Shown: positions 1 through 64,000 of the stretch, in pieces
Layout: every line of letters starts with the position of its first letter
Numbering within the stretch: the first letter of the stretch is position 1
Program-made: the position numbers and the translations under genes
The notes under the pieces: generated by a model
The model's database searches: none
The model's input: only the letters and a program-made list of their open reading frames with translations
What the model was told of the DNA's origin: nothing
From: Rhodobacter sp. NTK016B
Lineage (GTDB): Bacteria > Pseudomonadota > Alphaproteobacteria > Rhodobacterales > Rhodobacteraceae
Assembly: GCF_017303295.1 (NCBI RefSeq)
Contig: NZ_JAFKOK010000014.1
Span: forward strand, 1-64,000
DNA length: 64,000 nt
Reading direction: 5' to 3'

Positions 1-77
1 AGTTCGGACAGAACACAACCTCCCACGTCGCGCAGTCCGGCGGACAAACAGGCCTCACCGTACAGTTCGGGTGGTAA
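1..77 (+). CDS. C-terminal end of a curlin-like repeat protein (partial)
   Basis: An open frame enters at the left edge (first full codon at base 3) and stops at TAA 75-77. The 24 visible residues, FGQNTTSHVAQSGGQT followed by GLTVQFGW, show the alternating Gln/Asn/Gly and beta-strand pattern of curlin (CsgA/CsgB) repeats, including an S-x-V-x-Q-S-G-G style turn. Curlins are secreted subunits of curli amyloid fibres. Only one repeat is visible, so the family call is an inference from a very short sequence. The next gene, 59 bases downstream on the same strand, encodes a small secreted protein and could belong to the same locus. Confidence 0.55.
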   Translation, partial: FGQNTTSHVAQSGGQTGLTVQFGW

Positions 78-136
78 GCGCCCGCACCGCTTTTCCTCAC
101 GACCCCTTAGAAACCGCTTCTGAAAGGAGATTTCCA

Positions 137-556
137 ATGACCCATCCGCGCAAGATATCCGCGATTCTCGCCGCCACCGCCGCCCTCGGGGCGGGGGCTG
201 CCGGGGCCACGACCATCGTTTCGGGCAGCAATTCGGTCTTCGTGCACCAATCGCCCGGCGGCACCGTGATCCGCCATGCCGAGCCGGTCGCGCGGACCAC
301 CGTGTTGCGCCAAGACGCGCCGCTGCGTTTCACCGAGACCCGCGTGCATATCGGCACGCACGAGCCGGACGTAACGCCTTATCCGCGCCTGTCGTTCTTC
401 ATGTACCTGCTGCCGTGGAACTGGGGCGCGTCCCCCGTCGCGCGCGAGCCGAGGGTCGAGGTCCGGCCCCGCATAATCCCGGACCATACGCCCGATCATG
501 GCGTCAACCGCGCCGAGGCGATGATGGACCGGGTGATGTCGCGCATGAATCGCTGA
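137..556 (+). CDS. Small secreted protein of unknown function
   Basis: A 139-residue protein. I chose ATG 137 because GAAAGGAG lies 8 bases upstream; a GTG at 71 in the same frame would add a non-signal-like leader. Residues 1-24 form a clear Sec signal peptide (basic MTHPRK, then an Ala/Gly/Leu-rich core, probable cleavage near AGA-TT). The mature part has no family I recognise. It contains VFVHQSPGGTVIRH, a Trp/Leu-rich patch near residue 90 (YLLPWNW) and a basic Met/Arg-rich end. It follows a curlin-like gene by 59 bases, so an envelope or fibre-associated role is possible but unproven. Confidence 0.7.
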   Translation: MTHPRKISAILAATAALGAGAAGATTIVSGSNSVFVHQSPGGTVIRHAEPVARTTVLRQDAPLRFTETRVHIGTHEPDVTPYPRLSFFMYLLPWNWGASPVAREPRVEVRPRIIPDHTPDHGVNRAEAMMDRVMSRMNR

Positions 557-627
557 CAGCCGGTGCTTATTGCCACGGGCCGTTTTCAGGGCGGGGGCCA
601 GGTGCCCCCGCTTTACTTTGCCACATC

Positions 628-700
628 ATTGCAAGTGCAACGATATTGACAGGTGCGGGCGATTCGTGATTTGAGGGCATCATAACATTGCACTTGCAAT
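628..700 (+). promoter_or_regulatory. Promoter with two facing TTGCA-N2-TGCAA operators
   Basis: TTGCAAGTGCAA (629-640) and TTGCACTTGCAA (688-699) are exact reverse complements, and each is itself a dyad of the form TTGCA-N2-TGCAA. Between them is a perfect -35 hexamer TTGACA (646-651); no strong -10 is visible, the best being ATTTGA at 669-674. The second site lies 17 bases before the start codon of the VOC gene. This is the geometry of a repressor operator pair. The regulator is not in the window; a MarR- or PhaR-like protein is conceivable from the TGC/GCA core, but that is a guess. Confidence 0.65.
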
Positions 701-716
701 GAAACTGGAGGAAACG

Positions 717-1280
717 ATGACCGCCCCCATTCTGAAGATCGAACAGATGCACCACGTCGCCTATCGCTGCAAGGACGCGAAAGAGACGGTCGAATGGTAC
801 ACGCAGATGCTGAATATGGATTTCGTGCTGGCCATCGCCGAGGATCAGGTTCCCTCGACGCATGAGCCCGATCCCTACATGCATCTGTTCCTCGATGCCG
901 GGAACGGCAACATCCTTGCCTTCTTCGAGCTGCCCACCAAGCCCGAGATGGGCCGCGATCCGAATACGCCTGCCTGGGTGCAGCATATCGCCTTCAAGGT
1001 GAAAGATCGCGACACGCTTGTGGCGTTCAAGGAGCATCTGGAATCGAAGGGCGTCGACGTGTTGGGCGTGACCGATCACTCGATCTTCCACTCGATCTAT
1101 TTCTTCGACCCCAACGGCCACCGGATCGAACTGGCCTGCCCGGATCCCGAGGAAGAAGCGCTGCTCAAGCGGCTCGATTCGGTGAAGTGGGACATGCTGG
1201 AGGAATGGAGCCGGACCAAGCGCGCGCCGCAGCATGCGGCCTGGCTGCACGCGAAGGAATTGCACAAGGAAGAGGTGTGA
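717..1280 (+). CDS. VOC superfamily (glyoxalase/extradiol dioxygenase-like) protein
   Basis: A 187-residue protein. ATG 717 is preferred over ATG 699 because CTGGAGG sits just upstream. It begins with the VOC signature MHHVAYRCKDAKETVEWY (metal-ligand-type His early in the first beta strand), then FVLAIAED, MHLFLDAG and FFELP. The second half has VQHIAFKVKD and FFDPNGHRIELACP, the usual paired beta-alpha-beta modules with a C-terminal Glu ligand. VOC enzymes use a divalent metal for isomerisation, dioxygenation or thiol-transfer chemistry; the substrate cannot be read from sequence. The gene stands alone, with paired operators in front and a terminator behind, which suggests an inducible catabolic or detoxification step. 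Confidence 0.85.
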   Translation: MTAPILKIEQMHHVAYRCKDAKETVEWYTQMLNMDFVLAIAEDQVPSTHEPDPYMHLFLDAGNGNILAFFELPTKPEMGRDPNTPAWVQHIAFKVKDRDTLVAFKEHLESKGVDVLGVTDHSIFHSIYFFDPNGHRIELACPDPEEEALLKRLDSVKWDMLEEWSRTKRAPQHAAWLHAKELHKEEV

Positions 1281-1345
1281 TTGTCACCCCTCTGTCACGC
1301 CTGCATGGCAGGGTGATCTTGTTTTCGAGCACCAAGTGATCGTCT

Positions 1346-1376
1346 GGGTGGGGCTTCGGCCTCACCCATCTTTTTT
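1346..1376 (+). terminator. Rho-independent terminator after the VOC gene
   Basis: The stem GGGTGGGGC / GCCTCACCC (1346-1354 and 1359-1367, one G-T pair) closes on a TTCG tetraloop and is followed by ATC and six T (1371-1376). The T run abuts the end of the convergent M48 gene. Confidence 0.9.
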
Positions 1377-2059
1377 CAGGTGACTCGCCAGCGACGTTCG
1401 AGCTCTTCGATCGCGGCCACCCGGTCGGCGGTCTTGGGATGCGAGGCCAGCCAGACGGGCGGGGCGCCGCGCATGCCGGTCAGGCTTTCAAGCCGGCTCA
1501 GCAGCGATTTCTGCCCCTCGGTTCCGATCCCGGCCTTGGTCAGCAGGGCGGCGGCGTATTCGTCGGCCTCGTATTCATCCTTGCGGCTGAGGCCCGCGGC
1601 CAGCAGATGCACGAGGCCATTCGCCACGAGTATCCCGATCCCCGGCAGCAGGCGGCCCAGCACGGCGGCCAGCATCACCCGCACCGCGTTCTGGCCGGAA
1701 AAGTCGATCATCCGCTTGCGGGTATGGCCGAGCGCAACATGGCCCAGCTCATGCGCGATGACCGAGACAAGTTCTTCCGCGCTTACCTCGCCCGCCTTGT
1801 AGCGGTCGAGAAAACCGCGCGTCAGGAAGATCCGGCCATCGGGCGCGGCCAAGCCGTTGATGGTGGGGATTTCATAGACATTGACCTGAATGCGCTTGAG
1901 ATCCAGCGCGCGGGCCAGACGCGCGGTCAGGGCTTCGAGCATCGGGTCCTTGAGCGGCGTCGAGCTTTGATCGAGCTCGCGCTTGGTGCGCCAGGCCGAG
2001 AAATGCCAGTAGATCAGGCCGTAACCGACGGCGAGCAGGATCGGAGCGAAGCGCAGCAT
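1376..2059 (-). CDS. M48 family zinc metalloprotease
   Basis: A 227-residue protein with one N-terminal hydrophobic segment (residues 2-20) acting as a membrane anchor or uncleaved signal. The zinc-binding motif HELGH is at residues 103-107, and the third ligand is expected in KDEYEADEYA around residue 164. DGRIFLTRGFLD and the LASHPKTADRVAAI tail (the H-P motif near the C-terminus) are typical of M48 peptidases such as HtpX, LoiP and BepA. Family members degrade damaged or misassembled envelope proteins. It lies 68 bases downstream of glk on the same strand, but a functional link with glucokinase is not evident. Confidence 0.9.
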   Translation of the reverse strand: MLRFAPILLAVGYGLIYWHFSAWRTKRELDQSSTPLKDPMLEALTARLARALDLKRIQVNVYEIPTINGLAAPDGRIFLTRGFLDRYKAGEVSAEELVSVIAHELGHVALGHTRKRMIDFSGQNAVRVMLAAVLGRLLPGIGILVANGLVHLLAAGLSRKDEYEADEYAAALLTKAGIGTEGQKSLLSRLESLTGMRGAPPVWLASHPKTADRVAAIEELERRWRVT

Positions 2060-2127
2060 GATCTGGATATGGCGGTTTGTGCGGCCTTGGGCAAGGCGCG
2101 CATGGTCACAGCCTCATCAGGCGTATC

Positions 2128-3102
2128 TCAGGCGGGCAGGGCGGTGAGCTGGGCGGCGCATCCTAGAAGGGCGGCGTAATCGTCTTCGACCACCGAGACC
2201 GGGAAGGCATCCATGAAATCCGAAAACCGGCCCATGTCGCGGAAGGTCTCGTCCATGCCGAGCGGCGCAAGACAGGGGGCCATGGCGCGCGCGACGCTGC
2301 CGATCAGGAAGATCCCGCCGAAGGGCAGATGCACCATCGCCAGCGAGGCCAGCGCGCGGCCCATGATGCGGGCGTAAAGCGTGCCGGTTTCCTGTGCGCC
2401 GGCATCGCCCGCGACGATGGCGGCGGTCAGATCGTTGCCCGACAGGCTGTGGCCCGTCACCCATTCGTGCAGCGCCACCAATCCGCGACCGCAGAGAACC
2501 TCTTCGATCGTGGCGATGCCGTGTTTCTCGGCCAGATGGCGGGCAAGCGCGGCTTCCTGATCGCCTTTGCGCGGCAGGTGGATATGGCCGCATTCGGATG
2601 GCGCGACATAGGTGCCGCCGGGAAGATGATGCACCGGCGCCGCGTTGAAACCGGTGCCAGCGCCGACGACAAGCTGGGCGGCGCCCGGTTCGGCAGGCTG
2701 GCCGGGCAGCAGGCTGCGCAGATGCCGCCGGTCGAGCGAGGCCAGCGCATGGCCCTGCGCCTGCAGGTCATTGAGGATCGACACCCGCTTGGTGCCGCCG
2801 ACGCGGGCCAGATCCTCGGCCGTGATTTCCCAGTCCAGATTGGTCATCCGCGCCACGCCGCCACGAACCGGCCCCGCCGCCGCCACGCAGACGCCCGCAC
2901 AATCGCCGGTCGCGGTGTCGGACAGGTATTGCGTCAGGATCTCGGACAGCGAGGCGCGCCCCTCATTGGGATACTTGCGGATCGAGCCCTGCCGCAGCAC
3001 CCCCTCATCGGCCAAAGCCACGCGGGTATTGGTGCCGCCGATATCGGCGACAAGCTGCGGGGCAGGGGTAAAGGGCCAGGATTTCAGCGTGCGGTCTGTC
3101 AT
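2128..3102 (-). CDS. glk: Glucokinase
   Basis: A 324-residue protein of the usual bacterial glucokinase length. The phosphate-binding motif is VADIGGTNTR (residues 18-27). Further family blocks are GVCVAAAGPVRGG, MTNLDWEIT, ILNDLQAQGHAL (with the catalytic Asp), VVGAGTGFN, ECGHIHLP and GGIFLIGSVA. The enzyme phosphorylates glucose with ATP in the cytoplasm, making glucose-6-phosphate for zwf/pgl/pgi, all elsewhere in this window. It is divergent from the transporter gene, with a 161-base gap, and probably co-transcribed with the M48 protease. Confidence 0.95.
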   Translation of the reverse strand: MTDRTLKSWPFTPAPQLVADIGGTNTRVALADEGVLRQGSIRKYPNEGRASLSEILTQYLSDTATGDCAGVCVAAAGPVRGGVARMTNLDWEITAEDLARVGGTKRVSILNDLQAQGHALASLDRRHLRSLLPGQPAEPGAAQLVVGAGTGFNAAPVHHLPGGTYVAPSECGHIHLPRKGDQEAALARHLAEKHGIATIEEVLCGRGLVALHEWVTGHSLSGNDLTAAIVAGDAGAQETGTLYARIMGRALASLAMVHLPFGGIFLIGSVARAMAPCLAPLGMDETFRDMGRFSDFMDAFPVSVVEDDYAALLGCAAQLTALPA

Positions 3103-3263
3103 GCTTGGGGTCTTCGGGCTTGCTTGGATCGGTTCTTCTTAGCCGGATTGGCCCGGCTGCACTATGGCGAATGCAGGCCCGCAAGCTCCTGCGCGCGACG
3201 CCCTGTCCTCTTGCGCCGGGCGGATGGCTGCGGTTGAGTGACCGCGTATCCAGTGAGGACCCC

Positions 3264-4286
3264 ATGTCTGACAGCCGCAAACCCGTTCCGCAGGTGAAAT
3301 CGCGCCATTTCCCGCCGCCGCCGCCGCTGGTCGAAAAGACGCCGGGCCTGTGGCGCCGAACGCCGCCCGCCTTGTTCCCGGCGATCATGGGCCTGTTTGG
3401 GCTGGGGCTGGCATGGCGCATCTTGGCCCTGCAGCCGGGCCTCTTGCCGCTTGAACCGGTGGGCGAGGCGATCCTGGGCGCGGTGCTGCTGCTCTATGCC
3501 TTCTCGCTGATCGCGTGGCTGTCGAAACCCCTCCGCCGGCCCAAGGTGGTGCTGGACGAACTCAACATCCTGCCCGGACGCGCGGGCATGGTGGCGCTGG
3601 CCCTGTCGATGGTGCTGGCGGCCTCGGCAATACGGCCCTATGCGCCGCAGCTGGCGCTGGTGCTGGTCTTTCTGGGCATGGCCGCGCTTGCGGTGATTGG
3701 CGGGCTGATCACGTGGAAAGTGGGAACCGGCCCCAAAGAAGGGCGCGGCGTCACGCCGGTCTTTCACCTGACCTATGTGGGCTACATCCTTGCGCCGCAG
3801 ACGCTGATCCCGCTGGGTTTCGAAGGGCTTTCGCGGGTGATTTTCTGGGTGACGATGGTCAGCGCGGTGCTGATCTGGCTGGCGAGCCTTGCGCAATTCC
3901 TGCGCCGCAACCCGCCCGCGCCACTGCGACCGCTCATGGGGATCCATGCCTCGCCCGCCGCGATCTTCGGGGGCGTCGCGGTCTGGCTGGGCTATCCGCT
4001 GATCGGCGCGGGCTTCGCGCTGTTCGCGCTGGCCTTGGTCGTGGCTTTCATCGCCTCTGCCAAGTGGTTGCTGGCGTCGGGTTTTTCGCCGCTATGGGGG
4101 GCGCTGACCTTCCCGCTGGCGGCGACCGCTGCGGCTTGCATTCTGGCGCTGGGACAGCCGGGGCTGTGGATCGGCGCTGTGCTGCTCGCGCTGGCCAGCG
4201 GATTCAACCTGTTCGTCGCGTTCCAGGTGTTCAAATCCTGGGCCAAGGGCGAGTTGGGCGCGAAGACCAACGCGGCAATTGCCTAA
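3264..4286 (+). CDS. SLAC1/TehA (TDT) family transporter
   Basis: A 340-residue integral membrane protein. ATG 3264 is chosen because GTGAGGAC lies just upstream; the open frame extends further but without a plausible start. A proline-rich N-terminal cytoplasmic tail (FPPPPP) leads to MGLFGLGLAWR, typical of the first helix of TDT family members, followed by about ten hydrophobic helices. The family contains TehA, plant SLAC1 anion channels and dicarboxylate uptake proteins. The substrate is unknown: an anion or dicarboxylate is likely, and tellurite handling is possible. A strong terminator follows immediately. Confidence 0.85.
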   Translation: MSDSRKPVPQVKSRHFPPPPPLVEKTPGLWRRTPPALFPAIMGLFGLGLAWRILALQPGLLPLEPVGEAILGAVLLLYAFSLIAWLSKPLRRPKVVLDELNILPGRAGMVALALSMVLAASAIRPYAPQLALVLVFLGMAALAVIGGLITWKVGTGPKEGRGVTPVFHLTYVGYILAPQTLIPLGFEGLSRVIFWVTMVSAVLIWLASLAQFLRRNPPAPLRPLMGIHASPAAIFGGVAVWLGYPLIGAGFALFALALVVAFIASAKWLLASGFSPLWGALTFPLAATAAACILALGQPGLWIGAVLLALASGFNLFVAFQVFKSWAKGELGAKTNAAIA

Positions 4287-4292
4287 CGAAAC

Positions 4293-4315
4293 GGGGGCCT
4301 TGCGGCCCCCTTTTT
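4293..4315 (+). terminator. Rho-independent terminator after the TDT transporter
   Basis: GGGGGCC (4293-4299), loop TTGC, GGCCCCC (4304-4310), then TTTTT (4311-4315). The T run overlaps the last bases of the convergent dCTP deaminase gene. Confidence 0.93.
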
Positions 4316-5423
4316 ACTTGAAGTGCTTGGACAGTTTCAGCCCCTGTCCCTGATAATTCGACGCAATCCCTGCGCCGTACAGAAGGTCCGGCTCGGCGCT
4401 CATGCGCTCATAAACCAGCCGCCCGACGATTTGCCCGTGTTCCAAGGCGAAGGGCGCCTCGTGGCAGCGCACCTCCAGCACTCCGCGCGAGCCCACGCCA
4501 TCGGCGGCGGCATGGCCGAAGCCCGGATCGAAGAAACCCGCATAATGCACCCGGAACTCGCCCACCATCGCCAGATAGGGCGCCATTTCAGCCGCATAGA
4601 GCGGCGGAATGCAGACCGCCTCGCGGCTGACAAGGATGTAGAACGCGCCGGGATCTAGGATCAGCTGCCCGGTCGTTGTGTGCAGCTCTTCCCAGAATTC
4701 GGCGGTCTCGTAAGCGCCGATGCGGTCGAGATCGATCACGCCTGCATGCGGCTTGGCCCGGTAGCCCACCAGATCGCCCGCTCGGGGCTTCAGATCGACG
4801 GAGAAACCCAGCCCCTCGGAAATCAGCGCCTCGCCCGACACAAGCGGGGTCTGCGCGTGCAGGGCCGACAATTCGGTATCCGACAGCACCGCCTGACCGC
4901 GCCGCAGCCGGATCTGGTTCAGCCGCATCCCCGGACGCACCAGCACCGAGAACGAGCGCGGGCAGATCTCGGCATAGAGCTTTCCGGTGTAACCCGCTGG
5001 CACGCGGTCGAATTCCACGCCGTCATCGGTGATGACCCGGACCAGAAGATCCAGCCGCCCGGTCGAGCTTTTGGCATTCGTCACGGCGCTCAGGTCTTGC
5101 GGAAGCGCCAGCGTTTCGGCCAGTTCAACGACATAAACGCAGCCCTTTTCCAGCACCATGCCCGACTCGATCGAGAATCGGTGCATCTCGAATTCCGGCA
5201 GGCGGGCGGCGACGCTTTTGCCGCGTCCGGGCAGGAACGAGGCGCGCAGCCGCACGGCGGTGTCACCCAGCCGCAGATCGAGGCTTGCGGGCTGGATCTG
5301 CTCGGCACGGATGGCGGGCTGCGCCGCGATGGCGCCCTGTTCGATCAACCGGCGCAGGCTTTGGGACGGCAGGACACCGGCAGAAGCGGACACAGCGGAT
5401 GCGGACGTGGCTGATGCGGGCAT
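4314..5423 (-). CDS. dcd: 2'-deoxycytidine 5'-triphosphate deaminase, double-domain type
   Basis: A 369-residue protein, about twice the length of E. coli Dcd. It carries two dUTPase/Dcd-fold halves, as in the deaminase form found in many alphaproteobacteria. The N-terminal half has LPSQSLRRLIEQG, QIQPASLDLRLGD, AKSSTGRLDLLVRVITD and YAEICPRSF; the C-terminal half has GAFYILVSRE, YAGFFDPGFGHA and GVLEVRCHEAPF. SSTGR and the Glu/Asp residues match the nucleotide and catalytic blocks. It converts dCTP to dUTP for thymidylate synthesis. The first 15 residues are a low-complexity Ser/Ala stretch, so the true start may lie a little inside. It follows the tRNA-Pro gene on the same strand. Confidence 0.92.
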   Translation of the reverse strand: MPASATSASAVSASAGVLPSQSLRRLIEQGAIAAQPAIRAEQIQPASLDLRLGDTAVRLRASFLPGRGKSVAARLPEFEMHRFSIESGMVLEKGCVYVVELAETLALPQDLSAVTNAKSSTGRLDLLVRVITDDGVEFDRVPAGYTGKLYAEICPRSFSVLVRPGMRLNQIRLRRGQAVLSDTELSALHAQTPLVSGEALISEGLGFSVDLKPRAGDLVGYRAKPHAGVIDLDRIGAYETAEFWEELHTTTGQLILDPGAFYILVSREAVCIPPLYAAEMAPYLAMVGEFRVHYAGFFDPGFGHAAADGVGSRGVLEVRCHEAPFALEHGQIVGRLVYERMSAEPDLLYGAGIASNYQGQGLKLSKHFK

Positions 5424-5440
5424 GACACCTCCTCATGTGC

Positions 5441-5474
5441 AAACCGCCCGTGACCGGGTGGTCACGGGCGGTTT
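5441..5474 (-). terminator. 15-bp perfect hairpin after tRNA-Pro
   Basis: AAACCGCCCGTGACC (5441-5455) and GGTCACGGGCGGTTT (5460-5474) pair perfectly around a 4-base loop. It lies just 3' of tRNA-Pro and 18 bases before the dcd start codon. No long U run follows on the minus strand, so it may be a processing or attenuation hairpin rather than a classic terminator. Confidence 0.6.
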
Positions 5475-5478
5475 GAAT

Positions 5479-5556
5479 TGGTCGGGCTGGCGAGATTCGA
5501 ACTCACGACCTTCCGTCCCCCAGACGGACGCGCTAACCAAGCTGCGCCACAGCCCG
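5479..5556 (-). tRNA. tRNA-Pro (anticodon GGG), CCA encoded
   Basis: On the minus strand the acceptor stem CGGGCTG/CAGCCCG pairs fully. The D arm is GCGC/GCGC, the anticodon stem TCCGT/ACGGA encloses the loop CTGGGGG (anticodon GGG), and the T arm is GTGAG-TTCGAAT-CTCGC. Discriminator A is at 5482 and the CCA end is encoded (5481-5479). It reads CCC/CCU proline codons. Confidence 0.97.
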
Positions 5557-5719
5557 ACGAGGCGCTTTCTACCGCTTTTGACGGCGGGGGCAAGCAACAA
5601 TTTGCCTCGGGGCGCGGGAAAATTCTGCCCGCTACGCTGACGTTGAGATCGTGCGAAAGGGCGCGGCCCGGAGAGGCCACGCCAAGGCGGGGTGGAACCT
5701 TGGGAAAGGGCCGATACGC

Positions 5720-6652
5720 CTACCAGCGCCCGGCGCCCGAGGCTTCGGACATCCGCTCGAGCAGCGAATCGATACGCCGGGCGAGCATGTCGGCGCGGTC
5801 GCGCTGAGGCCCCAGAGCCCCACGCTTCATGCCGCGCAGGCGACGGGCGATAAGCGCACGATCCGACGGCTCGTTGAGGACCACGCTGTCCGCCGCTTCA
5901 GGCGCCGCTTCTGGCACGGCTTCGGGGGCCGGGCGCGGGGCAGGACGAGGTGCGGGACGGGGCGCGGGCCGCGCGGCAACGGGCGGCTCGGTGTCGTCTA
6001 CGGCCTCGGTCTCCTGCGGGGCGCCGCTGCGTTGCGCCGCAGGTTCGGGCGCGGGCTCGTCCGCGGCGCTTTCTGCGACGGTTTCTTCCGCAGGCTCAGG
6101 CACCCTTTCCGGCGCTGTGTCGGGGGCGGTATCGAGCGCCTCAGTCGTGTCCTCGTCATCGGCCACTTCCGTGCCAAGCGGGGCGTCGGCCTCGTCATCC
6201 GCTGCGCGCGGCGCTTCTGACGGGGCTGCCGGTTCTTCGGTGCGACGCGTGGCGAAGACCTCATCAAGCGGTTTCGGCGCTCCGGCGTCGGCTTCCACCT
6301 CGGCCTCGGCCTCGGCCTCGGGCGCGGGCACCTTGGCCTGTTCCTGCTCTTCGACCGTATCCTCGCCCACCAGAGCGGGCAGCGGGCCGCCGAGAGAGGC
6401 CACATGCTTCACGCCCTGCTCTTGCAGCACGCGCTGAACCCCGCGAATCGTCACATGGTGTTCTTGCAGCAGCGACTTGATGCCGTTGATCAGCGCAACG
6501 TCATCGGGGCGGTAATAGCGCCGCCCGCCGGCGCGCTTGACGGGCCGGATCTGATAGAACTTGCTTTCCCAGAAGCGAAGGACATGCGCGGGAGTGTCAA
6601 GGATTTCAGCCACTTCGCTAATGGTGCGAAAGGCATCGGGCGCCTTTTTCAT
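5720..6652 (-). CDS. MerR family regulator with a long low-complexity tail
   Basis: A 310-residue protein. Residues 8-80 form a MerR-type winged helix: [20 protein letters not shown], then [20 protein letters not shown] and a helix of the dimer region. After about residue 95 the protein becomes an acidic Glu/Ala/Pro-rich stretch, then a run of PAPR repeats (about residues 225-245), ending in a conserved-looking C-terminal segment ([17 protein letters not shown] to the end). Classical MerR proteins are about 130-150 residues. No Cys-rich metal site is seen, so the effector is unknown. It sits 9 bases downstream of ihfA, in the usual Rhodobacterales order after fabH and ihfA. Confidence 0.88.
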
Positions 6653-6661
6653 AGGGTCCGC

Positions 6662-6973
6662 TTATGCTTTGCCGCGCAAGTTCCCGCGCGAGACACGATC
6701 TTTCATCAAGTGCGACGGCCGGAAGGACAGCACGCGGCGCGGGCTGATCGGCACCTCTTCTCCGGTCTTCGGATTGCGGCCCAGTCGCTCGGCTTTCGAG
6801 CGCACGCTGAACGTGCCGAAGGACGAAATCTTGACCTGTTCGCCCTCGACCAGCGCGTCCGACATGTACTGGATCACCGATTCCACGAGCGCCGCAGATT
6901 CGTTGCGCGACAGACCGACTTCGCGAAACACCGCCTCGCTCAGATCCATCCGTGTCAGAGTCTTTCCGCTCAT
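6662..6973 (-). CDS. ihfA: Integration host factor alpha subunit
   Basis: A 103-residue HU/IHF-fold protein. It begins [21 protein letters not shown]; the DNA-bending arm is [25 protein letters not shown], with the intercalating proline in KTGEEVPI, and [12 protein letters not shown] is the core strand pair. The Asn-Pro-Lys-Thr-Gly block and overall length fit IhfA better than HU or IhfB. With IhfB it bends DNA at specific sites and assists transcription and replication. It lies downstream of fabH and upstream of the MerR gene on the same strand. Confidence 0.95.
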
Positions 6974-7088
6974 CCCGATCTCCCCGGCGATTGACAGGCT
7001 TTTATCGGAAAATGAGCCAAGAAAATTATCCTGTCAACAGCGGGGTTTGCGACGCGTTGTTTGCACTGCGTGATAAGCGGGGGCCTGC

Positions 7089-8075
7089 TTACCAGCGCAG
7101 CACCACCGCGCCCCAGGCCAGCCCGCCGCCGATCGCTTCGGTGACGATCAGATCGCCGGGCTTGATGCGGCCATCCGACGCCCCCACCGACAACGCCAGC
7201 GGGATGGAAGCGGCCGAGGTATTGCCGTGATCCTGCACCGTGACGATGACGTTCTCCATCGACAGGCCCAGCTTTTTCGCCGTGCCCTGAATGATGCGGA
7301 TATTCGCCTGATGCGGCACGACCCAGTCGACATCGCCCGCGCCCAGACCCGCCCGCGACAGGGCGGTGTTGGCGGTTTCTGCAAGCTTTTCAACGGCGTG
7401 TCGGAACACCTGATTGCCCTGCATGCGCAGGTAACCGGCGGTTCCGGTGGTTCCGACGCCGCCATCAACATAGAGCAGGTCGCGCAATTTGCCGTCCGAA
7501 TGCAGATCGACCGACAGCACGCCGCGATCGTCGGATGTGCCGTTGCCGGGTTGGGCATCCAGGATGATCGCACCGGCACCGTCGCCGAACAGAACGCAGG
7601 TCGAGCGGTCGGTCCAGTCCATGATCCGGCTAAAGGTTTCGGCCCCGATCACCATCACGCGGCGCGCCTGACCGGCGGCAATCAGCGCGCTGGCATTGCC
7701 GAGCGCATAGACAAAACCCGCACAGACCGCCTGCACATCGAAGGCAAAGGCGCGGCTGGCATCGATTCCGTCCTGCACCATGGTGGCGACGGACGGGAAG
7801 GTCAGATCGGGCGTCGAGGTCGCGACGATGATCGCATCGAGCGTGTCAGCATCGATACCGGCATTCTCGAGAGCGGCGCGCGCGGCCTTGATCGCAAGAT
7901 GCGAGGTCATCTCGCCTTCGGCGGCGAAATGGCGACGCTCGATCCCCGAGCGGGACTTGATCCACTCGTCCGAAGTATCCAGCGTCTGGGTAAAGGCTTC
8001 GTTTTCGACCACGCGCTCGGGAAGGTAATGTCCATGGCCGATGACCACGGCGCGCGTGACGGTATTCTGGCTCAT
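7089..8075 (-). CDS. fabH: Beta-ketoacyl-ACP synthase III
   Basis: A 328-residue thiolase-fold enzyme that condenses acetyl-CoA with malonyl-ACP to start fatty acid synthesis. The catalytic triad is visible: Cys118 in DVQAVCAGF, His in VVPHQANIR (about residue 255) and Asn in QDHGNTSAAS (about residue 285). The start codon overlaps the plsX stop by 4 bases (ATGA), so translation is probably coupled. The C-terminus GGGLAWGAVVLRW is standard for the family. Confidence 0.97.
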   Translation of the reverse strand: MSQNTVTRAVVIGHGHYLPERVVENEAFTQTLDTSDEWIKSRSGIERRHFAAEGEMTSHLAIKAARAALENAGIDADTLDAIIVATSTPDLTFPSVATMVQDGIDASRAFAFDVQAVCAGFVYALGNASALIAAGQARRVMVIGAETFSRIMDWTDRSTCVLFGDGAGAIILDAQPGNGTSDDRGVLSVDLHSDGKLRDLLYVDGGVGTTGTAGYLRMQGNQVFRHAVEKLAETANTALSRAGLGAGDVDWVVPHQANIRIIQGTAKKLGLSMENVIVTVQDHGNTSAASIPLALSVGASDGRIKPGDLIVTEAIGGGLAWGAVVLRW

Positions 8076-9205
8076 TCGTGCTCTCCGCTTGGGGGCGCAT
8101 CCTGAGCCGTCTTGGCGGCAATCACAAGCCGTTCCGCCATCCGGCCCTGATAGCCCGATTGCGCCAGCTTGGCGGCCAGCCCGATAGCGGCGGCGACCCC
8201 GGTCGCATCGGCCGAGCCGTGCGATTTGACGACGGTCCCGTTGAGACCAAGGAACACGCCGCCATTGACGCGGCGCGGATCGATTCGCGTGCTCAGGCGC
8301 CGCAAAGCGCCCCGAGCGAGAAGGGCGGCCAGCATCGCCAGCGGCCCCGAGGAAAGGGATTCGCGCAGCAGGCCCGAGACCAGCTTGGCCGTGCCTTCGC
8401 CGGTTTTCAGCGCGACATTGCCGGTAAAGCCGTCGGTGACGATGACGTCCACGCGTTCGGACGGAATGTCGGATCCTTCGACAAAGCCCACATATTCGTA
8501 GCGCCCGGTTTCTTCGTGCTTCGCGATCAGCTCGTGGGCGGCCTTGATCTCGGCGCGGCCCTTATGCTCTTCGGTCCCGACATTGAGCAGCCCGACACGC
8601 GGTCGCGGCTCGCCGAATCCGTTGCGGAAATAGGTCACGCCCATGATCGCATAGGCCAGCAGATCCTCGGCCTCGGCCTTCACGTCGGCGCCGACATCGA
8701 GCATCGTGTTGAAGCCGTGATGGCCGCGCGCGGGCCAGAGGCAGGCGATGGCAGGGCGGTTCACACCCTCCATCCGCCGAAGCTGAAGCATCGACACGGC
8801 CATCAGCGCGCCGGTATTGCCGCAGCTGACCGCCGCGTGCCCATGCCCGTCCTTGAGCGCGGCGATGGTGGACCACATCGAGGTGTCCTTGCCATGGCGC
8901 ATGATGTGGCTGGGCTTGTCGTTCATGGTCACAGCCCGGTCGGCATGAACCAATGACAGACGGCCCGCAAGCGTAGGCTCGCGGGCGATCAGCGGCTCAA
9001 GCGCCGCGCTGTCTCCGTGCAGGAGAATATCGATGGCGGGATCGTCTTTCAGCGACTGGACACAGCCAGCAACCACGACCGAGGGGCCGCGATCGCCACC
9101 CATGGCGTCTACGGATATCACGATCCGTCCGGTCGTACCCCGCTCAACCGGCTGGGTGTCAACCGGCTGACCGGCGTGCGGATGGTCCTGATCGGATTGC
9201 ATCAT
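8072..9205 (-). CDS. plsX: Phosphate acyltransferase PlsX
   Basis: A 377-residue protein. The PlsX family block IVISVDAMGGDRGP (residues 28-41) is followed by HGKDTSMW, AVSCGNTGALMAVSM, TMLDVGADV, GLLNVGTEEHKG, VIVTDGFTGNVALKTGEGTA and GLNGTVVKSHGSAD. It converts acyl-ACP to acyl-phosphate for glycerolipid synthesis at the membrane. About 25 residues precede the core, and an alternative Met at residue 2 is available. It is part of the rpmF-plsX-fabH operon order conserved in many bacteria, linking ribosome and lipid synthesis. Confidence 0.97.
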   Translation of the reverse strand: MMQSDQDHPHAGQPVDTQPVERGTTGRIVISVDAMGGDRGPSVVVAGCVQSLKDDPAIDILLHGDSAALEPLIAREPTLAGRLSLVHADRAVTMNDKPSHIMRHGKDTSMWSTIAALKDGHGHAAVSCGNTGALMAVSMLQLRRMEGVNRPAIACLWPARGHHGFNTMLDVGADVKAEAEDLLAYAIMGVTYFRNGFGEPRPRVGLLNVGTEEHKGRAEIKAAHELIAKHEETGRYEYVGFVEGSDIPSERVDVIVTDGFTGNVALKTGEGTAKLVSGLLRESLSSGPLAMLAALLARGALRRLSTRIDPRRVNGGVFLGLNGTVVKSHGSADATGVAAAIGLAAKLAQSGYQGRMAERLVIAAKTAQDAPPSGEHE

Positions 9206-9225
9206 TGCCCCGCCGGTCGAAACCG

Positions 9226-9429
9226 TCAGGCCGCGTCGTCTTCCAGGTCGACTTCGGCCTGCACGACGACTTCACGGTTGTCGTAATGGCCGCAGGACGG
9301 GCACACGTGGTGCGGGCGCTTCAGCTCACCGCAGCTGGTGCATTCGTTCGGGTTGCCCGCGACGAGCGCGTCGTGCGAACGACGCATGTTACGACGGGAA
9401 CGGGTCACGCGGTTCTGTTGAACGGCCAT
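9226..9429 (-). CDS. rpmF: 50S ribosomal protein L32
   Basis: A 67-residue protein starting [22 protein letters not shown], with [18 protein letters not shown] giving the two C-x-x-C pairs of a zinc-binding L32. It ends with an acidic tail (EVDLEDDAA). It is 20 bases upstream of plsX on the same strand and 206 bases downstream of the DUF177 gene, the usual bacterial neighbourhood. Confidence 0.97.
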
Positions 9430-9635
9430 GTTAACCTCTGCTCTTATTCAGGGGACCGACCGGGCGGCCCGTGTCTGTGGAAACTTGCTGCGACGGGGCA
9501 TTACACCGCCAAGGCAGGCAATGAAAGACCTAACGTGCATGAGGCGCGGAACATAGAAGGTTTTTCGCGCCTTGCAAGGGGACTTCCGGAGCTTTCAGCG
9601 CCTGTTTTGCAAGGTTTTCGGCGTCTGGACGCCGC

Positions 9636-10199
9636 TCAACCCTGATCGGTGTCCTTTTTCAGCGCCGCGAGGGCGGCGAAGGGATTCGGGCGCTCGTCCT
9701 CGCCCAGATCGTCGGTGGCCGAGTCGGGCAGTTCAGCGCCGTCGATGCGCGGATAATCGGGCAAAGCGAGCGCCAGCGCTTCGGCCATCACCACGCCGGG
9801 GTCGATCACCGGGCCCAGCGGCTCGCGGGTGTCATCCTCGGGGATCTCGGTCTCGGTCTCGCTGGGCTCGTCCATGTCGCGCACGAAGATTCGGGTGACG
9901 GGGGTGTCAATGCGGGTCGAGACCGGCTCGGCGGTGATCACGCATTCCTGCACGACAGTCGCGCCAAGCATCCCGTCAAGACGCCAGTCATGTTTGCCCT
10001 CGGCCACGACCGTGCCGCGGAAATCGAGCTTGCGGATTTTCTGCGCGCCCAGCGACTGGGCCAGATCCGCGCGTGCCTCGGCATTGGGCGCAAGGTGGAA
10101 CCGCGTCACCGTCTTGGGCGACAGGTCGCGCAGGCGCAGCGTCAGTTTCAGGCTGTCGCTTTCGCGCAGCGGGCCGGAGGGGCTGGATTGCTCGCTCAT
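9636..10199 (-). CDS. DUF177/YceD family protein
   Basis: A 187-residue protein. The core has DLAQSLGAQKIRKLDFRG, DWRLDGMLGATVVQECVITAEP, then FVRDMDEPSETETEIPEDD and MAEALALALPDYPRIDGAEL, matching the DUF177 pattern with a single Cys and an acidic middle. YceD-type proteins lie next to rpmF across bacteria and are implicated in 23S rRNA metabolism; that role is family knowledge. The gene is upstream of rpmF on the minus strand and divergent from bamE. Confidence 0.88.
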   Translation of the reverse strand: MSEQSSPSGPLRESDSLKLTLRLRDLSPKTVTRFHLAPNAEARADLAQSLGAQKIRKLDFRGTVVAEGKHDWRLDGMLGATVVQECVITAEPVSTRIDTPVTRIFVRDMDEPSETETEIPEDDTREPLGPVIDPGVVMAEALALALPDYPRIDGAELPDSATDDLGEDERPNPFAALAALKKDTDQG

Positions 10200-10431
10200 C
10201 TGGGGCCTCCTGTAGTATGCATGCGCACCCTATGCCTGTGTTTTGTCGCTTTGGAAATGGCAAGGCGGCGCGCTGGCGGGCGCACATTCCCGCGAGGGCG
10301 GGCCACAAGCGATCCTCGGGCCGGTTCCTTTCTTGAACACTGCGCTGGGTTTTAGTAACCCCAGAGGCGCTGTCAGCTCCGGTGCGGACAGCGCTGAACA
10401 CGGACACCGGACAGAACGCACGGAGACGGGC

Positions 10432-10929
10432 ATGACGGATCGCGCGACGCAGAGCAGGCTGGCTTCGGGCAAGAAACGTGTCGGCGCGGGTATTGCCCGC
10501 CGCCTGATCGCTCCGCTTCTGGGGGCCGCTTTGCTGGTGGGCGCCTGTTCGCCGATCATGACCTATCACGGCTACGCCCCCACCGACGACCTGCTGGCCC
10601 AGATCGAAGTCGGGCGCGACAATCGCGAAACCGTGGCCGAAACCATCGGACGCCCCGGCATGGGCGGCGTGATGGAGGGCTCGGGCTGGTTCTATGTACA
10701 ATCCGACTGGCGTCAGCGCGGCTGGCGCGCCCGCGAAGAGGTCGACCGTCAGGTCGTCGCCATCAGCTTCGACGCCAATGACCGGGTTTCGAATATCGAA
10801 CGTTTCGGCCTACAGGATGGCGAAGTCATCGCCCTGTCGCGCCGCGTGACCGATGCCGGCCCGCGTCCGAGCATCGTCTCGCAGGTTCTGGCGGTGCTGG
10901 GCAACTTCACGGCTGGGTCGTTCCAGTAA
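10432..10929 (+). CDS. bamE: Outer membrane protein assembly factor BamE
   Basis: A 165-residue lipoprotein. ATG 10432 follows GGAGACGGGC. Residues 1-38 form a lipoprotein signal with the lipobox VGAC and acylated Cys39. The SmpA/OmlA domain follows (DDLLAQIEVGRDNRETVAET, GRPGMGGVMEGSGWFYV, VAISFDANDRVSNIERF). BamE is a periplasm-facing lipoprotein stabilising the BamA complex, which inserts beta-barrel proteins in the outer membrane. It is divergent from the DUF177 gene (232-base gap). Confidence 0.9.
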   Translation: MTDRATQSRLASGKKRVGAGIARRLIAPLLGAALLVGACSPIMTYHGYAPTDDLLAQIEVGRDNRETVAETIGRPGMGGVMEGSGWFYVQSDWRQRGWRAREEVDRQVVAISFDANDRVSNIERFGLQDGEVIALSRRVTDAGPRPSIVSQVLAVLGNFTAGSFQ

Positions 10930-11005
10930 TCCGAAGGGTCACTCCCTTTATCTTTGTCGGGCTTTGTCTTTGTCAGGCCCCGCGTGGCAGGGGGTCGCGC
11001 GGCGT

Positions 11006-11034
11006 CTGACAAATGTCATGAAACGGTGATACAT
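11006..11034 (+). promoter_or_regulatory. Putative promoter of the OlsB-like gene, with a dyad over the -35
   Basis: CTGACA (11006-11011), a 17-base spacer and ATACAT (11029-11034) form a plausible sigma-70-type promoter. The -35 overlaps the short dyad TGACAAATGTCA (11007-11018), which could be an operator. Inference from sequence only. Confidence 0.4.
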
Positions 11035-11062
11035 TGGGACCGCACAACTTGCCGGAGCCCCT

Positions 11063-11860
11063 TTGAGACACGCCAGTTTTCCTGACCCTGTCCTGACGCC
11101 CGATCCTTTCGGCCCGCCGGTCCACACCGGCGGGCGGATGGTGCGGCTGGCCGGTCCGTCGGACATGGCGGCTGTGCTGGCCTTGCGCGGGCGGGCGTTT
11201 CGCGGCGGCGCCGAAGACAGCGATGCCTATGACCGCGATTGCCTGCATCTGTGGGTCGGGGCCGATACGCGCGGCGCGCCGCCTCTGGCTACGCTGCGAA
11301 TCCTGCGCCATCCCGATGCTAGTGCGCTGCTTTCGGGCTATGTCGCGCAGCATTACGACCTGCGCGCGCTGGCGCAGGCGGGCGAGGCCTCGGGCGCCGA
11401 GACGCTGGAACTGGGGCGGCTTTGTATCGAGCCGGCGATCGGGGCAGGGGGCGGCGATCTGTTGCGGCTGCTCTGGGCTGGCGTGACCCGCGTGGCCTTC
11501 GGGGTCGGCGCGGCGCGGCTGGTGGGCTGCACGTCGTTTCACAGCACCGACGCGGCATCCCTCGATCCCGCATGGTCCTATCTGAAAGCCCGCGCGTCCG
11601 GACCCGACGGGCTGACACCCGGCCGCAAAGCGCCCGAGATCTATCCGTTCGACGCCCTTCCGCCGCAGCCCAGCCCCGAGGGGCAATCAAAGGTACCGCC
11701 GCTTTTGCGGGCCTATCTGTCGATGGGCGGCTGGGTATCCGATCACGCCGTGATCGACCGGGATCTGGGCACCTGCCACGTCTTCACCTGCGTGGATATC
11801 GCCGCGATGCCGCCCGCACGGCTGCGAATCCTGCGCCAGACGGCAGGAATGACGCCGTAA
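11063..11860 (+). CDS. OlsB-like N-acyltransferase (ornithine or glutamine aminolipid type)
   Basis: A 265-residue GNAT-fold protein with a TTG start (GGAG 8 bases upstream). It shares with the second OlsB-like gene in this window (29184-29990) the blocks LELGRLCIEP (against VELGRSCVHP), an LSMGGWVSDHAVIDRDLGT region (against LRLGGFVGQGAFIDRDFNT) and a terminal segment with a hydrophobic strand. Such proteins transfer a 3-hydroxyacyl group from ACP to the alpha-amino group of an amino acid, making lyso-aminolipids. Because the other copy sits with olsA, this stand-alone copy may be a glutamine-specific (GlsB-like) enzyme, known as an OlsB homologue in marine Rhodobacteraceae. That assignment is inference. 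Confidence 0.75.
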   Translation: MRHASFPDPVLTPDPFGPPVHTGGRMVRLAGPSDMAAVLALRGRAFRGGAEDSDAYDRDCLHLWVGADTRGAPPLATLRILRHPDASALLSGYVAQHYDLRALAQAGEASGAETLELGRLCIEPAIGAGGGDLLRLLWAGVTRVAFGVGAARLVGCTSFHSTDAASLDPAWSYLKARASGPDGLTPGRKAPEIYPFDALPPQPSPEGQSKVPPLLRAYLSMGGWVSDHAVIDRDLGTCHVFTCVDIAAMPPARLRILRQTAGMTP

Positions 11861-12027
11861 GCGCAGGTTCGCGCGTCACGCCTCTTGCGCCGCGCTGCGG
11901 GCTGCGGTATTGCGCGCGCACTTCACAGGCGGGGTCGGGCCCTGCGGGGAGACATCCCGCAACGGTCCACCGGTTGGGTTTTGACCCATAAGCCCCGTCC
12001 AAGGCGTAAACCGGAAAGGACACGGAC

Positions 12028-12795
12028 ATGGCGCTTCCCGAATTCTCCATGCGTCAGCTCTTGGAAGCTGGCGTTCACTACGGACACCAGACCCAGCGCT
12101 GGAACCCGCGCATGGGCCCGTATATCTACGGCGACCGTAACGGCATTCACATCATCGACCTGACGCAGACCGTCCCGATGCTGGATCAGGCGCTGAGCGT
12201 CATCCGCGAGACCGTCGCCAAGGGTGGCCGCGTTCTGTTCGTCGGCACCAAGCGTCAGGCCTCGCGCCAGGTCGCGGAAGCCGCTGAAAAATGCGCTCAG
12301 TACTACATGAACCACCGTTGGCTCGGCGGCACGCTGACCAACTGGAAAACCGTGTCGCAGTCGATCCAGCGCCTGAAGCAGATCGACGAAGTCATGGAGC
12401 GCGGCGCCGCCGGCCTGACCAAGAAAGAGCGTTTGGGCATGGAGCGCGAGCAGACGAAACTGCAAGCCTCGCTCGGCGGGATCCGCGAAATGGGCGGTCT
12501 GCCGGACCTGCTGTTCGTGATCGACGTCAACAAGGAAGACCTGGCCATCCTGGAAGCCCGGAAGCTGGGCATTCCGGTCGTCGCCGTGGTCGATACCAAC
12601 TGCTCGCCCGAAGGCGTGGACTACATCATCCCCGGCAACGATGACGCCTCGCGCGCCATCGCGCTGTATTGCGACCTCGTGGCCCGCGCCGCGCTCGACG
12701 GCATGTCGGCGCAGCTGGGCGCCGCCGGTGTGGACCTTGGCGAGCTGGAAGAAGCTCCTGCCGAGGAAACCGTGTCGGAAAACGCCGACGCCTGA
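12028..12795 (+). CDS. rpsB: 30S ribosomal protein S2
   Basis: A 255-residue protein with the full S2 pattern: [20 protein letters not shown] at the N-terminus, [39 protein letters not shown], and [20 protein letters not shown]-type blocks. An acidic C-terminal tail follows. The start has AAAGGACACGGAC upstream. It is the first gene of the rpsB-tsf pair. Confidence 0.98.
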
Positions 12796-12890
12796 TCGTT
12801 ACGCGGCTGCCCTAACAGGGTGCCGCTGAGACAGGCGTGACATCGGGCAGGGGCAACCCTGCCCGCATCCCCAATTCAAGGAGAGAGATC

Positions 12891-13799
12891 ATGGCGATTA
12901 CTGCTGCGATGGTTAAAGAACTGCGCGAGATGTCGGGCGCGGGCATGATGGACGCCAAGAAGGCGCTCGTCGAAAACGACGGCAACATGGATGCCGCCAT
13001 CGACTGGCTGCGCACCAAGGGTCTGGCCAAGGCCGCGAAGAAATCGGACCGCGTGGCGGCCGAGGGTCTTGTCGGCGTCGCCGTCGACGGTGGCCGTGGC
13101 GTGGCGATCGAGATCAACTCGGAAACCGACTTCGTCGCCAAGAACGAAGACTTCCAGAACCTCGTGCGTGACGTGGCCAAGGTTGCCCTGCAGACCGGCG
13201 AGTCGGTCGAAGTGGTCAAAGCCGCCGATCTGAACGGCGAGACCGTCGAGAACGTCATCAACGGTGCTATCGCGCGCATCGGCGAAAACATGACCTTCCG
13301 CCGCATGCACCTGCTCGAAGGCGATACCGTCGTGACCTATGTGCACAACGCCGCCGCCGAAGGCATGGGCAAGATCGGCGTGCTGGTCGCGCTGAACGGT
13401 CCGGCCGACAAAGCGCAGGAAATCGGCAAGCAATTCGCCATGCACATCGCCGCCACCGCGCCGATGTCGCTGTCGGAAGCAACGATGGACAAGGAAGTTG
13501 TCGAGCGCGAGCTGCAGGTGCAGACCGCCAAGGCGCTGGAAGAAAACGCCACCGCGACCAAGCCGAAGCCCGAACAGGTGATCCACAACAACATCATCCC
13601 GGGCCGCATGAAGAAGTTCCTCGCCGAGAACACGCTTCTGGGCCAGTCCTTCGTGATCAACCCCGATCTGACCGTCGAGCAGGCGGCCAAGGAAGCGGGT
13701 GTCGAGATCACCGGTTTCGCGCGCGTCGCCGTGGGCGAAGGCGTCGAGAAGAAAGAAGAGGATTTCGCGGCCGAGGTTGCGAAAACGCTCGCCGGCTAA
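12891..13799 (+). CDS. tsf: Translation elongation factor Ts
   Basis: A 302-residue protein. ATG 12891 is preceded by AAGGAGAGAGATC. The N-terminal UBA-like domain is [20 protein letters not shown], and the signature [12 protein letters not shown] follows. The C-terminal part has [20 protein letters not shown], typical of proteobacterial EF-Ts. It recycles EF-Tu from GDP to GTP. It lies 95 bases after rpsB and ends in a strong terminator. Confidence 0.98.
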
Positions 13800-13821
13800 G
13801 CCCGGATTTCACGATTTTCGG

Positions 13822-13853
13822 AAAGGGCGGTCCTTCGGGGCCGCCCTTTTTTT
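13822..13853 (+). terminator. Rho-independent terminator after rpsB-tsf
   Basis: AAAGGGCGG (13822-13830) pairs with CCGCCCTTT (from 13841) around a TCCTTCGGGG apical region that can itself form CC-TTCG-GG; the 3' arm runs into seven T (13847-13853). Confidence 0.93.
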
Positions 13854-13943
13854 CATGCCGTCAGTCACGCGGGTTTCTGCGCTGGACTGCCTGAGCGCGC
13901 AGGGCGCCGCTTCAATCTATGCGGTAGCTTGGGCATCTGTTAC

Positions 13944-14070
13944 TTCCGAACAATTGCGTCGGGTTTGGCGTAAACGCTTGAATTCTTTGTTTCCGCACCG
14001 CACATTCAGGCCATAACTTCCCAAGATTGTAACATTTTTGAACCATGTTTCACCGCATACTTGTTCGGAA
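13944..14070. promoter_or_regulatory. Long-range inverted repeat upstream of the LuxR gene
   Basis: TTCCGAACAA (13944-13953) and TTGTTCGGAA (14061-14070) are exact reverse complements 107 bases apart. They flank an A+T-rich stretch that is the likely promoter region of the luxR-type gene starting at 14122. They could be paired operator half-sites. The rest of the 322-base gap holds only the tsf terminator and no gene that I can support. Confidence 0.4.
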
Positions 14071-14121
14071 CGCCCCGACTCGCCCGCGCGTGATGTGCGG
14101 TCGCCGCGCTAATGGGATCGC

Positions 14122-14997
14122 ATGATGCTTGAACAGACGTCTTTCACATGGTCTGACATGTCTCCGGTCGCCACGAAGCCCTTGCAGACCCTCACTGTAG
14201 AGGGGCTGTCCGCCCGATTGGCGCAGATGCTGGCAAGTCGGGATCAGGCGGTGATCTGGAAGCTTGCCTGCGACTTCTTCCGCAGCCTGGGTTTCGAGCA
14301 GGTACTGTATGGCTACTCGCCCGATTCGCGCGGTCAGAAGCTCGGCGCGCCCGAGGATTTTCTGATCCTGTCCACGATGCCCAAGGCAGTCATCACCGAA
14401 CTGGTCGAGCAGGGCTATTTCCGCATGAGCTGCACGTTTCACTGGGCGCTCGAAAACACCGGCATCGCGTCGTGGTCAATGAGCTACGAAGAAGCCGGGC
14501 TTGCCGATCAGATGGATATCCGGCCCGAAGGGCTGGATTTCTTCGCACGGCACGATCTGGTCAATGGCTGCTGTATCGGCTTCCCGAAAGAGCGGACGCG
14601 GGGCAGGGGTGTCATGGCGCTCATTGCCCCTGCGGTTGTGTCCCAGGAAGAGGTCGACCGCCTGCTGGCCGACCTGCATGACGTGATCTTCTCGGTTGCG
14701 TCCGTGGCGCATAAGAGCTTGTCGATTCTGCCCTATCACGAAAGCGGTCGGCGGCTGTCGAAGCGTCAGCGCGAAGTGCTGGAATGGGTGGCCGACGGCA
14801 AGACCTCGGCGGATATCGCGATGATCATGGGAATCACCGTCTCGACGGTAGAGAAACACCTGCGACTCGCCCGCGAAACGCTGGGGGTCGAAACGACCGC
14901 GCACGCGATCAGCAAGGCCGCTTACCTCAATCAGGTCTTCGTCGCGAGCCCGGCTGAGCATGGAACGATGACTACAATCTCTGCATGGGACGCCTGA
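14122..14997 (+). CDS. LuxR-type transcriptional regulator (solo)
   Basis: A 291-residue protein. The central part (about residues 45-200) looks like an autoinducer-binding domain with the aromatic pattern YGYSPDSR, FHWALENTGIASWSMSYEEAG and GCCIGFP. Residues 212-272 are the LuxR helix-turn-helix: LSKRQREVLEWVADGKTSAD, IAMIMGITVSTVEKHLRLAR, ETLGVETTAHAI. Typical LuxR proteins are 230-250 residues, so an inner start such as the Met at 14158 is possible. No luxI-type synthase is present in the window, so it is a solo receptor or responds to a distant or foreign signal. Confidence 0.88.
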   Translation: MMLEQTSFTWSDMSPVATKPLQTLTVEGLSARLAQMLASRDQAVIWKLACDFFRSLGFEQVLYGYSPDSRGQKLGAPEDFLILSTMPKAVITELVEQGYFRMSCTFHWALENTGIASWSMSYEEAGLADQMDIRPEGLDFFARHDLVNGCCIGFPKERTRGRGVMALIAPAVVSQEEVDRLLADLHDVIFSVASVAHKSLSILPYHESGRRLSKRQREVLEWVADGKTSADIAMIMGITVSTVEKHLRLARETLGVETTAHAISKAAYLNQVFVASPAEHGTMTTISAWDA

Positions 14998-15326
14998 CTC
15001 TCATTTTGCGTCAAAATCGCAAATTGCAACCGGCTCTGTGTGCATCTTGCAAACGAGTTTTTATCTTTGGGTATGGTTTTTCATACTGACATGCTGTGCG
15101 CAATTCCCTTAGTCTAGAGCCAGTAATGAGTAATGATGGAAGTGCCCGCTTCGCCAACCAGATCGGGTGCTTTGTTCCGTCATATGCGTATTCTTGCCGT
15201 GTCCTTTCCCAACCCGATGCAGCAAGACAGTCCGGCGCGACCTCACGGTCGCGCCGGAATGCTTCGTGGCCGCGACCGGAACAACGCGACATCAGGCCAC
15301 CCGGTTCCCCTTTGACAATACCAATG
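14998..15326. other. Convergent gap between the LuxR gene and rpe; no supported gene
   Basis: The first 130 bases are A+T-rich, with a small dyad GTATG-GTTTTT-CATAC (15071-15086). Further on is a perfect 12-bp hairpin TCCGGCGCGACC / GGTCGCGCCGGA (15231-15242, 15247-15258) without a T run. Short reading frames here have no ribosome-binding site and no family resemblance. It may hold an untranslated transcript or simply the ends of two convergent units. Confidence 0.5.
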
Positions 15327-15356
15327 AAAACGGCCCCGTCGCGCAGGACAGGGCCG
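15327..15356 (-). terminator. Rho-independent terminator after rpe
   Basis: Read on the minus strand, CGGCCCTGTC and GACGGGGCCG (15331-15356, one mismatch) form a stem around a short GC-rich loop, followed by UUUU (plus-strand AAAA, 15327-15330). It lies 42 bases past the rpe stop codon. Confidence 0.75.
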
Positions 15357-15397
15357 GGCTGAAGGTCTGCAAAATGCAACCGAAGGCTGAGCGCCTG

Positions 15398-16108
15398 TCA
15401 GGCCATGCGAGCGCCCGACGCGCGATCCACGGCGTCCCGGATCGCCCGCATGTTGGCGCCGTAGGGTTCGGGGTTCTCCACCGAGCCGCCCTTGAACACC
15501 GCCGACCCCGCGACCAGCACATCCGCGCCGGCCGCCACGACCTTGGGCGCGGTCTCGGGCGTGACGCCGCCGTCGATCTCGATATGGATGGGCCGGTCGC
15601 CGATCATGCTGCGCAGGGCACGGATCTTGGCGCTCATATCGATGAATTTCTGCCCGCCGAAACCGGGATTCACCGTCATCACGCAGATCAGGTCCGTCAG
15701 GTCGAGCACATGCGCCACCGCCTCGGCCGGGGTGCCGGGGTTGAGCGCCACGCCCGCCTTTTTCCCCGTTGCACGAATGGCTTGCAGGGTGCGGTGAATG
15801 TGCGGTCCGGCCTCGACATGGGCGGTGATGATATCGGCCCCGGCCTCGGCGAAGGCCTCGATATAGGGATCGACGGGGGCGATCATCAGATGCACGTCCA
15901 TCACCGTCTTCACATGCTTGCGGAAGGCAGCGACGGCGGGCGGGCCGAAGGTCAGGTTGGGGACGAAATGGCCATCCATCACGTCGACATGGACCCAATC
16001 GGCGCCCTGCGCTTCGATGGCCTGGATCTCGCGGCCGAAATCGGCGAAATCGGCGGAAAGGATCGAGGGCGCGATCTTGATCGGCGACGGGAAACTCATG
16101 ACAGGCAT
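15398..16108 (-). CDS. rpe: Ribulose-phosphate 3-epimerase
   Basis: A 236-residue TIM-barrel enzyme. Signatures are [16 protein letters not shown] (residues 10-25), [19 protein letters not shown] (metal ligands His and Asp), [32 protein letters not shown] and [10 protein letters not shown]. It interconverts ribulose-5-phosphate and xylulose-5-phosphate in the pentose phosphate or Calvin pathway. Two in-frame Met codons at the start (MPV-MSF) make the exact start uncertain by three residues. It is divergent from the DUF2339 gene. Confidence 0.97.
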
Positions 16109-16199
16109 AGCTCCGGTATGGCAGGGTCGATGCGTGGTGCCCTAAGCCATCGCCGCGCGCCCGTCCATACCAAACCGCAGGCCCAGCAAGGAGCGCTGC

Positions 16200-18815
16200 A
16201 TGCGCGATGACCTGACCATCCTTTTCGTCCTTCTTCTGGGATTGGCGCTGGCGCTGGCCTTTCGCCGGCTGCGCGCGCTCGAAAGCCGTGTGCGGTCGCT
16301 CGAAGCCCAGGCGCGCAGGACGCCAGCGGCAACAGACGAGCGGGAGCAGGGCGGCCCGCTGCTAACACCCGCCGCGGCATCGCGATGGCCGCTTGCCCGA
16401 TCCGACGACGAGGTGCGGCCCGAGGAAAGCGGCCCGCCCGCAAGGCCATCGACGCCCGCGCTGCCGGTCTTGAGGCAGGCGATGCGCCGCGCCATGGACT
16501 GGCTGCGTGCCAACTGGATCTATCCGGTGGCGGGCACCGCGCTGATCATGGCGGCGATCTATCTGGTGCAATATTCCATCGAAAAGGGCCTGTTGTCGCC
16601 CGCGGCGCGCATCGCTCTGGCGGTCGTGCTGGGGACCGCGCTGATCGCCGGGGCCGAGGCGCTGCGCCGTCGCTGGGGCGATGGCGAGACCGGCGCCCGG
16701 CTGGTCCCCGCGACGCTCGCAGGGGCAGGCGTGGTCGCGCTGTTCGCCGCCGTTCTGGCCGCGTTTCATCTTTACGCGATGCTGGGCCAGATCGGCGCCT
16801 TTGCCGCGCTGGCCGCCATCGCCGCCTTTGCCATGGCGCTGGGATGGGTCCACGGGCCGCTTCTGGCCGCGATCGGCGTGATCGGCGGCTGCGCTGCGCC
16901 ATTTCTGCTGGGCGGCGGATCCGCGCCCGGCGCGCCGATCTTCGGCTATTTCCTGATCCTGTCGCTGTTGGGGCAGGGGATCGACGGCTATCGGCGCTGG
17001 GGCTGGGTGTCGATCCTTGCCGTGCTTCTGCCGCTGGGCGGAGGCTGGCTGATGGCGCAGGCCGGCGGACCCGGATGGGCGCTGGCTGCGATGGCGCTTG
17101 GCATCGCGGTGCTTGCCCTGGCGCTGCCGGGCGGGACACTCATCCCGCAGGCTGAGGGCCCGATGCCGCATCGCTGGCGACAGGCGCGGCCGTCGCTGGC
17201 CGTGTTGGCCGGGACTTTGGCGGTGCTGGGCGCCTTGCTGGCGATCCTGAGCGCCGTCCGCTCGCCCGAAAGCCTCATGGCGATCGGGATCTTCGCGGTG
17301 ATCCTGCCGATCTGGACCCGCCGCGCGCCGGCCTTCGCAAGCCTCGCTCTGCCGGTGGCCGCCGCAATCCCGGTGGCTGTCGGCGTAAGCCTGATGACCA
17401 CGCCGCTGTTCTTGTCTTTCGTGCTGAATGCCAAGACATGGAGCGTTGTGACAACGCTGACGCTGTCTGTACTGGCCGGGGCCGCGATGCTCTGGCGCAG
17501 CGAGGACAATCCCGCACAGCGCAGCTACTGGGGAATTCTTGCCATCGTCACGCCCGGCGCGACCGCGATCGCAATCGAGCTGTTCTGGCGCCCGCTGACG
17601 CTGTTGCCATTGCTATGGCCCTTTGCGGTGATGGCGCATGCCGGGGCCGCGAGCGCCGTCGCCATTTGGGCGGCGCGGCGCGATCAGGGGCAGGGCGCGC
17701 GTCTGGGCGCGGCGCTTGTCGGGACCTATACGATGATCGCGCTGGCGATGACGCTGCTGATCTCGGAAGCGGCGCTGTCGATGGCGCTGGCAGTGCTGCT
17801 GGTCAGCGCGGGCGCGATGGATCGCCGCTTCAACCTTCCCGCGCTGGGTTGGGTCATGGGACTGGGTGCCCTGGCTTTGGGCTGGCGGCTGATGCTGGTG
17901 CCGGGGCTTGGTCCGCTGCTCGACGGCGAGGTGTCTACGCTCGATGTCTGGCTGACCTTTGTCGCGGTGCTGGCGGGGCCGTTGGCGGCGCTTGCGCTGA
18001 TCCGCAGCCTGACACCGCATCCCGCGCGTGACTGGGGGCGTGTGGTTGCGGAGACGACGCTGAGTGCAAGCGTTCCGGTGGTTCTGATGGTGATCTTCGG
18101 ACGGTTTCTCGACGGCATCTCGGCCCATGCCGGGCTGGGCATCGAGGCCAGCGTGCTGATCGCGATGGCCTGGGTTCAGGCAGAGCGCGCCGAGCGGCTG
18201 TCATCCAGCCGAGCGATGCTGTTGGTGCGACGCATCCTGTGCTGGGGGCTGGGCATCGCGGCGGCATTCTGCCTGTGGGTCGGCGCGGTAATCCTGTCGC
18301 CGGTTGTCGGCTTTGGCAGTTCGGTTTCGGGCTGGCCGATCCTGAACGATCTGGCGCTGGCCTACGGCGCGCCCGCGCTTCTGCTGTGGTGGACGTTTCG
18401 CAAGCAGGGCGGAAAACGGGGCCTGCTGGGCCGCCTGACGGCGCTGGCGCTGCTTGGGATATGGATTGCCACGGTGATCCGGCATCTGTGGCATGGCAGC
18501 GCCGGGATGACGCTGGACGCGGGCTTCCTGCAGGGCGAGCTCTACGCCTATACGCTGGCACTTCTGGCGGCGGGCGCGGTGGCCATGGCGGTTGCGCTGC
18601 GGACCGGACGACACATGATCCGCGTGGCGGGGCTGGCGCTGATCGGCGTCGCGGCTGCCAAGGCGTTTCTGATCGACGCCTCGGGATTGTCGGGCCTGAT
18701 GCGCGTGGGGGCGTTCCTTGGGCTCGGACTGTCGCTGGTCGCGCTGGCATGGTTGAACGCGTGGGTCACGGCGCGGATGCCGAAGCGGGAACCTAAGATA
18801 GCGCAACCGGATTAA
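16200..18815 (+). CDS. DUF2339 family giant membrane protein
   Basis: An 871-residue protein with AAGGAGCGCTGC before the start. One hydrophobic helix (residues 4-20) leads into a short coiled region (LRALESRVRSLEAQARR), a linker, and then from about residue 100 more than twenty closely spaced hydrophobic helices rich in Ala, Leu and Gly. WIYPVAGTALIMAAIYLVQY and WVHGPLLAAIGVIGGCAAPF are typical of DUF2339 proteins. Function is unknown; no enzymatic motif is visible. The gene is transcribed alone. Confidence 0.85.
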   Translation: MRDDLTILFVLLLGLALALAFRRLRALESRVRSLEAQARRTPAATDEREQGGPLLTPAAASRWPLARSDDEVRPEESGPPARPSTPALPVLRQAMRRAMDWLRANWIYPVAGTALIMAAIYLVQYSIEKGLLSPAARIALAVVLGTALIAGAEALRRRWGDGETGARLVPATLAGAGVVALFAAVLAAFHLYAMLGQIGAFAALAAIAAFAMALGWVHGPLLAAIGVIGGCAAPFLLGGGSAPGAPIFGYFLILSLLGQGIDGYRRWGWVSILAVLLPLGGGWLMAQAGGPGWALAAMALGIAVLALALPGGTLIPQAEGPMPHRWRQARPSLAVLAGTLAVLGALLAILSAVRSPESLMAIGIFAVILPIWTRRAPAFASLALPVAAAIPVAVGVSLMTTPLFLSFVLNAKTWSVVTTLTLSVLAGAAMLWRSEDNPAQRSYWGILAIVTPGATAIAIELFWRPLTLLPLLWPFAVMAHAGAASAVAIWAARRDQGQGARLGAALVGTYTMIALAMTLLISEAALSMALAVLLVSAGAMDRRFNLPALGWVMGLGALALGWRLMLVPGLGPLLDGEVSTLDVWLTFVAVLAGPLAALALIRSLTPHPARDWGRVVAETTLSASVPVVLMVIFGRFLDGISAHAGLGIEASVLIAMAWVQAERAERLSSSRAMLLVRRILCWGLGIAAAFCLWVGAVILSPVVGFGSSVSGWPILNDLALAYGAPALLLWWTFRKQGGKRGLLGRLTALALLGIWIATVIRHLWHGSAGMTLDAGFLQGELYAYTLALLAAGAVAMAVALRTGRHMIRVAGLALIGVAAAKAFLIDASGLSGLMRVGAFLGLGLSLVALAWLNAWVTARMPKREPKIAQPD

Positions 18816-19157
18816 AGGGCACGGGTCACCACCATACAATAGTCGTATAATCTGTATTATGTAACTTACGGGCGTATACGATGACGCCGAATTGCCGGGA
18901 TTGTCTCTTAGAAACGCCCCGTAAGCCTCCCAAAACAGCCGCAAACATCGCTCATGCTTGCTTTTTGTGTGAAGTTATGAAGACTACGCGCCACCGAACG
19001 CCGGTTGCTCATCTGCTCATGGAGATTCCCGGCGTTCCAGCGCAACGGGATATCCCATGAGATCATGCCTTTACGAGTTGTTAATGATTGAGACCTATCC
19101 GGGATCTGTTGCATCGCAAGCCCCGGCTTGTTCTCCGGTGACGAAGGAAAAACGCGC
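18816..19157. other. A+T-rich intergenic region with promoter-like and hairpin elements
   Basis: This 342-base gap precedes a small gene. It contains TATAAT (18845-18850) in an A+T-rich stretch, a CGTATACG palindrome (18873-18880), and an imperfect inverted repeat CTTACGGGCG / CGCCCCGTAAG (18865-18874 and 18915-18925, one bulge). An 83-codon frame on the minus strand has no ribosome-binding site or family resemblance and I do not call it. Confidence 0.4.
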
Positions 19158-19550
19158 ATGATCCTCGGCCACGCGCCCCAACAGCAACATCAGGGCGTCG
19201 AGCCCATCGACCATCCGCTTGCCGCGTTTCGATCCGTGCTGATCGTCGATGCGTCGGAAGCGATGCGCTTTCTCGACGCGCGCCCGCACCGGCAAAGCGT
19301 CGTGCTGACGCAAAAGCGCCTGTTGAGCCGTGCGATGCTGGCCTCGGTACAGCCCGACGCGATCATTGCCCCGCTGATCGCGCCCGACTGGGATGTCGTC
19401 GATCTGGGCCTGACACTGGAAGAGATGGGATATCGCGGCCATCTTTTCGCCCTGTCGCGGCGGTTGCCGCATGCCGAACTGGTGATCCGCGAATTCGCGG
19501 CCATCTGCCCGCAGCTTGCGGTCGAGTTGCTGAACAACCCGCAGGACTGA
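19158..19550 (+). CDS. Small protein with a degenerate receiver-like pattern
   Basis: A 130-residue protein. ATG 19158 has GAAGGAAAAACGCGC upstream; an in-frame start at 19128 is less well supported. I recognise no named family. The order SVLIVDASEAMRFL, LLSRAMLASVQPDAIIAPLI, APDWDVVDLGLTLEEMGYRG and HLFALSRRLPHAELV resembles a response-regulator receiver (acidic strand 1, an alpha/beta order ending in a strand plus LSRR), but the conserved phospho-Asp/Lys set is not clearly complete. It could be a pseudo-receiver or an unrelated alpha/beta domain. It is convergent with the choline sulfatase gene, 22 bases apart. Confidence 0.6.
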   Translation: MILGHAPQQQHQGVEPIDHPLAAFRSVLIVDASEAMRFLDARPHRQSVVLTQKRLLSRAMLASVQPDAIIAPLIAPDWDVVDLGLTLEEMGYRGHLFALSRRLPHAELVIREFAAICPQLAVELLNNPQD

Positions 19551-19572
19551 GCCTGCGGGCCGCAAACCTGCG

Positions 19573-21078
19573 TTATTCCCCGCGTGGGAACCGCTGATTG
19601 TCTTCCAGCACGTTGAGATCCATGTGATTGCGCATGTAGCGCTGGCTGGCATCGCGATACGGCTGGAAATCCCAGTCGGTATAGCGGCCATTGCGCAGCG
19701 CGTTATAAACCACCCAGCGCCGCGCCTGACTTGCACGAACTTCGGCGTCGAAGGCCTTGAGATCCCAGCGCGCTTTCGCCATCTGGCGGAACCGTTCAAG
19801 CACCGGGCCATAGGCCGGATCGCCAGCCAGATTGTGGCGTTCGCCCGGATCGTCTTCGAGATTGAACAACAATTCGGGATCGGCCTCGCAGGCGATGTAT
19901 TTCCACGTCCCCTCAACCAGCCCGACCATCGGCGCAATGCTGCCTTCGGCGGCGTATTCCATTGGCACCGGTCCACGCCCGCCGGTTCCGTGCACCATCG
20001 GCAGGAGGCTTTCGCCATCCGTCCATGCCCCGATCTTGCCCATGTCGCAGCCCGCCAGATCGCAAAGCGTGGGCAACATATCGAGGGTCGAGACCGGCTG
20101 ATCCACGCGCTGCGGCGTGATGCCGGGACCGGCCAGCCAAAACGGCACGCGGCCCGAATTCTCATAGAACGCCATTTTGAACCACAGCCCCCGGTCGCCC
20201 AGCATCTCGCCGTGATCCGACAGGAAAACGATCACCGCCTCTTGCCGGGTGCGATCGAGCGTATCGAGGATCTCGCCGATCTTGTCGTCGATATAGGAAA
20301 TATTCGCGTAATATCCGCGTTTTGCACGGCGTATCTGATCTTCGCTCGCATCGAATTTCTCATAATCGAAGCTCTCGAGCAGACGTTTGCCATGCGCATC
20401 CTGCTGCGCATACGGGATCGGTTCCGAGGGTTCGAGCTCGGGCGCGCCCTCGTAGAGATCCCAGTATTTGCGCCGCGCCACGAAGGGATCATGCGGATGG
20501 GTGAAGCTCACATGCAGGCACCAGGGCCGCTCGTCCTGACCGCGCGCCAGATCATAGAGCTTCTGGCACGCCAGATGCGCAACATCGTCGTCGTATTCCA
20601 GCTGGTTGGTGATTTCCGCGACCCCTGCCCCGGTCACCGATCCCAGATTGTGATACCACCAGTCGATCCGCTCACCCGGTTTGCGGTAATCGGGCGTCCA
20701 GCCGAAATCGGCCGGATAGATATCGGTCGTCAGACGCTCTTCGAAACCGTGCAGCTGATCGGGCCCGACGAAATGCATCTTGCCCGACAGCGTGGTCTGG
20801 TAACCCTGCGCCCGCAGATGGTGAGTGTAGCACGGCGTGTCCGAGCGGAACTCGGCGGCGTTGTCATAGACCCCGGTGCGGCGAGGCAATTGCCCGGCCA
20901 TCACGCTGGCGCGCGCGGGCGCGCAAAGCGGGCTGGGGCAATAGGCGCGCGAGAACCGCGCCGAGCCTTCTGCCAGCCGCCTGAGATTCGGCGCGTGCAG
21001 GAAATCGGCAGGCCCGTCCTCCATCAGCGTGCCGGTCAATTGGTCGACCATCAGGATCAGGATGTTGGGACGGGACAT
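19573..21078 (-). CDS. betC: Choline sulfatase
   Basis: A 501-residue type I sulfatase. PNILILMVDQLTGTLM is the metal-binding N-terminus. The formylglycine motif C-A-P-A-R is at residues 52-56 (Cys52 to be converted to formylglycine), and SGKMHFVG and FLSDHGEMLGDRG are further active-site blocks. The C-terminal segment (YTDWDFQPYRDASQRYMRNH and DLNVLEDNQRFPRG) is characteristic of BetC. It hydrolyses choline-O-sulfate to choline and sulfate, feeding glycine betaine synthesis or supplying sulfur. The other bet genes are not in this window, so it is detached from a bet operon. It is divergent from an alkaline-phosphatase-fold gene. Confidence 0.92.
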   Translation of the reverse strand: MSRPNILILMVDQLTGTLMEDGPADFLHAPNLRRLAEGSARFSRAYCPSPLCAPARASVMAGQLPRRTGVYDNAAEFRSDTPCYTHHLRAQGYQTTLSGKMHFVGPDQLHGFEERLTTDIYPADFGWTPDYRKPGERIDWWYHNLGSVTGAGVAEITNQLEYDDDVAHLACQKLYDLARGQDERPWCLHVSFTHPHDPFVARRKYWDLYEGAPELEPSEPIPYAQQDAHGKRLLESFDYEKFDASEDQIRRAKRGYYANISYIDDKIGEILDTLDRTRQEAVIVFLSDHGEMLGDRGLWFKMAFYENSGRVPFWLAGPGITPQRVDQPVSTLDMLPTLCDLAGCDMGKIGAWTDGESLLPMVHGTGGRGPVPMEYAAEGSIAPMVGLVEGTWKYIACEADPELLFNLEDDPGERHNLAGDPAYGPVLERFRQMAKARWDLKAFDAEVRASQARRWVVYNALRNGRYTDWDFQPYRDASQRYMRNHMDLNVLEDNQRFPRGE

Positions 21079-21223
21079 AGTGTTCCTTTTTCAACGGGTT
21101 GCACAGGTAAGTTGACGCGGCTGACGCAGCGGGAACCCGACAAGAGCGACCATGCGACGCAGGAATTGCGACACGGGCGCGCTTGGCATAGGCTGCCCCT
21201 GTTATCGCTGCCACAGGTGCCCC

Positions 21224-22066
21224 ATGAGCCGCAAGTCCAAGCTTCTGCTGATCATTCTCGACGGCGTGCCCTATGCCAATTGGCGCCGCTATTTCGGTTG
21301 CCTCGAAGGCTGGGTCGATAGCGGCGAGGCCCGCGTGTGGAAAATGCGCGCGACGCTGCCCTCGATGTCGGGGCCCTGCTATGCCACGATCCACTCCGGC
21401 GTCGCGCCGCAGGTCCATGGCGTTTTGTCGAACGGCCATATCCATCGTGTCGACATGCCCGACATTTTCAGCGAAGCCCGCAAGACGGGGCTGGTCACCG
21501 GCGCGGTGACGCATTCGTGGTGGTCGGAATTCTTCAACCGCGCGCCTTTCGACTATATCCGCGACATCGAATATGACGAGCCCAACAGCGACGCGATCAA
21601 CCATGGGCGTTTCCACACCATGACCGGCTACGACCTGAAAAACCAGGCGACGCCGTCGGATGTGGATCTGTTTGCCACGCTGACCTCGCTCTGCGCGCGG
21701 TTTTCGCTGGATTACGGCATCCTGCATACCTGCACGCTCGACAGTATGGGCCATCGCTTCGGCCATGAATGCCACGAGATGGACCATGCCTGTGCGTTGC
21801 TCGACGCGATTCTGGCCAAGTTCCTGCCCGCATGGCGGCAGATGGGATACGAGGTGATCGTCACCGCCGATCACGGCCAGTCGCTGCGCGGCCACCATGG
21901 CGGCGCGGGCGAGGATCAGCAGGATTTCGCGCTCTATTACTTCGGCGCGAGCGACGGGCCGACCAAAGACACCCTTCTCGACCAGCGCCAACTCGCGCCT
22001 GCGGTGCTGACCCGGCTGGGCGCCGAGATCCCCGACACCATGAAACACGCGCCCTTCCTCAGCTGA
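21224..22066 (+). CDS. Alkaline-phosphatase-superfamily protein (nucleotide pyrophosphatase/phosphodiesterase-like)
   Basis: A 280-residue protein without a signal peptide. ATG 21224 is chosen because the frame upstream is Cys/Arg-rich and atypical. The N-terminus KLLLIILDGVPYANW gives the first metal Asp; ATLPSMSGPCYATIHSGVAP carries the expected Thr/Ser nucleophile region, and EVIVTADHGQSLRGHHGG gives the metal-binding D-H-G. The family includes phosphodiesterases and pyrophosphatases; the substrate is unknown. It is convergent with pgi, with a repeat element in between, and head-to-head with betC, another member of the same superfamily. Confidence 0.8.
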   Translation: MSRKSKLLLIILDGVPYANWRRYFGCLEGWVDSGEARVWKMRATLPSMSGPCYATIHSGVAPQVHGVLSNGHIHRVDMPDIFSEARKTGLVTGAVTHSWWSEFFNRAPFDYIRDIEYDEPNSDAINHGRFHTMTGYDLKNQATPSDVDLFATLTSLCARFSLDYGILHTCTLDSMGHRFGHECHEMDHACALLDAILAKFLPAWRQMGYEVIVTADHGQSLRGHHGGAGEDQQDFALYYFGASDGPTKDTLLDQRQLAPAVLTRLGAEIPDTMKHAPFLS

Positions 22067-22089
22067 GAAAAACCGCGCCCCCTTCACTT

Positions 22090-22190
22090 TGTCACAAATA
22101 CTCCGGGTGGCCCGGGGGGCAGAGCCCCCCTACTTTTGAGAAACGGGGCAGAGCCCCCCTACTTTTAAGAAACGGGGCGGAGCCCCCGAT
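22090..22190. repeat. GC-rich intergenic repeat with 29-bp tandem units
   Basis: A 29-base unit (22116-22144, repeated at 22145-22173, with a third partial copy from 22174) consists of the dyad GGGGCAGAGCCCC followed by CTACTTTTGAGAAAC. Each unit can form a small hairpin followed by a short T run. The left border (CACAAATACTCCGGGTGG) resembles the start of the element at 47855. It lies between the convergent phosphatase and pgi genes and may serve as their shared terminator. Confidence 0.75.
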
Positions 22191-22224
22191 TCCTATTTGC
22201 CAGCCCCTGCCCCGCCCCGGCGTC

Positions 22225-23877
22225 TCAGATGCCGAAATCGCGCAGCTTGTCCACCAGCCCCGATGTCGAGCCGTCGTGCGCCGTGCTCGGCGCCTGACCT
22301 TCGAGCATCGGCAGGATCTCACCGGCCAGCACCTTGCCCAGCTCGACACCCCATTGGTCGAAGGAATTGATGCCCAGCACCACGCCCTCGACGAAAACGC
22401 GGTGCTCGTACAGCGCGATGATCGCGCCCAGCACGGCGGGGGTCAGCTTGGGATAGATCAGCATGGTCGAGGGGCGGTTGCCCGGAAACACCCGGTGGCG
22501 CGCCTGACGTTCCAGCTCGTCGCCCTCAAACCCGGCCTCGGCCATCAGCGCCCGCGCTTCTTCCAGCGACCGGCCCCGCATCAGCGCCTCGGCTTGTGCC
22601 AGACAATTGGCAGCCAGAAGCCGGTGCTGATGCGCCAGAGCGGGCTCGTGCCCCTTGCCCGCCAGCAGGAACTCGCAGGGGACGATATCGGTGCCCTGAT
22701 GGATCAGTTGGTAAAATGCGTGTTGCCCGTTGGTGCCCGGCTCGCCAAACACGATGGGCCCTGAGGGCACCTCGAGATCGGTGCCGTCCATCGACACGCG
22801 CTTGCCGTTCGATTCCATCTCAAGCTGCTGCAGATAGGCCGGCAACCGCGCCAGCCGCTGGTCATAAGGCAGAACCGCGCGGGCGGGATAACCGCAGACC
22901 TGCCGGTGCCAGATCCCCACCAGCGCCAGCATCGCGGGCATGTTTTCACCCAGCGGCGCCGAGCGGAAATGCTGATCCATGCGCGCGGCGCCGGCAAGGA
23001 AGGCGCGGAAATTTTCGGGCCCGATGGCGATCATCAGGCTCAGCCCGATCGGCCCCCACATCGAATAGCGCCCGCCGACCCAGTCGGCGAAGCCAAAGAC
23101 CCGCGCCGGATCGATGCCGAAGGCCGCGGTCCTGTCGAGCGCGGTCGACAGCGCCACGAATTGCCGCGCCGGATCGGCGACCGAACGCGCCATCCACGCC
23201 TTGGCGGTCTGCGCGTTGGTCATCGTCTCGATCGTGGTGAAGGTCTTCGACGCGACGATAACCAGCGTGGTATCGGGGTTCAGCCCGTCGAGCACCTGCT
23301 GGATCTGCGCGCCGTCCACGTTCGAGACGAAATGACAGGTCGGCCCGTCGCAATAGGGGCTGAGCGCCTGCACCGCCATGGCCGGCCCAAGGTCCGAGCC
23401 GCCGATGCCGATATTGACCACATCGGTGATCCGCCCGCTGCTGCCGCGGATCCGCCCGTCGCGCAGATCGCGCGCAAAACTCTCCATACGGGCGAGCGTG
23501 GCGCGCACGTCGGGCATGACATCGGTGCCATCGACGACGACCTCGTCATCGAGATTGCGCAGGGCCGTGTGCAGCACCGCGCGGCCTTCGGTTTCGTTGA
23601 TCGCGGCGCCCGAGAACATCGCGTCGCGCCGGGCTTCGACGCCGGTCTCGCGCGCAAGCTCGATCAGCGCGTCGCGCGTGACTTGATCTATGTTAGTTTT
23701 TGAATAATCAAAGAAAATCTCGCCCGTTTCCGGCGATTCGAGGCTGATCGAAAAGGTCTGAGCGCGATTTTCGTCGGCGAAGAGATCGAGGATCGGCTGC
23801 TTTGCAACCTCGCGCAGGCGGTCGCGCAATGCGGCCCAGTTGGTCATCAATTCGTTCCAGATGTTGTGTCCCGCCAT
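22225..23877 (-). CDS. pgi: Glucose-6-phosphate isomerase
   Basis: A 550-residue protein. Family signatures include FFDYSKTNID, VVNIGIGGSDLGPAMAVQAL, FVSNVDGAQIQQVL, VIVASKTFTTIETMTN, the PGI signature near DWVGGRYSMWGPIG, and GEPGTNGQHAFYQLIHQGT, with the C-terminal INSFDQWGVELGKVLA. It interconverts glucose-6-phosphate and fructose-6-phosphate. An inner Met (MTNWAALRD, at 23847) could be the real start. In many relatives pgi follows zwf-pgl in one operon; here it is on the opposite strand, 2.3 kb away. Confidence 0.97.
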   Translation of the reverse strand: MAGHNIWNELMTNWAALRDRLREVAKQPILDLFADENRAQTFSISLESPETGEIFFDYSKTNIDQVTRDALIELARETGVEARRDAMFSGAAINETEGRAVLHTALRNLDDEVVVDGTDVMPDVRATLARMESFARDLRDGRIRGSSGRITDVVNIGIGGSDLGPAMAVQALSPYCDGPTCHFVSNVDGAQIQQVLDGLNPDTTLVIVASKTFTTIETMTNAQTAKAWMARSVADPARQFVALSTALDRTAAFGIDPARVFGFADWVGGRYSMWGPIGLSLMIAIGPENFRAFLAGAARMDQHFRSAPLGENMPAMLALVGIWHRQVCGYPARAVLPYDQRLARLPAYLQQLEMESNGKRVSMDGTDLEVPSGPIVFGEPGTNGQHAFYQLIHQGTDIVPCEFLLAGKGHEPALAHQHRLLAANCLAQAEALMRGRSLEEARALMAEAGFEGDELERQARHRVFPGNRPSTMLIYPKLTPAVLGAIIALYEHRVFVEGVVLGINSFDQWGVELGKVLAGEILPMLEGQAPSTAHDGSTSGLVDKLRDFGI

Positions 23878-24011
23878 TCATGCCAATTTGGGAATGACTT
23901 GCCCAGAGCAAAATGCCCTCGGCCTCCGCAGGAGGGGTATTCGCTTGGGTTGTGACGTCTTCGGGCAACAGGCGGGCTTGCGCGCGAGGCCATCCTGCGC
24001 ACAATGCGGCC

Positions 24012-24656
24012 ATGACGCCGACTTCGCCCCCCACCCGTATCCTGAAAAGCGACGCCTGCATGGAAGAGGGCGCCGCGTGGCTGGCCCGGTCCGAGCCGCG
24101 TTTCGCGTATGCGCTGGAGCTTTGCGGCCCGCCCCCCTTGCGCCGCCGACCCGACGGGTTCGATAGCCTTGTCAGCGCAATCGTCAGCCAGCAGGTGTCG
24201 GTCGCCTCGGCCCGCGCGATCCACGCCAAACTGGAAGCCGCCGATCTTTTGCGCGCCGACCGGATCGCGGCGGTCGATGAAGAGCATCTGCGCGCGCACG
24301 GCCTTTCGCGGCAGAAAGCGCGGTATGTCAAAGCCTTGGCCGATGCTTCTATCGATTTCGACGCACTTCGCACCGCGCCCGAGGACGAGATCTTGTCAAT
24401 CCTGACCGCCGTGCCCGGCATTGGCCGCTGGACCGCCGAGATCTATGTGATGTTCAGCTTGGGCCGCGCCGACACCTTCGCGCCCAACGATCTGGCGCTG
24501 CAGGAAGCCGCGCGGCTGTTGTTCGATCTGCCCGACCGCCCGCGCGAGACGCCGCTGCGCCAGATGGCCGAAGCCTGGGCGCCGTGGCGCACGGTTGCCG
24601 CCGGGATGCTGTGGCACTACTACCATCACGCAAAGCGCCGCGAAGGCGTTGTCTGA
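24012..24656 (+). CDS. DNA-3-methyladenine glycosylase II (AlkA-type)
   Basis: A 214-residue HhH-GPD protein. It has FDSLVSAIVSQQVSVASARA (the core helix), the helix-hairpin-helix LTAVPGIGRWTAEIYVMF (about residues 133-150) and FAPNDLALQEA with the catalytic Asp near residue 159. It lacks the Cys cluster of MutY/Nth enzymes, which favours an alkylbase glycosylase. It removes methylated purines to start base excision repair. ATG 24012 is chosen; upstream in-frame sequence overlaps the divergent pgi promoter region. The esterase gene follows 20 bases downstream. Confidence 0.9.
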   Translation: MTPTSPPTRILKSDACMEEGAAWLARSEPRFAYALELCGPPPLRRRPDGFDSLVSAIVSQQVSVASARAIHAKLEAADLLRADRIAAVDEEHLRAHGLSRQKARYVKALADASIDFDALRTAPEDEILSILTAVPGIGRWTAEIYVMFSLGRADTFAPNDLALQEAARLLFDLPDRPRETPLRQMAEAWAPWRTVAAGMLWHYYHHAKRREGVV

Positions 24657-24676
24657 CATTTCGGAAAGGACGTTCC

Positions 24677-25342
24677 ATGGCCCCTCGCCCGCTGACCTCG
24701 GACCGCAAGGGCGCGCCCAAGGGTGACGCGACCTCGGTTGTGATCTTCGTGCATGGCTACGGTGCCAATGGCGCTGATCTGTTGGGGCTGGCCGATCCGC
24801 TGGCCCCGCATATGCCAAAGACCGCCTTCTATGCCCCTGATGCCCCTGAGAAATGTCAGGGCAACCCGTTCGGGTTCCAGTGGTTTCCGATCCCGTGGCT
24901 GGACGGCTCGGCCGAAGAGGCGGCGCTGGCTGGGCAAGCGCAGGCCTCGGAGGATCTGAACGCCTTTATCGACGGCGTGCTGGAAACCGAGGGGCTGCCG
25001 CCCGAGGCACTGGCGCTGGTGGGGTTCTCGCAAGGCACGATGATGAGCCTGCATATCGCGCCCCGTCGCGCCCGGCCGATTGCCGCGCTGGTGGGCTTTT
25101 CGGGCAAGATGCTGCAGCCCGAAGCGCTGGAGGCCGAGGCCGTCAGCAAGCCCCCCGTCCTGCTGATCCACGGCGATGCCGACCCGATGGTGCCGGTGCA
25201 AAGCCTGCCCGAAGCCGCCGACGCGCTGGTCAAGGCAGGGTTCGAAACCTATGCCCATGTCTGCAAGGGTGTCGGCCATTCCATCGACAATGAAGGTCTG
25301 TCGCTGGCGCTTGGCTTTCTGAAGGACAAGCTGCCGGGCTAA
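24677..25342 (+). CDS. Phospholipase/carboxylesterase family alpha/beta hydrolase
   Basis: A 221-residue protein (GAAAGGACGTTCC before ATG). The family pattern is VVIFVHGYGANGADLLGLA (oxyanion region), the nucleophile elbow GFSQG (Ser near residue 118), LLIHGDADPMVP (catalytic Asp) and VCKGVGHSID (catalytic His). No signal peptide is seen, so it is cytoplasmic. Members hydrolyse short acyl esters or lysophospholipids. It is probably co-transcribed with the AlkA-type gene; two hairpins follow it. Confidence 0.9.
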   Translation: MAPRPLTSDRKGAPKGDATSVVIFVHGYGANGADLLGLADPLAPHMPKTAFYAPDAPEKCQGNPFGFQWFPIPWLDGSAEEAALAGQAQASEDLNAFIDGVLETEGLPPEALALVGFSQGTMMSLHIAPRRARPIAALVGFSGKMLQPEALEAEAVSKPPVLLIHGDADPMVPVQSLPEAADALVKAGFETYAHVCKGVGHSIDNEGLSLALGFLKDKLPG

Positions 25343-25374
25343 GCACCCCGCCTGCCCCCTTTGCCCGCAATCAC

Positions 25375-25440
25375 GGCGCTGTTGCACAAGTGTGATGCAA
25401 CAGCGCCAAGATGGGCCCAAGCCCGCGATTTCGCGGGCTT
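25375..25440 (+). terminator. Two consecutive hairpins after the esterase gene
   Basis: GGCGCTGTTGCA / TGCAACAGCGCC (25375-25386, 25396-25407) is a perfect 12-bp stem with a 9-base loop. It is followed by AAGCCCGCGA / TCGCGGGCTT (25419-25428, 25431-25440). Neither has a long T run, but both lie in the short gap before the HNH gene, and the second resembles a terminator stem. Confidence 0.5.
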
Positions 25441-25513
25441 GTCAGAGGGAAAACACCGGATATAGTCGAGGCACACCATCGCTCCGACCAGTCCAAGGCA
25501 GGAGACACGCAGA

Positions 25514-26098
25514 ATGGACGGCGACTTCAGGCAAAGCTTCGTGCACGAACCCGCGGCTTTGAAACATTTCCCGGCACTCGTCCTGAACGCCGATTACCGT
25601 CCGCTCAGCTATTACCCGCTTTCGCTGTGGCCGTGGCAGGAAGCGGTCAAGGCGGTCTGGATGGACCGCGTGACGATTGCCGCCGAATACGAGCAGACGG
25701 TGCACAGCCAGAAGCTCGAGATGCGAATACCCTCGGTCGTCGTGCTGAAAGATTTTGTCAAACCCCGAAAGCGCGTGGCCTTCACGCGCTTTAATCTTTT
25801 CCTGCGCGACGAATTCACCTGCCAGTATTGCGGCTCGCGCCACGATCTGACCTTCGATCACGTGGTGCCGCGCGCGATGGGCGGCGTGACAAGCTGGGAA
25901 AACGTGGTCGCAGCCTGCGCGCCTTGCAATCTGCGCAAAGGGTCGAAAAGCCTGCGCGCCTCGGGATTGCGGCTGGCGCGTCCCGCCCGCCGGCCGCATG
26001 CAGCCGAGCTGATCGACAAGGGCCGCCGCTTCCCGCCCAACCACCTGCACGAAAGCTGGGCCGATTATCTCTACTGGGATACCGAACTGGAAGCTTGA
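25514..26098 (+). CDS. HNH endonuclease family protein
   Basis: A 194-residue protein. The N-terminal region (ALVLNADYRPLSYYPLSLWP) and FNLFLRDEFTCQYCG lead into the HNH core: C-x-x-C zinc pair, DLTFDHVVPRAMGG (the D-H of the motif), WENVVAACAPCNLRKG (the N and second C-x-x-C). This is the common stand-alone bacterial HNH protein, about 190 residues long and widespread in alphaproteobacteria as a housekeeping gene of unknown role. No mobile element is next to it. Confidence 0.9.
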   Translation: MDGDFRQSFVHEPAALKHFPALVLNADYRPLSYYPLSLWPWQEAVKAVWMDRVTIAAEYEQTVHSQKLEMRIPSVVVLKDFVKPRKRVAFTRFNLFLRDEFTCQYCGSRHDLTFDHVVPRAMGGVTSWENVVAACAPCNLRKGSKSLRASGLRLARPARRPHAAELIDKGRRFPPNHLHESWADYLYWDTELEA

Positions 26099-26181
26099 CT
26101 TGCCGGCTTTATGCTGGACTTTGAGCGCCGGGCAGCCTATTCCGGCCCGAAGTTAACGCTAACACCGCAGGAGCCCTGCCC

Positions 26182-27630
26182 ATGGTCGCCCGCGTCATTC
26201 CCGTCGATCCGTTCGACCTCGTCATCTTCGGTGCCACCGGCGACCTTGCCCGGCGCAAGATCCTCCCGGCGCTCTGCCGCCGTTTCGGCGAAGGCCAGAT
26301 GCCCGAAGACGCGCGCATCATCGGTGCGGCGCGCAGCGAGATGTCGCGCGACGAGTTCATCGAAATGGTCTCGCAGGCCTTCGACGAATTCCTCGGCGCG
26401 CAGGCCCCCGACGCGGCGCAACGCGCTGCGTTCTTCGAGCGGCTGGACTATGTCGCCATCGACGCCATGGGCGATGACGGCTGGCGCGATCTTGCAGCGC
26501 TGATGCGCAACGATGTCGTGCGTGCCTTCTACTTCTCGGTCGCGCCGTCGCTGTTCGGCCCACTGGCGGCCAATCTGGGCAAGTTCGACATGATCACGCC
26601 GCAGACGCGGATCGTGGTGGAGAAGCCTTTCGGCAACGATCTGGAAACCGCGCGCGCGCTCAACCAAACGCTGGCCGAGTTTTTCGACGAGACGCAGATC
26701 TACCGGATCGACCATTATCTGGGCAAGGAAACGGTCCAGAACCTGATGGCCGTGCGCTTCGCCAATATCTTTTTCGAACCGCTCTGGAACGCGCGTTTCG
26801 TCGACCATGTTCAGATCACCGTTGCTGAAACCGTGGGCGTCGGCGGGCGCGGCCCGTATTACGACAAATCGGGCGCGATGCGGGACATGGTGCAAAACCA
26901 CCTGATGCAGCTTCTGTGTCTGATGGCGATGGAGCCGCCCTATAAGTTCGATCCCGACGCCGTGCGCGATGAAAAGCTCAAGGTGATCCACGCGCTCGAC
27001 CCGGTGGCGCCCTCGGACGTGGTGCGCGGCCAATACGCGGCGGGGACAGGAACGGCCTCGTTCGCGCAGGAGGTCGAGCATCCGGGCACCACGACCGAAA
27101 GCTATATCGCGCTGAAAGTGGGGATTTCCAATTGGCGCTGGAAGGGCACGCCCTTCTACCTGCGCACCGGCAAGCGGCTGCGCTCGCGCGTGTCGGAAAT
27201 CGCTGTGGCTTTCCGCGACCCGCCGCATTCGATCTTCGGCGAGGACGCGCCGTGGAAGGCCAACCTTCTGGTCATCCGTCTGCAGCCCGACGAAGGCATG
27301 ACGCTGAAGGTGATGATCAAGGAGCCCGGCCCCGGCGGGATGCGCCTGAAGGATGTGGCGCTGGATATGTCCTTTGCCGAGGCTCTGGGCGACGATCTGC
27401 ACATTCCCGACGCTTATGAACGGCTGATCATGGATGTGATCCGGGGCAATCAGACGCTTTTCATGCGCGGCGACGAGGTCGAAGCGGCCTGGGCCTGGAC
27501 CGATCCGATCATCGCCGCGTGGCAAGGCTCCGCCGATCAGCCGGCAATGTACGATCCGGGGTCGTCGGGGCCGGATGAAGCGCTTAAGTTGATTCATCTG
27601 GATAATAGAAGCTGGCGCGAGATCCGTTGA
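26182..27630 (+). CDS. zwf: Glucose-6-phosphate 1-dehydrogenase
   Basis: A 482-residue enzyme. The nucleotide-binding N-terminus is FDLVIFGATGDLARRKILPA (residues 11-30) and the substrate/catalytic block is YRIDHYLGKETVQNLMAVRF (about residues 173-192). Further blocks are VQITVAETVGVGGRGPYYD and FYLRTGKRL. It oxidises glucose-6-phosphate to 6-phosphogluconolactone with NADP, opening the Entner-Doudoroff and pentose phosphate routes. The stop TGA is immediately followed by the pgl ATG, indicating translational coupling. Confidence 0.97.
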   Translation: MVARVIPVDPFDLVIFGATGDLARRKILPALCRRFGEGQMPEDARIIGAARSEMSRDEFIEMVSQAFDEFLGAQAPDAAQRAAFFERLDYVAIDAMGDDGWRDLAALMRNDVVRAFYFSVAPSLFGPLAANLGKFDMITPQTRIVVEKPFGNDLETARALNQTLAEFFDETQIYRIDHYLGKETVQNLMAVRFANIFFEPLWNARFVDHVQITVAETVGVGGRGPYYDKSGAMRDMVQNHLMQLLCLMAMEPPYKFDPDAVRDEKLKVIHALDPVAPSDVVRGQYAAGTGTASFAQEVEHPGTTTESYIALKVGISNWRWKGTPFYLRTGKRLRSRVSEIAVAFRDPPHSIFGEDAPWKANLLVIRLQPDEGMTLKVMIKEPGPGGMRLKDVALDMSFAEALGDDLHIPDAYERLIMDVIRGNQTLFMRGDEVEAAWAWTDPIIAAWQGSADQPAMYDPGSSGPDEALKLIHLDNRSWREIR

Positions 27631-28302
27631 ATGGACTTAGTCGAATATTCCGACGCTGATATGATGATGATTTCCCTCGCGCGGCAATTGTCGCGCGATC
27701 TGCGCGAGGCATTGGCCCGTCGTGACCGGGCGCTTTTTGCCGTGCCGGGCGGTACGACGCCGGGCCCGGTTTTCGACATGCTGGCTGCGGTCGACATGGA
27801 CTGGTCCGCGATCGATATCGTGCCGGGCGACGAGCGCTGGCTGCCCGAGGATCATCCCCGTTCCAATGCCGGACAGGTCCGCGCGCGGCTGTTGCGCGAC
27901 AAGGCGGCGGCGGCGACGCTGTTGTCGCTCTGGCGCGACGTGCCCACGCCCGAAGAGGGCGCGCCGATGGTGGCCGAAGAACTGGCGCCGCATCTGCCGG
28001 TCGACGTGGCCTTGGTGGGGATGGGGGCCGATATGCACACGGCCTCGCTGTTTCCCGATGCCGACGGGCTTGAGGCCGCGCTCGCCCCGGATGCGCCGGC
28101 AGTCCTGCCGATCAGCGCCCCCGGTGCGCCCGAACCCCGCGTCACGCTGAGCGCGCGCACCCTGCGCGAGGCTTTCGCGCTGCATGTGCTGATCACCGGC
28201 GACGAGAAACGTGCGGCAATCGAACGGGCCGAAAAGCTGTCCCCGATGGAAGCGCCGATTGCGGCCCTTCTGTCCAAGGCAACGGTGCATTGGGCGCCCT
28301 GA
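27631..28302 (+). CDS. pgl: 6-phosphogluconolactonase
   Basis: A 223-residue protein of the DevB/Pgl family: ALFAVPGGTTPGPVFDML, IVPGDERWLPEDHPRSNAGQ, VALVGMGADMHTASLFPDAD and ITGDEKRAAIERA. It hydrolyses 6-phosphogluconolactone to 6-phosphogluconate. Its ATG directly abuts the zwf stop. The next gene (olsA) is convergent, 10 bases away, so the operon here is only zwf-pgl; the edd/eda genes are not in the window. Confidence 0.96.
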   Translation: MDLVEYSDADMMMISLARQLSRDLREALARRDRALFAVPGGTTPGPVFDMLAAVDMDWSAIDIVPGDERWLPEDHPRSNAGQVRARLLRDKAAAATLLSLWRDVPTPEEGAPMVAEELAPHLPVDVALVGMGADMHTASLFPDADGLEAALAPDAPAVLPISAPGAPEPRVTLSARTLREAFALHVLITGDEKRAAIERAEKLSPMEAPIAALLSKATVHWAP

Positions 28303-28312
28303 CGGGATGCCC

Positions 28313-29224
28313 TTAATCCGCCATGACGCCCTCGGGCAGATGCGCGGCAAGGCCGTCGCGCACCTGCGCCTCGCAGATTCGGGCCAGCGTCTTGCGGTTG
28401 CCAGCCTCGGCGATTGGCACGGGCGGGTGGAAAACCAGCTCGACGTGCCCCTGCCGGGGTTGCGCCAGCACGCGCAGGAAATGCGCCGCGAATCCCAGAT
28501 CGCCCCACCAGCCGTAGAACCGGCTGTCGCGGCCCTTGGGCGCGACATAGATCACGCTGACCGGCTGGATCGACAACAGCCCCGCGAGTTCCTCGGTGAA
28601 AAACGCGGCAAACAGCGTGGGCTTGAAGGGCAGGACACGGATCCCGTCCGAGCTGGTCCCTTCGGGGAAGAAACACAGATGATGCCCGGCGCGCAGCCGG
28701 GCCTCGAAGGTGAGTTTCTGCGCACGCGCGTCGCGCGCCGAGCGGCGGATGAAGATCGTCCCGGTCGCCCGCGCCAGCCAGCCGATGCCGGGCCAGTTGG
28801 CGATCTCGTCCTTGGCGACGAAATAGATCCGCTGAGGCGCGTTCATGACGAAAATATCGAGCCAGCTCGCATGGTTGGCCACCACCGCGCCACGTCGCCG
28901 CATCGGGCGTCCCTGGGTCTTCAGCCGTATCCCCAGAATCGCCAGCGCGCCCTTGCACACGCCTTGGGTGATGAATGGCGTCACCGGACGGCGCAAACCG
29001 AATAGCGGGCGCTCGAACAGACGGATCGTCAGGTGGATCAGCAGCCCGCCGAACACGACCACCACCAGCACCGGCAATCGCAGCGCCGCGACCAGCCAAC
29101 CCAGCGGGCCGATCCTGACCGGCGCGGGCTCGCCCTCGTTGAAGACCCAAGATGGCGGTGCGTCAGCGGCACGCGACGCAGGCTCAGGCGCGCGGCGATT
29201 TTCGGGTGTAGTAGTCAAAGGCAC
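28313..29224 (-). CDS. olsA: Lysophosphatidic acid/ornithine lipid O-acyltransferase OlsA
   Basis: About 303 residues from a GTG at 29224, chosen because the frame upstream is inside olsB and not family-like; a TTG two codons later is an alternative. Acyltransferase motifs are VVANHASWLDIF (N-H-x4-D, the catalytic motif), FIRRSARDAR, LCFFPEGTSSDG (E-G-T-S block) and VSVIYVAP. A hydrophobic helix precedes the catalytic domain. OlsA esterifies the lyso-ornithine lipid made by OlsB, and related enzymes also acylate lysophosphatidate. It overlaps olsB by about 41 bases, so the two are translated together. Confidence 0.9.
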   Translation of the reverse strand: MPLTTTPENRRAPEPASRAADAPPSWVFNEGEPAPVRIGPLGWLVAALRLPVLVVVVFGGLLIHLTIRLFERPLFGLRRPVTPFITQGVCKGALAILGIRLKTQGRPMRRRGAVVANHASWLDIFVMNAPQRIYFVAKDEIANWPGIGWLARATGTIFIRRSARDARAQKLTFEARLRAGHHLCFFPEGTSSDGIRVLPFKPTLFAAFFTEELAGLLSIQPVSVIYVAPKGRDSRFYGWWGDLGFAAHFLRVLAQPRQGHVELVFHPPVPIAEAGNRKTLARICEAQVRDGLAAHLPEGVMAD

Positions 29225-29990
29225 GCTCGGACATGGCGGACGTATCCATGATAAGGCACACGTCGGTTGTGTTGAAATCGCGGTCGATGAAAGCGCCCTG
29301 CCCCACGAAACCGCCAAGCCGCAGATAAGCGCGGATCAGCGGCGGGATCGCGGCCAGCGCGGCGCGGCGGTCGATGCCTGCCGGGTCTGGCAGAACAAGC
29401 GGCGGCTCGGATCCCGGCCGCAGCGTCACGCGCAGGGCTTCGGGCGCCAGATGGTTGGCATAGAGCCAGCTCAGCGCCTCGGCATGGCGCTGCGGGTCGG
29501 CCCCGTGGAACGAGGCCACGCCGAACATGATCTCGATTTCGCGCGCGATCACGTATTCGGCCAGCCCGTTCCACAGATGGACCATCGACGCGCCGCGCCG
29601 ATGCGCCGGATGCACGCAGCTGCGCCCCAGCTCGACCAGCTTGCGACCGCTCGCGCGCAAGGGCGTCAGGTCGAATTCGGCGTCGGAATAGAACCGCCCC
29701 AGCGCCTCGGCCCGGTCCTGCGGCAACAGCCGGTAGACACCTACCACGTGGTTCAGCTCTTGGGGGTCGGCATGGCGATCGATCAGCAGCAGATGGTCGA
29801 AATGCGGGTCCAGAGCATCGCGTTCCAACCGCGCGACGTGATCGGCGCCCGAACATTGCGCACCGAGTTCCTCGACAAACACCGCGTAACGCAGCCGCTG
29901 CGCCGACAGCAGATCGGCCTCGCTCGCGGCCAGACGCACAGCGTAATTCGCGTCACGGGTGCCCTCTGGCGGGCTGATGCGATGATCCAT
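29184..29990 (-). CDS. olsB: L-ornithine N-alpha-acyltransferase OlsB
   Basis: A 268-residue GNAT-fold protein: LRYAVFVEELGAQCSGADH, VVGVYRLLPQDRAEALGRFYS, VELGRSCVHPAHRRGASMVH, LWNGLAEYVIAREIEIMFGVA, SFHGADPQRH and LRLGGFVGQGAFIDRDFNT. It transfers a 3-hydroxyacyl chain from ACP to ornithine, giving lyso-ornithine lipid, which OlsA then O-acylates. These phosphorus-free membrane lipids are typical of alphaproteobacteria. The olsB-olsA order and overlap support the name; compare the second, stand-alone homologue at 11063-11860. Confidence 0.92.
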   Translation of the reverse strand: MDHRISPPEGTRDANYAVRLAASEADLLSAQRLRYAVFVEELGAQCSGADHVARLERDALDPHFDHLLLIDRHADPQELNHVVGVYRLLPQDRAEALGRFYSDAEFDLTPLRASGRKLVELGRSCVHPAHRRGASMVHLWNGLAEYVIAREIEIMFGVASFHGADPQRHAEALSWLYANHLAPEALRVTLRPGSEPPLVLPDPAGIDRRAALAAIPPLIRAYLRLGGFVGQGAFIDRDFNTTDVCLIMDTSAMSERAFDYYTRKSPRA

Positions 29991-30067
29991 GCCACAATTC
30001 CCTTGAACAACCCCGGCATTTGACCCGTGCGGCGGTTGTGTCTTACGATTTTGTTAACCCTAACGAC

Positions 30068-30241
30068 CTAGGCTCCGGGAACCCATTCGAGATCGATCAC
30101 CTGTGTATCCACCACCACTTTGCCCGCTTCTTCGAAATTCACCGTCACGCGCGCACCGACAACCGACTGGACCTGTCCAAGGCCCCAATCGGGTTGCGAC
30201 GGATGTCGAACGAACATGCCGGGTTCAAGGAGTTGAGCCAT
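30068..30241 (-). CDS. DUF3553 family small protein
   Basis: A 57-residue protein, [20 protein letters not shown] then LGQVQSVVGARVTVNFEEAG and a short tail. The pattern matches DUF3553, a small SH3-like or Tudor-like beta-barrel family also seen at the C-terminus of some UvrD-type helicases; function unknown. Its ATG occupies 30239-30241 on the minus strand and overlaps the chpT ATG on the plus strand within one CATG. Its own ribosome-binding site (GGAGA, 30248-30252) lies inside the first codons of chpT. Confidence 0.85.
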   Translation of the reverse strand: MAQLLEPGMFVRHPSQPDWGLGQVQSVVGARVTVNFEEAGKVVVDTQVIDLEWVPGA

Positions 30242-30842
30242 GGAACATCTCCAGTCCAGTATCGGGGGCCGCGTAATGGCCGATGACGACCTTGCAGCCA
30301 TCGTCGGCTCGCGACTGTGTCATGATCTGGTAAGCCCTCTGGGCGCAATCGGCAACGGGGTCGAGCTTCTGAGCATGATCCAGGGGGCCTCGGATGAGTT
30401 GACGCTGGTGGAAGACGCGGTGCGCGTCGCGCAGGCGCGGGTCAAGCTGTTCCGGCTGGCGTTTGGCCGCGCGCATGAGATGCAGGATATCCGCGCCTCT
30501 GAGGTCATCGAGGCCCTGACAAGCCTGTCGTCGGGCGGCCGGCTGAGCGTCAACACAGCCGCCATCACGCAGCCCCTGCCCCGGATCTGTGCGAAACGGC
30601 TGACGCTGGCCGCGCTTTGTCTTGAAAACGCACTGGCTTATGGCGGCGAGATCACCGTCACCCCCGATCGCGTCACCGGAAACTCGCCGCGCCTGAAAAT
30701 CGACCCCGACTTGTGGGAGCCGCTTGTCGCAGGGCAATCGCCTGCCGAAATGCGCAGCGATACCGTGCAATTCGCGCTTCTGGCCAGCACCGGCCCCGTC
30801 ACCATCGAGGACGGGGCCGAAGGGCTGACGATCAGGGTCTGA
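30240..30842 (+). CDS. chpT: Histidine phosphotransferase ChpT
   Basis: A 200-residue protein. The dimerisation/phosphotransfer helix carries [20 protein letters not shown] (phospho-accepting His28 if translation starts at 30240). The C-terminal part is a degenerate HATPase fold. ChpT relays phosphate from CckA to CtrA and CpdR, controlling the cell cycle, motility and gene transfer agents in Rhodobacterales. ATG 30240 has AAGGAGTTGAGCC upstream; ATG 30276 is an alternative that would give 188 residues. The 3' end overlaps proA by 11 bases in a convergent arrangement. Confidence 0.9.
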
Positions 30843-32106
30843 TCGTCCCGTCACCGGTCACGAGGTACTTGAAGCTGGTCAGTTGCTCGGCCCCGACCGG
30901 GCCGCGCGCATGCATCTTGCCGGTGGCGATGCCGATCTCGGCGCCCATGCCGAACTCACCGCCATCGGCGAACTGGGTCGAGGCGTTGTGCATTAGGATC
31001 GCACTGTCGAGCCGCTGGAAGAAACGGTCGGCAGTGGCTTGATTTTCCGTCAGAATCGACTCGGTATGCTGCGAGCCGTAGCGCCGGATATGGGCAATCG
31101 CCGCGTCCACACCATCGACCAGCTTGGCGGCGATGATCATATCGAGGAATTCGCGTCCGAAATCGTCAGCTTTGGCCTCTATCGTGCCGGGAATGCTGAG
31201 CAATTCACCTTCGGCCCGAACTTCGACACCGGCCTTGAGCAGATCCTCGATCAGGACGCCCCCATGCTTCTCGTAGAAGCCACGGTCGATCAGCAAGCAT
31301 TCGGCCGAACCGCAGATGCCGGTCCGCCGGGTCTTGGCATTCATCACCACACGGCGCGCCTTTTCCAGATCGGCCTCGGCATCGACATAAATATGGCAGA
31401 TGCCTTCGAGATGGGCGAAGACCGGAACGCGGGCCTCTGCCTGCACCAGACCGACCAGCCCCTTGCCCCCGCGCGGAACGATCACGTCGATATACGGGAC
31501 CATGCGCAGCATCTCGGCCACGGCGGCACGGTCGCGGGTCGGCACCATCTGCACCGAGGCTTCGGGCAATCCGGCGGCGCGCAGGCCGTCGAGGATGCAT
31601 TCATAAAGCGCGGTCGAGCTGTGATAGCTTTCCGAGCCGCCGCGCAGGATGACCGCGTTGCCCGATTTGAGGCACAGCGCGGCGGCATCGGCGGTCACGT
31701 TGGGGCGGCTTTCATAGATCACGCCGATCACGCCCAGCGGCGTGCGTACGCGGCGGATATGCAAGCCCGATTCCATGTCCCATTCGGTGATCGTCTCGCC
31801 CACCGGGTCCTTTTGGCCGGCGACCGAGCGCAAGCCCGCGACGATGCCCTGAATGCGGCTCTCGTCAAGCGCAAGGCGATCCATCATCGCGTCGCTCAGA
31901 CCCTTGCCGCGTCCGAATTCGAGATCCTTGGCATTGGCTGCAAGGATCGCGTCGCGCTTGGCCCAGACCGCATCGGCCGCGGCATTGAGCGCGGCTTCCT
32001 TGCGTTCGGGTTCGGCAAAGGCCAGCTCGGCCGAGGCCGCGCGCGCCCTCTCGCCGATGCCGGTCATCAGCGTTGCGATATCCATCTGTTCGGTGGTGCC
32101 GTCCAT
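30832..32106 (-). CDS. proA: Glutamate-5-semialdehyde dehydrogenase (gamma-glutamyl phosphate reductase)
   Basis: A 424-residue protein. I chose ATG 32106 because the longer upstream frame lies within proB. Blocks include [51 protein letters not shown], the catalytic Cys in [18 protein letters not shown], and YGSQHTESI followed by [18 protein letters not shown]. It reduces gamma-glutamyl phosphate in proline synthesis. It follows proB by 14 bases in the same operon. Confidence 0.97.
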
Positions 32107-32120
32107 GGGGCTGCCCTCCC

Positions 32121-34333
<2,213 letters not shown>

Positions 34334-34399
34334 CTATGCGCGTGGCGGATCAAGGCCCGCGCTTGGGCGCGGGCCGTATGGAAAGGCGCGGCGGGCCGG

Positions 34400-34957
34400 T
34401 CAGCCCATGCGGCGCAGATAGGTCCAGGTTGGCACCGAGCGATTGCGCGCGACCGACCACGCCTCGGCATCGCCGATGTATTCGAACCCGGCATTGGTCA
34501 GCACCCGCGCCGAAGCGGGGTTGTCCTGAAACACCTCGGCAAAGACCGTGGCGTTGCGGTGCGGATTGGCCTCAAGCAAGGCGCGGACCGCCGCCGAGGC
34601 GATGCCCCCCCGCCAATAGGACGGCGCGACCCAGTAGCCGATCTGGCTTTGACCGCGATCCAGCGCCTTGAGCGAGATAACCCCCAGAAGCGGGGCCGAT
34701 CCGAACGCGGTGCCGTCGATCGCCCAGACATCTTCGTCGCGCGCCTCGGAATGCGCCGCTTCGATGAAGGCGTCAGCAGCGCCCCGGGGCAAGGGATGCG
34801 GGATCGAGCGCGTACCCTCGGCCAGTCGGCGGTCGCCGACATAGGCGCCCAGCAGCGGCGCATCGAGCGCACGCAACGGTCGCAACACCAGCCGCTCGCC
34901 GGGAATCGTCGGCTGCAGGCAGGAAGAAGCGTCGATGGTGCCGTAGGAATAGCTCAT
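34400..34957 (-). CDS. GNAT family acetyltransferase (RimJ/RimL-like)
   Basis: A 185-residue protein. ATG 34957 is chosen because it directly precedes the domain; the frame continues upstream into the terminator. It has ERLVLRPLRALDAPLLG, the acceptor strand LLGVISLKALDRGQSQIGYWV, the acetyl-CoA loop YWRGGIASAAVRALLE (R/Q-x-x-G-x-A/G type) and NPASARVLTNAGFEYIGDAE. Such enzymes acetylate protein N-termini or small amines. It sits between the rpmA terminator and obgE. Confidence 0.88.
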   Translation of the reverse strand: MSYSYGTIDASSCLQPTIPGERLVLRPLRALDAPLLGAYVGDRRLAEGTRSIPHPLPRGAADAFIEAAHSEARDEDVWAIDGTAFGSAPLLGVISLKALDRGQSQIGYWVAPSYWRGGIASAAVRALLEANPHRNATVFAEVFQDNPASARVLTNAGFEYIGDAEAWSVARNRSVPTWTYLRRMG

Positions 34958-34994
34958 GCGTCTGCTCACGGTTTGAGGATACGGGGTAGGAACC

Positions 34995-35036
34995 GGAAAA
35001 AACAAAGGGGGCCGGCAGTTTCCCTGTCGGCCCCCC
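34995..35036 (-). terminator. Rho-independent terminator after rplU-rpmA
   Basis: On the minus strand a GGGGGCCGACAG arm pairs with CTGCCGGCCCCC (plus 35007-35018 and 35024-35035, one G-U pair), followed by UUUGUUUUUU (plus 34997-35006). It lies 27 bases past the rpmA stop and separates the ribosomal pair from the GNAT-obgE-proBA unit. Confidence 0.9.
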
Positions 35037-35062
35037 AGTAACTTGTAACTGTGACGACAGCG

Positions 35063-35332
35063 TTACTCGGCGGCCTCGGCCACCGGGACGATCGACACGA
35101 AGCTGCGGCCCTTCAGACCCTTGGTGAAGGTGACCTTGCCGTCGGTCAGCGCGAACAGCGTGTGATCGCGCCCCATGCCGACATTCGCGCCGGCCCAGTG
35201 CTTGGTGCCGCGCTGACGCACGAGGATGTTACCCGCGATGGCTTCCTGGCCACCGAAGATCTTGACGCCAAGGCGACGGCCCGCAGAGTCGCGACCGTTG
35301 CGGGACGAACCGCCTGCTTTTTTGTGAGCCAT
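35063..35332 (-). CDS. rpmA: 50S ribosomal protein L27
   Basis: An 89-residue protein: [20 protein letters not shown] then [40 protein letters not shown] and a short tail. No N-terminal cleavable extension is present, so it is the proteobacterial form whose N-terminal arm reaches the peptidyl transferase centre. It follows rplU by 6 bases. Confidence 0.98.
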
Positions 35333-35338
35333 TGGATA

Positions 35339-35848
35339 TTACTCCTCAGCTTTGGCGGCCGCTTTCTTGCGCGGCGCACGTTTCGGTTTTTCCGCACCGT
35401 CTTCGGCAGCGGCCTTGGCCGAGGCCTTCGGAGCGGCGGCCTTCTTGGCGGCCGGCTTCTTCGCAGCCGGGGCTTCCGAGGTCTCGACCTTGGTGCCCGA
35501 GCCGATCGCGGCCTTCACGCCCGACTTGTCCGCACCTTCGGCGAGGATGTCGGTGACGCGCAGCAGGGTGAGCTGCTGACGGTGGCCTTTGGTGCGCTGC
35601 GAGCTGTGCTTGCGGCGACGCTTGACGTAGTGAATGACCTTCTCGCCTTTGATCTGGTCGATCACTTCCGCCTGCACACCGGCACCGGCGACGAGCGGGG
35701 CACCAACGACCAGCGAGTCACCGCCGACCATCAGAACCTCGTTGAACTGGACTTTCTCACCGGCTTCCGCCGCGAGACGTTCGACGCGCAGAACGTCGCC
35801 CGCCTGGACGCGGTACTGTTTGCCGCCGGTCTTGAGGACTGCGAACAT
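35339..35848 (-). CDS. rplU: 50S ribosomal protein L21 with Ala/Lys-rich tail
   Basis: A 169-residue protein. ATG 35848 begins MFAVLKTGGKQYRVQAGDVL, the L21 N-terminus, and has AAGGAAACAAGGAC upstream (an earlier in-frame ATG at 35902 is not supported). Residues 1-105 are the L21 core (KVIHYVKRRRKHSSQRTKGH). The last 65 residues are low-complexity Ala/Lys/Pro (AAKKPAAKKAAAPKASAKAA), roughly 60 residues longer than E. coli L21. Such tails are common in alphaproteobacterial ribosomal proteins. Confidence 0.96.
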   Translation of the reverse strand: MFAVLKTGGKQYRVQAGDVLRVERLAAEAGEKVQFNEVLMVGGDSLVVGAPLVAGAGVQAEVIDQIKGEKVIHYVKRRRKHSSQRTKGHRQQLTLLRVTDILAEGADKSGVKAAIGSGTKVETSEAPAAKKPAAKKAAAPKASAKAAAEDGAEKPKRAPRKKAAAKAEE

Positions 35849-35975
35849 GTCCTTGTTTCCTTCGATTTCCGCGTTCTGTGGCCCCGGTTGCCCGGCATTC
35901 ATGGTGTTTCAGGATCCGGCATCTGGATGCCGGCACCGCCTCGAACAGCGCCCCTTTCGGGTATGATAAAGATAC

Positions 35976-36011
35976 GTGCCCCGCACCAACCGGGGGGTCG
36001 ATGCGGGGCAC
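35976..36011 (-). promoter_or_regulatory. Hairpin at the start of the rplU upstream region
   Basis: GTGCCCCGCA (35976-35985) and TGCGGGGCAC (36002-36011) pair perfectly around 16 bases, about 130 bases upstream of the rplU start. On the minus strand a TTGGTG / TATCAT pair (15-base spacer) overlaps it, so it may be part of the promoter or an L21 leader structure rather than a terminator. Confidence 0.35.
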
Positions 36012-36057
36012 GGGCCGCTCATAGCCCCGAATGGGGCGGAAAGTCAAGCGATCAGGC

Positions 36058-36086
36058 CCTCCCCGGCGCGAAAAACGCCGGGGAGG
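36058..36086 (-). terminator. Hairpin after the serine protease gene
   Basis: CCTCCCCGGCG (36058-36068) and CGCCGGGGAGG (36076-36086) form a perfect 11-bp stem with loop CGAAAAA, 6 bases past the protease stop. No U run follows, but the position fits a terminator. Confidence 0.6.
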
Positions 36087-36092
36087 AAAGCG

Positions 36093-37361
36093 TCAGATAT
36101 TCGTGCAGGACCAGGCGCCGTAATAGGTGCGCGACTGTGCGCAGGCGCGGTTGAACATCCAGCGGAACCAGTTGGTGTTGTTGTAGCCGCTGAGCGGCGA
36201 GGCACCGCTGATCCGGATCGACCGGTTGGTATACCCCCACGAGCTGACCGCGAAGACGATGTTGCGGTTCGCGTAATAGGTCGAGATCCAGGGGTTCTCC
36301 TGCATGTAGCCGACATTGGCGATGTGCGGGCCGCCCGACGTGCCGCTCGAATGGCTGCTGCCATAGACATAGTCGACGCCGTTCAGGCTGGGCTGCGGGG
36401 GCAGCGGCATGCCGGTGACCGAGAGGTGCGCGCTCGAGGTCATGACGTCGCCGTCATAGAGGTTGCTCGGATAGCCGAACTGCGTCAGGTGGAAATAGCT
36501 GCGCGCGCAGTTCAAGTAGCAAAAGCCCAGATAGCCCAGACGTCCGCCCGGCAGGTAGCCGTTGTAGTTGCGGGCATAGCGCGCGTCGCGCAGGCGACCG
36601 CAGACAGCCAAGGCCACGTCGTAGCCGCCATTCAGGTCGCCTTCGTAGTACCAGCCATTGGTGGTATACATAATGCGGATGTCGCACACGCCATAGAGAT
36701 GCGAGTTGCCATTCGCGGCGTTGTAGCCGGGTACGAAGAAGCCCTGCAGGTTCCAGCCCGACTGATCACCGCGCCCACCGTCATAGACGCAGTGGCCGGC
36801 GGTGACGATGATCGCGCGGTGGATGAGCGAGGCCGAGCACGAATACCAGCTGCTGTCCGACGCTTGGAAATAGTATTTACCAATCGAGCGATAGGGCCAC
36901 TGGAAATATTGCGGCGGCACCAGCGCATCGCTGTAATGGTAGATCGTGTTGCCATTATCGATGCCGGCATCGTCGGTCGACATCCCGCCCGAGGCGGCGA
37001 CGGCTGCGTCGGCCTCGGCCTGAAGCTCGCGCAGCGCGCTTTCGTCGACCATCATGCGGGTCGGAACGCCGGCGAAGCCCTGGCTGATCATCGGCTCGGC
37101 CGGGGCCGCATCGGCGGCGGCGCTGCGCATGGTCCGACCGGTTGGCGACGCGCGATCGGCAGAGAAGACCTGATCAGCGGGCTGGGCGGTGGCGATGATG
37201 TCGGCGATCTGAACATCGCTCATGCGCGATATCGACGTCCCCATTTCAGGAGAGGCCACAATCCCCTGTGCCAGGGCAGGTGCGGATGACAGCAGCATCC
37301 CAAGGGCCGCGGCCATGCTGATCGCACTTAACCGGCCAGGAAATCTGGTCTGGATAGTCAT
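36093..37361 (-). CDS. Secreted trypsin-like serine protease
   Basis: A 422-residue protein. ATG 37361 gives a strong Sec signal peptide (residues 1-32, ending in APALAQ) after the SD GGAGTTCC; the frame extends further upstream without one. A propeptide-like region of about 130 residues precedes the chymotrypsin-fold domain: His in VTAGHCVYDGG (about residue 189), Asp in GGYDVALAVC (about 249) and Ser in SHSSGTSGGPHI (about 341). Several Cys residues could form disulfides. The pattern is of V8/glutamyl-endopeptidase-like or trypsin-like extracellular enzymes. It sits just upstream of, and divergent from, the sulfotransferase cassette. Confidence 0.88.
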   Translation of the reverse strand: MTIQTRFPGRLSAISMAAALGMLLSSAPALAQGIVASPEMGTSISRMSDVQIADIIATAQPADQVFSADRASPTGRTMRSAAADAAPAEPMISQGFAGVPTRMMVDESALRELQAEADAAVAASGGMSTDDAGIDNGNTIYHYSDALVPPQYFQWPYRSIGKYYFQASDSSWYSCSASLIHRAIIVTAGHCVYDGGRGDQSGWNLQGFFVPGYNAANGNSHLYGVCDIRIMYTTNGWYYEGDLNGGYDVALAVCGRLRDARYARNYNGYLPGGRLGYLGFCYLNCARSYFHLTQFGYPSNLYDGDVMTSSAHLSVTGMPLPPQPSLNGVDYVYGSSHSSGTSGGPHIANVGYMQENPWISTYYANRNIVFAVSSWGYTNRSIRISGASPLSGYNNTNWFRWMFNRACAQSRTYYGAWSCTNI

Positions 37362-37567
37362 GGAGGAACTCCGATTTTGAAAATTACCCAAAGGGTTGGT
37401 TGCCATTAGATTGGCTGAAATAGCCGTGATGAACGCTTTCACATTAGATTGATTCTTGCGTTCCATCAATCATCACGTGTTCACAAATTTCGGGATGGAC
37501 CCTGTATTGACCCTTGTTCTAGTCTGCCCGCAATCGGCAGGATGCGTCATCCGGGGCGGCGGAATAC

Positions 37568-39103
37568 ATGGTTTTATCGGTGGATCGGGTGGGCGTGGTC
37601 GTCCGGACAAAGGACCGTCCGGGCTTTGTTACGCGTGCGCTCGCCAGCATCGCCGCGCAAAGCTACACCGGCTGGACAGTCTGCCTGATCAATGACGGCG
37701 GCGATCCGGCGGCGCTCGACGCCGCTCTTGTGGACATCGTGAGCCCGCCTGCTTTTCCGTCCGGCTCGCTGATCCGGCTGGATCTGGAACGCTCGGTCGG
37801 GCGATCCGAGGCTTTCAACCGGGGCGTGCAGGCGCTGGAGACAGAATTCGTCTGCTGCCTTGACGATGACGACACCTGGGACCCGACCTTTCTGGAAGAA
37901 CTCGTCGGCTTCTTCGACCGTACGCGGCCACTTGCCGCCGATCTGGGCGGCGTGGCGTCGCTGGTCACCGCCATTCGCGAGGATCTGGTGGTCGAAAACG
38001 GGGTCGAATCGATCCGGATTCTGGGTGAAGAAGGCCTGCCCAACCCGTTTGGGCGCAAGGATTTCTTCCTCGACCCGGTGGCCTATACGACCTATCGCCA
38101 CGATCTCTATCCAGTGCAATGGATGCTGCGCCGCGACGCGGTGATCGAGGCCGGGGGTTTTCCCGATGCCTTTAACGTCATGGAGGACCGCGCCTTCCTG
38201 ACCGTGTTCCTGCAGACATGGCGCTTGGCGATCCTCGACAAGAAACTCGCCTTTCACCACCGCCGCGTGCGCCGTAAGGACGATACCGCGCGCAGCGTCG
38301 TGCTCAATACGCTCGACAACCCGTCCTATGACTGGCGCCTGTTCTCGGATCTGGCCAAGATTGGGCTGAACACGCCGCGAGACAGCACCGCTGATGCACC
38401 TGCCGCCAGCGCGGCGCTGGTGCGCGCCGCCGCCGCATCGGTCGTGCGCGAGCTCAACGACGAAACCAGTGCGCTGTGGCACAAGCTCGACGGCACGCGC
38501 TCGGGGATCGAAGGGCGGATTTCCCGGCTCGAAGCCGCACTGACCGGCAGCGCGACCGACCATGTCATCGATGTGCCCGCCGAAGACCGGCTGTGGTCGC
38601 TCTGGCCCAGCGTCGGGGCCGAGCCTATCGGCTACGTGCTGGGCGCGGGCACGCCGTTTCTGGACCGCTGCGTCCTGTCGATGGCCGAGACCCCGCCGGG
38701 GCTTTTGCTGCATGCCGATCCGGGCCAGCAACGGGCGATCCTGCAGATCCCCGACACTCGCGAGTGGGCCGCGCTGGAACTGTCGCTCGACGGCTGGCTG
38801 GGGGCCAGGGCAGATCCGGCGCTCAAAGGGGTCCGCGTCGATCTGATCGTGTCGGATATGCGCGGCTACCTGTTCGAGACCGCGCTGTCGGTCGATAGCC
38901 GCGACCGACTGGGCCGCCGCGCGCATGGCTTCGCCGAGGGCCATGTCCATAACTGTCCGGCGGGCGGTGCTGCGCATGTCACGCGGCGCTTCCCTGCTGC
39001 GTGCGTCGGGTCCGGCAGCAGCGCCAAGCTGTCCATCGCCCTGCCCCGTCAGGCACGCAATTTCCGTCTGGCGATCCATGACCTCGTGGTCAGCCGGATC
39101 TGA
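37568..39103 (+). CDS. Family 2 glycosyltransferase with C-terminal accessory domain
   Basis: A 511-residue protein. Residues 5-250 are a GT-A fold of family 2: VGVVVRTKDRPGFVTRALAS, CLINDGGD, the metal-binding CLDDDDTWDPTF and ED-type FNVMEDRAFLTVFLQTW. A short coiled segment follows (VRELNDETSALWHKLDG, about 300-330). The last 170 residues are beta-rich with no family I recognise and may bind glycan. It lacks membrane helices. As first gene of the cassette, it should transfer a sugar to the glycan that the sulfotransferases modify; donor and acceptor are unknown. Confidence 0.88.
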   Translation: MVLSVDRVGVVVRTKDRPGFVTRALASIAAQSYTGWTVCLINDGGDPAALDAALVDIVSPPAFPSGSLIRLDLERSVGRSEAFNRGVQALETEFVCCLDDDDTWDPTFLEELVGFFDRTRPLAADLGGVASLVTAIREDLVVENGVESIRILGEEGLPNPFGRKDFFLDPVAYTTYRHDLYPVQWMLRRDAVIEAGGFPDAFNVMEDRAFLTVFLQTWRLAILDKKLAFHHRRVRRKDDTARSVVLNTLDNPSYDWRLFSDLAKIGLNTPRDSTADAPAASAALVRAAAASVVRELNDETSALWHKLDGTRSGIEGRISRLEAALTGSATDHVIDVPAEDRLWSLWPSVGAEPIGYVLGAGTPFLDRCVLSMAETPPGLLLHADPGQQRAILQIPDTREWAALELSLDGWLGARADPALKGVRVDLIVSDMRGYLFETALSVDSRDRLGRRAHGFAEGHVHNCPAGGAAHVTRRFPAACVGSGSSAKLSIALPRQARNFRLAIHDLVVSRI

Positions 39104-39118
39104 TAGGACCCACGCACT

Positions 39119-39883
39119 ATGTTCGAAGACGACCCGACCGAAGTGGCGGCGCGCGGCGAAACCGGCATCGACCTGTTCACCCGGATCACCGACCCCAACC
39201 AAAAACGCGCGCGTTTCCGCTGCATCGCCACGCTGCGGGCGGACGGCACCTTCGAACCGCTCGACGCCGCCGCCAAGCGCAAGGAACGGGCGCTGACCGC
39301 GCTGGCGCAGCAGATGGACGCATCGGTCTTCGCGAAGCCGCTCTCGTTCACCGATCCGCAGGGCTGGCCGCGTGCGGCGACCGGGGGCGATCCGCTCAGG
39401 CTGTTTTTGTATCTCGAGTTCTTCCGCGCGTGGCAGGTCGCCGATCTGGCCGCCACGCGGTTCGAGGCCCGGCTCGCGAGGGATCCGGCCAGCCTGCCGC
39501 CCGAACCCGGCACGCTGGCCAGCGCCATCGCGCCGGTGCTCGATTTTAACCGCGTCACGCTGGGCCTGTCGCTGGCGCGGCTCAGCCAGCCGGTGCTGGC
39601 CAAGCGCGTGACCGCGCCCGGTTTTCGGGATGACAGCCACGGAGGGACCGGCTACGCCTTGCGGATGCTTGGAGATCTTTGCCTTCGCGGTGGCGACGCC
39701 GCGCTTGCCCTCTCGTGTTTCGAAACCGCCGTCGATGCGGGCGACAACCCGTTCCGCCGCCGCAAGGCGATCGAAGCCGCGCGGCTTGTTGGCGACCGCG
39801 AAGCGATCAGCCGCCACCGCACGGGGTACAAGTTGCGCTGGCAACTACCCGCCGACCTGACCGAGGCAGGGGATCCCTCATGA
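39119..39883 (+). CDS. Hypothetical protein of the sulfotransferase cassette
   Basis: A 254-residue protein that I do not recognise. It is soluble and Ala/Arg-rich; the final third (YALRMLGDLCLRGGDAALAL, SCFETAVDAGDNPFRRRKAI) looks like two TPR-type helix pairs, similar in style to the N-terminal part of the large protein at 41447. It starts 15 bases after the glycosyltransferase and overlaps the next sulfotransferase by ATGA, so it is co-translated with them. A scaffolding or glycan-recognition role is a guess. Confidence 0.7.
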   Translation: MFEDDPTEVAARGETGIDLFTRITDPNQKRARFRCIATLRADGTFEPLDAAAKRKERALTALAQQMDASVFAKPLSFTDPQGWPRAATGGDPLRLFLYLEFFRAWQVADLAATRFEARLARDPASLPPEPGTLASAIAPVLDFNRVTLGLSLARLSQPVLAKRVTAPGFRDDSHGGTGYALRMLGDLCLRGGDAALALSCFETAVDAGDNPFRRRKAIEAARLVGDREAISRHRTGYKLRWQLPADLTEAGDPS

Positions 39884-40680
39884 CTCGCGAAAACGTCGCC
39901 GACATCCTGTGCATCGGCGCTCAGCGTGCGATGACGACATGGCTGCATCAATGCCTGTCGGCTCATCCCGGCACATGGGCCTTCCCGAATTTCCAGCCCG
40001 TCACCGCGCATACCAAGGAAGCGCATTACTGGGACTGGAACCATCACCGTGGCCCGGATTGGTACCGCGTGACGATGCGCCCCCTTGATGAGCGTCTCAA
40101 GAGCCTCGATTTCACGCCCGAATACGCCTTTCTGAACGAGGCGCAGCTGACCGAGTGCCAGCGCCTCAATCCCGGCGCGCGGGTGATCTATATCCTGCGC
40201 GATCCGCTGGCACGGGCGGTGTCGGGCGTGCGGATGCACACGGTGTGGGCCAGCAAGCACGCCGCCGCCGAGGACGTGCGCCTCGAGTATGACACGCATT
40301 TCCTGACCCGCTGCAAGAATGCCCGCCTGTGGGAGCATGGCGCTTATGCCCGGAATCTCGCACGGTGGCGGCGGTACTATCCCGATATGCTGGTCCTGAA
40401 TTACGAGGATCTGCGCGCCGATCCGCTGGCCGGGCTACGCCGCGTGCTTGATCATTGCGGGCTGGCCTGGGACGCGCTGTCGCAAGCCACGCGCGAGACG
40501 TTGACCGACCGCGCCGGGCGCCGCGTGTGGTCCACGCCCGCCTATACGTTGTCGCCTGATTGCCTGAACTTCCTGCACGGCGCGATGTGGCCGCTGCGCG
40601 ATGCCCTGAAGCAAGAGACTGGCATCACCTTCACCGAGGGTGGCGCTCTTCTTGAGGCCCGGCAGGAGCGCCCGGCATGA
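39880..40680 (+). CDS. Sulfotransferase, copy 1
   Basis: A 266-residue protein. The 5'-phosphosulfate-binding loop is ILCIGAQRAMTTWLHQCLS (residues 8-26) and the 3'-phosphate-binding motif is YILRDPLARAVSGVRMH (about 106-122), both standard for PAPS-dependent sulfotransferases. It overlaps its neighbours on both sides by 4 bases. It closely resembles copy 2 (40677-41444): shared blocks are TKEAH-x-WDWNH, DFTPEYAFL and ILRDPLARAVS. It should transfer sulfate from PAPS to a sugar hydroxyl or lipid. It has no membrane anchor. Confidence 0.9.
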   Translation: MTRENVADILCIGAQRAMTTWLHQCLSAHPGTWAFPNFQPVTAHTKEAHYWDWNHHRGPDWYRVTMRPLDERLKSLDFTPEYAFLNEAQLTECQRLNPGARVIYILRDPLARAVSGVRMHTVWASKHAAAEDVRLEYDTHFLTRCKNARLWEHGAYARNLARWRRYYPDMLVLNYEDLRADPLAGLRRVLDHCGLAWDALSQATRETLTDRAGRRVWSTPAYTLSPDCLNFLHGAMWPLRDALKQETGITFTEGGALLEARQERPA

Positions 40681-41444
40681 CGCGCGAGAACGTGACTGAC
40701 ATCCTGTGCATCGGCTGCCAGAAAGGCTCGACCAGCTGGCTGCATTCGGTGGTCAGTACCCATCCCCGCACTCATATTTTTCCGGACAGTCGACCCGTGA
40801 CCTCGACCAACAAGGAAGCGCATTTCTGGGACTGGAACCACAAGCGCGGGGTCGAGTGGTATCGCACGCTGATGACGCCCAAAGATCCGGCCAAGCTGTC
40901 GATGGACTTCACGCCCGAATACGCGTTTCTGACGCCCGATCAGATCGCCGAATGCAAGGCGCTCAGTCCCGGCGCCAAGGTGTTCTACATCCTGCGCGAC
41001 CCGCTGGCGCGGGCGGTGTCAGCGATCCGGATGCACATGCTGTGGCGCTTCGGCAAGGATCACGATCGGCCGCTGCGGCTGGACGATACGCTGTTTTCCT
41101 TCGTGCGCGACGCGCGGCTGGGTCTGCATGGGAATTTCACCGCCAATCTCGCGCGCTGGCGCGCGGCCTATCCCGACCTGATCTTGCTGAATTACGAGGA
41201 TTTCCATACCGACCGCGACGGCAGCGTGCAGCGGATCTTCGAGCATCTGGGGCTCGATATTACTGAGGCCAATCAGGAACGGCTGAGCAAGCTGATGGGA
41301 TCGCGCGTCTGGGCGTCCGAGCAATTCCCCATCGAGCGCGATGCGCTGATGTTCCTGCAAGGCCTGACCTATCGGTTCCGCATGGCCTGCGAGGCCGAGC
41401 TGGACATGCGCTTTGCCGAGGGCGAGCGCCTGTTGAGCGCGTAG
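40677..41444 (+). CDS. Sulfotransferase, copy 2
   Basis: A 255-residue paralogue of the preceding gene: ILCIGCQKGSTSWLHSVVS for the 5'-PAPS loop (with the more usual Q-K-G-S-T-S) and YILRDPLARAVSAIRMHMLW for the 3' site. Loop and helix lengths differ (a shorter middle region after R-M-H), so the two copies probably act on different acceptor positions. The start overlaps copy 1 by ATGA and the next gene starts 3 bases after its stop. Tandem duplication is the simplest origin. Confidence 0.9.
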   Translation: MTRENVTDILCIGCQKGSTSWLHSVVSTHPRTHIFPDSRPVTSTNKEAHFWDWNHKRGVEWYRTLMTPKDPAKLSMDFTPEYAFLTPDQIAECKALSPGAKVFYILRDPLARAVSAIRMHMLWRFGKDHDRPLRLDDTLFSFVRDARLGLHGNFTANLARWRAAYPDLILLNYEDFHTDRDGSVQRIFEHLGLDITEANQERLSKLMGSRVWASEQFPIERDALMFLQGLTYRFRMACEAELDMRFAEGERLLSA

Positions 41445-41446
41445 CT

Positions 41447-43507
41447 ATGAAGACGCTGGCGCAAGACCTGTGGACGGCGCCGCTGCCCGACCCGGACGCA
41501 CCGGGGCGCGATCTGTCGGAACGGTTGAACGGGCTGTCCTACGACGACGCACTGGCCGAGGCGGTGACGCTGGTCCGCATGGCGCTTCCGCTTGACCTGC
41601 GCGCGCTTCAGGCCCGCTGGCCCGGCTCGATCGACCTTGCACGGCTGTCGGTCGAGGCCGAGAACGACGCCGAGCCGCTGGCGCGGGCGGTCGAACGGGC
41701 GAACCGGAGGCGCGCGGCTTTGGGCTGGGCGTATTGGTCGCTCGACGATCCCGACCGCGCGCTGGCGGCTTTGGCTCGGCTCGACCCCGCATCGCCCAGC
41801 GTCAGCGGCGATATGGCCGCGCGCGCCGAAATCCACATCCTGCTCGACCTGCCCGCCGATATCCCCCCGGGCCCGCAGGCCGCGCGCCTGTCGCTTCTGC
41901 AAAGCTGGCGGCGCGAGGGCGCGTCGGCGCTGGCACGGCGCGTGGGGCTCGAGGCCCCGGCCCTGCCCGCTGCGCCCGGGCTCTGGTCGTGGCTGATCGA
42001 CACGTTCGTGGCCGAGCGCGATTTCGACAGCGCGGGCGCGGCCTATGCCCAGTTGGCGGCACGTCACCCCGACCATCCCGCAACCCGTTCGCAGCGGATC
42101 CGGCTGGCGCTGGAACAGGGCCGCACGGCTGAGGCCCGCCATCTGCTTGACGCGCAGGGCGAGACCGATGCGCCGTGGCGCTGGTCCGCGCAGCGCCATG
42201 TCCAGCACATGCGCTGTCTGCTCGACACGCTCTCGGCCGGGCCGCAGCCGGATTACGCGCCGGTTCTGGACCACGCGACACGGGCCTTGCGCCTTTTTGC
42301 CCGGAACCGGGTGTTGCAGGGCCTTCACCTGCAAGCGCGGGAACTGGCGGATGACTGGGGTCAGCTGTCCAAGGACCTCGCTACCCATCCTGATCCCCGG
42401 ATGGCCGCGCGCAGCCTGTTGCGGCTGGGCCTGCCCGAAGCCGCGCTCGCGCGCCTGCCCCTTGCCGATCCCGCGCTGCCCGATGACGCTTTGCGTACAA
42501 GGCTGCGCCGGGCCGAGGCTCTCCTCAGGGCGGGGCGGCCTGACGCGGCGGCGCAAGCGCTGGGCCCTGCCCCTGTCGCCGCCCCGATGGCGGCCGAGCA
42601 CGGCTATTGGCTGGCCGAGATCGCCGCCGCGACGCGCGACCTGACCCTTGCGCGCGATACGCTGAGCCGCGCGCTTGACACCAGCCCCACGCGGATGGGT
42701 CTGCGGCTCAGCGCGGCGCGGGTGGCGTTCCTGTCGGGCGATGCCGAAGGGGCAAAAGCGCAGCTCGACGCTTTCCGCAGCTTGAAGACCGCCGAACTGG
42801 GCGCGGATCCGGGCGACGATCTGCGCGACCGGATCGTTGCCGATGCGCTCAGCGCAACGCCCGGTCCGGCACAGGCGGCGCTGGGCTTCGCGCGCGCCAT
42901 TCCCGGCTTTACTCCGCTTTCGCATAGCCCGATCCCGCCCCGCGTCGCGCATTACTGGGAAGGCCCGCGATCCTCGGCGGTCGAGCGCAGCCTGGCCGCT
43001 TGGGGCGCGCTCTATCCGCAGCGGCTGTTCGATGCCAAAAGCGCGCGTGACTGGCTGGCTACGAACACCGCGCTCGCCCCCCTTTTCGACCGCCTGCCCG
43101 ACCCCGCCACCCGCGCCGACCTGTTCCGCTTGGCACTGCTGACGACCGAAGGCGGGATCTTCGTCGATCTCGATGAATATCCGCGCGCCGATATCGCGGA
43201 CTGGCTGGATCACGCGCGGCTGGTGATGGTGATCGAGGAAGGCCATGCGACCATTGCCAACAACTTCCTTGCCGCCGAGCCGGGCCTGCCCTTTTTCGCC
43301 ACCCTCCGCGACCGGGTCGCCGCATCGCTGCACGCTACCGACACCCCCTATCCGTGGTGGCATTCCGGCCCCGCGCAGATCACGCAGGACGCGGCAAAAA
43401 TCGCCGGGGCGCCGGGGATACGGTTTCTCACCCAGCCCGATTACGAGACGCGCATTGCCACCAACCTGCCCTTCCCCCACAAGCGCAGCGCCGCGCATTG
43501 GCGGTGA
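41447..43507 (+). CDS. Helical-repeat protein fused to a DXD-type (GT32-like) glycosyltransferase
   Basis: A 686-residue protein. Residues 1 to about 480 are Ala/Arg/Leu-rich helical pairs, TPR-like (RADLAALARLDPASPSVSGD-style units, RLRRAEALLRAGRPDAAAQA). The C-terminal part is a GT32-type domain: RVAHYWEGPRSSAVERSLA, RADLFRLALLTTEGGIFVDL, the D-x-D EYPR motif near residue 573, and a late WWHSGPAQITQDAAK. The catalytic domain is as in capsular polysaccharide glycosyltransferases containing DXD. The pairing of a long repeat region with this domain is unusual. It is the largest gene of the cassette. Confidence 0.78.
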   Translation: MKTLAQDLWTAPLPDPDAPGRDLSERLNGLSYDDALAEAVTLVRMALPLDLRALQARWPGSIDLARLSVEAENDAEPLARAVERANRRRAALGWAYWSLDDPDRALAALARLDPASPSVSGDMAARAEIHILLDLPADIPPGPQAARLSLLQSWRREGASALARRVGLEAPALPAAPGLWSWLIDTFVAERDFDSAGAAYAQLAARHPDHPATRSQRIRLALEQGRTAEARHLLDAQGETDAPWRWSAQRHVQHMRCLLDTLSAGPQPDYAPVLDHATRALRLFARNRVLQGLHLQARELADDWGQLSKDLATHPDPRMAARSLLRLGLPEAALARLPLADPALPDDALRTRLRRAEALLRAGRPDAAAQALGPAPVAAPMAAEHGYWLAEIAAATRDLTLARDTLSRALDTSPTRMGLRLSAARVAFLSGDAEGAKAQLDAFRSLKTAELGADPGDDLRDRIVADALSATPGPAQAALGFARAIPGFTPLSHSPIPPRVAHYWEGPRSSAVERSLAAWGALYPQRLFDAKSARDWLATNTALAPLFDRLPDPATRADLFRLALLTTEGGIFVDLDEYPRADIADWLDHARLVMVIEEGHATIANNFLAAEPGLPFFATLRDRVAASLHATDTPYPWWHSGPAQITQDAAKIAGAPGIRFLTQPDYETRIATNLPFPHKRSAAHWR

Positions 43508-43549
43508 TCGAGGCTGGACTCTGTGCCCAGTGCGTGGCCCAATCGGATC

Positions 43550-44182
43550 ATGCAAAAACCTGACCTTTCCGGCGCCTACGCGCTCGACGGACCCGATGCC
43601 TGCCTGCGGCTCTATGCCGACTGGGCCGATACCTATGATCAGGATTTCGCGCAGGAGATGGATTACCGCCTGCCTGCCGAAGTTGCCGCTGCCTTCTTGC
43701 GCTCAGGCCCGCGAGACGGGCCCGTGCTGGACGTGGGCGCGGGAACGGGACTTCTGACGGCGGCCTTGCGGGGTTTTGGCTTCACCGGCGTGGTCGATGC
43801 GCTGGACCTGTCGGAAGAGATGCTCGCGCGGGCGGGTAAAAAGGGCCTCTACCACGACCTGATCGCCGCCGACGTGACCAAGCCGCTGCCCCGGTCGAAT
43901 TACGCGGGCCTCGTCTGTTCGGGCACCTTCACGCATGGTCATGTGGGGACCGAGGCCCTCGCCCCGCTCCTTGCCGCTGCCCGGCCCGGGGCGCTTTTCG
44001 CCCTGTCCATCAACGACGCGGTCTGGCGCGACAAGGGGTTCGGCCCGGCCTTTGCGGCGCTCGACGGCCAGATCACCGGGCTTGACCGTGCCGAAGTAGC
44101 GATCTACGGGCAGGCGGCGCAGGGCAAGGATCCCGCGCATGCCACCGACAAGGCCCAGATCGTGACGTTCCGCAAGGCATGA
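43550..44182 (+). CDS. Class I SAM-dependent methyltransferase
   Basis: A 210-residue protein. ATG 43550 is chosen; a GTG at 43523 in frame has GAGG upstream and is a possible alternative. SAM-binding motif I is PVLDVGAGTGLLTAALRGFG (about residues 58-77), followed by VVDALDLSEEMLARA (motif II with acidic Asp) and LIAADVTKPLPRSNYAG. The overall pattern is of small-molecule or natural-product methyltransferases. Its stop overlaps psuK by 4 bases. In context it may O-methylate the glycan; this is inference. Confidence 0.85.
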   Translation: MQKPDLSGAYALDGPDACLRLYADWADTYDQDFAQEMDYRLPAEVAAAFLRSGPRDGPVLDVGAGTGLLTAALRGFGFTGVVDALDLSEEMLARAGKKGLYHDLIAADVTKPLPRSNYAGLVCSGTFTHGHVGTEALAPLLAAARPGALFALSINDAVWRDKGFGPAFAALDGQITGLDRAEVAIYGQAAQGKDPAHATDKAQIVTFRKA

Positions 44183-45072
44183 CCCCACCCGACATTCTCT
44201 GCATCGGCTCCGTCCTTTGGGACATCATCGGCCGGACCGACGGCGCGTTGCGCGCGCGCGGCGACGTCGCCGGACGGATCACCCGCATCCCCGGCGGCGT
44301 GGCGATGAACATTGCCATGACGCTGGCGCGTTTCGGGCTGAAACCCGCCGTGCTGACCGCTATCGGCGCCGATCCCGAGGGTGACGATCTGATCGCCGCG
44401 ACCGATGCGCTGGGTGTCTCGACCGCCTATGTCTTGCGCACCGATCTGCCCACCGACCGCTACATGGCGATCGAGGATCAATCGGGCCTGATCGCCGCCA
44501 TCGCCGACGCACATTCGCTCGAAGCGGCAGGCGAGGCGATCCTGACGCCGCTGAGCGATGGCCGGCTTGGCCGCGCGCAAGAGCCTTGGCGCGGCCCCAT
44601 CGCTCTGGATGGCAACCTGACCGCCGAACTTCTGGAACAGATCGCTGCGTCGCCGCTCTTTGCCGAGGCCGATCTGCGCATCGCGCCCGCGTCGCCCGGC
44701 AAGGCCGAACGCCTGATCCCGGTCATGCGCCACGCCCGCGCCACGCTTTACGTCAACCGGCAGGAAGCCGGGCTGATTACCGGCCGCGACGCCGACAGCG
44801 CGCTCGACGCGGCTCAGGCGCTGGTCGAGGCGGGCGCGGCCCGCGCGCTCGTCACAGACGGCGCCCAACCCGCCGCCGATTGCGCCCGTGGCCTGCCGCC
44901 GCTCAGCCGTCCCGCCCGCGCCGTGCAGGCCCGCCGCGTCACCGGCGCCGGCGACACGTTCATGGCCGCGCATCTTTTCGCCGAAACCCGCGGTGCCGAC
45001 CGCCTGCAGGCGCTGACCCGCGCTCAGGACGCAGCCGCCGCCTATGTCGCCTTCGAGGATTTTCACCCGTGA
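44179..45072 (+). CDS. psuK: Pseudouridine kinase, PfkB family
   Basis: A 297-residue PfkB/ribokinase-fold protein: DILCIGSVLWDIIGR, ITRIPGGVAMNIAMTLARFG (first PfkB signature), VYVNRQEAGLITG-like region and ARRVTGAGDTFMAAHLFAE (second signature with the catalytic Asp and anion-hole GAGD). The neighbour psuG argues for pseudouridine kinase. It overlaps both the methyltransferase and psuG by 4 bases, so it is translated with the whole cassette. Confidence 0.9.
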   Translation: MTPPDILCIGSVLWDIIGRTDGALRARGDVAGRITRIPGGVAMNIAMTLARFGLKPAVLTAIGADPEGDDLIAATDALGVSTAYVLRTDLPTDRYMAIEDQSGLIAAIADAHSLEAAGEAILTPLSDGRLGRAQEPWRGPIALDGNLTAELLEQIAASPLFAEADLRIAPASPGKAERLIPVMRHARATLYVNRQEAGLITGRDADSALDAAQALVEAGAARALVTDGAQPAADCARGLPPLSRPARAVQARRVTGAGDTFMAAHLFAETRGADRLQALTRAQDAAAAYVAFEDFHP

Positions 45073-45974
45073 CCCTGCCCCTCTCCTACTCGCCCGAAGT
45101 CGCCGATGCCCGCGCCAGGGGCCTGCCCCTCGTCGCGCTCGAATCGACGATCATCACCCATGGCATGCCGTTTCCGCAAAACATCGAAACCGCGCGCGCG
45201 GTCGAAGCCGAGATCCGCGCCCATGGCGCCGTGCCCGCCACGATCGCCATTCTGGATGGCACGATCCATGTCGGCCTGACCGACGCGCAGCTCGATCAGC
45301 TCGGTCAGGCAAAGGACGTGATGAAGCTTTCGCGCGCCGATCTGGCCGTGTGCCTCGCGCAGGGCAAGACCGGGGCCACGACGGTCGCCGCGACGATGAT
45401 CTGCGCTCATCTCGCCGGGATTGCTGTCTTTGCCACCGGCGGCATCGGCGGCGTGCATCGCGGCGCCGAGGAAAGCTTCGATATCTCCGCCGACCTGCAG
45501 GAATTGTCGAAAACCCCCGTCACCGTCGTGGCCGCCGGGGCGAAGGCGATCCTCGATCTGCCGAAGACGCTCGAAGTGCTTGAAACGCTGGGCGTGCCGG
45601 TGATTGCGGTCGGTCAGGACGAGCTGCCCGCCTTCTGGTCGCGCGCCTCGGGCCTGAAAGCGCCCCTGCGGATGGACGACCCCGCCACCATCGCTTCGGC
45701 CCACCGGCTGCGGGGCGCTCTGGGTCTTGCGGGCGGTCAGCTTGTCACCAACCCGATCCCGGTCGAGGCCGAAATCCCCCGCGCTGAAATCATGCCGGTG
45801 GTGGAAGAGGCACTCAAGGCCGCTGCGGTCGAAGGCATCACTGCGAAAGAGGTCACGCCCTTCCTGCTCTCGCGCCTGTTCGAGGCGACCGAGGGCCGCT
45901 CGCTGACCGCCAATATCGCGCTGGTGCTCAACAATGCCCGCCTCGCGGCAAAAATTGCCTGCGAATTGGTCTGA
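45069..45974 (+). CDS. psuG: Pseudouridine-5'-phosphate glycosidase
   Basis: A 301-residue protein starting with GTG inside the psuK stop (GTGA). Family blocks are LVALESTIITHGMPFPQNIE, TIAILDGTIHVGLTDAQL, LSRADLAVCLAQGKTGATTV (catalytic Lys region), FATGGIGGVHRGAEESFDIS and a C-terminal NAALVLNN-like region. It cleaves pseudouridine-5'-phosphate to uracil and ribose-5-phosphate. With psuK it forms a complete pseudouridine salvage pair. No nucleoside transporter is visible nearby. Confidence 0.95.
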   Translation: MTLPLSYSPEVADARARGLPLVALESTIITHGMPFPQNIETARAVEAEIRAHGAVPATIAILDGTIHVGLTDAQLDQLGQAKDVMKLSRADLAVCLAQGKTGATTVAATMICAHLAGIAVFATGGIGGVHRGAEESFDISADLQELSKTPVTVVAAGAKAILDLPKTLEVLETLGVPVIAVGQDELPAFWSRASGLKAPLRMDDPATIASAHRLRGALGLAGGQLVTNPIPVEAEIPRAEIMPVVEEALKAAAVEGITAKEVTPFLLSRLFEATEGRSLTANIALVLNNARLAAKIACELV

Positions 45975-45984
45975 CATTAAGGCT

Positions 45985-46025
45985 GCGCCCGCGCCCTGAA
46001 AGCCTGACATTCAGGGCGCGGGCGC
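45985..46025 (+). terminator. 16-bp perfect hairpin after psuG
   Basis: GCGCCCGCGCCCTGAA (45985-46000) and TTCAGGGCGCGGGCGC (46010-46025) pair perfectly around a 9-base loop. It lies 10 bases past psuG and 67 bases before the DUF502 gene. There is no T run, so it may be a strong terminator or an RNA-stabilising hairpin ending the cassette. Confidence 0.6.
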
Positions 46026-46092
46026 GGACCCTTGCGATGCGCCCTGCGGGCCCCTATCTCTGGGCTCGTCCTCCTTCCCAAGGCCCCTCGTC

Positions 46093-46773
46093 ATGTCGCC
46101 CAATCCCCGTCCGCCTCGTCGCGGAATTTTCGCCTGGTTGCGAACCTCGTTCCTGACCGGGCTGGTCGTCGTGGCGCCAGCGGCGCTGACGATCTGGCTG
46201 ATTACGGGATTCGTCGAATTCGTCGACAGCCGCGTCGTGCCGCTGATCCCTTTGCGCTATCTGCCCGAGCAGCTCGCGACACTGGAAATCCCCGGCATCG
46301 GCGTCGTCATCGCGTTGCTCTTCGTGCTGATCGTGGGCTGGGTCGCCAAGGGCTTCATCGGCCGGTCGCTGATCTCGTGGGCCGAGGATATCGTCGCGCG
46401 GATGCCGGTGATCCGTTCGATCTACAACGCGATCAAGCAGATTGCCGAGACGATCTTCTCGCAGTCCAACAATTCCTTCTCGCGCGCGTGCCTCGTCGAA
46501 TATCCCCGCCCCGGCCTCTGGGCGGTGGCCTTCGTGTCGACCGAAACGCGCGGCGAGGTGGCGACGAAAATCGGCGGCGAGGGGCTGATCTCGGTCTTCC
46601 TGCCGACCACGCCCAACCCGACATCGGGCTTTCTGCTTTTCGTGCCCGAAGCCGATGTGCGCATGCTCGATATGAGCGTCGAGGATGCCGCCAAGCTGAT
46701 CATCTCGGCAGGCCTCGTGGCGCCCGATCCTGACCGCCCGGGTCAGGTCACCAACCGGCGCCGCCGGGCCTGA
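46093..46773 (+). CDS. DUF502 family membrane protein
   Basis: A 226-residue protein. Two hydrophobic helices (about residues 18-42 and 72-92) are followed by SLISWAEDIVARMPVIRSIY, NAIKQIAETIFS and VEYPRPGLWAVAFVSTETRG, then SVFLPTTPNPTSGFLLFVPE. This is the DUF502 pattern, found across bacteria and plants (COV1-like); function unknown. It stands alone after the psuG hairpin. Confidence 0.88.
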   Translation: MSPNPRPPRRGIFAWLRTSFLTGLVVVAPAALTIWLITGFVEFVDSRVVPLIPLRYLPEQLATLEIPGIGVVIALLFVLIVGWVAKGFIGRSLISWAEDIVARMPVIRSIYNAIKQIAETIFSQSNNSFSRACLVEYPRPGLWAVAFVSTETRGEVATKIGGEGLISVFLPTTPNPTSGFLLFVPEADVRMLDMSVEDAAKLIISAGLVAPDPDRPGQVTNRRRRA

Positions 46774-46784
46774 GGGCGGCCCCC

Positions 46785-47834
46785 TTACCGGAACATCGCC
46801 TGCAGATCGACCGTCGTGCGCGTTCCCAGATCATCGCGATGGGCGCGCAGGAACCGGTCAGCGGCGGTGCGTCCGGCGTCGAACAGTTTCTCCAGCAGCG
46901 CTGCGTTCGGCGCCATCTTGGTGCGCGCCGACAATCCCCGCATCGTGTCGTCGTCCGAGATGATATGCACCAGCACATCCTTCATCACGCCATGCTCGAT
47001 CGCGCCCCGCGCCAGAAGCCGCTTGACGAAAGCGATCGCGCGGAGATCCGACAGCAACGCCGCGTTGAAGCTTATCTCGTTGATCCGGTTAAGAATATCC
47101 TGTGACGTCTCGGGCACGACGGGCCGATAGAGCGGGTTCAGCGACACGATGATGATGTCGTCGGGCAGACCCTTGTCGTAGAGGGGGAACAGCGCGGGAT
47201 TGGCGGAGTAGCCGCCATCCCAATAGCTTTCGCCATCGATTTCGACCGCGCGGAAGAAGGTCGGCAGACAGGCCGAGGCCAGAATCGCCTGATGCGTCAC
47301 CTCCGCGCCCCCGAAGACCCGCACCTTGCCGGTATGGGTGTTGGTCGCGGCCACAAACAGCGCGGGTCCCCCCTCGGCGCAGACATTGTCGATATCCAGC
47401 GCCCGCACCGCGGGTTCCAGCGGATTGCCCAGAAACGGCGCCCAGTCATAGGGGCTGAAGACCTGCGCGGCCAGATCCACAGGCGTGAAGGGCATCAGCG
47501 CCTCGCTCATGCTGATCGCCACGTCGAGCGGATAGAAAAACGCCCGCGTCCATTCCGACTGCGCGAAACCGGGCACCAGATCCGACGCCCCCCGTCCGAC
47601 AGTGTCCCATAGCGCCGCCAGCGTCTCGCGCGCGCCCTCGCGACCGCCCGCCGCATAGCCCGCCTTGAAGGCTGCGCCGTTCAGCGCCCCCGCCGATGTT
47701 CCCGAGATCGCCGCGATCTCGAGCCACTCCTCGTCCAGAAGCCGGTCCAGCACCCCCCAGGTCAGCGCACCATGCGCGCCGCCCCCCTGCAGGGCCAGGT
47801 TGATCCGCTTCGTCTCGCGCGCCGTGGCGGCCAT
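46785..47834 (-). CDS. Patatin-like phospholipase
   Basis: A 349-residue protein. The oxyanion glycine cluster is LALQGGGAHGALTWG (residues 13-27), the nucleophile elbow GTSAG is at 45-49, and the catalytic dyad Asp lies in YWDGGYSANPALFPLYD (about residue 205). No signal peptide is seen. Patatin-like proteins hydrolyse phospholipids or neutral lipids. It is downstream of bdhA on the same strand, separated by a long hairpin repeat; bdhA and lipases may both serve storage-lipid turnover, which is inference. Confidence 0.92.
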   Translation of the reverse strand: MAATARETKRINLALQGGGAHGALTWGVLDRLLDEEWLEIAAISGTSAGALNGAAFKAGYAAGGREGARETLAALWDTVGRGASDLVPGFAQSEWTRAFFYPLDVAISMSEALMPFTPVDLAAQVFSPYDWAPFLGNPLEPAVRALDIDNVCAEGGPALFVAATNTHTGKVRVFGGAEVTHQAILASACLPTFFRAVEIDGESYWDGGYSANPALFPLYDKGLPDDIIIVSLNPLYRPVVPETSQDILNRINEISFNAALLSDLRAIAFVKRLLARGAIEHGVMKDVLVHIISDDDTMRGLSARTKMAPNAALLEKLFDAGRTAADRFLRAHRDDLGTRTTVDLQAMFR

Positions 47835-47854
47835 GAGGGCTCCTATCTTTAATC

Positions 47855-47945
47855 CGAAAATATCCCGGGGGGCGGGCCGCAGGCCCGGCGGGGGGCAGCG
47901 CCCCCCGAGGCGGCCAAGAGGGGCTCGATGCCCCTCTTGGCCGCC
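47855..47945. repeat. GC-rich intergenic repeat with a 16-bp perfect stem
   Basis: The element begins AAAATATCCCGGGGGG, has nested dyads (GGGCCGCAGGCCC and GGGGGGCAGCGCCCCCC at 47891-47906), and ends with the perfect stem GGCGGCCAAGAGGGGC / GCCCCTCTTGGCCGCC (47909-47924, 47930-47945; loop TCGAT). The AAATAYYCC-GGGG start and the GGGGGGCAG-GCCCCC core recur at 22090-22190. It lies between bdhA and the patatin gene, possibly acting as a bidirectional terminator. Confidence 0.75.
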
Positions 47946-47951
47946 GCCCCT

Positions 47952-48734
47952 TTACATGGCCGTCCAGCCGCCATCGACGCTGATCGTCGTGCCGGTGATC
48001 TGCTTGGCGGCGTCGGTGCACAGAAACAGCGCGGTGCCGCCGATCTCTTCGGTGGTGGCGAATTCCTTCGAGGGCTGGCGGTCCAGCATGACCTCTCGGA
48101 TCACCGTGTCGCGGTCCATGTCGTGGGTCTTCATCTGGTCGGGGATCTGCGCTTCGACCAGCGGGGTCAGCACATAGCCCGGGCAGATCGCGTTGGCCGT
48201 CACGCCCTTGCCCGCCGCTTCCAGCGCGGTCACCTTGGTAAAGCCCACCACGCCGTGCTTGGCGGCGACATAGGCCCCCTTGAAAGGCGAGGCGCGCAGC
48301 CCGTGGGCCGAGGCCACGTTGATGATCCGGCCCCAGCCCTTGTCATACATGCCCGGCAGCGCGGCGGCGGTAGTATGGAAGGCCGAGGACATGTTGATCG
48401 CGATGATCGCGTTCCATTTCTCTACCGGAAAATCCTCGATCTTCGCGACGTGCTGGATGCCGGCATTGTTGACCAGGATATCGCAGCCGCCCGCTTTCTC
48501 GATCAATGCGCGACATTCGTCCGGCTTCGACATATCGGCCTTGATATAGGTGACCGAAACGCCGTATTGCGCTGCAAGATCGGCCGCCTGTTTATGGTCG
48601 TCTTCGGTGTCGGTGAACGAGTTCAGCACCACGTCGGCCCCGGCAGCGGCGAGCGCCACGGCGACCCCGTGGCCGATGCCCGAGGTCGATCCGGTCACGA
48701 TGGCCCGGCGTCCGCTCAGTGTTTTTTCGGTCAT
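47952..48734 (-). CDS. bdhA: 3-hydroxybutyrate dehydrogenase
   Basis: A 260-residue short-chain dehydrogenase. ATG 48734 follows AGGAGGGTACC. The cofactor motif is AIVTGSTSGIGHGVAVALAA (residues 10-29), with LVNNAGIQHV, IINVASAHGLRASPFKGAYV, the catalytic Y-x-x-x-K (YVAAKHGVVGF) and CPGYVLTPLVEAQIPDQ. The last block and D-x-D spacing are typical of HBDH. It oxidises 3-hydroxybutyrate to acetoacetate with NAD, linked to polyhydroxybutyrate turnover. Confidence 0.95.
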   Translation of the reverse strand: MTEKTLSGRRAIVTGSTSGIGHGVAVALAAAGADVVLNSFTDTEDDHKQAADLAAQYGVSVTYIKADMSKPDECRALIEKAGGCDILVNNAGIQHVAKIEDFPVEKWNAIIAINMSSAFHTTAAALPGMYDKGWGRIINVASAHGLRASPFKGAYVAAKHGVVGFTKVTALEAAGKGVTANAICPGYVLTPLVEAQIPDQMKTHDMDRDTVIREVMLDRQPSKEFATTEEIGGTALFLCTDAAKQITGTTISVDGGWTAM

Positions 48735-48743
48735 GGTACCCTC

Positions 48744-48806
48744 CTGGTAATCCGGCAGCGACAAATGCTGCACCTGCAACATAAAGCGTCGCGGCGTGAT
48801 TACCAG
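48744..48806 (-). promoter_or_regulatory. Operator-like repeats in the bdhA leader
   Basis: CTGGTAATC (48744-48752) and GATTACCAG (48798-48806) are exact inverted repeats flanking the dyad CTGCACCTGCAA (48768-48779). On the minus strand this reads TTGCAGGTGCAG, one base from the TTGCA-N2-TGCAA sites at 629-700. The proximal repeat abuts the Shine-Dalgarno AGGAGG. Control by a shared TGC/GCA-type regulator, or by leader RNA pairing, is possible. Confidence 0.5.
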
Positions 48807-48820
48807 AAAACCGTGAGGCC

Positions 48821-48896
48821 AAAAAAAAACGCCCGCACAAGGCGGGCGTCAGTCGTTGAGGCAGGTTTCATACAGGCAAGAAACCTATCGAGCAGT
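48821..48896 (-). ncRNA. Candidate small RNA, two hairpins and a U9 terminator
   Basis: On the minus strand, about 76 bases from a predicted start near 48896. Stem-loop 1 is AGGTTTC / GAAACCT (48863-48886); a 13-base linker follows; stem-loop 2 is ACGCCCGC / GCGGGCGT (48829-48836, 48842-48849) and is followed by nine U (plus-strand A run 48821-48829). No open reading frame fits. A promoter with CTTGGAA and TATAAG at 17-base spacing is directly upstream. The terminator faces bdhA but no coding gene lies upstream on that strand, so the most economical explanation is an independent sRNA. I match it to no named sRNA. Confidence 0.72.
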
Positions 48897-48902
48897 GAGA
48901 TA

Positions 48903-48932
48903 CTTATAGCGCTTTGTTCAGATCGTTCCAAG
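48903..48932 (-). promoter_or_regulatory. Promoter of the candidate sRNA, heat-shock-like
   Basis: On the minus strand CTTGGAA (48932-48926), 17 bases, CTATAAG (48909-48903). The CTTG -35 core is typical of RpoH-type promoters in Rhodobacter relatives, and also tolerable for the housekeeping sigma factor. Confidence 0.6.
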
Positions 48933-49028
48933 TGTAAAGTTTACAGGCATCTAGCCGGCGCTTTACCCCGACAGGGCGCCCGTGCGAGGGTCGCGTGCGT
49001 GCCCTGCGACGAAAGGAATACCCCGATC

Positions 49029-50864
49029 ATGCCCCTGTTCAGGCCCCTGAAAAGCCCGTTTTTCGCGATTGCGGCACTTATCGCGACGCTTGGCGGCTTG
49101 TCCGGTGCCGGGGCGCAGGACGGCCCTCAACATGGCATCGCTATGTATGGCGAGCCTGCTCTGCCACAAGATTTCGTATCCCTGCCCTATGCGAATCCCG
49201 ATGCGCCGCGCGGCGGCCGATTCGTTTTCGCCGAAGTGGGCAGCTTCGATTCCCTCAATCCGTTCATTTTGCGCGGCTCGGCCCCTTGGGGAGTCAACCT
49301 GTTGACGGTTCAAAGCCTTCTGGGCCGCTCTTACGACGAGCCGTTTACCCTGTACGCGGTTCTGGCCGAGTCCGTGGAAACTGATTCGGCGCGTTCCTTC
49401 GTCGAGTTCACGCTGCGCGAGGACGCGCGGTTCTCTGATGGCAGCCCGGTCACGCTCGAAGATGTGATCTGGTCATTCGAGACGATGGGCGCCGAGGGTC
49501 ATCCCCGCTACCGCAACGCCTGGACAAAGATTGAGTCGATGGAGCGGGTTGGCGCGCGGAGTTTGCGCTTCACCTTCACCGAGCCCGACCGCGAATTGCC
49601 GCTGATTCTGGGTCTGCGTCCCATCGTGCAGCGCGCTCAATTCGACGTGAGTTCCGGCGGTCGGCCTTTCGCCGAAAGCTCGCTCGACCCCGTCATCGGC
49701 TCTGGGCCCTACGTGGTCAGCGGTGTCGATCCCGGGCGTTCGATCACCTTCAGCCGCGTCGAAGACTGGTGGGCCGACGATCTGCCCTTCTATGCCGGTC
49801 AGCACAACGCGCAGGAAATCCGCTACGAATATTACAGCGACCTCGCCGTCGCGTTCGAGGGCTTCAAGGCCGGGCTCATCTCGGTCTGGCGCGAACCCAA
49901 TGCCGCGCGCTGGGAAGACAGCTACGATTTCCCGGCGATGAATGACGGGCGGATGCGGCAGGTCGAGATCCCGCATCAGCGCCCCTCGGGGATGTCGGGG
50001 CTCTGGCTCAACACCCGTCGCGCGCCGTTCGATGACTGGCGCGTACGCGAGGCGCTGCTGCTGGCCTTCGATTTCGACCGTATCAACACGCTGGTCACCG
50101 GCGGCGCCGAGCCGCGCATCGCGTCCTATTTCGGCAATTCGGTGCTGGGCATGCGCCCCGGTCCGGCCGAGGGCCGCGTGGCCGACTTGCTGGCACCCTT
50201 TGCCGATGACCTGCCCCCCGGTGCGCTGTCGGGCGAGGTATTGCCCGAAACCGAAGGGCGCAGCGCCCGGCGCAATCGCCGCACCGCGCTGCGCCTGCTG
50301 GCCGAGGCCGGATGGGAGCCCGATGCGCAGGGCCAGATCCGCAATGCCGAGGGTACGCCGCTCTCATTCGAGATCCTGCTTTTGCAGGGCCAGTCCGAAA
50401 TCCAGTCCAGCGTCAGCGCCTATGTCGAGGATCTGCGCCGACTGGGCATCGCCGCGCGGATGAACGTCATCGACTCAGCGCAATACGTTCAGCGCACGAA
50501 TGCCTATGATTTCGACATGACCCATTCTCTGCGGCTGATGTCGCTGTCGCCGGGAAACGAGCAGTATCTCTACTGGGGCGCCGAGGGCGTCGAGCAGCCG
50601 GGCACGCGCAACCTTGCCGGTGTGCATGACCCGGCGGTCGAGGCGATGATCGCGTCGATGCTGACGGCGGACTCGGACGAGGATTTCACCGCCGCCGTCC
50701 GCGCGCTCGACCGGGTGCTGATGGCCGGACGCTACGCGATCCCGCTCTGGTTCTCGCCCGTCAGCCGGATGGCAATCGACGCAAACTTGCACTTCCCCGA
50801 GACTTTGCCGATATACGGGGACTGGACCGGCTTTCTGCCCGAAACTTGGTGGTATCAGGAATGA
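49029..50864 (+). CDS. YejA-like extracellular solute-binding protein
   Basis: A 611-residue periplasmic protein. ATG 49029 (AAGGAATACCCCGATC before it) opens a Sec signal (residues 1-29, ending AGAQ). The family blocks are ALPQDFVSLPYANPDAPRGG, VGSFDSLNPFILRG, LREDARFSDGSPVTLEDVIW and the long C-terminal SBP_bac_5 lobe. It resembles YejA, the binding protein of a peptide (microcin C) ABC transporter, but no permease or ATPase genes follow; it is an orphan. Its stop overlaps the next gene, an entericidin-like lipoprotein, by ATGA. The frame continues far upstream without stops, but this is chance. Confidence 0.88.
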   Translation: MPLFRPLKSPFFAIAALIATLGGLSGAGAQDGPQHGIAMYGEPALPQDFVSLPYANPDAPRGGRFVFAEVGSFDSLNPFILRGSAPWGVNLLTVQSLLGRSYDEPFTLYAVLAESVETDSARSFVEFTLREDARFSDGSPVTLEDVIWSFETMGAEGHPRYRNAWTKIESMERVGARSLRFTFTEPDRELPLILGLRPIVQRAQFDVSSGGRPFAESSLDPVIGSGPYVVSGVDPGRSITFSRVEDWWADDLPFYAGQHNAQEIRYEYYSDLAVAFEGFKAGLISVWREPNAARWEDSYDFPAMNDGRMRQVEIPHQRPSGMSGLWLNTRRAPFDDWRVREALLLAFDFDRINTLVTGGAEPRIASYFGNSVLGMRPGPAEGRVADLLAPFADDLPPGALSGEVLPETEGRSARRNRRTALRLLAEAGWEPDAQGQIRNAEGTPLSFEILLLQGQSEIQSSVSAYVEDLRRLGIAARMNVIDSAQYVQRTNAYDFDMTHSLRLMSLSPGNEQYLYWGAEGVEQPGTRNLAGVHDPAVEAMIASMLTADSDEDFTAAVRALDRVLMAGRYAIPLWFSPVSRMAIDANLHFPETLPIYGDWTGFLPETWWYQE

Positions 50865-50992
50865 AACGCGCTTTCGGACCCGCCCTTTTGCTTGCCCTCG
50901 CCCTGTCCGCGCTTGGCGCGTGCAACACGATCGAAGGCGTGGGACAGGACATTTCGGGCGGCGCGAATGTGGTGCGCGGCTGGTTCTACTGA
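50861..50992 (+). CDS. Entericidin A/B-type small lipoprotein
   Basis: A 43-residue protein: MKRAFGPALLLALALSALGA then C21 in the lipobox LGAC, NTIEGVGQDISGGANVV and RGWFY. The CNTIEGVGQDI segment is the entericidin signature (C-N-T-x-x-G-x-G-x-D). Entericidins are small cell-envelope lipoproteins linked to stress and stationary phase. Its ATG overlaps the stop of the binding-protein gene (ATGA), an arrangement that couples the two. Confidence 0.9.
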   Translation: MKRAFGPALLLALALSALGACNTIEGVGQDISGGANVVRGWFY

Positions 50993-51033
50993 CCCGGCCC
51001 GTCTGCCCCGCCGCGTTGCCCTGCCCGGCAGCC

Positions 51034-51657
51034 TTATTCCAGCGACGTGACCCACAGGATGGTCGCATCCTCGGGGCTGAGGCTGATCACGTTATGGCCC
51101 ATTGAGGCATCGTAATACGCGCTGTCGCCGCGCTTCATGTCGATGGGTGCGTAGAATTCGGTGAACAGCCGGATCTGCCCGGTCAACACATACAGGAATT
51201 CCTCGCCGTCATGGCGCACCCAGCCGTCGAACTCGTCAAAGCTGCGGGCATGAATGGTGGCGCGGTACGGCAGCATCGCCTTGCGCGTCAGCGCGCCCGC
51301 CAGAAGCTCGTGTTCATAGGTCGTGGTGACATGCGCCTCGCCCTCGCCCGCGCGGGTGGTGGTCATCCGACCGCCCGGCGCGGTGTTGCGCGGGGGCGTG
51401 AAAAGCTGCGGTACGGTGATGCCCAGCCCCTCGGCCAGTTTCTTCAGCCCGTCATAGGTGGGCGACATCTGCCCGTTCTCGATCTTCGACAGGGTCGAGC
51501 GCGCCAGCCCCGCCGCCTGTGCCGCCTGCTCGAGCGTCCAGCCGCGATCCTTGCGCAAGGTGCGCACGCGGTCGGCCAGATCGATGGGCGTGGCCAAGGC
51601 CTCTTCACCATCGGAACGGGCAATGCGGATAATGCTGGGATTGGACAGGTCGCTCAT
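51034..51657 (-). CDS. XRE-family regulator with C-terminal cupin
   Basis: A 207-residue protein. Residues 26-80 form an HTH_3 domain (LADRVRTLRKDRGWTLEQAA, QAAGLARSTLSKIENGQMSP), and residues 120-205 a cupin (RSFDEFDGWVRHDGEEFLYV, LTGQIRLFTEFY, GDSAYYDASMGHNVI) with His/Glu metal-type residues. Such regulators bind a small ligand (amino acid, amine or sulfonate) through the cupin. It is divergent from the acyl-CoA synthetase gene (139-base gap), which is its most likely target. Confidence 0.9.
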   Translation of the reverse strand: MSDLSNPSIIRIARSDGEEALATPIDLADRVRTLRKDRGWTLEQAAQAAGLARSTLSKIENGQMSPTYDGLKKLAEGLGITVPQLFTPPRNTAPGGRMTTTRAGEGEAHVTTTYEHELLAGALTRKAMLPYRATIHARSFDEFDGWVRHDGEEFLYVLTGQIRLFTEFYAPIDMKRGDSAYYDASMGHNVISLSPEDATILWVTSLE

Positions 51658-51796
51658 CGGGTCTTCGCTGCGAGGGTCAGGGCAGGACGCTCTTTTGCGC
51701 CATCGCGTCGGGCTTGTCGAGGCTTTGCACCGTCGCAGCCGGGTGCTGAGCCAATCCGCTCTTGCCCTTGAGGCCCTTGCGGATTAGCTCAAATTC

Positions 51797-53314
51797 ATGC
51801 ACGCGTTAATCGAATCCGCGCCTTTTCCGCCCTGCCCCGCGCCGTTCAACTTGGCCGCCTATGTGCTCGCGCAGGGCCTGACGACGCCCGATAAGATCGC
51901 GCTGCAGATCCTGCGCCTGACCGGGGCCGAGCGCTGGTCTTACCGCGCGCTGGAAGAGGCCGTGCGCGGCATCGGTACCGGGTTGCTGCAAGCGGGCCTG
52001 ACGCCCGGCGACCGCGTGCTTCTGCGGCTGGGCAACGATGTGGATTTCCCGCTGGCTTTTTTGGGCGCCTGCGCCGTGGGGTTGGTGCCGATCCCGACCT
52101 CGTCGCAGCTGACCGGGGCCGAGATTACCGCAATGTCGAAACAGGTCAGCCCCGCCGCGATCATCGCCGCCCCCGATATCGCGCTGCCCGACAGCGACAG
52201 TCCGGTCATCACCACCGAGACCTTGCATGGCTTTCGCGCGCTTGCACCTTGCGAGTGGCAGATGGGCGACCCGGACAGGCTGGCTTACCTCATCTTCACC
52301 TCGGGCACCTCTGGCAAGCCGCGCGCGGTGATGCATGCCCATCGCGCGGTCTGGGCGCGGCGGATGATGTGGGACGGTTGGTACGGGCTCGGGCCCGACG
52401 ACCGGCTTTTGCACGCGGGCGCGTTCAACTGGACCTATACGCTGGGCACCGGGCTGATGGACCCTTGGGCCATAGGCGCCACCGCGCTGATCCCGGCCGC
52501 GGGCGTAGGCGTGGCGCAATTGCCGCTGCTGCTCAAGCGGTTCGACACGACGATCTTCGCCGCAGCGCCCGGCGTCTATCGGCAGATTCTGCGCCAGCCC
52601 ATGGCGCCGATGCCGCGCCTGCGTCACGGGCTGTCGGCGGGCGAGAAACTGCCCGATGAAACCCGCGCGCTCTGGGAGCAGGCGACGGGCACCCCGGTCT
52701 ATGAGGCGCTCGGCATGTCCGAAGTCTCGACCTATGTCTCGGCCTCACCCGCGCGCCCGGCGACGGGCGGCGGCTCGGGCTATCCGCAACCCGGCCGCAG
52801 CGTCGCGGTGCTGAGCGATGACGGCCAGCCTGTCGCGCGCGGCGAGCCGGGCGTGATGGCGGTGGCGCGCGGTGATCCGGGCCTGTTTCTGGGCTATTGG
52901 GACCAGCCCGAGGAAACCGCCGCCAAGTTCCGCGGCCCGTGGTTTGTCACCGGCGACACGGTGCGCATGGACGACGACGGCGCCATCCATTATCTGGGCC
53001 GCGACGATGACATGATGAACGCGGGCGGTTACCGCGTTTCGCCGCTCGAGGTCGAAAGCGCCATGAACACCCATCCTGCCGTGCACGAATCCGCCGCGAT
53101 CGAGGCCCGGATCAACGCGACCACCAGCATCGTCGCGCTCTATTACGTGCCCGAAGGCGATGCGCCGGAAGACGCCATCCTTGAAGACCATGCGCGCCGG
53201 ACCCTTGCCCGCTACAAGCAACCGCGCCAGTTCATCGCCATCGATGCCCTGCCCAAGGGCGCCAACAACAAGATCAACCGCCGCGCGTTGCGGCAGGGAT
53301 ATGTGACCGCATGA
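51797..53314 (+). CDS. AMP-forming acyl-CoA synthetase (benzoate-CoA ligase-like)
   Basis: A 505-residue ANL-superfamily enzyme. The AMP-binding loop is YLIFTSGTSGKPRAVMHAHR (about residues 164-183); later blocks are YEALGMSEVSTY, the hinge-region TGDTVRMDDDG, GRDDDMMNAGGYRVSPLEVE and the catalytic Lys in PKGANNKINRRAL. The family comparison suggests an aromatic or medium-chain acid as substrate. It overlaps the DsbA-type gene by 4 bases and is the first gene of a three-gene unit. Confidence 0.9.
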   Translation: MHALIESAPFPPCPAPFNLAAYVLAQGLTTPDKIALQILRLTGAERWSYRALEEAVRGIGTGLLQAGLTPGDRVLLRLGNDVDFPLAFLGACAVGLVPIPTSSQLTGAEITAMSKQVSPAAIIAAPDIALPDSDSPVITTETLHGFRALAPCEWQMGDPDRLAYLIFTSGTSGKPRAVMHAHRAVWARRMMWDGWYGLGPDDRLLHAGAFNWTYTLGTGLMDPWAIGATALIPAAGVGVAQLPLLLKRFDTTIFAAAPGVYRQILRQPMAPMPRLRHGLSAGEKLPDETRALWEQATGTPVYEALGMSEVSTYVSASPARPATGGGSGYPQPGRSVAVLSDDGQPVARGEPGVMAVARGDPGLFLGYWDQPEETAAKFRGPWFVTGDTVRMDDDGAIHYLGRDDDMMNAGGYRVSPLEVESAMNTHPAVHESAAIEARINATTSIVALYYVPEGDAPEDAILEDHARRTLARYKQPRQFIAIDALPKGANNKINRRALRQGYVTA

Positions 53315-53949
53315 GCACCAAACTCGATATCTTCTCCGACCCCGTCTGCCCGTGGTGCTATATCGGCAAGGCCCGGCTCGACCGCGCGATGGAGCAGCGC
53401 CCCGATCATCCGCTGGTGATCGAATGGCACCCCTACATGCTGAACCCGACCATGCCGCCCGAAGGCATGGACCGGCGCGAATACCTGCAGGCCAAGTTCG
53501 GTCCGCCCGACGAGGTCGTGCGGGTCCACGTCCCGATTGTCGAAGCCTGCGAGGAACTGGGCCTGCCTTTCGAGCTGGAAAAGATGCATTATCAGCCCTC
53601 GACGCTGAACGCGCACCGGCTGATCCACTGGGCGGGGCTTGAGGGCCGTCAGAGCGCCGTGGTCAACGGCCTCTTTCGCGCGAATTTCGCCGAGGGGCGC
53701 GATATCGGCGACCGTGACACGCTGCTCGACATCGCCGAAAAAGCCGGGCTCGACCGCGATATGACCGCGCGGCTTCTCGACAGCGAGGCCGACGTGAGCG
53801 AGATCCGCGCCCGCGACGCCGAGATCCGCGAACGCGGGCTGCGCGGCGTCCCCGGCTTCATTCTGGGGCGCCAATACGTCATCAACGGCGCGCAACCAGT
53901 CGAAACGTGGCTCGATATCATCGACCAGCTTGCGGCGGCTTCTGCGTGA
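53311..53949 (+). CDS. DsbA-like oxidoreductase (FrnE/HCCA isomerase family)
   Basis: A 212-residue thioredoxin-fold protein without a signal peptide. The motif C-P-W-C is at residues 13-16 (SDPVCPWCYIGKARL); the cis-Pro block is GLRGVPGFILGRQYVINGAQ. It belongs with cytoplasmic FrnE-type disulfide oxidoreductases and 2-hydroxychromene-2-carboxylate isomerase relatives. It is co-translated with the acyl-CoA synthetase (4-base overlap) and with the MFS gene (GTGA overlap), so it may serve the same pathway. Confidence 0.9.
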   Translation: MSTKLDIFSDPVCPWCYIGKARLDRAMEQRPDHPLVIEWHPYMLNPTMPPEGMDRREYLQAKFGPPDEVVRVHVPIVEACEELGLPFELEKMHYQPSTLNAHRLIHWAGLEGRQSAVVNGLFRANFAEGRDIGDRDTLLDIAEKAGLDRDMTARLLDSEADVSEIRARDAEIRERGLRGVPGFILGRQYVINGAQPVETWLDIIDQLAAASA

Positions 53950-55151
53950 CCGGGCCCTCGAAACCGCTGTCTTTCGTGGAATTCATCGCGCTTCTGGCGC
54001 TGTTGATGGCCACCGTCGCCTATTCTGTCGACGCGATGCTGCCGCTTATCGGCATCATCGGGGACGAATTGTCACCGCAATCACCCGAAAGCGCGCAGCT
54101 TGTGATCACCGTGTTCATGGTGGGCCTTGGGCTGGGCACCTTCATCATGGGGCCGCTCTCGGATGCGTTCGGGCGCAAGACGGTCATTCTGGGCGGCACC
54201 GCGCTTTACATGATCGCCGCCGGGATCGCCGCCGTGTCGGGCGACCTGACGACACTGCTGATCACCCGCTTTCTGCACGGCTTCGGCGCCGCCGCGCCGC
54301 GCATCGTCGCGCAGGCCATGGTGCGCGACCTGTATTCGGGCCGGATGATGGCGCGGGTGATTTCCTTCGGCATGACCGTGTTCACGCTGTTTCCGGCCAT
54401 CGCCCCCTTCATGGGCGCCGAGCTCGCCGCTTTGTTCCATTGGCGCGCGATTTTCTGGAGCTTCGTGGGCTTCGGTTTCGTGACGATCCTGTGGCTGGGC
54501 CTGCGTCAGCCCGAAACGCTGGCGCCCGAAAACCGCCGCAAGCTGGCCGTCGTGCCGCTTTGGGAGGCGCTGAAAACCGTGCTGGCCCATCCGCGCGTGC
54601 GGCTTTATCTGATGGCGCTGACTTTCAACTTCTCGACCATGCTGACATGGCTGAGCTCGGTCGCGCGGATCTTCGACGAAAGCTTCGGTCGGCTCGAACA
54701 ATTCCCCGTCTGGTTCGCGATGGTTGCGCTGTTCTCGGCCCCCGCCAGCCTGATCAATGCCCGCGTGGTGGTCAAGCTGGGGATGCGGCGGATGGTCGGC
54801 ACCGCGCTGAGCGTGCAGATCGTTGTCATCACCGCGACGCTTCTGGTCTTCGCGCTGGACCTGCCCTTTGCGGGCTTCCCGTTCTTCATGATCTTCATGT
54901 TCACCCAGTTCTTCGCGATCGGCTTCCTCGTGGGGAACCTGAACGCGCTGGCGCTGGAACCGATGGGCCATGTTGCCGGGATGGCGGCGTCGGTCATCGG
55001 TGGGGTCTCGACGGTGCTGTCGGCGTTGATCGCAACCGGGATCGCGACGCTGGGAGACGGCACACCCGTGCCGCTGGCTGCCGGGGTGCTGTTTTGCATC
55101 CTGTGCGCGTCGGGCTTCATGCTCTGGGCGCGCCGCTTCAGCGACGATTGA
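53946..55151 (+). CDS. MFS transporter, Bcr/CflA drug-resistance type
   Basis: A 401-residue protein starting at a GTG that overlaps the previous stop codon. Twelve hydrophobic helices are visible. Motif A is GPLSDAFGRKTVIL, and RFLHGFGAAAPRIVAQAMVR matches the helix-4/5 region of Bcr-type exporters. It would export a small molecule or a pathway product; the substrate is unknown. It is the last gene of the synthetase-DsbA-MFS unit. Confidence 0.9.
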   Translation: MTGPSKPLSFVEFIALLALLMATVAYSVDAMLPLIGIIGDELSPQSPESAQLVITVFMVGLGLGTFIMGPLSDAFGRKTVILGGTALYMIAAGIAAVSGDLTTLLITRFLHGFGAAAPRIVAQAMVRDLYSGRMMARVISFGMTVFTLFPAIAPFMGAELAALFHWRAIFWSFVGFGFVTILWLGLRQPETLAPENRRKLAVVPLWEALKTVLAHPRVRLYLMALTFNFSTMLTWLSSVARIFDESFGRLEQFPVWFAMVALFSAPASLINARVVVKLGMRRMVGTALSVQIVVITATLLVFALDLPFAGFPFFMIFMFTQFFAIGFLVGNLNALALEPMGHVAGMAASVIGGVSTVLSALIATGIATLGDGTPVPLAAGVLFCILCASGFMLWARRFSDD

Positions 55152-55158
55152 GACGCAC

Positions 55159-56301
55159 CTAGCCCGATGGCTGGCGCAACCGCTCGCGGTTCAGCGCCAG
55201 CCAGTAGGCACTGGTGATCAGCGGGCCGTTCGTGACCTCGCCCGACTGGATCAGGTCCATCAGTTTTTCGAACGGCAGCACATGCGATCGGATATCCTCG
55301 GCCTCGGCTTCAAGGCCGTGTATGCCCGCCGCATCGTCGGGCAACGCCGCAATTCCGATGTAATTATACAGAAATTCCGTCACCGCGCCGGGGCTAGGAT
55401 AATAACGCCCGGCGGAATGCAGCGTTGCCACGTCCAATGCCGCTTCTTCGTGCGCCTCGCGCCGCGCCGCCGTCTCGGGCGCTTCGCCCGCGTCGATGCG
55501 ACCGGCGATTGCCTCGATAGACCACGGGTTGCGGTCGCCGCGCGCAAACGGACCGGCGCGGAATTGCTCGACCACCATCACGCGGTCGCGCACCGGATCA
55601 TAGGGAAGCACGGTCACGGCATCCGACATCAGGAAGGCCGCGCGCAGCACCGTCTCGCTCATCCCGCCGCCGAAGCGCCGGTGCCGCAAGCGATCCTCGA
55701 TCACCGCAAAGAAGCGAGCATAGGGTTCCTCGCGGGCCAGAAGCGCGACATCCTCGGGCATCGCGTCATGGCGCAGCGTCGCGGGAGCATTTTCGTCCGC
55801 GGCGCGCAGGCGGCTGGCCACGTAGCCCGCCAGCAGCGGGTAGCGTTCCGCGACGATGGCGGGCGGAAGCCGGTCGACAAGCAGCATCAGCGCATGAGCG
55901 ACCTCGGTCCGCAGCCGCCCCTCAGACGCGACCCAATCCGACAGCGACCAAGGCGCGTCGGGTGTGAACAGCCCGGCACGGGGGCGGTAAATCAGGGCCT
56001 CGACGCTTCGGCCCGCGACCTGAACCGAAACCGGTTCGGGCCGGTAATCCCAAAGCTGCTCATAGGCATCAAGCCGCGCCATGGCGGGCTCATCCGGGCG
56101 CACTAGCACACCCTCGGCCGATGCGCCGGTCTCGGGCGCACAAAGCGGAAAGCGGCGCTCGGATCCCCCGGCATCGACGGCCCATGTCACGGCGTGATCG
56201 GCCAGTGTCGCGGGTTCTGTCGCCAAGGTGGAGCCGGCGACCGCGTCGAGCAACGGTGCGTAGCGCAGGGTTCCGAATAGAAAGAGCGGCTTAACGCTCA
56301 T
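55159..56301 (-). CDS. trgB: TrgB-type protein: GGCT-like domain plus Nudix hydrolase
   Basis: A 380-residue two-domain protein. Residues 1-110 are gamma-glutamylcyclotransferase-like (LFLFGTLRYAPLL, LVRPDEPAMARLDAYEQ, VEALIYRP). Residues 215-375 are an ADP-ribose-pyrophosphatase-type Nudix domain, with the box GRIDAGEAPETAARREAHEE (about residues 268-287) and GRYYPSPGAVTEFLYNYI. The pair with trgA matches the tellurite-resistance locus described in Rhodobacter sphaeroides. Its ATG overlaps the trgA stop. Confidence 0.88.
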   Translation of the reverse strand: MSVKPLFLFGTLRYAPLLDAVAGSTLATEPATLADHAVTWAVDAGGSERRFPLCAPETGASAEGVLVRPDEPAMARLDAYEQLWDYRPEPVSVQVAGRSVEALIYRPRAGLFTPDAPWSLSDWVASEGRLRTEVAHALMLLVDRLPPAIVAERYPLLAGYVASRLRAADENAPATLRHDAMPEDVALLAREEPYARFFAVIEDRLRHRRFGGGMSETVLRAAFLMSDAVTVLPYDPVRDRVMVVEQFRAGPFARGDRNPWSIEAIAGRIDAGEAPETAARREAHEEAALDVATLHSAGRYYPSPGAVTEFLYNYIGIAALPDDAAGIHGLEAEAEDIRSHVLPFEKLMDLIQSGEVTNGPLITSAYWLALNRERLRQPSG

Positions 56302-56749
56302 TGCGGCGCCTCTCCATCATCCGCCAGATGACGTGCAGCACAATCCCGATCACCAGCGCGCCGACGCCCAGAAAGATCAGGTATTCCTGCACCAGCGCCT
56401 TTTTCAGCCAGCCCATGATGATGTCGATATACCCCGTCAGGGCCTCGGTAACCTCGCCATAGCGGCGGCGGAACCCAAGGATGAAAACCTCGCGCACGCC
56501 CATCACCATAGCGGTGACAAGCGCCGAAAGCACGATCCCCTGCGCGACGATATAGACTGAGTACCAAAGCGCCCGTCCGATCCGCCCGCCGACGAAAAGC
56601 CAGCCGATCAGAGCGCTGATCCCTGCCGTCCAGACGGCAAAGGCCCCCATCCGCGCAAGCGGGTCGTAAAGCGGCTCGTACCCTTTGGCGGCGAAATAGC
56701 CGAAGACCCCAAGGAGGATCGCGGCAATCGGCCGGATCAACGTGAACAT
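56291..56749 (-). CDS. trgA: TrgA family membrane protein
   Basis: A 152-residue protein with four hydrophobic helices: RPIAAILLGVFGYFAAKGYE, AFAVWTAGISALIGWLFVGG, YIVAQGIVLSALVTAMVMGV and LIFLGVGALVIGIVLHVIWR. The basic loop FILGFRRRYGEV and the final RRRNER are typical. TrgA with TrgB raised tellurite resistance in R. sphaeroides; the mechanism is not known. It overlaps trgB by 11 bases. Confidence 0.88.
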   Translation of the reverse strand: MFTLIRPIAAILLGVFGYFAAKGYEPLYDPLARMGAFAVWTAGISALIGWLFVGGRIGRALWYSVYIVAQGIVLSALVTAMVMGVREVFILGFRRRYGEVTEALTGYIDIIMGWLKKALVQEYLIFLGVGALVIGIVLHVIWRMMERRRNER

Positions 56750-56813
56750 GGCGTCTCCATCGGCTGTCTGCGTCGGGCGCTCAGGACGGAAGGCACCGCA
56801 CCCGACCCGCAGG

Positions 56814-58025
56814 TCAGGCCGGACGGCGCACCGTGATCTGAGTCACGTCACAGATACCCGTGTGAAACGCCCCCGCGCAAGAGGTGAGGTAGAAGTCCCA
56901 CATGCGCTTGAAGCGTGTATCGTAGCCCATCGTCTGGATACGGTCCCACGCATTGGTAAAGCTTTCATGCCAGCGCCGCAGCGTCAGCGAATAGCTTTCG
57001 CCGAACTCGATGGACGACAACCAGCCAAGCCCCGCTTTCTGCGCCTCTTGCGCGAAACGCGCGGGCGAGATCAGCATCCCGCCGGGAAAGATGTACTTCT
57101 GGATGAAATCGACATTCTTTCGGTAGGTCGGAAACCGCTCGTTGGGCACGGTGATGACCTGAATGGTTGCCTTGGCGCCTTCCTTCAGTCGGTCGCGGAC
57201 AGTTTCGAAATAGGCCGGCCAATAGCTTTCGCCCACCGCTTCGAACATCTCGATCGAGGCGATGCCGTCATAGGTGCCGCGCTCGTCGCGGTAATCCTGC
57301 ATCTTGATCTCGACCTTGTCCGACAGCCCGGCGCGCGCCATCCGCGCCACCGCGAAATCGTGCTGCGCCTTCGAGATCGTCAGTCCGGTGACTTTGAGCC
57401 CGCGCTGCCCCGCCGCGTATTCCGCGAACCCGCCCCAGCCGCAGCCGATCTCCAGCACATGGTCGCCCGGCTTCAGCCCCAGCGAGTCGACAAGGGCCGC
57501 GTATTTCTGCTCTTGCGCACGCTCGAGGCTTTCCTGCCCGGTCTTGAACAGCGCCGAGGAATAGGTCATCGAATCGTCGAGCCACAGGGCGTAGAAATCG
57601 TTGCCCAGATCGTAGTGATACGAGATGTTCTTCTTCGCCTGCTGCTTGGAATTGCCCCGCAGCCAGTGGCGCACCCGCTCATAGGCCCGCACCAGCGCCA
57701 TGCCGGTGAAATCGTCCAGAAGCGCGGGGTTGTCCTTGAAGATGATGTCCATCAGATCCTGCAGATCAGGCGTCGTCCACCAGCCTTCGATATAGGCGTC
57801 GGCAAAGCCCAGCTCCCCCTCGCGGATAAGCCGGGCAAAGGCATCGGGGTTGTGGATCGTGATCTCGGCGGCAAGACCCGGCTCGGTGCCCTGTGCGCGG
57901 ACACGGCGTCCGTCGGGAAGGATCAGGTCCAGACGGCCGTAATTCATGCGCTGAAGTTGCGCGAAGACGGGTTTGAAATATCGGGGCAGATCGGATTGCC
58001 CTTCGGTGCTGGTAATGATGTCCAT
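56814..58025 (-). CDS. cfa: Cyclopropane-fatty-acyl-phospholipid synthase
   Basis: A 403-residue protein. SAM-binding motif VLEIGCGWGGFAEYAAGQRG, YHYDLGNDFYALWLDDSMTY, IASIEMFEAVGESYWPAYFE, FIQKYIFPGGMLISP and the catalytic Cys in LTSCAGAFHTGICDV (about residue 384) mark the family. It adds a methylene group to unsaturated acyl chains of membrane phospholipids. It follows the photolyase gene by 74 bases on the same strand; the same pair is known in R. sphaeroides as part of the RpoE/ChrR singlet-oxygen response. Confidence 0.95.
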   Translation of the reverse strand: MDIITSTEGQSDLPRYFKPVFAQLQRMNYGRLDLILPDGRRVRAQGTEPGLAAEITIHNPDAFARLIREGELGFADAYIEGWWTTPDLQDLMDIIFKDNPALLDDFTGMALVRAYERVRHWLRGNSKQQAKKNISYHYDLGNDFYALWLDDSMTYSSALFKTGQESLERAQEQKYAALVDSLGLKPGDHVLEIGCGWGGFAEYAAGQRGLKVTGLTISKAQHDFAVARMARAGLSDKVEIKMQDYRDERGTYDGIASIEMFEAVGESYWPAYFETVRDRLKEGAKATIQVITVPNERFPTYRKNVDFIQKYIFPGGMLISPARFAQEAQKAGLGWLSSIEFGESYSLTLRRWHESFTNAWDRIQTMGYDTRFKRMWDFYLTSCAGAFHTGICDVTQITVRRPA

Positions 58026-58099
58026 CCGCTTCCCTGTCGTCTGTCTTTTTTGTTGTACGAAAGATTAAGGCGGTTGGATGTATACGCAATCCCGTTTCT

Positions 58100-59521
58100 T
58101 TACGATTTCTTAAGCCTGTCATAGGCTTCGAGCGCCGCCTCACGCCCCTCGGACAGCGCGATAACGCGGTCGGGGTAATCCGCCTTCGGGTCCAGCTGCC
58201 AAGCGCGCGGGACGGCGTTGAAATAGTCCTGCGCCTCTTCGCCCGGATCCTTGCTGAGTTCCGCGATGAAGGCCTTACGATAATCCCCTGACTTATCGAA
58301 TTTTTCTGCCTGCGTCTCGGGGTTGAACACGCGAAAATACGGCGCTGCGTCGGGGCCGGACCCTGCCACCCATTGCCACCCCATCGCGTTCGAGGCCGGG
58401 TCCCAGTCGATCAAGCAATCGGCGAACCAGTCCATGCCCACTTTCCAGTGCGTCGTCAGATGCTTGGTCAGATAGCTGGCCACCACCATACGCACCCGGT
58501 TGTGCATCGTCCCGGTCACATACATCTCGCGCAGGCCCGCATCGACGAAGGGCTCGCCGGTCATGCCCCGGCGCCAGCGTTCGGCGTCCTTGTTGTCCTC
58601 GCGCCACGGGAAATCGTCCCATTCCTCGCGCCAGTTGCTCTCCAAAAGATGGGGGAAATGGAACATCAGGTGATGGGCAAAGTCGCGCCATGCCAGTTCT
58701 TTGCGAAAATGCGTGCCGCCCTGCCCTGTATGCACCTTGGCCGCGTGCCAGACGCGCCGCGCGCCGATCTCGCCATAGGTCAGGTTCTCGGACAGGCCTG
58801 AAACTGCGGGCTTTGCGGGGAAATCGCGGTCGTCCTTGTAGTCCAGCACTGGCCCGTCGAGAAACGTCTCCATCCGCGCCAGCGCAGCAGCCTCACCCAC
58901 CACCGCGTGCTTTGCGACGATGGCCGCCCCTCGGTTCATCGCCGCGCCAAGCGCCCAGTCGTCAAGGCCCTCGCTGTCCGGCCAGTGATCCGGGGTGTGC
59001 AGCGTATCGGGGGCATCGCAGGGCTTCGCCACCCCCATGTCATCGAGCGCGCGAAAGAACGGCGTGTAAACCTTGTACGGATCGCCCGCCTTCGTCGCGA
59101 TCTCCCACGGTTCGATCAGCGTGTGGCCGGAGAACGAGCGCGCGTTGAAACCCTTGCCCTTCAGCACCTCTTTAATCTCGCTGTCGCGGTCGCGCGAAAG
59201 CGGGTCGTACAACCGCGTCCACCAGACGCCCCCCGCACCGGCTTCCTGCAAAAGGTCCAGAAGGATTGGCAGCGGCGCCCCTTTTCGCAAGATCAGCCGC
59301 GAGCCGTGATCCTTCAGCCGCGCGGCGAAACTGCCAATCGCCTCACCGTAACGCCACCGCGCAGCCGCACCGATCCCGGTCACCGCGCGGTCGGCGATGA
59401 AAACGGGGATCAGCGGGCGGCCCGTGGCAGCGGCTTCTGTCAGCATCGGGTGATCGTCGAGCCGCAGATCGCGGCGAAACCACAAGATCAGGGGCGTGTC
59501 GGCACGGTCGTTTTGGGTCAT
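58100..59521 (-). CDS. phrA: Deoxyribodipyrimidine photolyase
   Basis: A 473-residue protein starting at 59521 (upstream in-frame sequence lacks a plausible start). The N-terminal photoreceptor half has LILWFRRDLRLDDHPMLTEA. The FAD-binding half has FRKELAWRDFAHHLMFHFP, RRGMTGEPFVDAGLREMYVT, GTMHNRVRMVVASYLTKHLT and DWDPASNAMGWQWVAGSGPD, all class I CPD photolyase blocks. It reverts UV-induced pyrimidine dimers with light. The next gene downstream is cfa. Confidence 0.96.
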   Translation of the reverse strand: MTQNDRADTPLILWFRRDLRLDDHPMLTEAAATGRPLIPVFIADRAVTGIGAAARWRYGEAIGSFAARLKDHGSRLILRKGAPLPILLDLLQEAGAGGVWWTRLYDPLSRDRDSEIKEVLKGKGFNARSFSGHTLIEPWEIATKAGDPYKVYTPFFRALDDMGVAKPCDAPDTLHTPDHWPDSEGLDDWALGAAMNRGAAIVAKHAVVGEAAALARMETFLDGPVLDYKDDRDFPAKPAVSGLSENLTYGEIGARRVWHAAKVHTGQGGTHFRKELAWRDFAHHLMFHFPHLLESNWREEWDDFPWREDNKDAERWRRGMTGEPFVDAGLREMYVTGTMHNRVRMVVASYLTKHLTTHWKVGMDWFADCLIDWDPASNAMGWQWVAGSGPDAAPYFRVFNPETQAEKFDKSGDYRKAFIAELSKDPGEEAQDYFNAVPRAWQLDPKADYPDRVIALSEGREAALEAYDRLKKS

Positions 59522-59620
59522 GGCGTCTTTCGCATTGCATAAAGGGCGATCTAGCGTGGCAGAAACGGCGTCAATAGCTGTGACGAACGCGGGAAGAGCG
59601 CCGTGAAACAACCTATGCGA

Positions 59621-59649
59621 TTGACACGACTCGGGGCCTCTGGCATCTT
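59621..59649 (+). promoter_or_regulatory. Putative promoter of the FadR-type regulator
   Basis: A perfect TTGACA (59621-59626), 17 bases and CATCTT (59644-59649) lie 45 bases before the GntR-family start. The -10 is weak, which may mean activator or repressor control. It sits in the 172-base divergent region with phrA. Confidence 0.4.
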
Positions 59650-59693
59650 AATGACAGACAATAAAAACATCAAAAACACAGTGGGTTGACGCT

Positions 59694-60509
59694 ATGAGCA
59701 GCGGGTCATCCTTGGAAAAGCGCACACCCGACCGCGCGTCGGCGATCGCGTCGCTTCTTCAGGACAACATTCTTTCAGGTCACTACGGGCCGGGCGACCG
59801 CCTTCCCTCCGAAGCCGATCTTTGCGCGCATTTCAAGGTGTCGCGCCCGACCCTGCGTGAAGCGCTGGGGCGGCTCAACGCGCGCGGGATGATCGTGGCG
59901 CGGCGCGGCGCAGGCGGCGGGGCCTTCGTCACCCAGCCCACGCCGGAAGTCGCCGGCGAACAGGTCGCGGCGCTGGTCGCGCTGTCGACGCGGGCGCCCG
60001 ATAATGCCCATCGCCCCTTCCTGACCGAAGCGCGTATCCAGCTTATGCTGGGCTGCGCTGAGCTTGCGATCCTGCGCAAGACCGATATCGCCGATCTGCG
60101 CGCCGAGATCGACCTGCAATCCGATTTTGCCATCGACGATGAGGCTTTCGTGGGCTCGATGCGGCGGATGAACCTCGCGCTGGCTTCGGCCTCGGGCAAC
60201 AATGCGATGACGCTGCTGACGCAGGGGCTGATCGAGGCAGAATTCGCCGTCACGCCCAAGACCGACTACCCCACCCGCGTTCGCGCGCGCTTCCTGTCCT
60301 ATCACGTACGCATCGCCAACGGCATTGCCGGCCTACGCGGCGACGATACGCGCGCGGCGATCATGGAATTGTGGAGCTTCGAGGCCGATCGCGCGAGCGG
60401 CGAGGCGGACGATGCCCAGCCGGTCGAGCGCCCGCCGCGGATGCGCGACCTGCGCCTGCCCCCGGTGCAGCGGCTCACGCCGCTGCCGGACCAGCCCTTG
60501 TCCGAGTAA
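59694..60509 (+). CDS. FadR subfamily GntR transcriptional regulator
   Basis: A 271-residue protein. Residues 13-80 form the winged helix: ASAIASLLQDNILSGHYGPG, DRLPSEADLCAHFKVSRPTL and REALGRLNARGMIVARRGAG. The C-terminal all-helical effector domain is of the FCD (FadR C-terminal) type, with RPFLTEARIQLMLGCAELAI and ADLRAEIDLQSDFAIDDEAF. The ligand is probably an organic or hydroxy acid. The downstream gene, a potassium channel, begins 9 bases after the stop. Confidence 0.88.
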   Translation: MSSGSSLEKRTPDRASAIASLLQDNILSGHYGPGDRLPSEADLCAHFKVSRPTLREALGRLNARGMIVARRGAGGGAFVTQPTPEVAGEQVAALVALSTRAPDNAHRPFLTEARIQLMLGCAELAILRKTDIADLRAEIDLQSDFAIDDEAFVGSMRRMNLALASASGNNAMTLLTQGLIEAEFAVTPKTDYPTRVRARFLSYHVRIANGIAGLRGDDTRAAIMELWSFEADRASGEADDAQPVERPPRMRDLRLPPVQRLTPLPDQPLSE

Positions 60510-60518
60510 GCGCGCGCC

Positions 60519-61286
60519 ATGCAGCCGTCGTTGCGGCACCGCCTGTCGCTGGCCGTCGATCCCGAAATGCGCGAGGATGACGGCCTTTCGCCCTTCAACC
60601 GGCTGGCGGTGACCGGCATCCTGCTGCTGATCCTCGTCGGCGTACTGGAAACCGAGGTGCATGTGATCCGCCGTTTCGGCGGCGTGCTCGAGGTCACGAA
60701 GGCCGCGCTCTTCGTCTTTTTCCTTGTGGAATATGGGCTCAGGCTGTGGGTTGCGCCGCTCAATCCGCGCATCCGCAATGTCTGGCATTACGCGTTCAGC
60801 CCCAGCGCGCTGCTGGATCTCGCCGTGTTGGTGACCCTCGCCTCGCCCTTTCTGGGGCTCGAAGCGACGGTGTTCCGGCTGCTGCAATTGCTGCGCATCC
60901 TGCGGCTGGCGCGGCTGGGCCGCTATTCGCGCGGGATGAACCTGCTTTATGACGCGTTGCGCTCGCGCTCGACCGAGCTGTGGCTGAGCATGGTGATGGC
61001 GTTGTCGCTGATGCTCGCCTCCTCGACGCTGCTCTACATCGTCGAAGGCGATGTCCAGCCCGACGCCTTCGGCTCGATCCCCCGCGCGCTTTGGTGGGCG
61101 GTCGAGACCCTGACCACCGTGGGCTACGGCGATGTCGTGCCGATCACACCGCTCGGCCGGTTTCTTGCCGCGCTGACGGCGCTGTGCGGGATCGGCTTTA
61201 TCGCGCTTCCGACCGGCCTGCTGGCAGGCGCGTTTTCGGATGCGATGCGCCAGTCGCGTGAAGAACGCCGGCATCGGCGCGACTGA
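60519..61286 (+). CDS. Voltage-gated-type potassium channel
   Basis: A 255-residue protein of the six-helix ion channel family. S1 is LAVTGILLLILVGVLETEVH; S4 carries spaced Arg residues (RLLQLLRILRLARLGRYSRG). The pore and selectivity filter TTVGYGDVVPITPLG are near residues 200-214, followed by the inner helix LTALCGIGFIALPTGLLAGA and a basic tail. The T-V-G-Y-G-D filter indicates potassium. The gene is probably co-transcribed with the FadR-type regulator, and ssrA lies just downstream. Confidence 0.88.
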   Translation: MQPSLRHRLSLAVDPEMREDDGLSPFNRLAVTGILLLILVGVLETEVHVIRRFGGVLEVTKAALFVFFLVEYGLRLWVAPLNPRIRNVWHYAFSPSALLDLAVLVTLASPFLGLEATVFRLLQLLRILRLARLGRYSRGMNLLYDALRSRSTELWLSMVMALSLMLASSTLLYIVEGDVQPDAFGSIPRALWWAVETLTTVGYGDVVPITPLGRFLAALTALCGIGFIALPTGLLAGAFSDAMRQSREERRHRRD

Positions 61287-61310
61287 TCGCCGTTTCCCGC
61301 AAGCCCCCCT

Positions 61311-61339
61311 TGAGCCGCGCCGCGCCTGGCCCTATATAA
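61311..61339 (+). promoter_or_regulatory. ssrA promoter
   Basis: TTGAGC (61311-61316), 17 bases, TATATA (61334-61339). The predicted start near 61346 leads directly into the acceptor piece of the permuted tmRNA. Confidence 0.7.
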
Positions 61340-61345
61340 GCTCTG

Positions 61346-61660
61346 TTCCCGGCAACGGGGACTATGGACATAAACGCGCTCGTAATACGCGGCTCGGACC
61401 CGGGGGCGGTACCCGGCGGCTCCACCAAACTTCCCTCATTGGGGGCGAATGGGGCCGAAACAGGATCGACGAACGTTTAAAGGGGTTTGCTTTGTCCCGG
61501 TGAGGTACCACCGTTATCGGTCCGAAACGTACAGTTGCCAATGACAACCGTGCTCCGGTGGCCGTCGCTGCGTAAGCAGTTGACCAAAACCGATCTTAAG
61601 CCCTTGCGCTTAGCCGCGTAAGGCGGGGTTCGCAGGTACCTGGCAACAGAAACCTGCACT
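61346..61660 (+). ncRNA. ssrA: Transfer-messenger RNA, two-piece (permuted) type
   Basis: The acceptor piece ends with CGGCTCC-ACCA (61417-61427). The coding piece begins GGGGCCG at 61451, and the two strands form a perfect 7-bp acceptor stem across the removed 23-base spacer (61428-61450). The tag is read from GCC 61537: ANDNRAPVAVAA, stop TAA 61573-61575. GGATCGACGAACG after the 5' end matches the tmRNA D-like region. The 3' border is approximate, placed after the hairpin GCAGGT / ACCTGC (61632-61657). It rescues stalled ribosomes together with SmpB. The T-loop reads GGCGGTA instead of TTCGANN. Confidence 0.94.
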
Positions 61661-61752
61661 TTCCCCTCTTCTGTATTTTCGCTTGGCGGGCCTATGGCGC
61701 GCGCTCACGGATTCGTGATCTCAACCATGGCGGGTGCGTGCAACCATATCGC

Positions 61753-62517
61753 ATGAGCGTGCGCCGCGTTTTCAGCCATATCACTCTTGCCGCAAGCCTC
61801 TGCCTTGCTCTCGCGCCACAGCGTGCGGACGCGTGCGACGTGGCGCTGGTGCTGGCGATGGATGTGTCGGGCTCGGTCGATGCCTATGAATACAGCCTGC
61901 AGGCACATGGCATCGCTCAGGCGATCCGCGACCCGCAGGTGCAGGAGGCGCTGGTCCATGGCCGTGCGTCGCTGGCCATCGTGCAATGGTCGGGCGCGCT
62001 GGAACAGACCGTCACCCTGCCCTGGACCCGGATCACCGAACCTGCCGATGCCCAAGCGGTTGCCACCCGCGTGCAGGTCATGCCGCGTGCCCATGCCGGC
62101 GGCAATACGGCCGTGGGCGAAGCGATCCATGTCTCGGCCGCGTTGCTCGATCAGGTGCGCGATTGCGCGCGCTGGGTGATCGATGTCTCCGGCGACGGCG
62201 ATGAGAATGAGAGCTTCACGCTGGGGACCGAACGCGTCACTGCTTATCGGCGCGGCATCCAGATCAACGGGCTGGCGATCGAGGCCGCCGGACAGGCGCA
62301 GTCGATCACGAATTTCTATCGCCGCCATGTGGTTACGCCCGGCGGCTTCGTTATCACCGCGCGCCAGCACGAAGATTTCGCCCGCGCGATGCGCGAGAAG
62401 ATGCTGCGCGAGCTGGTCGCACCGATGGCCAGCCTGCCGGCACCCCTGCCGCGATCCCCGTCACCCGGGCCCGAATTCGCCGCGCTCGCCATCTTTCTGC
62501 CGACGCGCACGCGGTGA
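61753..62517 (+). CDS. DUF1194 family protein with VWA-like metal site
   Basis: A 254-residue secreted protein. ATG 61753 is preferred over an in-frame GTG at 61738; neither has a strong SD. A signal peptide covers residues 1-27 (HITLAASLCLALAPQRADA, then C). The metal-ion-dependent adhesion motif is ALVLAMDVSGSVDAYEYSLQ; a conserved Thr in GGNTAVGEA and VIDVSGDGDENESF complete the VWA-like site. DUF1194 proteins are common in alphaproteobacteria; function unknown. It separates ssrA and sspB. Confidence 0.85.
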   Translation: MSVRRVFSHITLAASLCLALAPQRADACDVALVLAMDVSGSVDAYEYSLQAHGIAQAIRDPQVQEALVHGRASLAIVQWSGALEQTVTLPWTRITEPADAQAVATRVQVMPRAHAGGNTAVGEAIHVSAALLDQVRDCARWVIDVSGDGDENESFTLGTERVTAYRRGIQINGLAIEAAGQAQSITNFYRRHVVTPGGFVITARQHEDFARAMREKMLRELVAPMASLPAPLPRSPSPGPEFAALAIFLPTRTR

Positions 62518-62595
62518 AGGGTTTTCATCACGCCTGAAAGCCCTATGGTACCGGTAAGACAACCCCCGCGACCGGGGGACTTCAAGAGGACGACA

Positions 62596-63066
62596 ATGGC
62601 GCGCGGAATCGATTATGGAAACCTCATGCACCAGGCCATGCGCGGCCTGATCCGCGAGGTTCTGACCGGAATCGCCGAGAACGGCCTGCCCGGTGAACAC
62701 CATTTCTTCATCACGCTGAACACCCGCAATCCCGGCGTCCAGATGGCCGACTGGCTTCATGCGCGCTATCCCGACGAGATCACCATCGTCATCCAGCACT
62801 GGTTCGAAAATCTCAATGTCGACGACCAAGGCTTTGCGATCACTCTGAATTTCGGCAATCAGCCCGAGCCGCTTTATATCCCCTACGACGCGATCACGAC
62901 CTTCGTGGACCCGTCTGTCGAATTCGGCCTGAAATTCGAAACCCACGCCGATGACGACGACGAGGAAGATGACGAGTTTGAGGACGAGGAAGCGCCGATG
63001 ATGCATTCCGAACCCGAGCCGCAGAAAGCGGGCGAGGTCGTGAGCCTCGACAAGTTCCGCAAGTAG
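62596..63066 (+). CDS. sspB: ClpXP adaptor protein SspB (alpha type)
   Basis: A 156-residue protein: MARGIDYGNLMHQAMRGLIR, HHFFITLNTRNPGVQMADWL, ITIVIQHWFENLNVDDQGFA and ITLNFGNQPEPLYIPYDAIT form the SspB core. The linker is acidic (EEDDEFEDEE) and the end VVSLDKFRK is the ClpX-binding tail. SspB delivers ssrA-tagged proteins to the ClpXP protease. The tmRNA gene that encodes the tag lies 0.9 kb upstream on the same strand. Confidence 0.92.
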   Translation: MARGIDYGNLMHQAMRGLIREVLTGIAENGLPGEHHFFITLNTRNPGVQMADWLHARYPDEITIVIQHWFENLNVDDQGFAITLNFGNQPEPLYIPYDAITTFVDPSVEFGLKFETHADDDDEEDDEFEDEEAPMMHSEPEPQKAGEVVSLDKFRK

Positions 63067-63100
63067 CCGGCGGATATTGACACCGGACACGGGCTTTGAG

Positions 63101-63119
63101 GGCGGCGCATTGCGCCGCC
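63101..63119 (+). terminator. Hairpin after sspB
   Basis: GGCGGCGC (63101-63108) and GCGCCGCC (63112-63119) pair around a 3-base loop; TTACTGCTTTC follows. A weak rho-independent terminator at best. Confidence 0.5.
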
Positions 63120-63228
63120 TTACTGCTTTCTGGCCGACAAAAGGCATGTGTCTTGCCGGGTTCGGGGTTGTTCCCGGCTGGCCGAGCCCTCATGTTCTGG
63201 GCCAGACGAAAGCAGACCCGAGAATTTC

Positions 63229-63693
63229 ATGAGCAAGTCATTGGCGCGCGTGCGCAAAGCCATCGAAGAGATCGGTCTGGATGCCGAGATCCTGCATCCT
63301 GGCCAGAGCCGCACCGCCGAAGACGCGGCCAAGGCCTGTGGTTGCGAGATCGACCAGATTGTGAAATCGCTGATTTTTCAGGGTGAAAGCGGCCAGATCT
63401 ATCTGTTCCTGACGGCGGGTGGCAACCGCCTCGACGCGGAGAAAGGCGCCAGCGTCGCCGGTGAAGCCTTGCTGCGCGCCGATGCCAACACGGTACGCAA
63501 GGTGACGGGCTTTGCCATCGGCGGCGTCGCCCCGATCGGTCACCTCACCGCGCCGCGCATCTTCGCCGATCCCCGGCTGCGGGATTTCGGAACGGTCTAT
63601 GCCGCCGCAGGCACGCCGGACCACGTCTTTTCCGTCGCCCCCGGCGCGCTGTTTGCCGCTTGCGACGCCACCGAGGCCGAGTTCACGCAATGA
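63229..63693 (+). CDS. YbaK/EbsC family aminoacyl-tRNA deacylase-like protein
   Basis: A 154-residue protein starting at ATG 63229. The family core is AEILHPGQSRTAEDAAKACG, EIDQIVKSLIFQGESGQIYL (with the functional Lys), FLTAGGNRLDAEKGASVAGE, FAIGGVAPIGH and a C-terminal VFSVAPGALFAACDA. Members hydrolyse mischarged tRNA such as Cys-tRNA-Pro or Ala-tRNA-Pro; this copy is of the short stand-alone type. It overlaps the RDD gene by ATGA. Confidence 0.9.
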   Translation: MSKSLARVRKAIEEIGLDAEILHPGQSRTAEDAAKACGCEIDQIVKSLIFQGESGQIYLFLTAGGNRLDAEKGASVAGEALLRADANTVRKVTGFAIGGVAPIGHLTAPRIFADPRLRDFGTVYAAAGTPDHVFSVAPGALFAACDATEAEFTQ

Positions 63694-64000
63694 GCCTGCC
63701 CCATCCCCTCGACGCGCCGGAATTCTACGATCACCTGATGATCAAGCGGTTCCTGGCGTGGGTGATCGACCTGCTGATCACGCTGGTGATCGTGCTTGTG
63801 GTCTTGGCCCTGACCGGTTTTCTGGCGATTGTCATCCTGCCCTTCGTCTGGTCGGCCATCGCCATCGCCTATCGCACGGTTACGCTGACCCGCTACGGCG
63901 CGACGCTGGGGATGATGGTTGCCTCGGTCCGCTGGGTGCGGCTTGACGCCACCCGCCCCGATCAGACCGTGGCGCTGTGGCATTCGGTGATCTACACCGC
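63690..64000 (+). CDS. RDD family membrane protein (cut by the window edge)
   Basis: The frame opens at ATG 63690 within the previous stop codon (ATGA) and runs off the right end after 103 codons. The visible part has the RDD signature: FLAWVIDLLITLVIVLVVLA (first helix with the R/D pair region KRFLAWVID), FLAIVILPFVWSAIAIAYRT and GATLGMMVASVRWVRLD. RDD proteins are small polytopic membrane proteins of uncertain role. Confidence 0.88.
   Translation, partial: MSLPHPLDAPEFYDHLMIKRFLAWVIDLLITLVIVLVVLALTGFLAIVILPFVWSAIAIAYRTVTLTRYGATLGMMVASVRWVRLDATRPDQTVALWHSVIYT

Follow-up and report, generated by a model that had tools for sequence, protein, structure and literature searches.

A Near-Invariant Orphan Small RNA Gene of the Rhodobacteraceae With Predicted Pairing to the dcw Leader and UpsM

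Introduction

The window analyzed here, a stretch of 64,000 nt from the genome of Rhodobacter sp. NTK016B (contig NZ_JAFKOK010000014.1, positions 1 to 64,000), contains an intergenic segment at 48932-48821 of the minus strand, which a preliminary description of the sequence had read as a candidate orphan small RNA (sRNA) lying upstream of bdhA. This locus raises the question of whether the segment is a gene in its own right or the leader of the gene that follows it, and, if it is a gene, which RNA its product would act upon.

Results and Discussion

Architecture of the Locus

Read on the minus strand, positions 48932-48821 show the features first described: a promoter-like pair, then a 7-bp hairpin, a linker, and a strong GC-rich terminator with a tail of nine U. 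The -35 element CTTGGAA (48926..48932, minus strand) stands 17 bases from the -10 element TATAAG (48903..48908, minus strand; TATAAA in the family consensus). The predicted transcript of about 72-77 nt occupies 48821..48897 of the minus strand, with its 5' end placed at 48896 ± 1 by promoter spacing and by the point at which conservation starts; the covariance-model match spans 48822-48897. This RNA of ∼76 nt reads CACTGCTCGATAGGTTTCTTGCCTGTATGAAACCTGCCTCAA, followed by a short linker, the GC-rich stem, and nine T. Alignments of family loci delimit a near-invariant 5' core of 42 nt (48856..48897, minus strand), and sequence and folding place hairpin 1, a 7-bp stem (AGGUUUC/GAAACCU) closed by the 10-nt loop UUGCCUGUAU, at 48863..48886 of the same strand. 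The GC-rich stem-loop of the intrinsic terminator (48828..48850, minus strand) overlaps the start of the T9 run at 48829-48821. Two genes flank the unit without belonging to it: downstream, a bdhA-like dehydrogenase gene (47952..48734, minus strand; named by the look of its sequence), and upstream, a divergent gene (49029..50864, plus strand) which we take to encode a peptide-type ABC transporter solute-binding protein.

The predicted fold of the sRNA has an energy of -25.4 kcal/mol (z = -3.85), equaled by none of 200 shuffles, and its terminator, with nine pairs, has the most among five terminator-like sites in 47500-50000, where 2.2 were expected. The promoter pattern, at up to two mismatches, is matched once in the window against 0.20 expected, with at least one match in 19 of 100 shuffles, and a simple sigma-70 scan returned no promoter. 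Taken by itself, this pattern is weak and possibly due to chance, and what settles the reality of the gene is its conservation: a 112-nt query was matched at E ≤ 3e-17 in 21 of 24 genus and family genomes (that of the window included), and the near-invariant block starts where the sRNA is expected to start.

The segment had been described as free of open reading frames, and an ATG within the hairpin indeed opens no conserved frame, as the 174 loci yield 60 different peptide beginnings, the commonest of which (53 loci) runs to seven codons. A micro-peptide translated from this ATG is rejected on the grounds of that variation.

Gene order bears on the alternative that the segment is a leader or attenuator of bdhA rather than an independent sRNA. 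Among loci with the exact 22-nt hairpin and sufficient flank, a bdhA-like homolog lies no more than 700 nt downstream in 125 of 159, which speaks for such a leader, and a solute-binding-protein homolog is the divergent upstream neighbor in 159 of 165. Yet a strong terminator stands before bdhA, the invariant part of the segment is not that terminator, and the sRNA persists in the remaining 34 of the 159 loci, where no bdhA was found within 700 nt. We reject the leader on this last ground and hold it to be exceedingly improbable, in agreement with the original reading. The promoter-like site, the terminator, and the lack of a conserved frame, as found for intergenic trans-acting sRNAs with intrinsic terminators, together with conservation across the family, support a stand-alone orphan sRNA gene with predicted transcription.

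Conservation and Spread

A covariance model built from 21 relatives matches 289 of 295 Rhodobacteraceae genomes (one per genus, two for the genus of the window), and 258 of the 260 that are of good quality. The family genomes that lack a match are G066, G166, G180, G188, G199, and G268; a renewed search of G066, G166, G188, and G268 with the full filter gave nothing convincing. Under the stricter filters of Infernal, a class-wide search matched seven of 289 genomes, five of them Rhodobacteraceae; the other two (G395 and G370) lack the core, leaving no convincing copy outside the family among these class genomes. L201, L202, and L022, which also lie outside the family, matched but were rejected for the same absence of the core. 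The exact hairpin occurs in at least 118 stretches of named genomes; the genera among the matches listed are Rhodobacteraceae (e.g., Paracoccus, Ruegeria, Sulfitobacter, and Roseobacter), along with three Neomegalonema, and the other records among those matches are labeled only by family, order, or as Alphaproteobacteria.

Core positions 2-42 are invariant in the 21 aligned loci. Ten low-scoring family matches were inspected, of which four keep 41-42 identical core bases; the other six show one or more differences. The terminator stem is perfectly paired directly before the T run in 168 of 174 loci and is built from 44 distinct left arms; in the three of the six exceptions that were inspected, stem and T run lie one or two bases apart. 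Conservation of both stems in relatives had been proposed as a check on the preliminary description, and it is borne out in two different ways: hairpin 1 is near-frozen and hardly varies, and the terminator stem is kept through compensatory changes. This pattern indicates that selection acts on the sequence of the 5' RNA and on the shape of the terminator, and a frozen 5' sequence joined to a terminator conserved only in shape characterizes an sRNA that acts by base pairing. The sRNA is probably an ancestral trait of the Rhodobacteraceae.

Complementarity to the dcw Leader and UpsM

Like the gene and its conservation, the complementary site comes directly out of the computation. The bases concerned (48861..48879, minus strand) take in the loop of hairpin 1, its 3' arm, and the first part of the linker. 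In relatives, they complement a conserved island of the 5' leader of the division and cell-wall (dcw) gene cluster, a leader from which the sRNA UpsM also arises, and this complement was found upstream of mraZ already in the first genomes tried. Of 67 dcw leaders, 57 have a perfect complement of at least 10 nt, 43 one of at least 14 nt, and 11 one of 18 nt (median of the longest run, 16). By comparison, the 1340 shuffled-core controls reach at least 10 nt 12 times and at least 9 nt 57 times. With real and shuffled cores scanned equally, the duplex energy beats all 20 shuffles in 52 of the 67 leaders and at least 19 of 20 in 59. These leaders are not a random sample: they come from genome sets that include five of the window's genus and ten chosen for low scores, and from 48 of 97 genomes with mraZ, taken highest scores first. 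G050, G122, G021, and G052 are not represented, their leaders being too short or lacking the motif.

The predicted site has the consensus CAGGTTTCATACAGGC. In 55 leaders anchored on ATACAGG (100% by construction), the eight preceding bases are 78-98% conserved, falling to 33-69% further upstream; downstream, C at +7 reaches 98%, positions +8 to +10 67-82%, and +15 84%, with all other later bases at 65% or less. The island is therefore not quite isolated, as conservation continues at +8 to +10 and at +15.

Covariation with the target is barely testable because the sRNA hardly varies. In lineage G135, both sRNA and site have changed, and its own pair has -31.7 kcal/mol, compared with -29.7 kcal/mol for the common sRNA. 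In G062, which has a diverged sRNA, there is no net compensation (own -14.4, common -19.3 at the homologous site).

The site is weak in the window species itself, where UUGCCUGUA (48879-48871) and CUGCCU (48864-48859 region) pair over 9 + 6 nt. Among its close relatives, G008 and G015 likewise pair through UUGCCUGUA and CUGCCU only, and G017 through a 9-nt run only; in these three and the window species (G000), the longest run is 9 nt and duplex energies are no better than those of shuffles. As the dcw site appears to have decayed in the window species and the sRNA is still constant, other targets must presumably hold the sRNA there.

A second stretch of possible pairing, site 2 (CGAGCAG), is found in 54 of the 67 leaders compared with 4.5% of shuffled leaders. 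With GTG taken as the mraZ start of Rhodobacter sphaeroides, the main site corresponds to nt 54-71 of UpsM and lies within the R1 domain, and site 2 begins at nt 106. The CGAGCAG motif may be part of the R2 hairpin, and its occurrence is only suggestive of pairing. The sRNA 5' part ACUGCUCG (48896-48889) is kept where the leader lacks CGAGCAG (G041, G087, G116, G134, and G155), and should thus have another partner or role.

Proposed Mechanism

The excerpts of the R. sphaeroides literature consulted here describe UpsM as starting 268 nt before mraZ, with a length of 206 nt and a processing product of 130 nt, and describe the processing of UpsM and the dcw 5' leader as RNase E- and Hfq-dependent (PMC5089854). 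From these lengths (206 - 130), we deduce an RNase E cut near nt 76.

We consider it reasonably probable that the locus encodes a trans-acting, self-terminated sRNA that pairs with the dcw leader and UpsM, likely promotes the RNase E cut, and tunes dcw mRNA. Here, UpsM would be the RNA made when transcription stops inside the long dcw 5' leader. The hairpin loop UUGCCUGUAU would start pairing with CAGGTTTCATACAGGC in the dcw leader and UpsM, after which the 3' stem arm and the CUGCC linker would zip up on the leader site. Pairing at nt 54-71 would open R1 from inside and place the end of the duplex a few nucleotides upstream of the cut near nt 76, and a duplex ending a few nucleotides before the cut is a layout known for sRNA-guided RNase E cleavage. 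The most likely outcome would be that RNase E cuts UpsM and the dcw leader more often, whereby cell division and dcw mRNA would be tuned to the growth state. In this scheme we infer the role of Hfq, the effect on RNase E, and the sign and timing of the regulation, as well as the 5' end of the sRNA.

The relationship could also run in the opposite direction, with UpsM as the regulator and the abundant leader RNA serving as a sponge that titrates the sRNA away from other targets. UpsM is reported, in the portions of the literature consulted, to be the most abundant R. sphaeroides sRNA, at about 60% of Hfq-bound sRNA, which would suit a sponge; so would the frozen state of the sRNA, which suggests many targets and is retained in species with a decayed dcw site. 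The dcw mRNA leader bears the same site, however, and an effect in cis would be hard to avoid. We regard the sponge as unlikely, and prefer the reading in which the sRNA acts upon the leader.

Relationship to StsR

An sRNA that acts on UpsM is already known: StsR (RSs0827), described in the excerpts consulted as a 72-nt orphan sRNA of R. sphaeroides whose pairing partners are UpsM and the dcw 5' leader (PMC8307010, PMC11354728, and PMC8625941). Identity with StsR was first suspected because of this action, and would leave only the spread of the RNA as new. Both RNAs would pair with UpsM (here judged by complementarity only), and under the RpoH spacing rule the present sRNA likewise measures 72 nt in R. 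sphaeroides, counted to the fourth U. The two are also alike in being orphans, and appear to differ in locus and sequence.

RSs numbers seem to follow gene order, so that RSs0827 should sit near 853 kb in the R. sphaeroides-like genome G084. The anchors for this interpolation in G084 are CcsR (RSs0680a-d) at 691.7-692.4 kb, presumably correctly named from its repeats, the UpsM region (RSs0682) at about 694.6 kb, and SorY (RSs1543) at 1632.6 kb; CcsR adjoins UpsM at 2-3 kb. The present sRNA lies at 1444.0 kb, away from the expected RSs0827 locus, and is set apart by this gene-order interpolation. A terminator scan of 0.5 Mb of G084 (680-960, 1360-1496, 1620-1640, and 2590-2650 kb) gave 26 entries, two of them duplicates from overlaps. 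Only two entries have a promoter-like match, namely the present sRNA and a gene at 858.1 kb. The longest perfect runs to UpsM among the 26 are also theirs, with 12 nt for the present sRNA, a point in favor of its identity with StsR, and 11 nt for the 858.1-kb gene. In crude duplex energy, the latter ranks 5th and the former 21st, so that duplex energy alone says little.

The 858.1-kb gene fits StsR and is our StsR candidate (L253:18064-18139, corresponding to G084 C4 at about 858.1 kb; G000:C85:122368-122460 in the genome of the window). It has a TTG...CCCATGTTA promoter and measures 72 nt to the third U. Its two complements, of 11 and 12 nt, lie at the 5' end of UpsM and close to the start of mraZ, respectively, whereas that of the present sRNA lies at nt 54-71; the StsR-like pairing of the present sRNA, seen as complementarity only, is thus at another site. 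By pairing with the 5' end of UpsM, the candidate would disrupt the R1 stem and expose the 3' strand of that stem, where the cut falls. This opening of R1 fits the published description of StsR, in the excerpts consulted. Counting weak ones, the candidate has matches at E ≤ 0.01 in 125 of 150 family genomes, and its -10 is of the CCCATGTTA type; with mostly 74-89% identity among the matches listed, it is less conserved than the present sRNA.

We therefore reject identity with StsR, given a locus at 1444 kb as opposed to the interpolated position of about 853 kb, and consider it quite improbable. StsR is most likely a different gene, a strong inference that would make the present sRNA the second to act on the dcw leader. 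On a broader view, to which we give an even chance, the dcw cluster would answer to two family-wide sRNAs that share one leader domain: StsR, bound to the outer stem and close to the start of mraZ, and the present sRNA, bound to the inner strand beside the RNase E cut. The two would act as an RNA switch with two inputs, linking division to growth and stress, of which the second input had not been described.

Some further observations concern the candidate and G084. The UUCACUGUCCC region of the candidate has a run of at least 9 nt within 70 nt of the mraZ motif in 16 of the 67 leaders, and its mraZ-side complement is often GGGACAGTG, in which GTG is a possible start codon. StsR is also described, in the excerpts consulted, as pairing with rpoE mRNA just after the start codon; the G084 sequence searched gave no close rpoE or chrR match. 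G084 otherwise looks like R. sphaeroides 2.4.1; either its assignment is off or the stretch with these genes lies outside the sequence searched.

Comparison With Known RNAs and Novelty

No family in Rfam 15 reaches its gathering score for this sRNA. RF02631 (Hrs13), with a gathering score of 52, was rejected at 25.8 bits and with several stem pairs broken, and RF02651 (SorY), with one of 111, at 15.8; what these and other weak Rfam matches share with the sRNA is a U-tailed terminator and a short hairpin. Elsewhere in the window, 61306-61660 of the plus strand is a full-length match to the alphaproteobacterial permuted tmRNA, far over the gathering score. UpsM and the dcw 5' leader are partner RNAs on the target side, and we claim no homology between them and the sRNA gene. 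By description rather than sequence, as far as the excerpted account goes, the sRNA can be likened to EcpR1, an alphaproteobacterial stress sRNA that modulates the cell cycle in Sinorhizobium meliloti, a member of another order than the host of the window.

Within searches on StsR and UpsM, on sRNAs acting on mraZ, and on sRNA surveys of the family, mostly in the open literature, we found no published description of this RNA or of its dcw site. Papers containing words of the sRNA sequence were, among the matches listed, unrelated by title, and those on Ruegeria and Paracoccus sRNAs give no coordinates or neighbors that would place this RNA. RNA-seq tables may well include this RNA already: in the part of the literature consulted, R. 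sphaeroides is credited with 79 known or predicted sRNAs, and P. denitrificans has abundant conserved sRNAs of 80-84 nt. Among the latter, 'intergenic 60' (80 nt, 120,000-175,052 reads) or 'intergenic 134' (84 nt, 5,830-17,250 reads) may be this RNA. What appears to be new here is the predicted target in the dcw leader, named neither in the preliminary description nor in the literature found; the degree of conservation is unusual. With matches in 289 of 295 genomes, nearly all of different genera, a nearly frozen 42-nt core, and no Rfam entry, the sRNA is an excellent candidate for the role of a core regulator. The predicted site makes an RNA link between division and growth phase testable in the Rhodobacteraceae, and also bears on why UpsM is so abundant.

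Promoter and Possible RpoH Control

In 172 of 174 loci, a TTG is found 33-35 nt upstream of the core, and the family promoter consensus is CAAACTTTTAGCTTGGA, a spacer of 16-17 nt, and TATAAA (CTTGGA-N16/17-TATAAA). The RpoHI and RpoHII promoters of R. sphaeroides are characterized, in the excerpted text consulted, by TTG, C-37, C-14, T-13, and A-12 (Dufour et al., 2012; PMC3441632). All of these are carried by the promoter in the window, and the heat-shock-like control suggested at the outset is possible; since the family consensus would also serve a housekeeping sigma factor, the assignment to RpoH stays at that level.

Directly before the -35 element, the window has AAACTTT (48936..48942, minus strand), part of a family-conserved block with the consensus CAAACTTTTAGC, in which each base of CAAACTTTT is present in 137-165 of 173 aligned loci. 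This block is A/T-rich and about as conserved across the family as the promoter, and it looks like a regulator site or an UP-like element.
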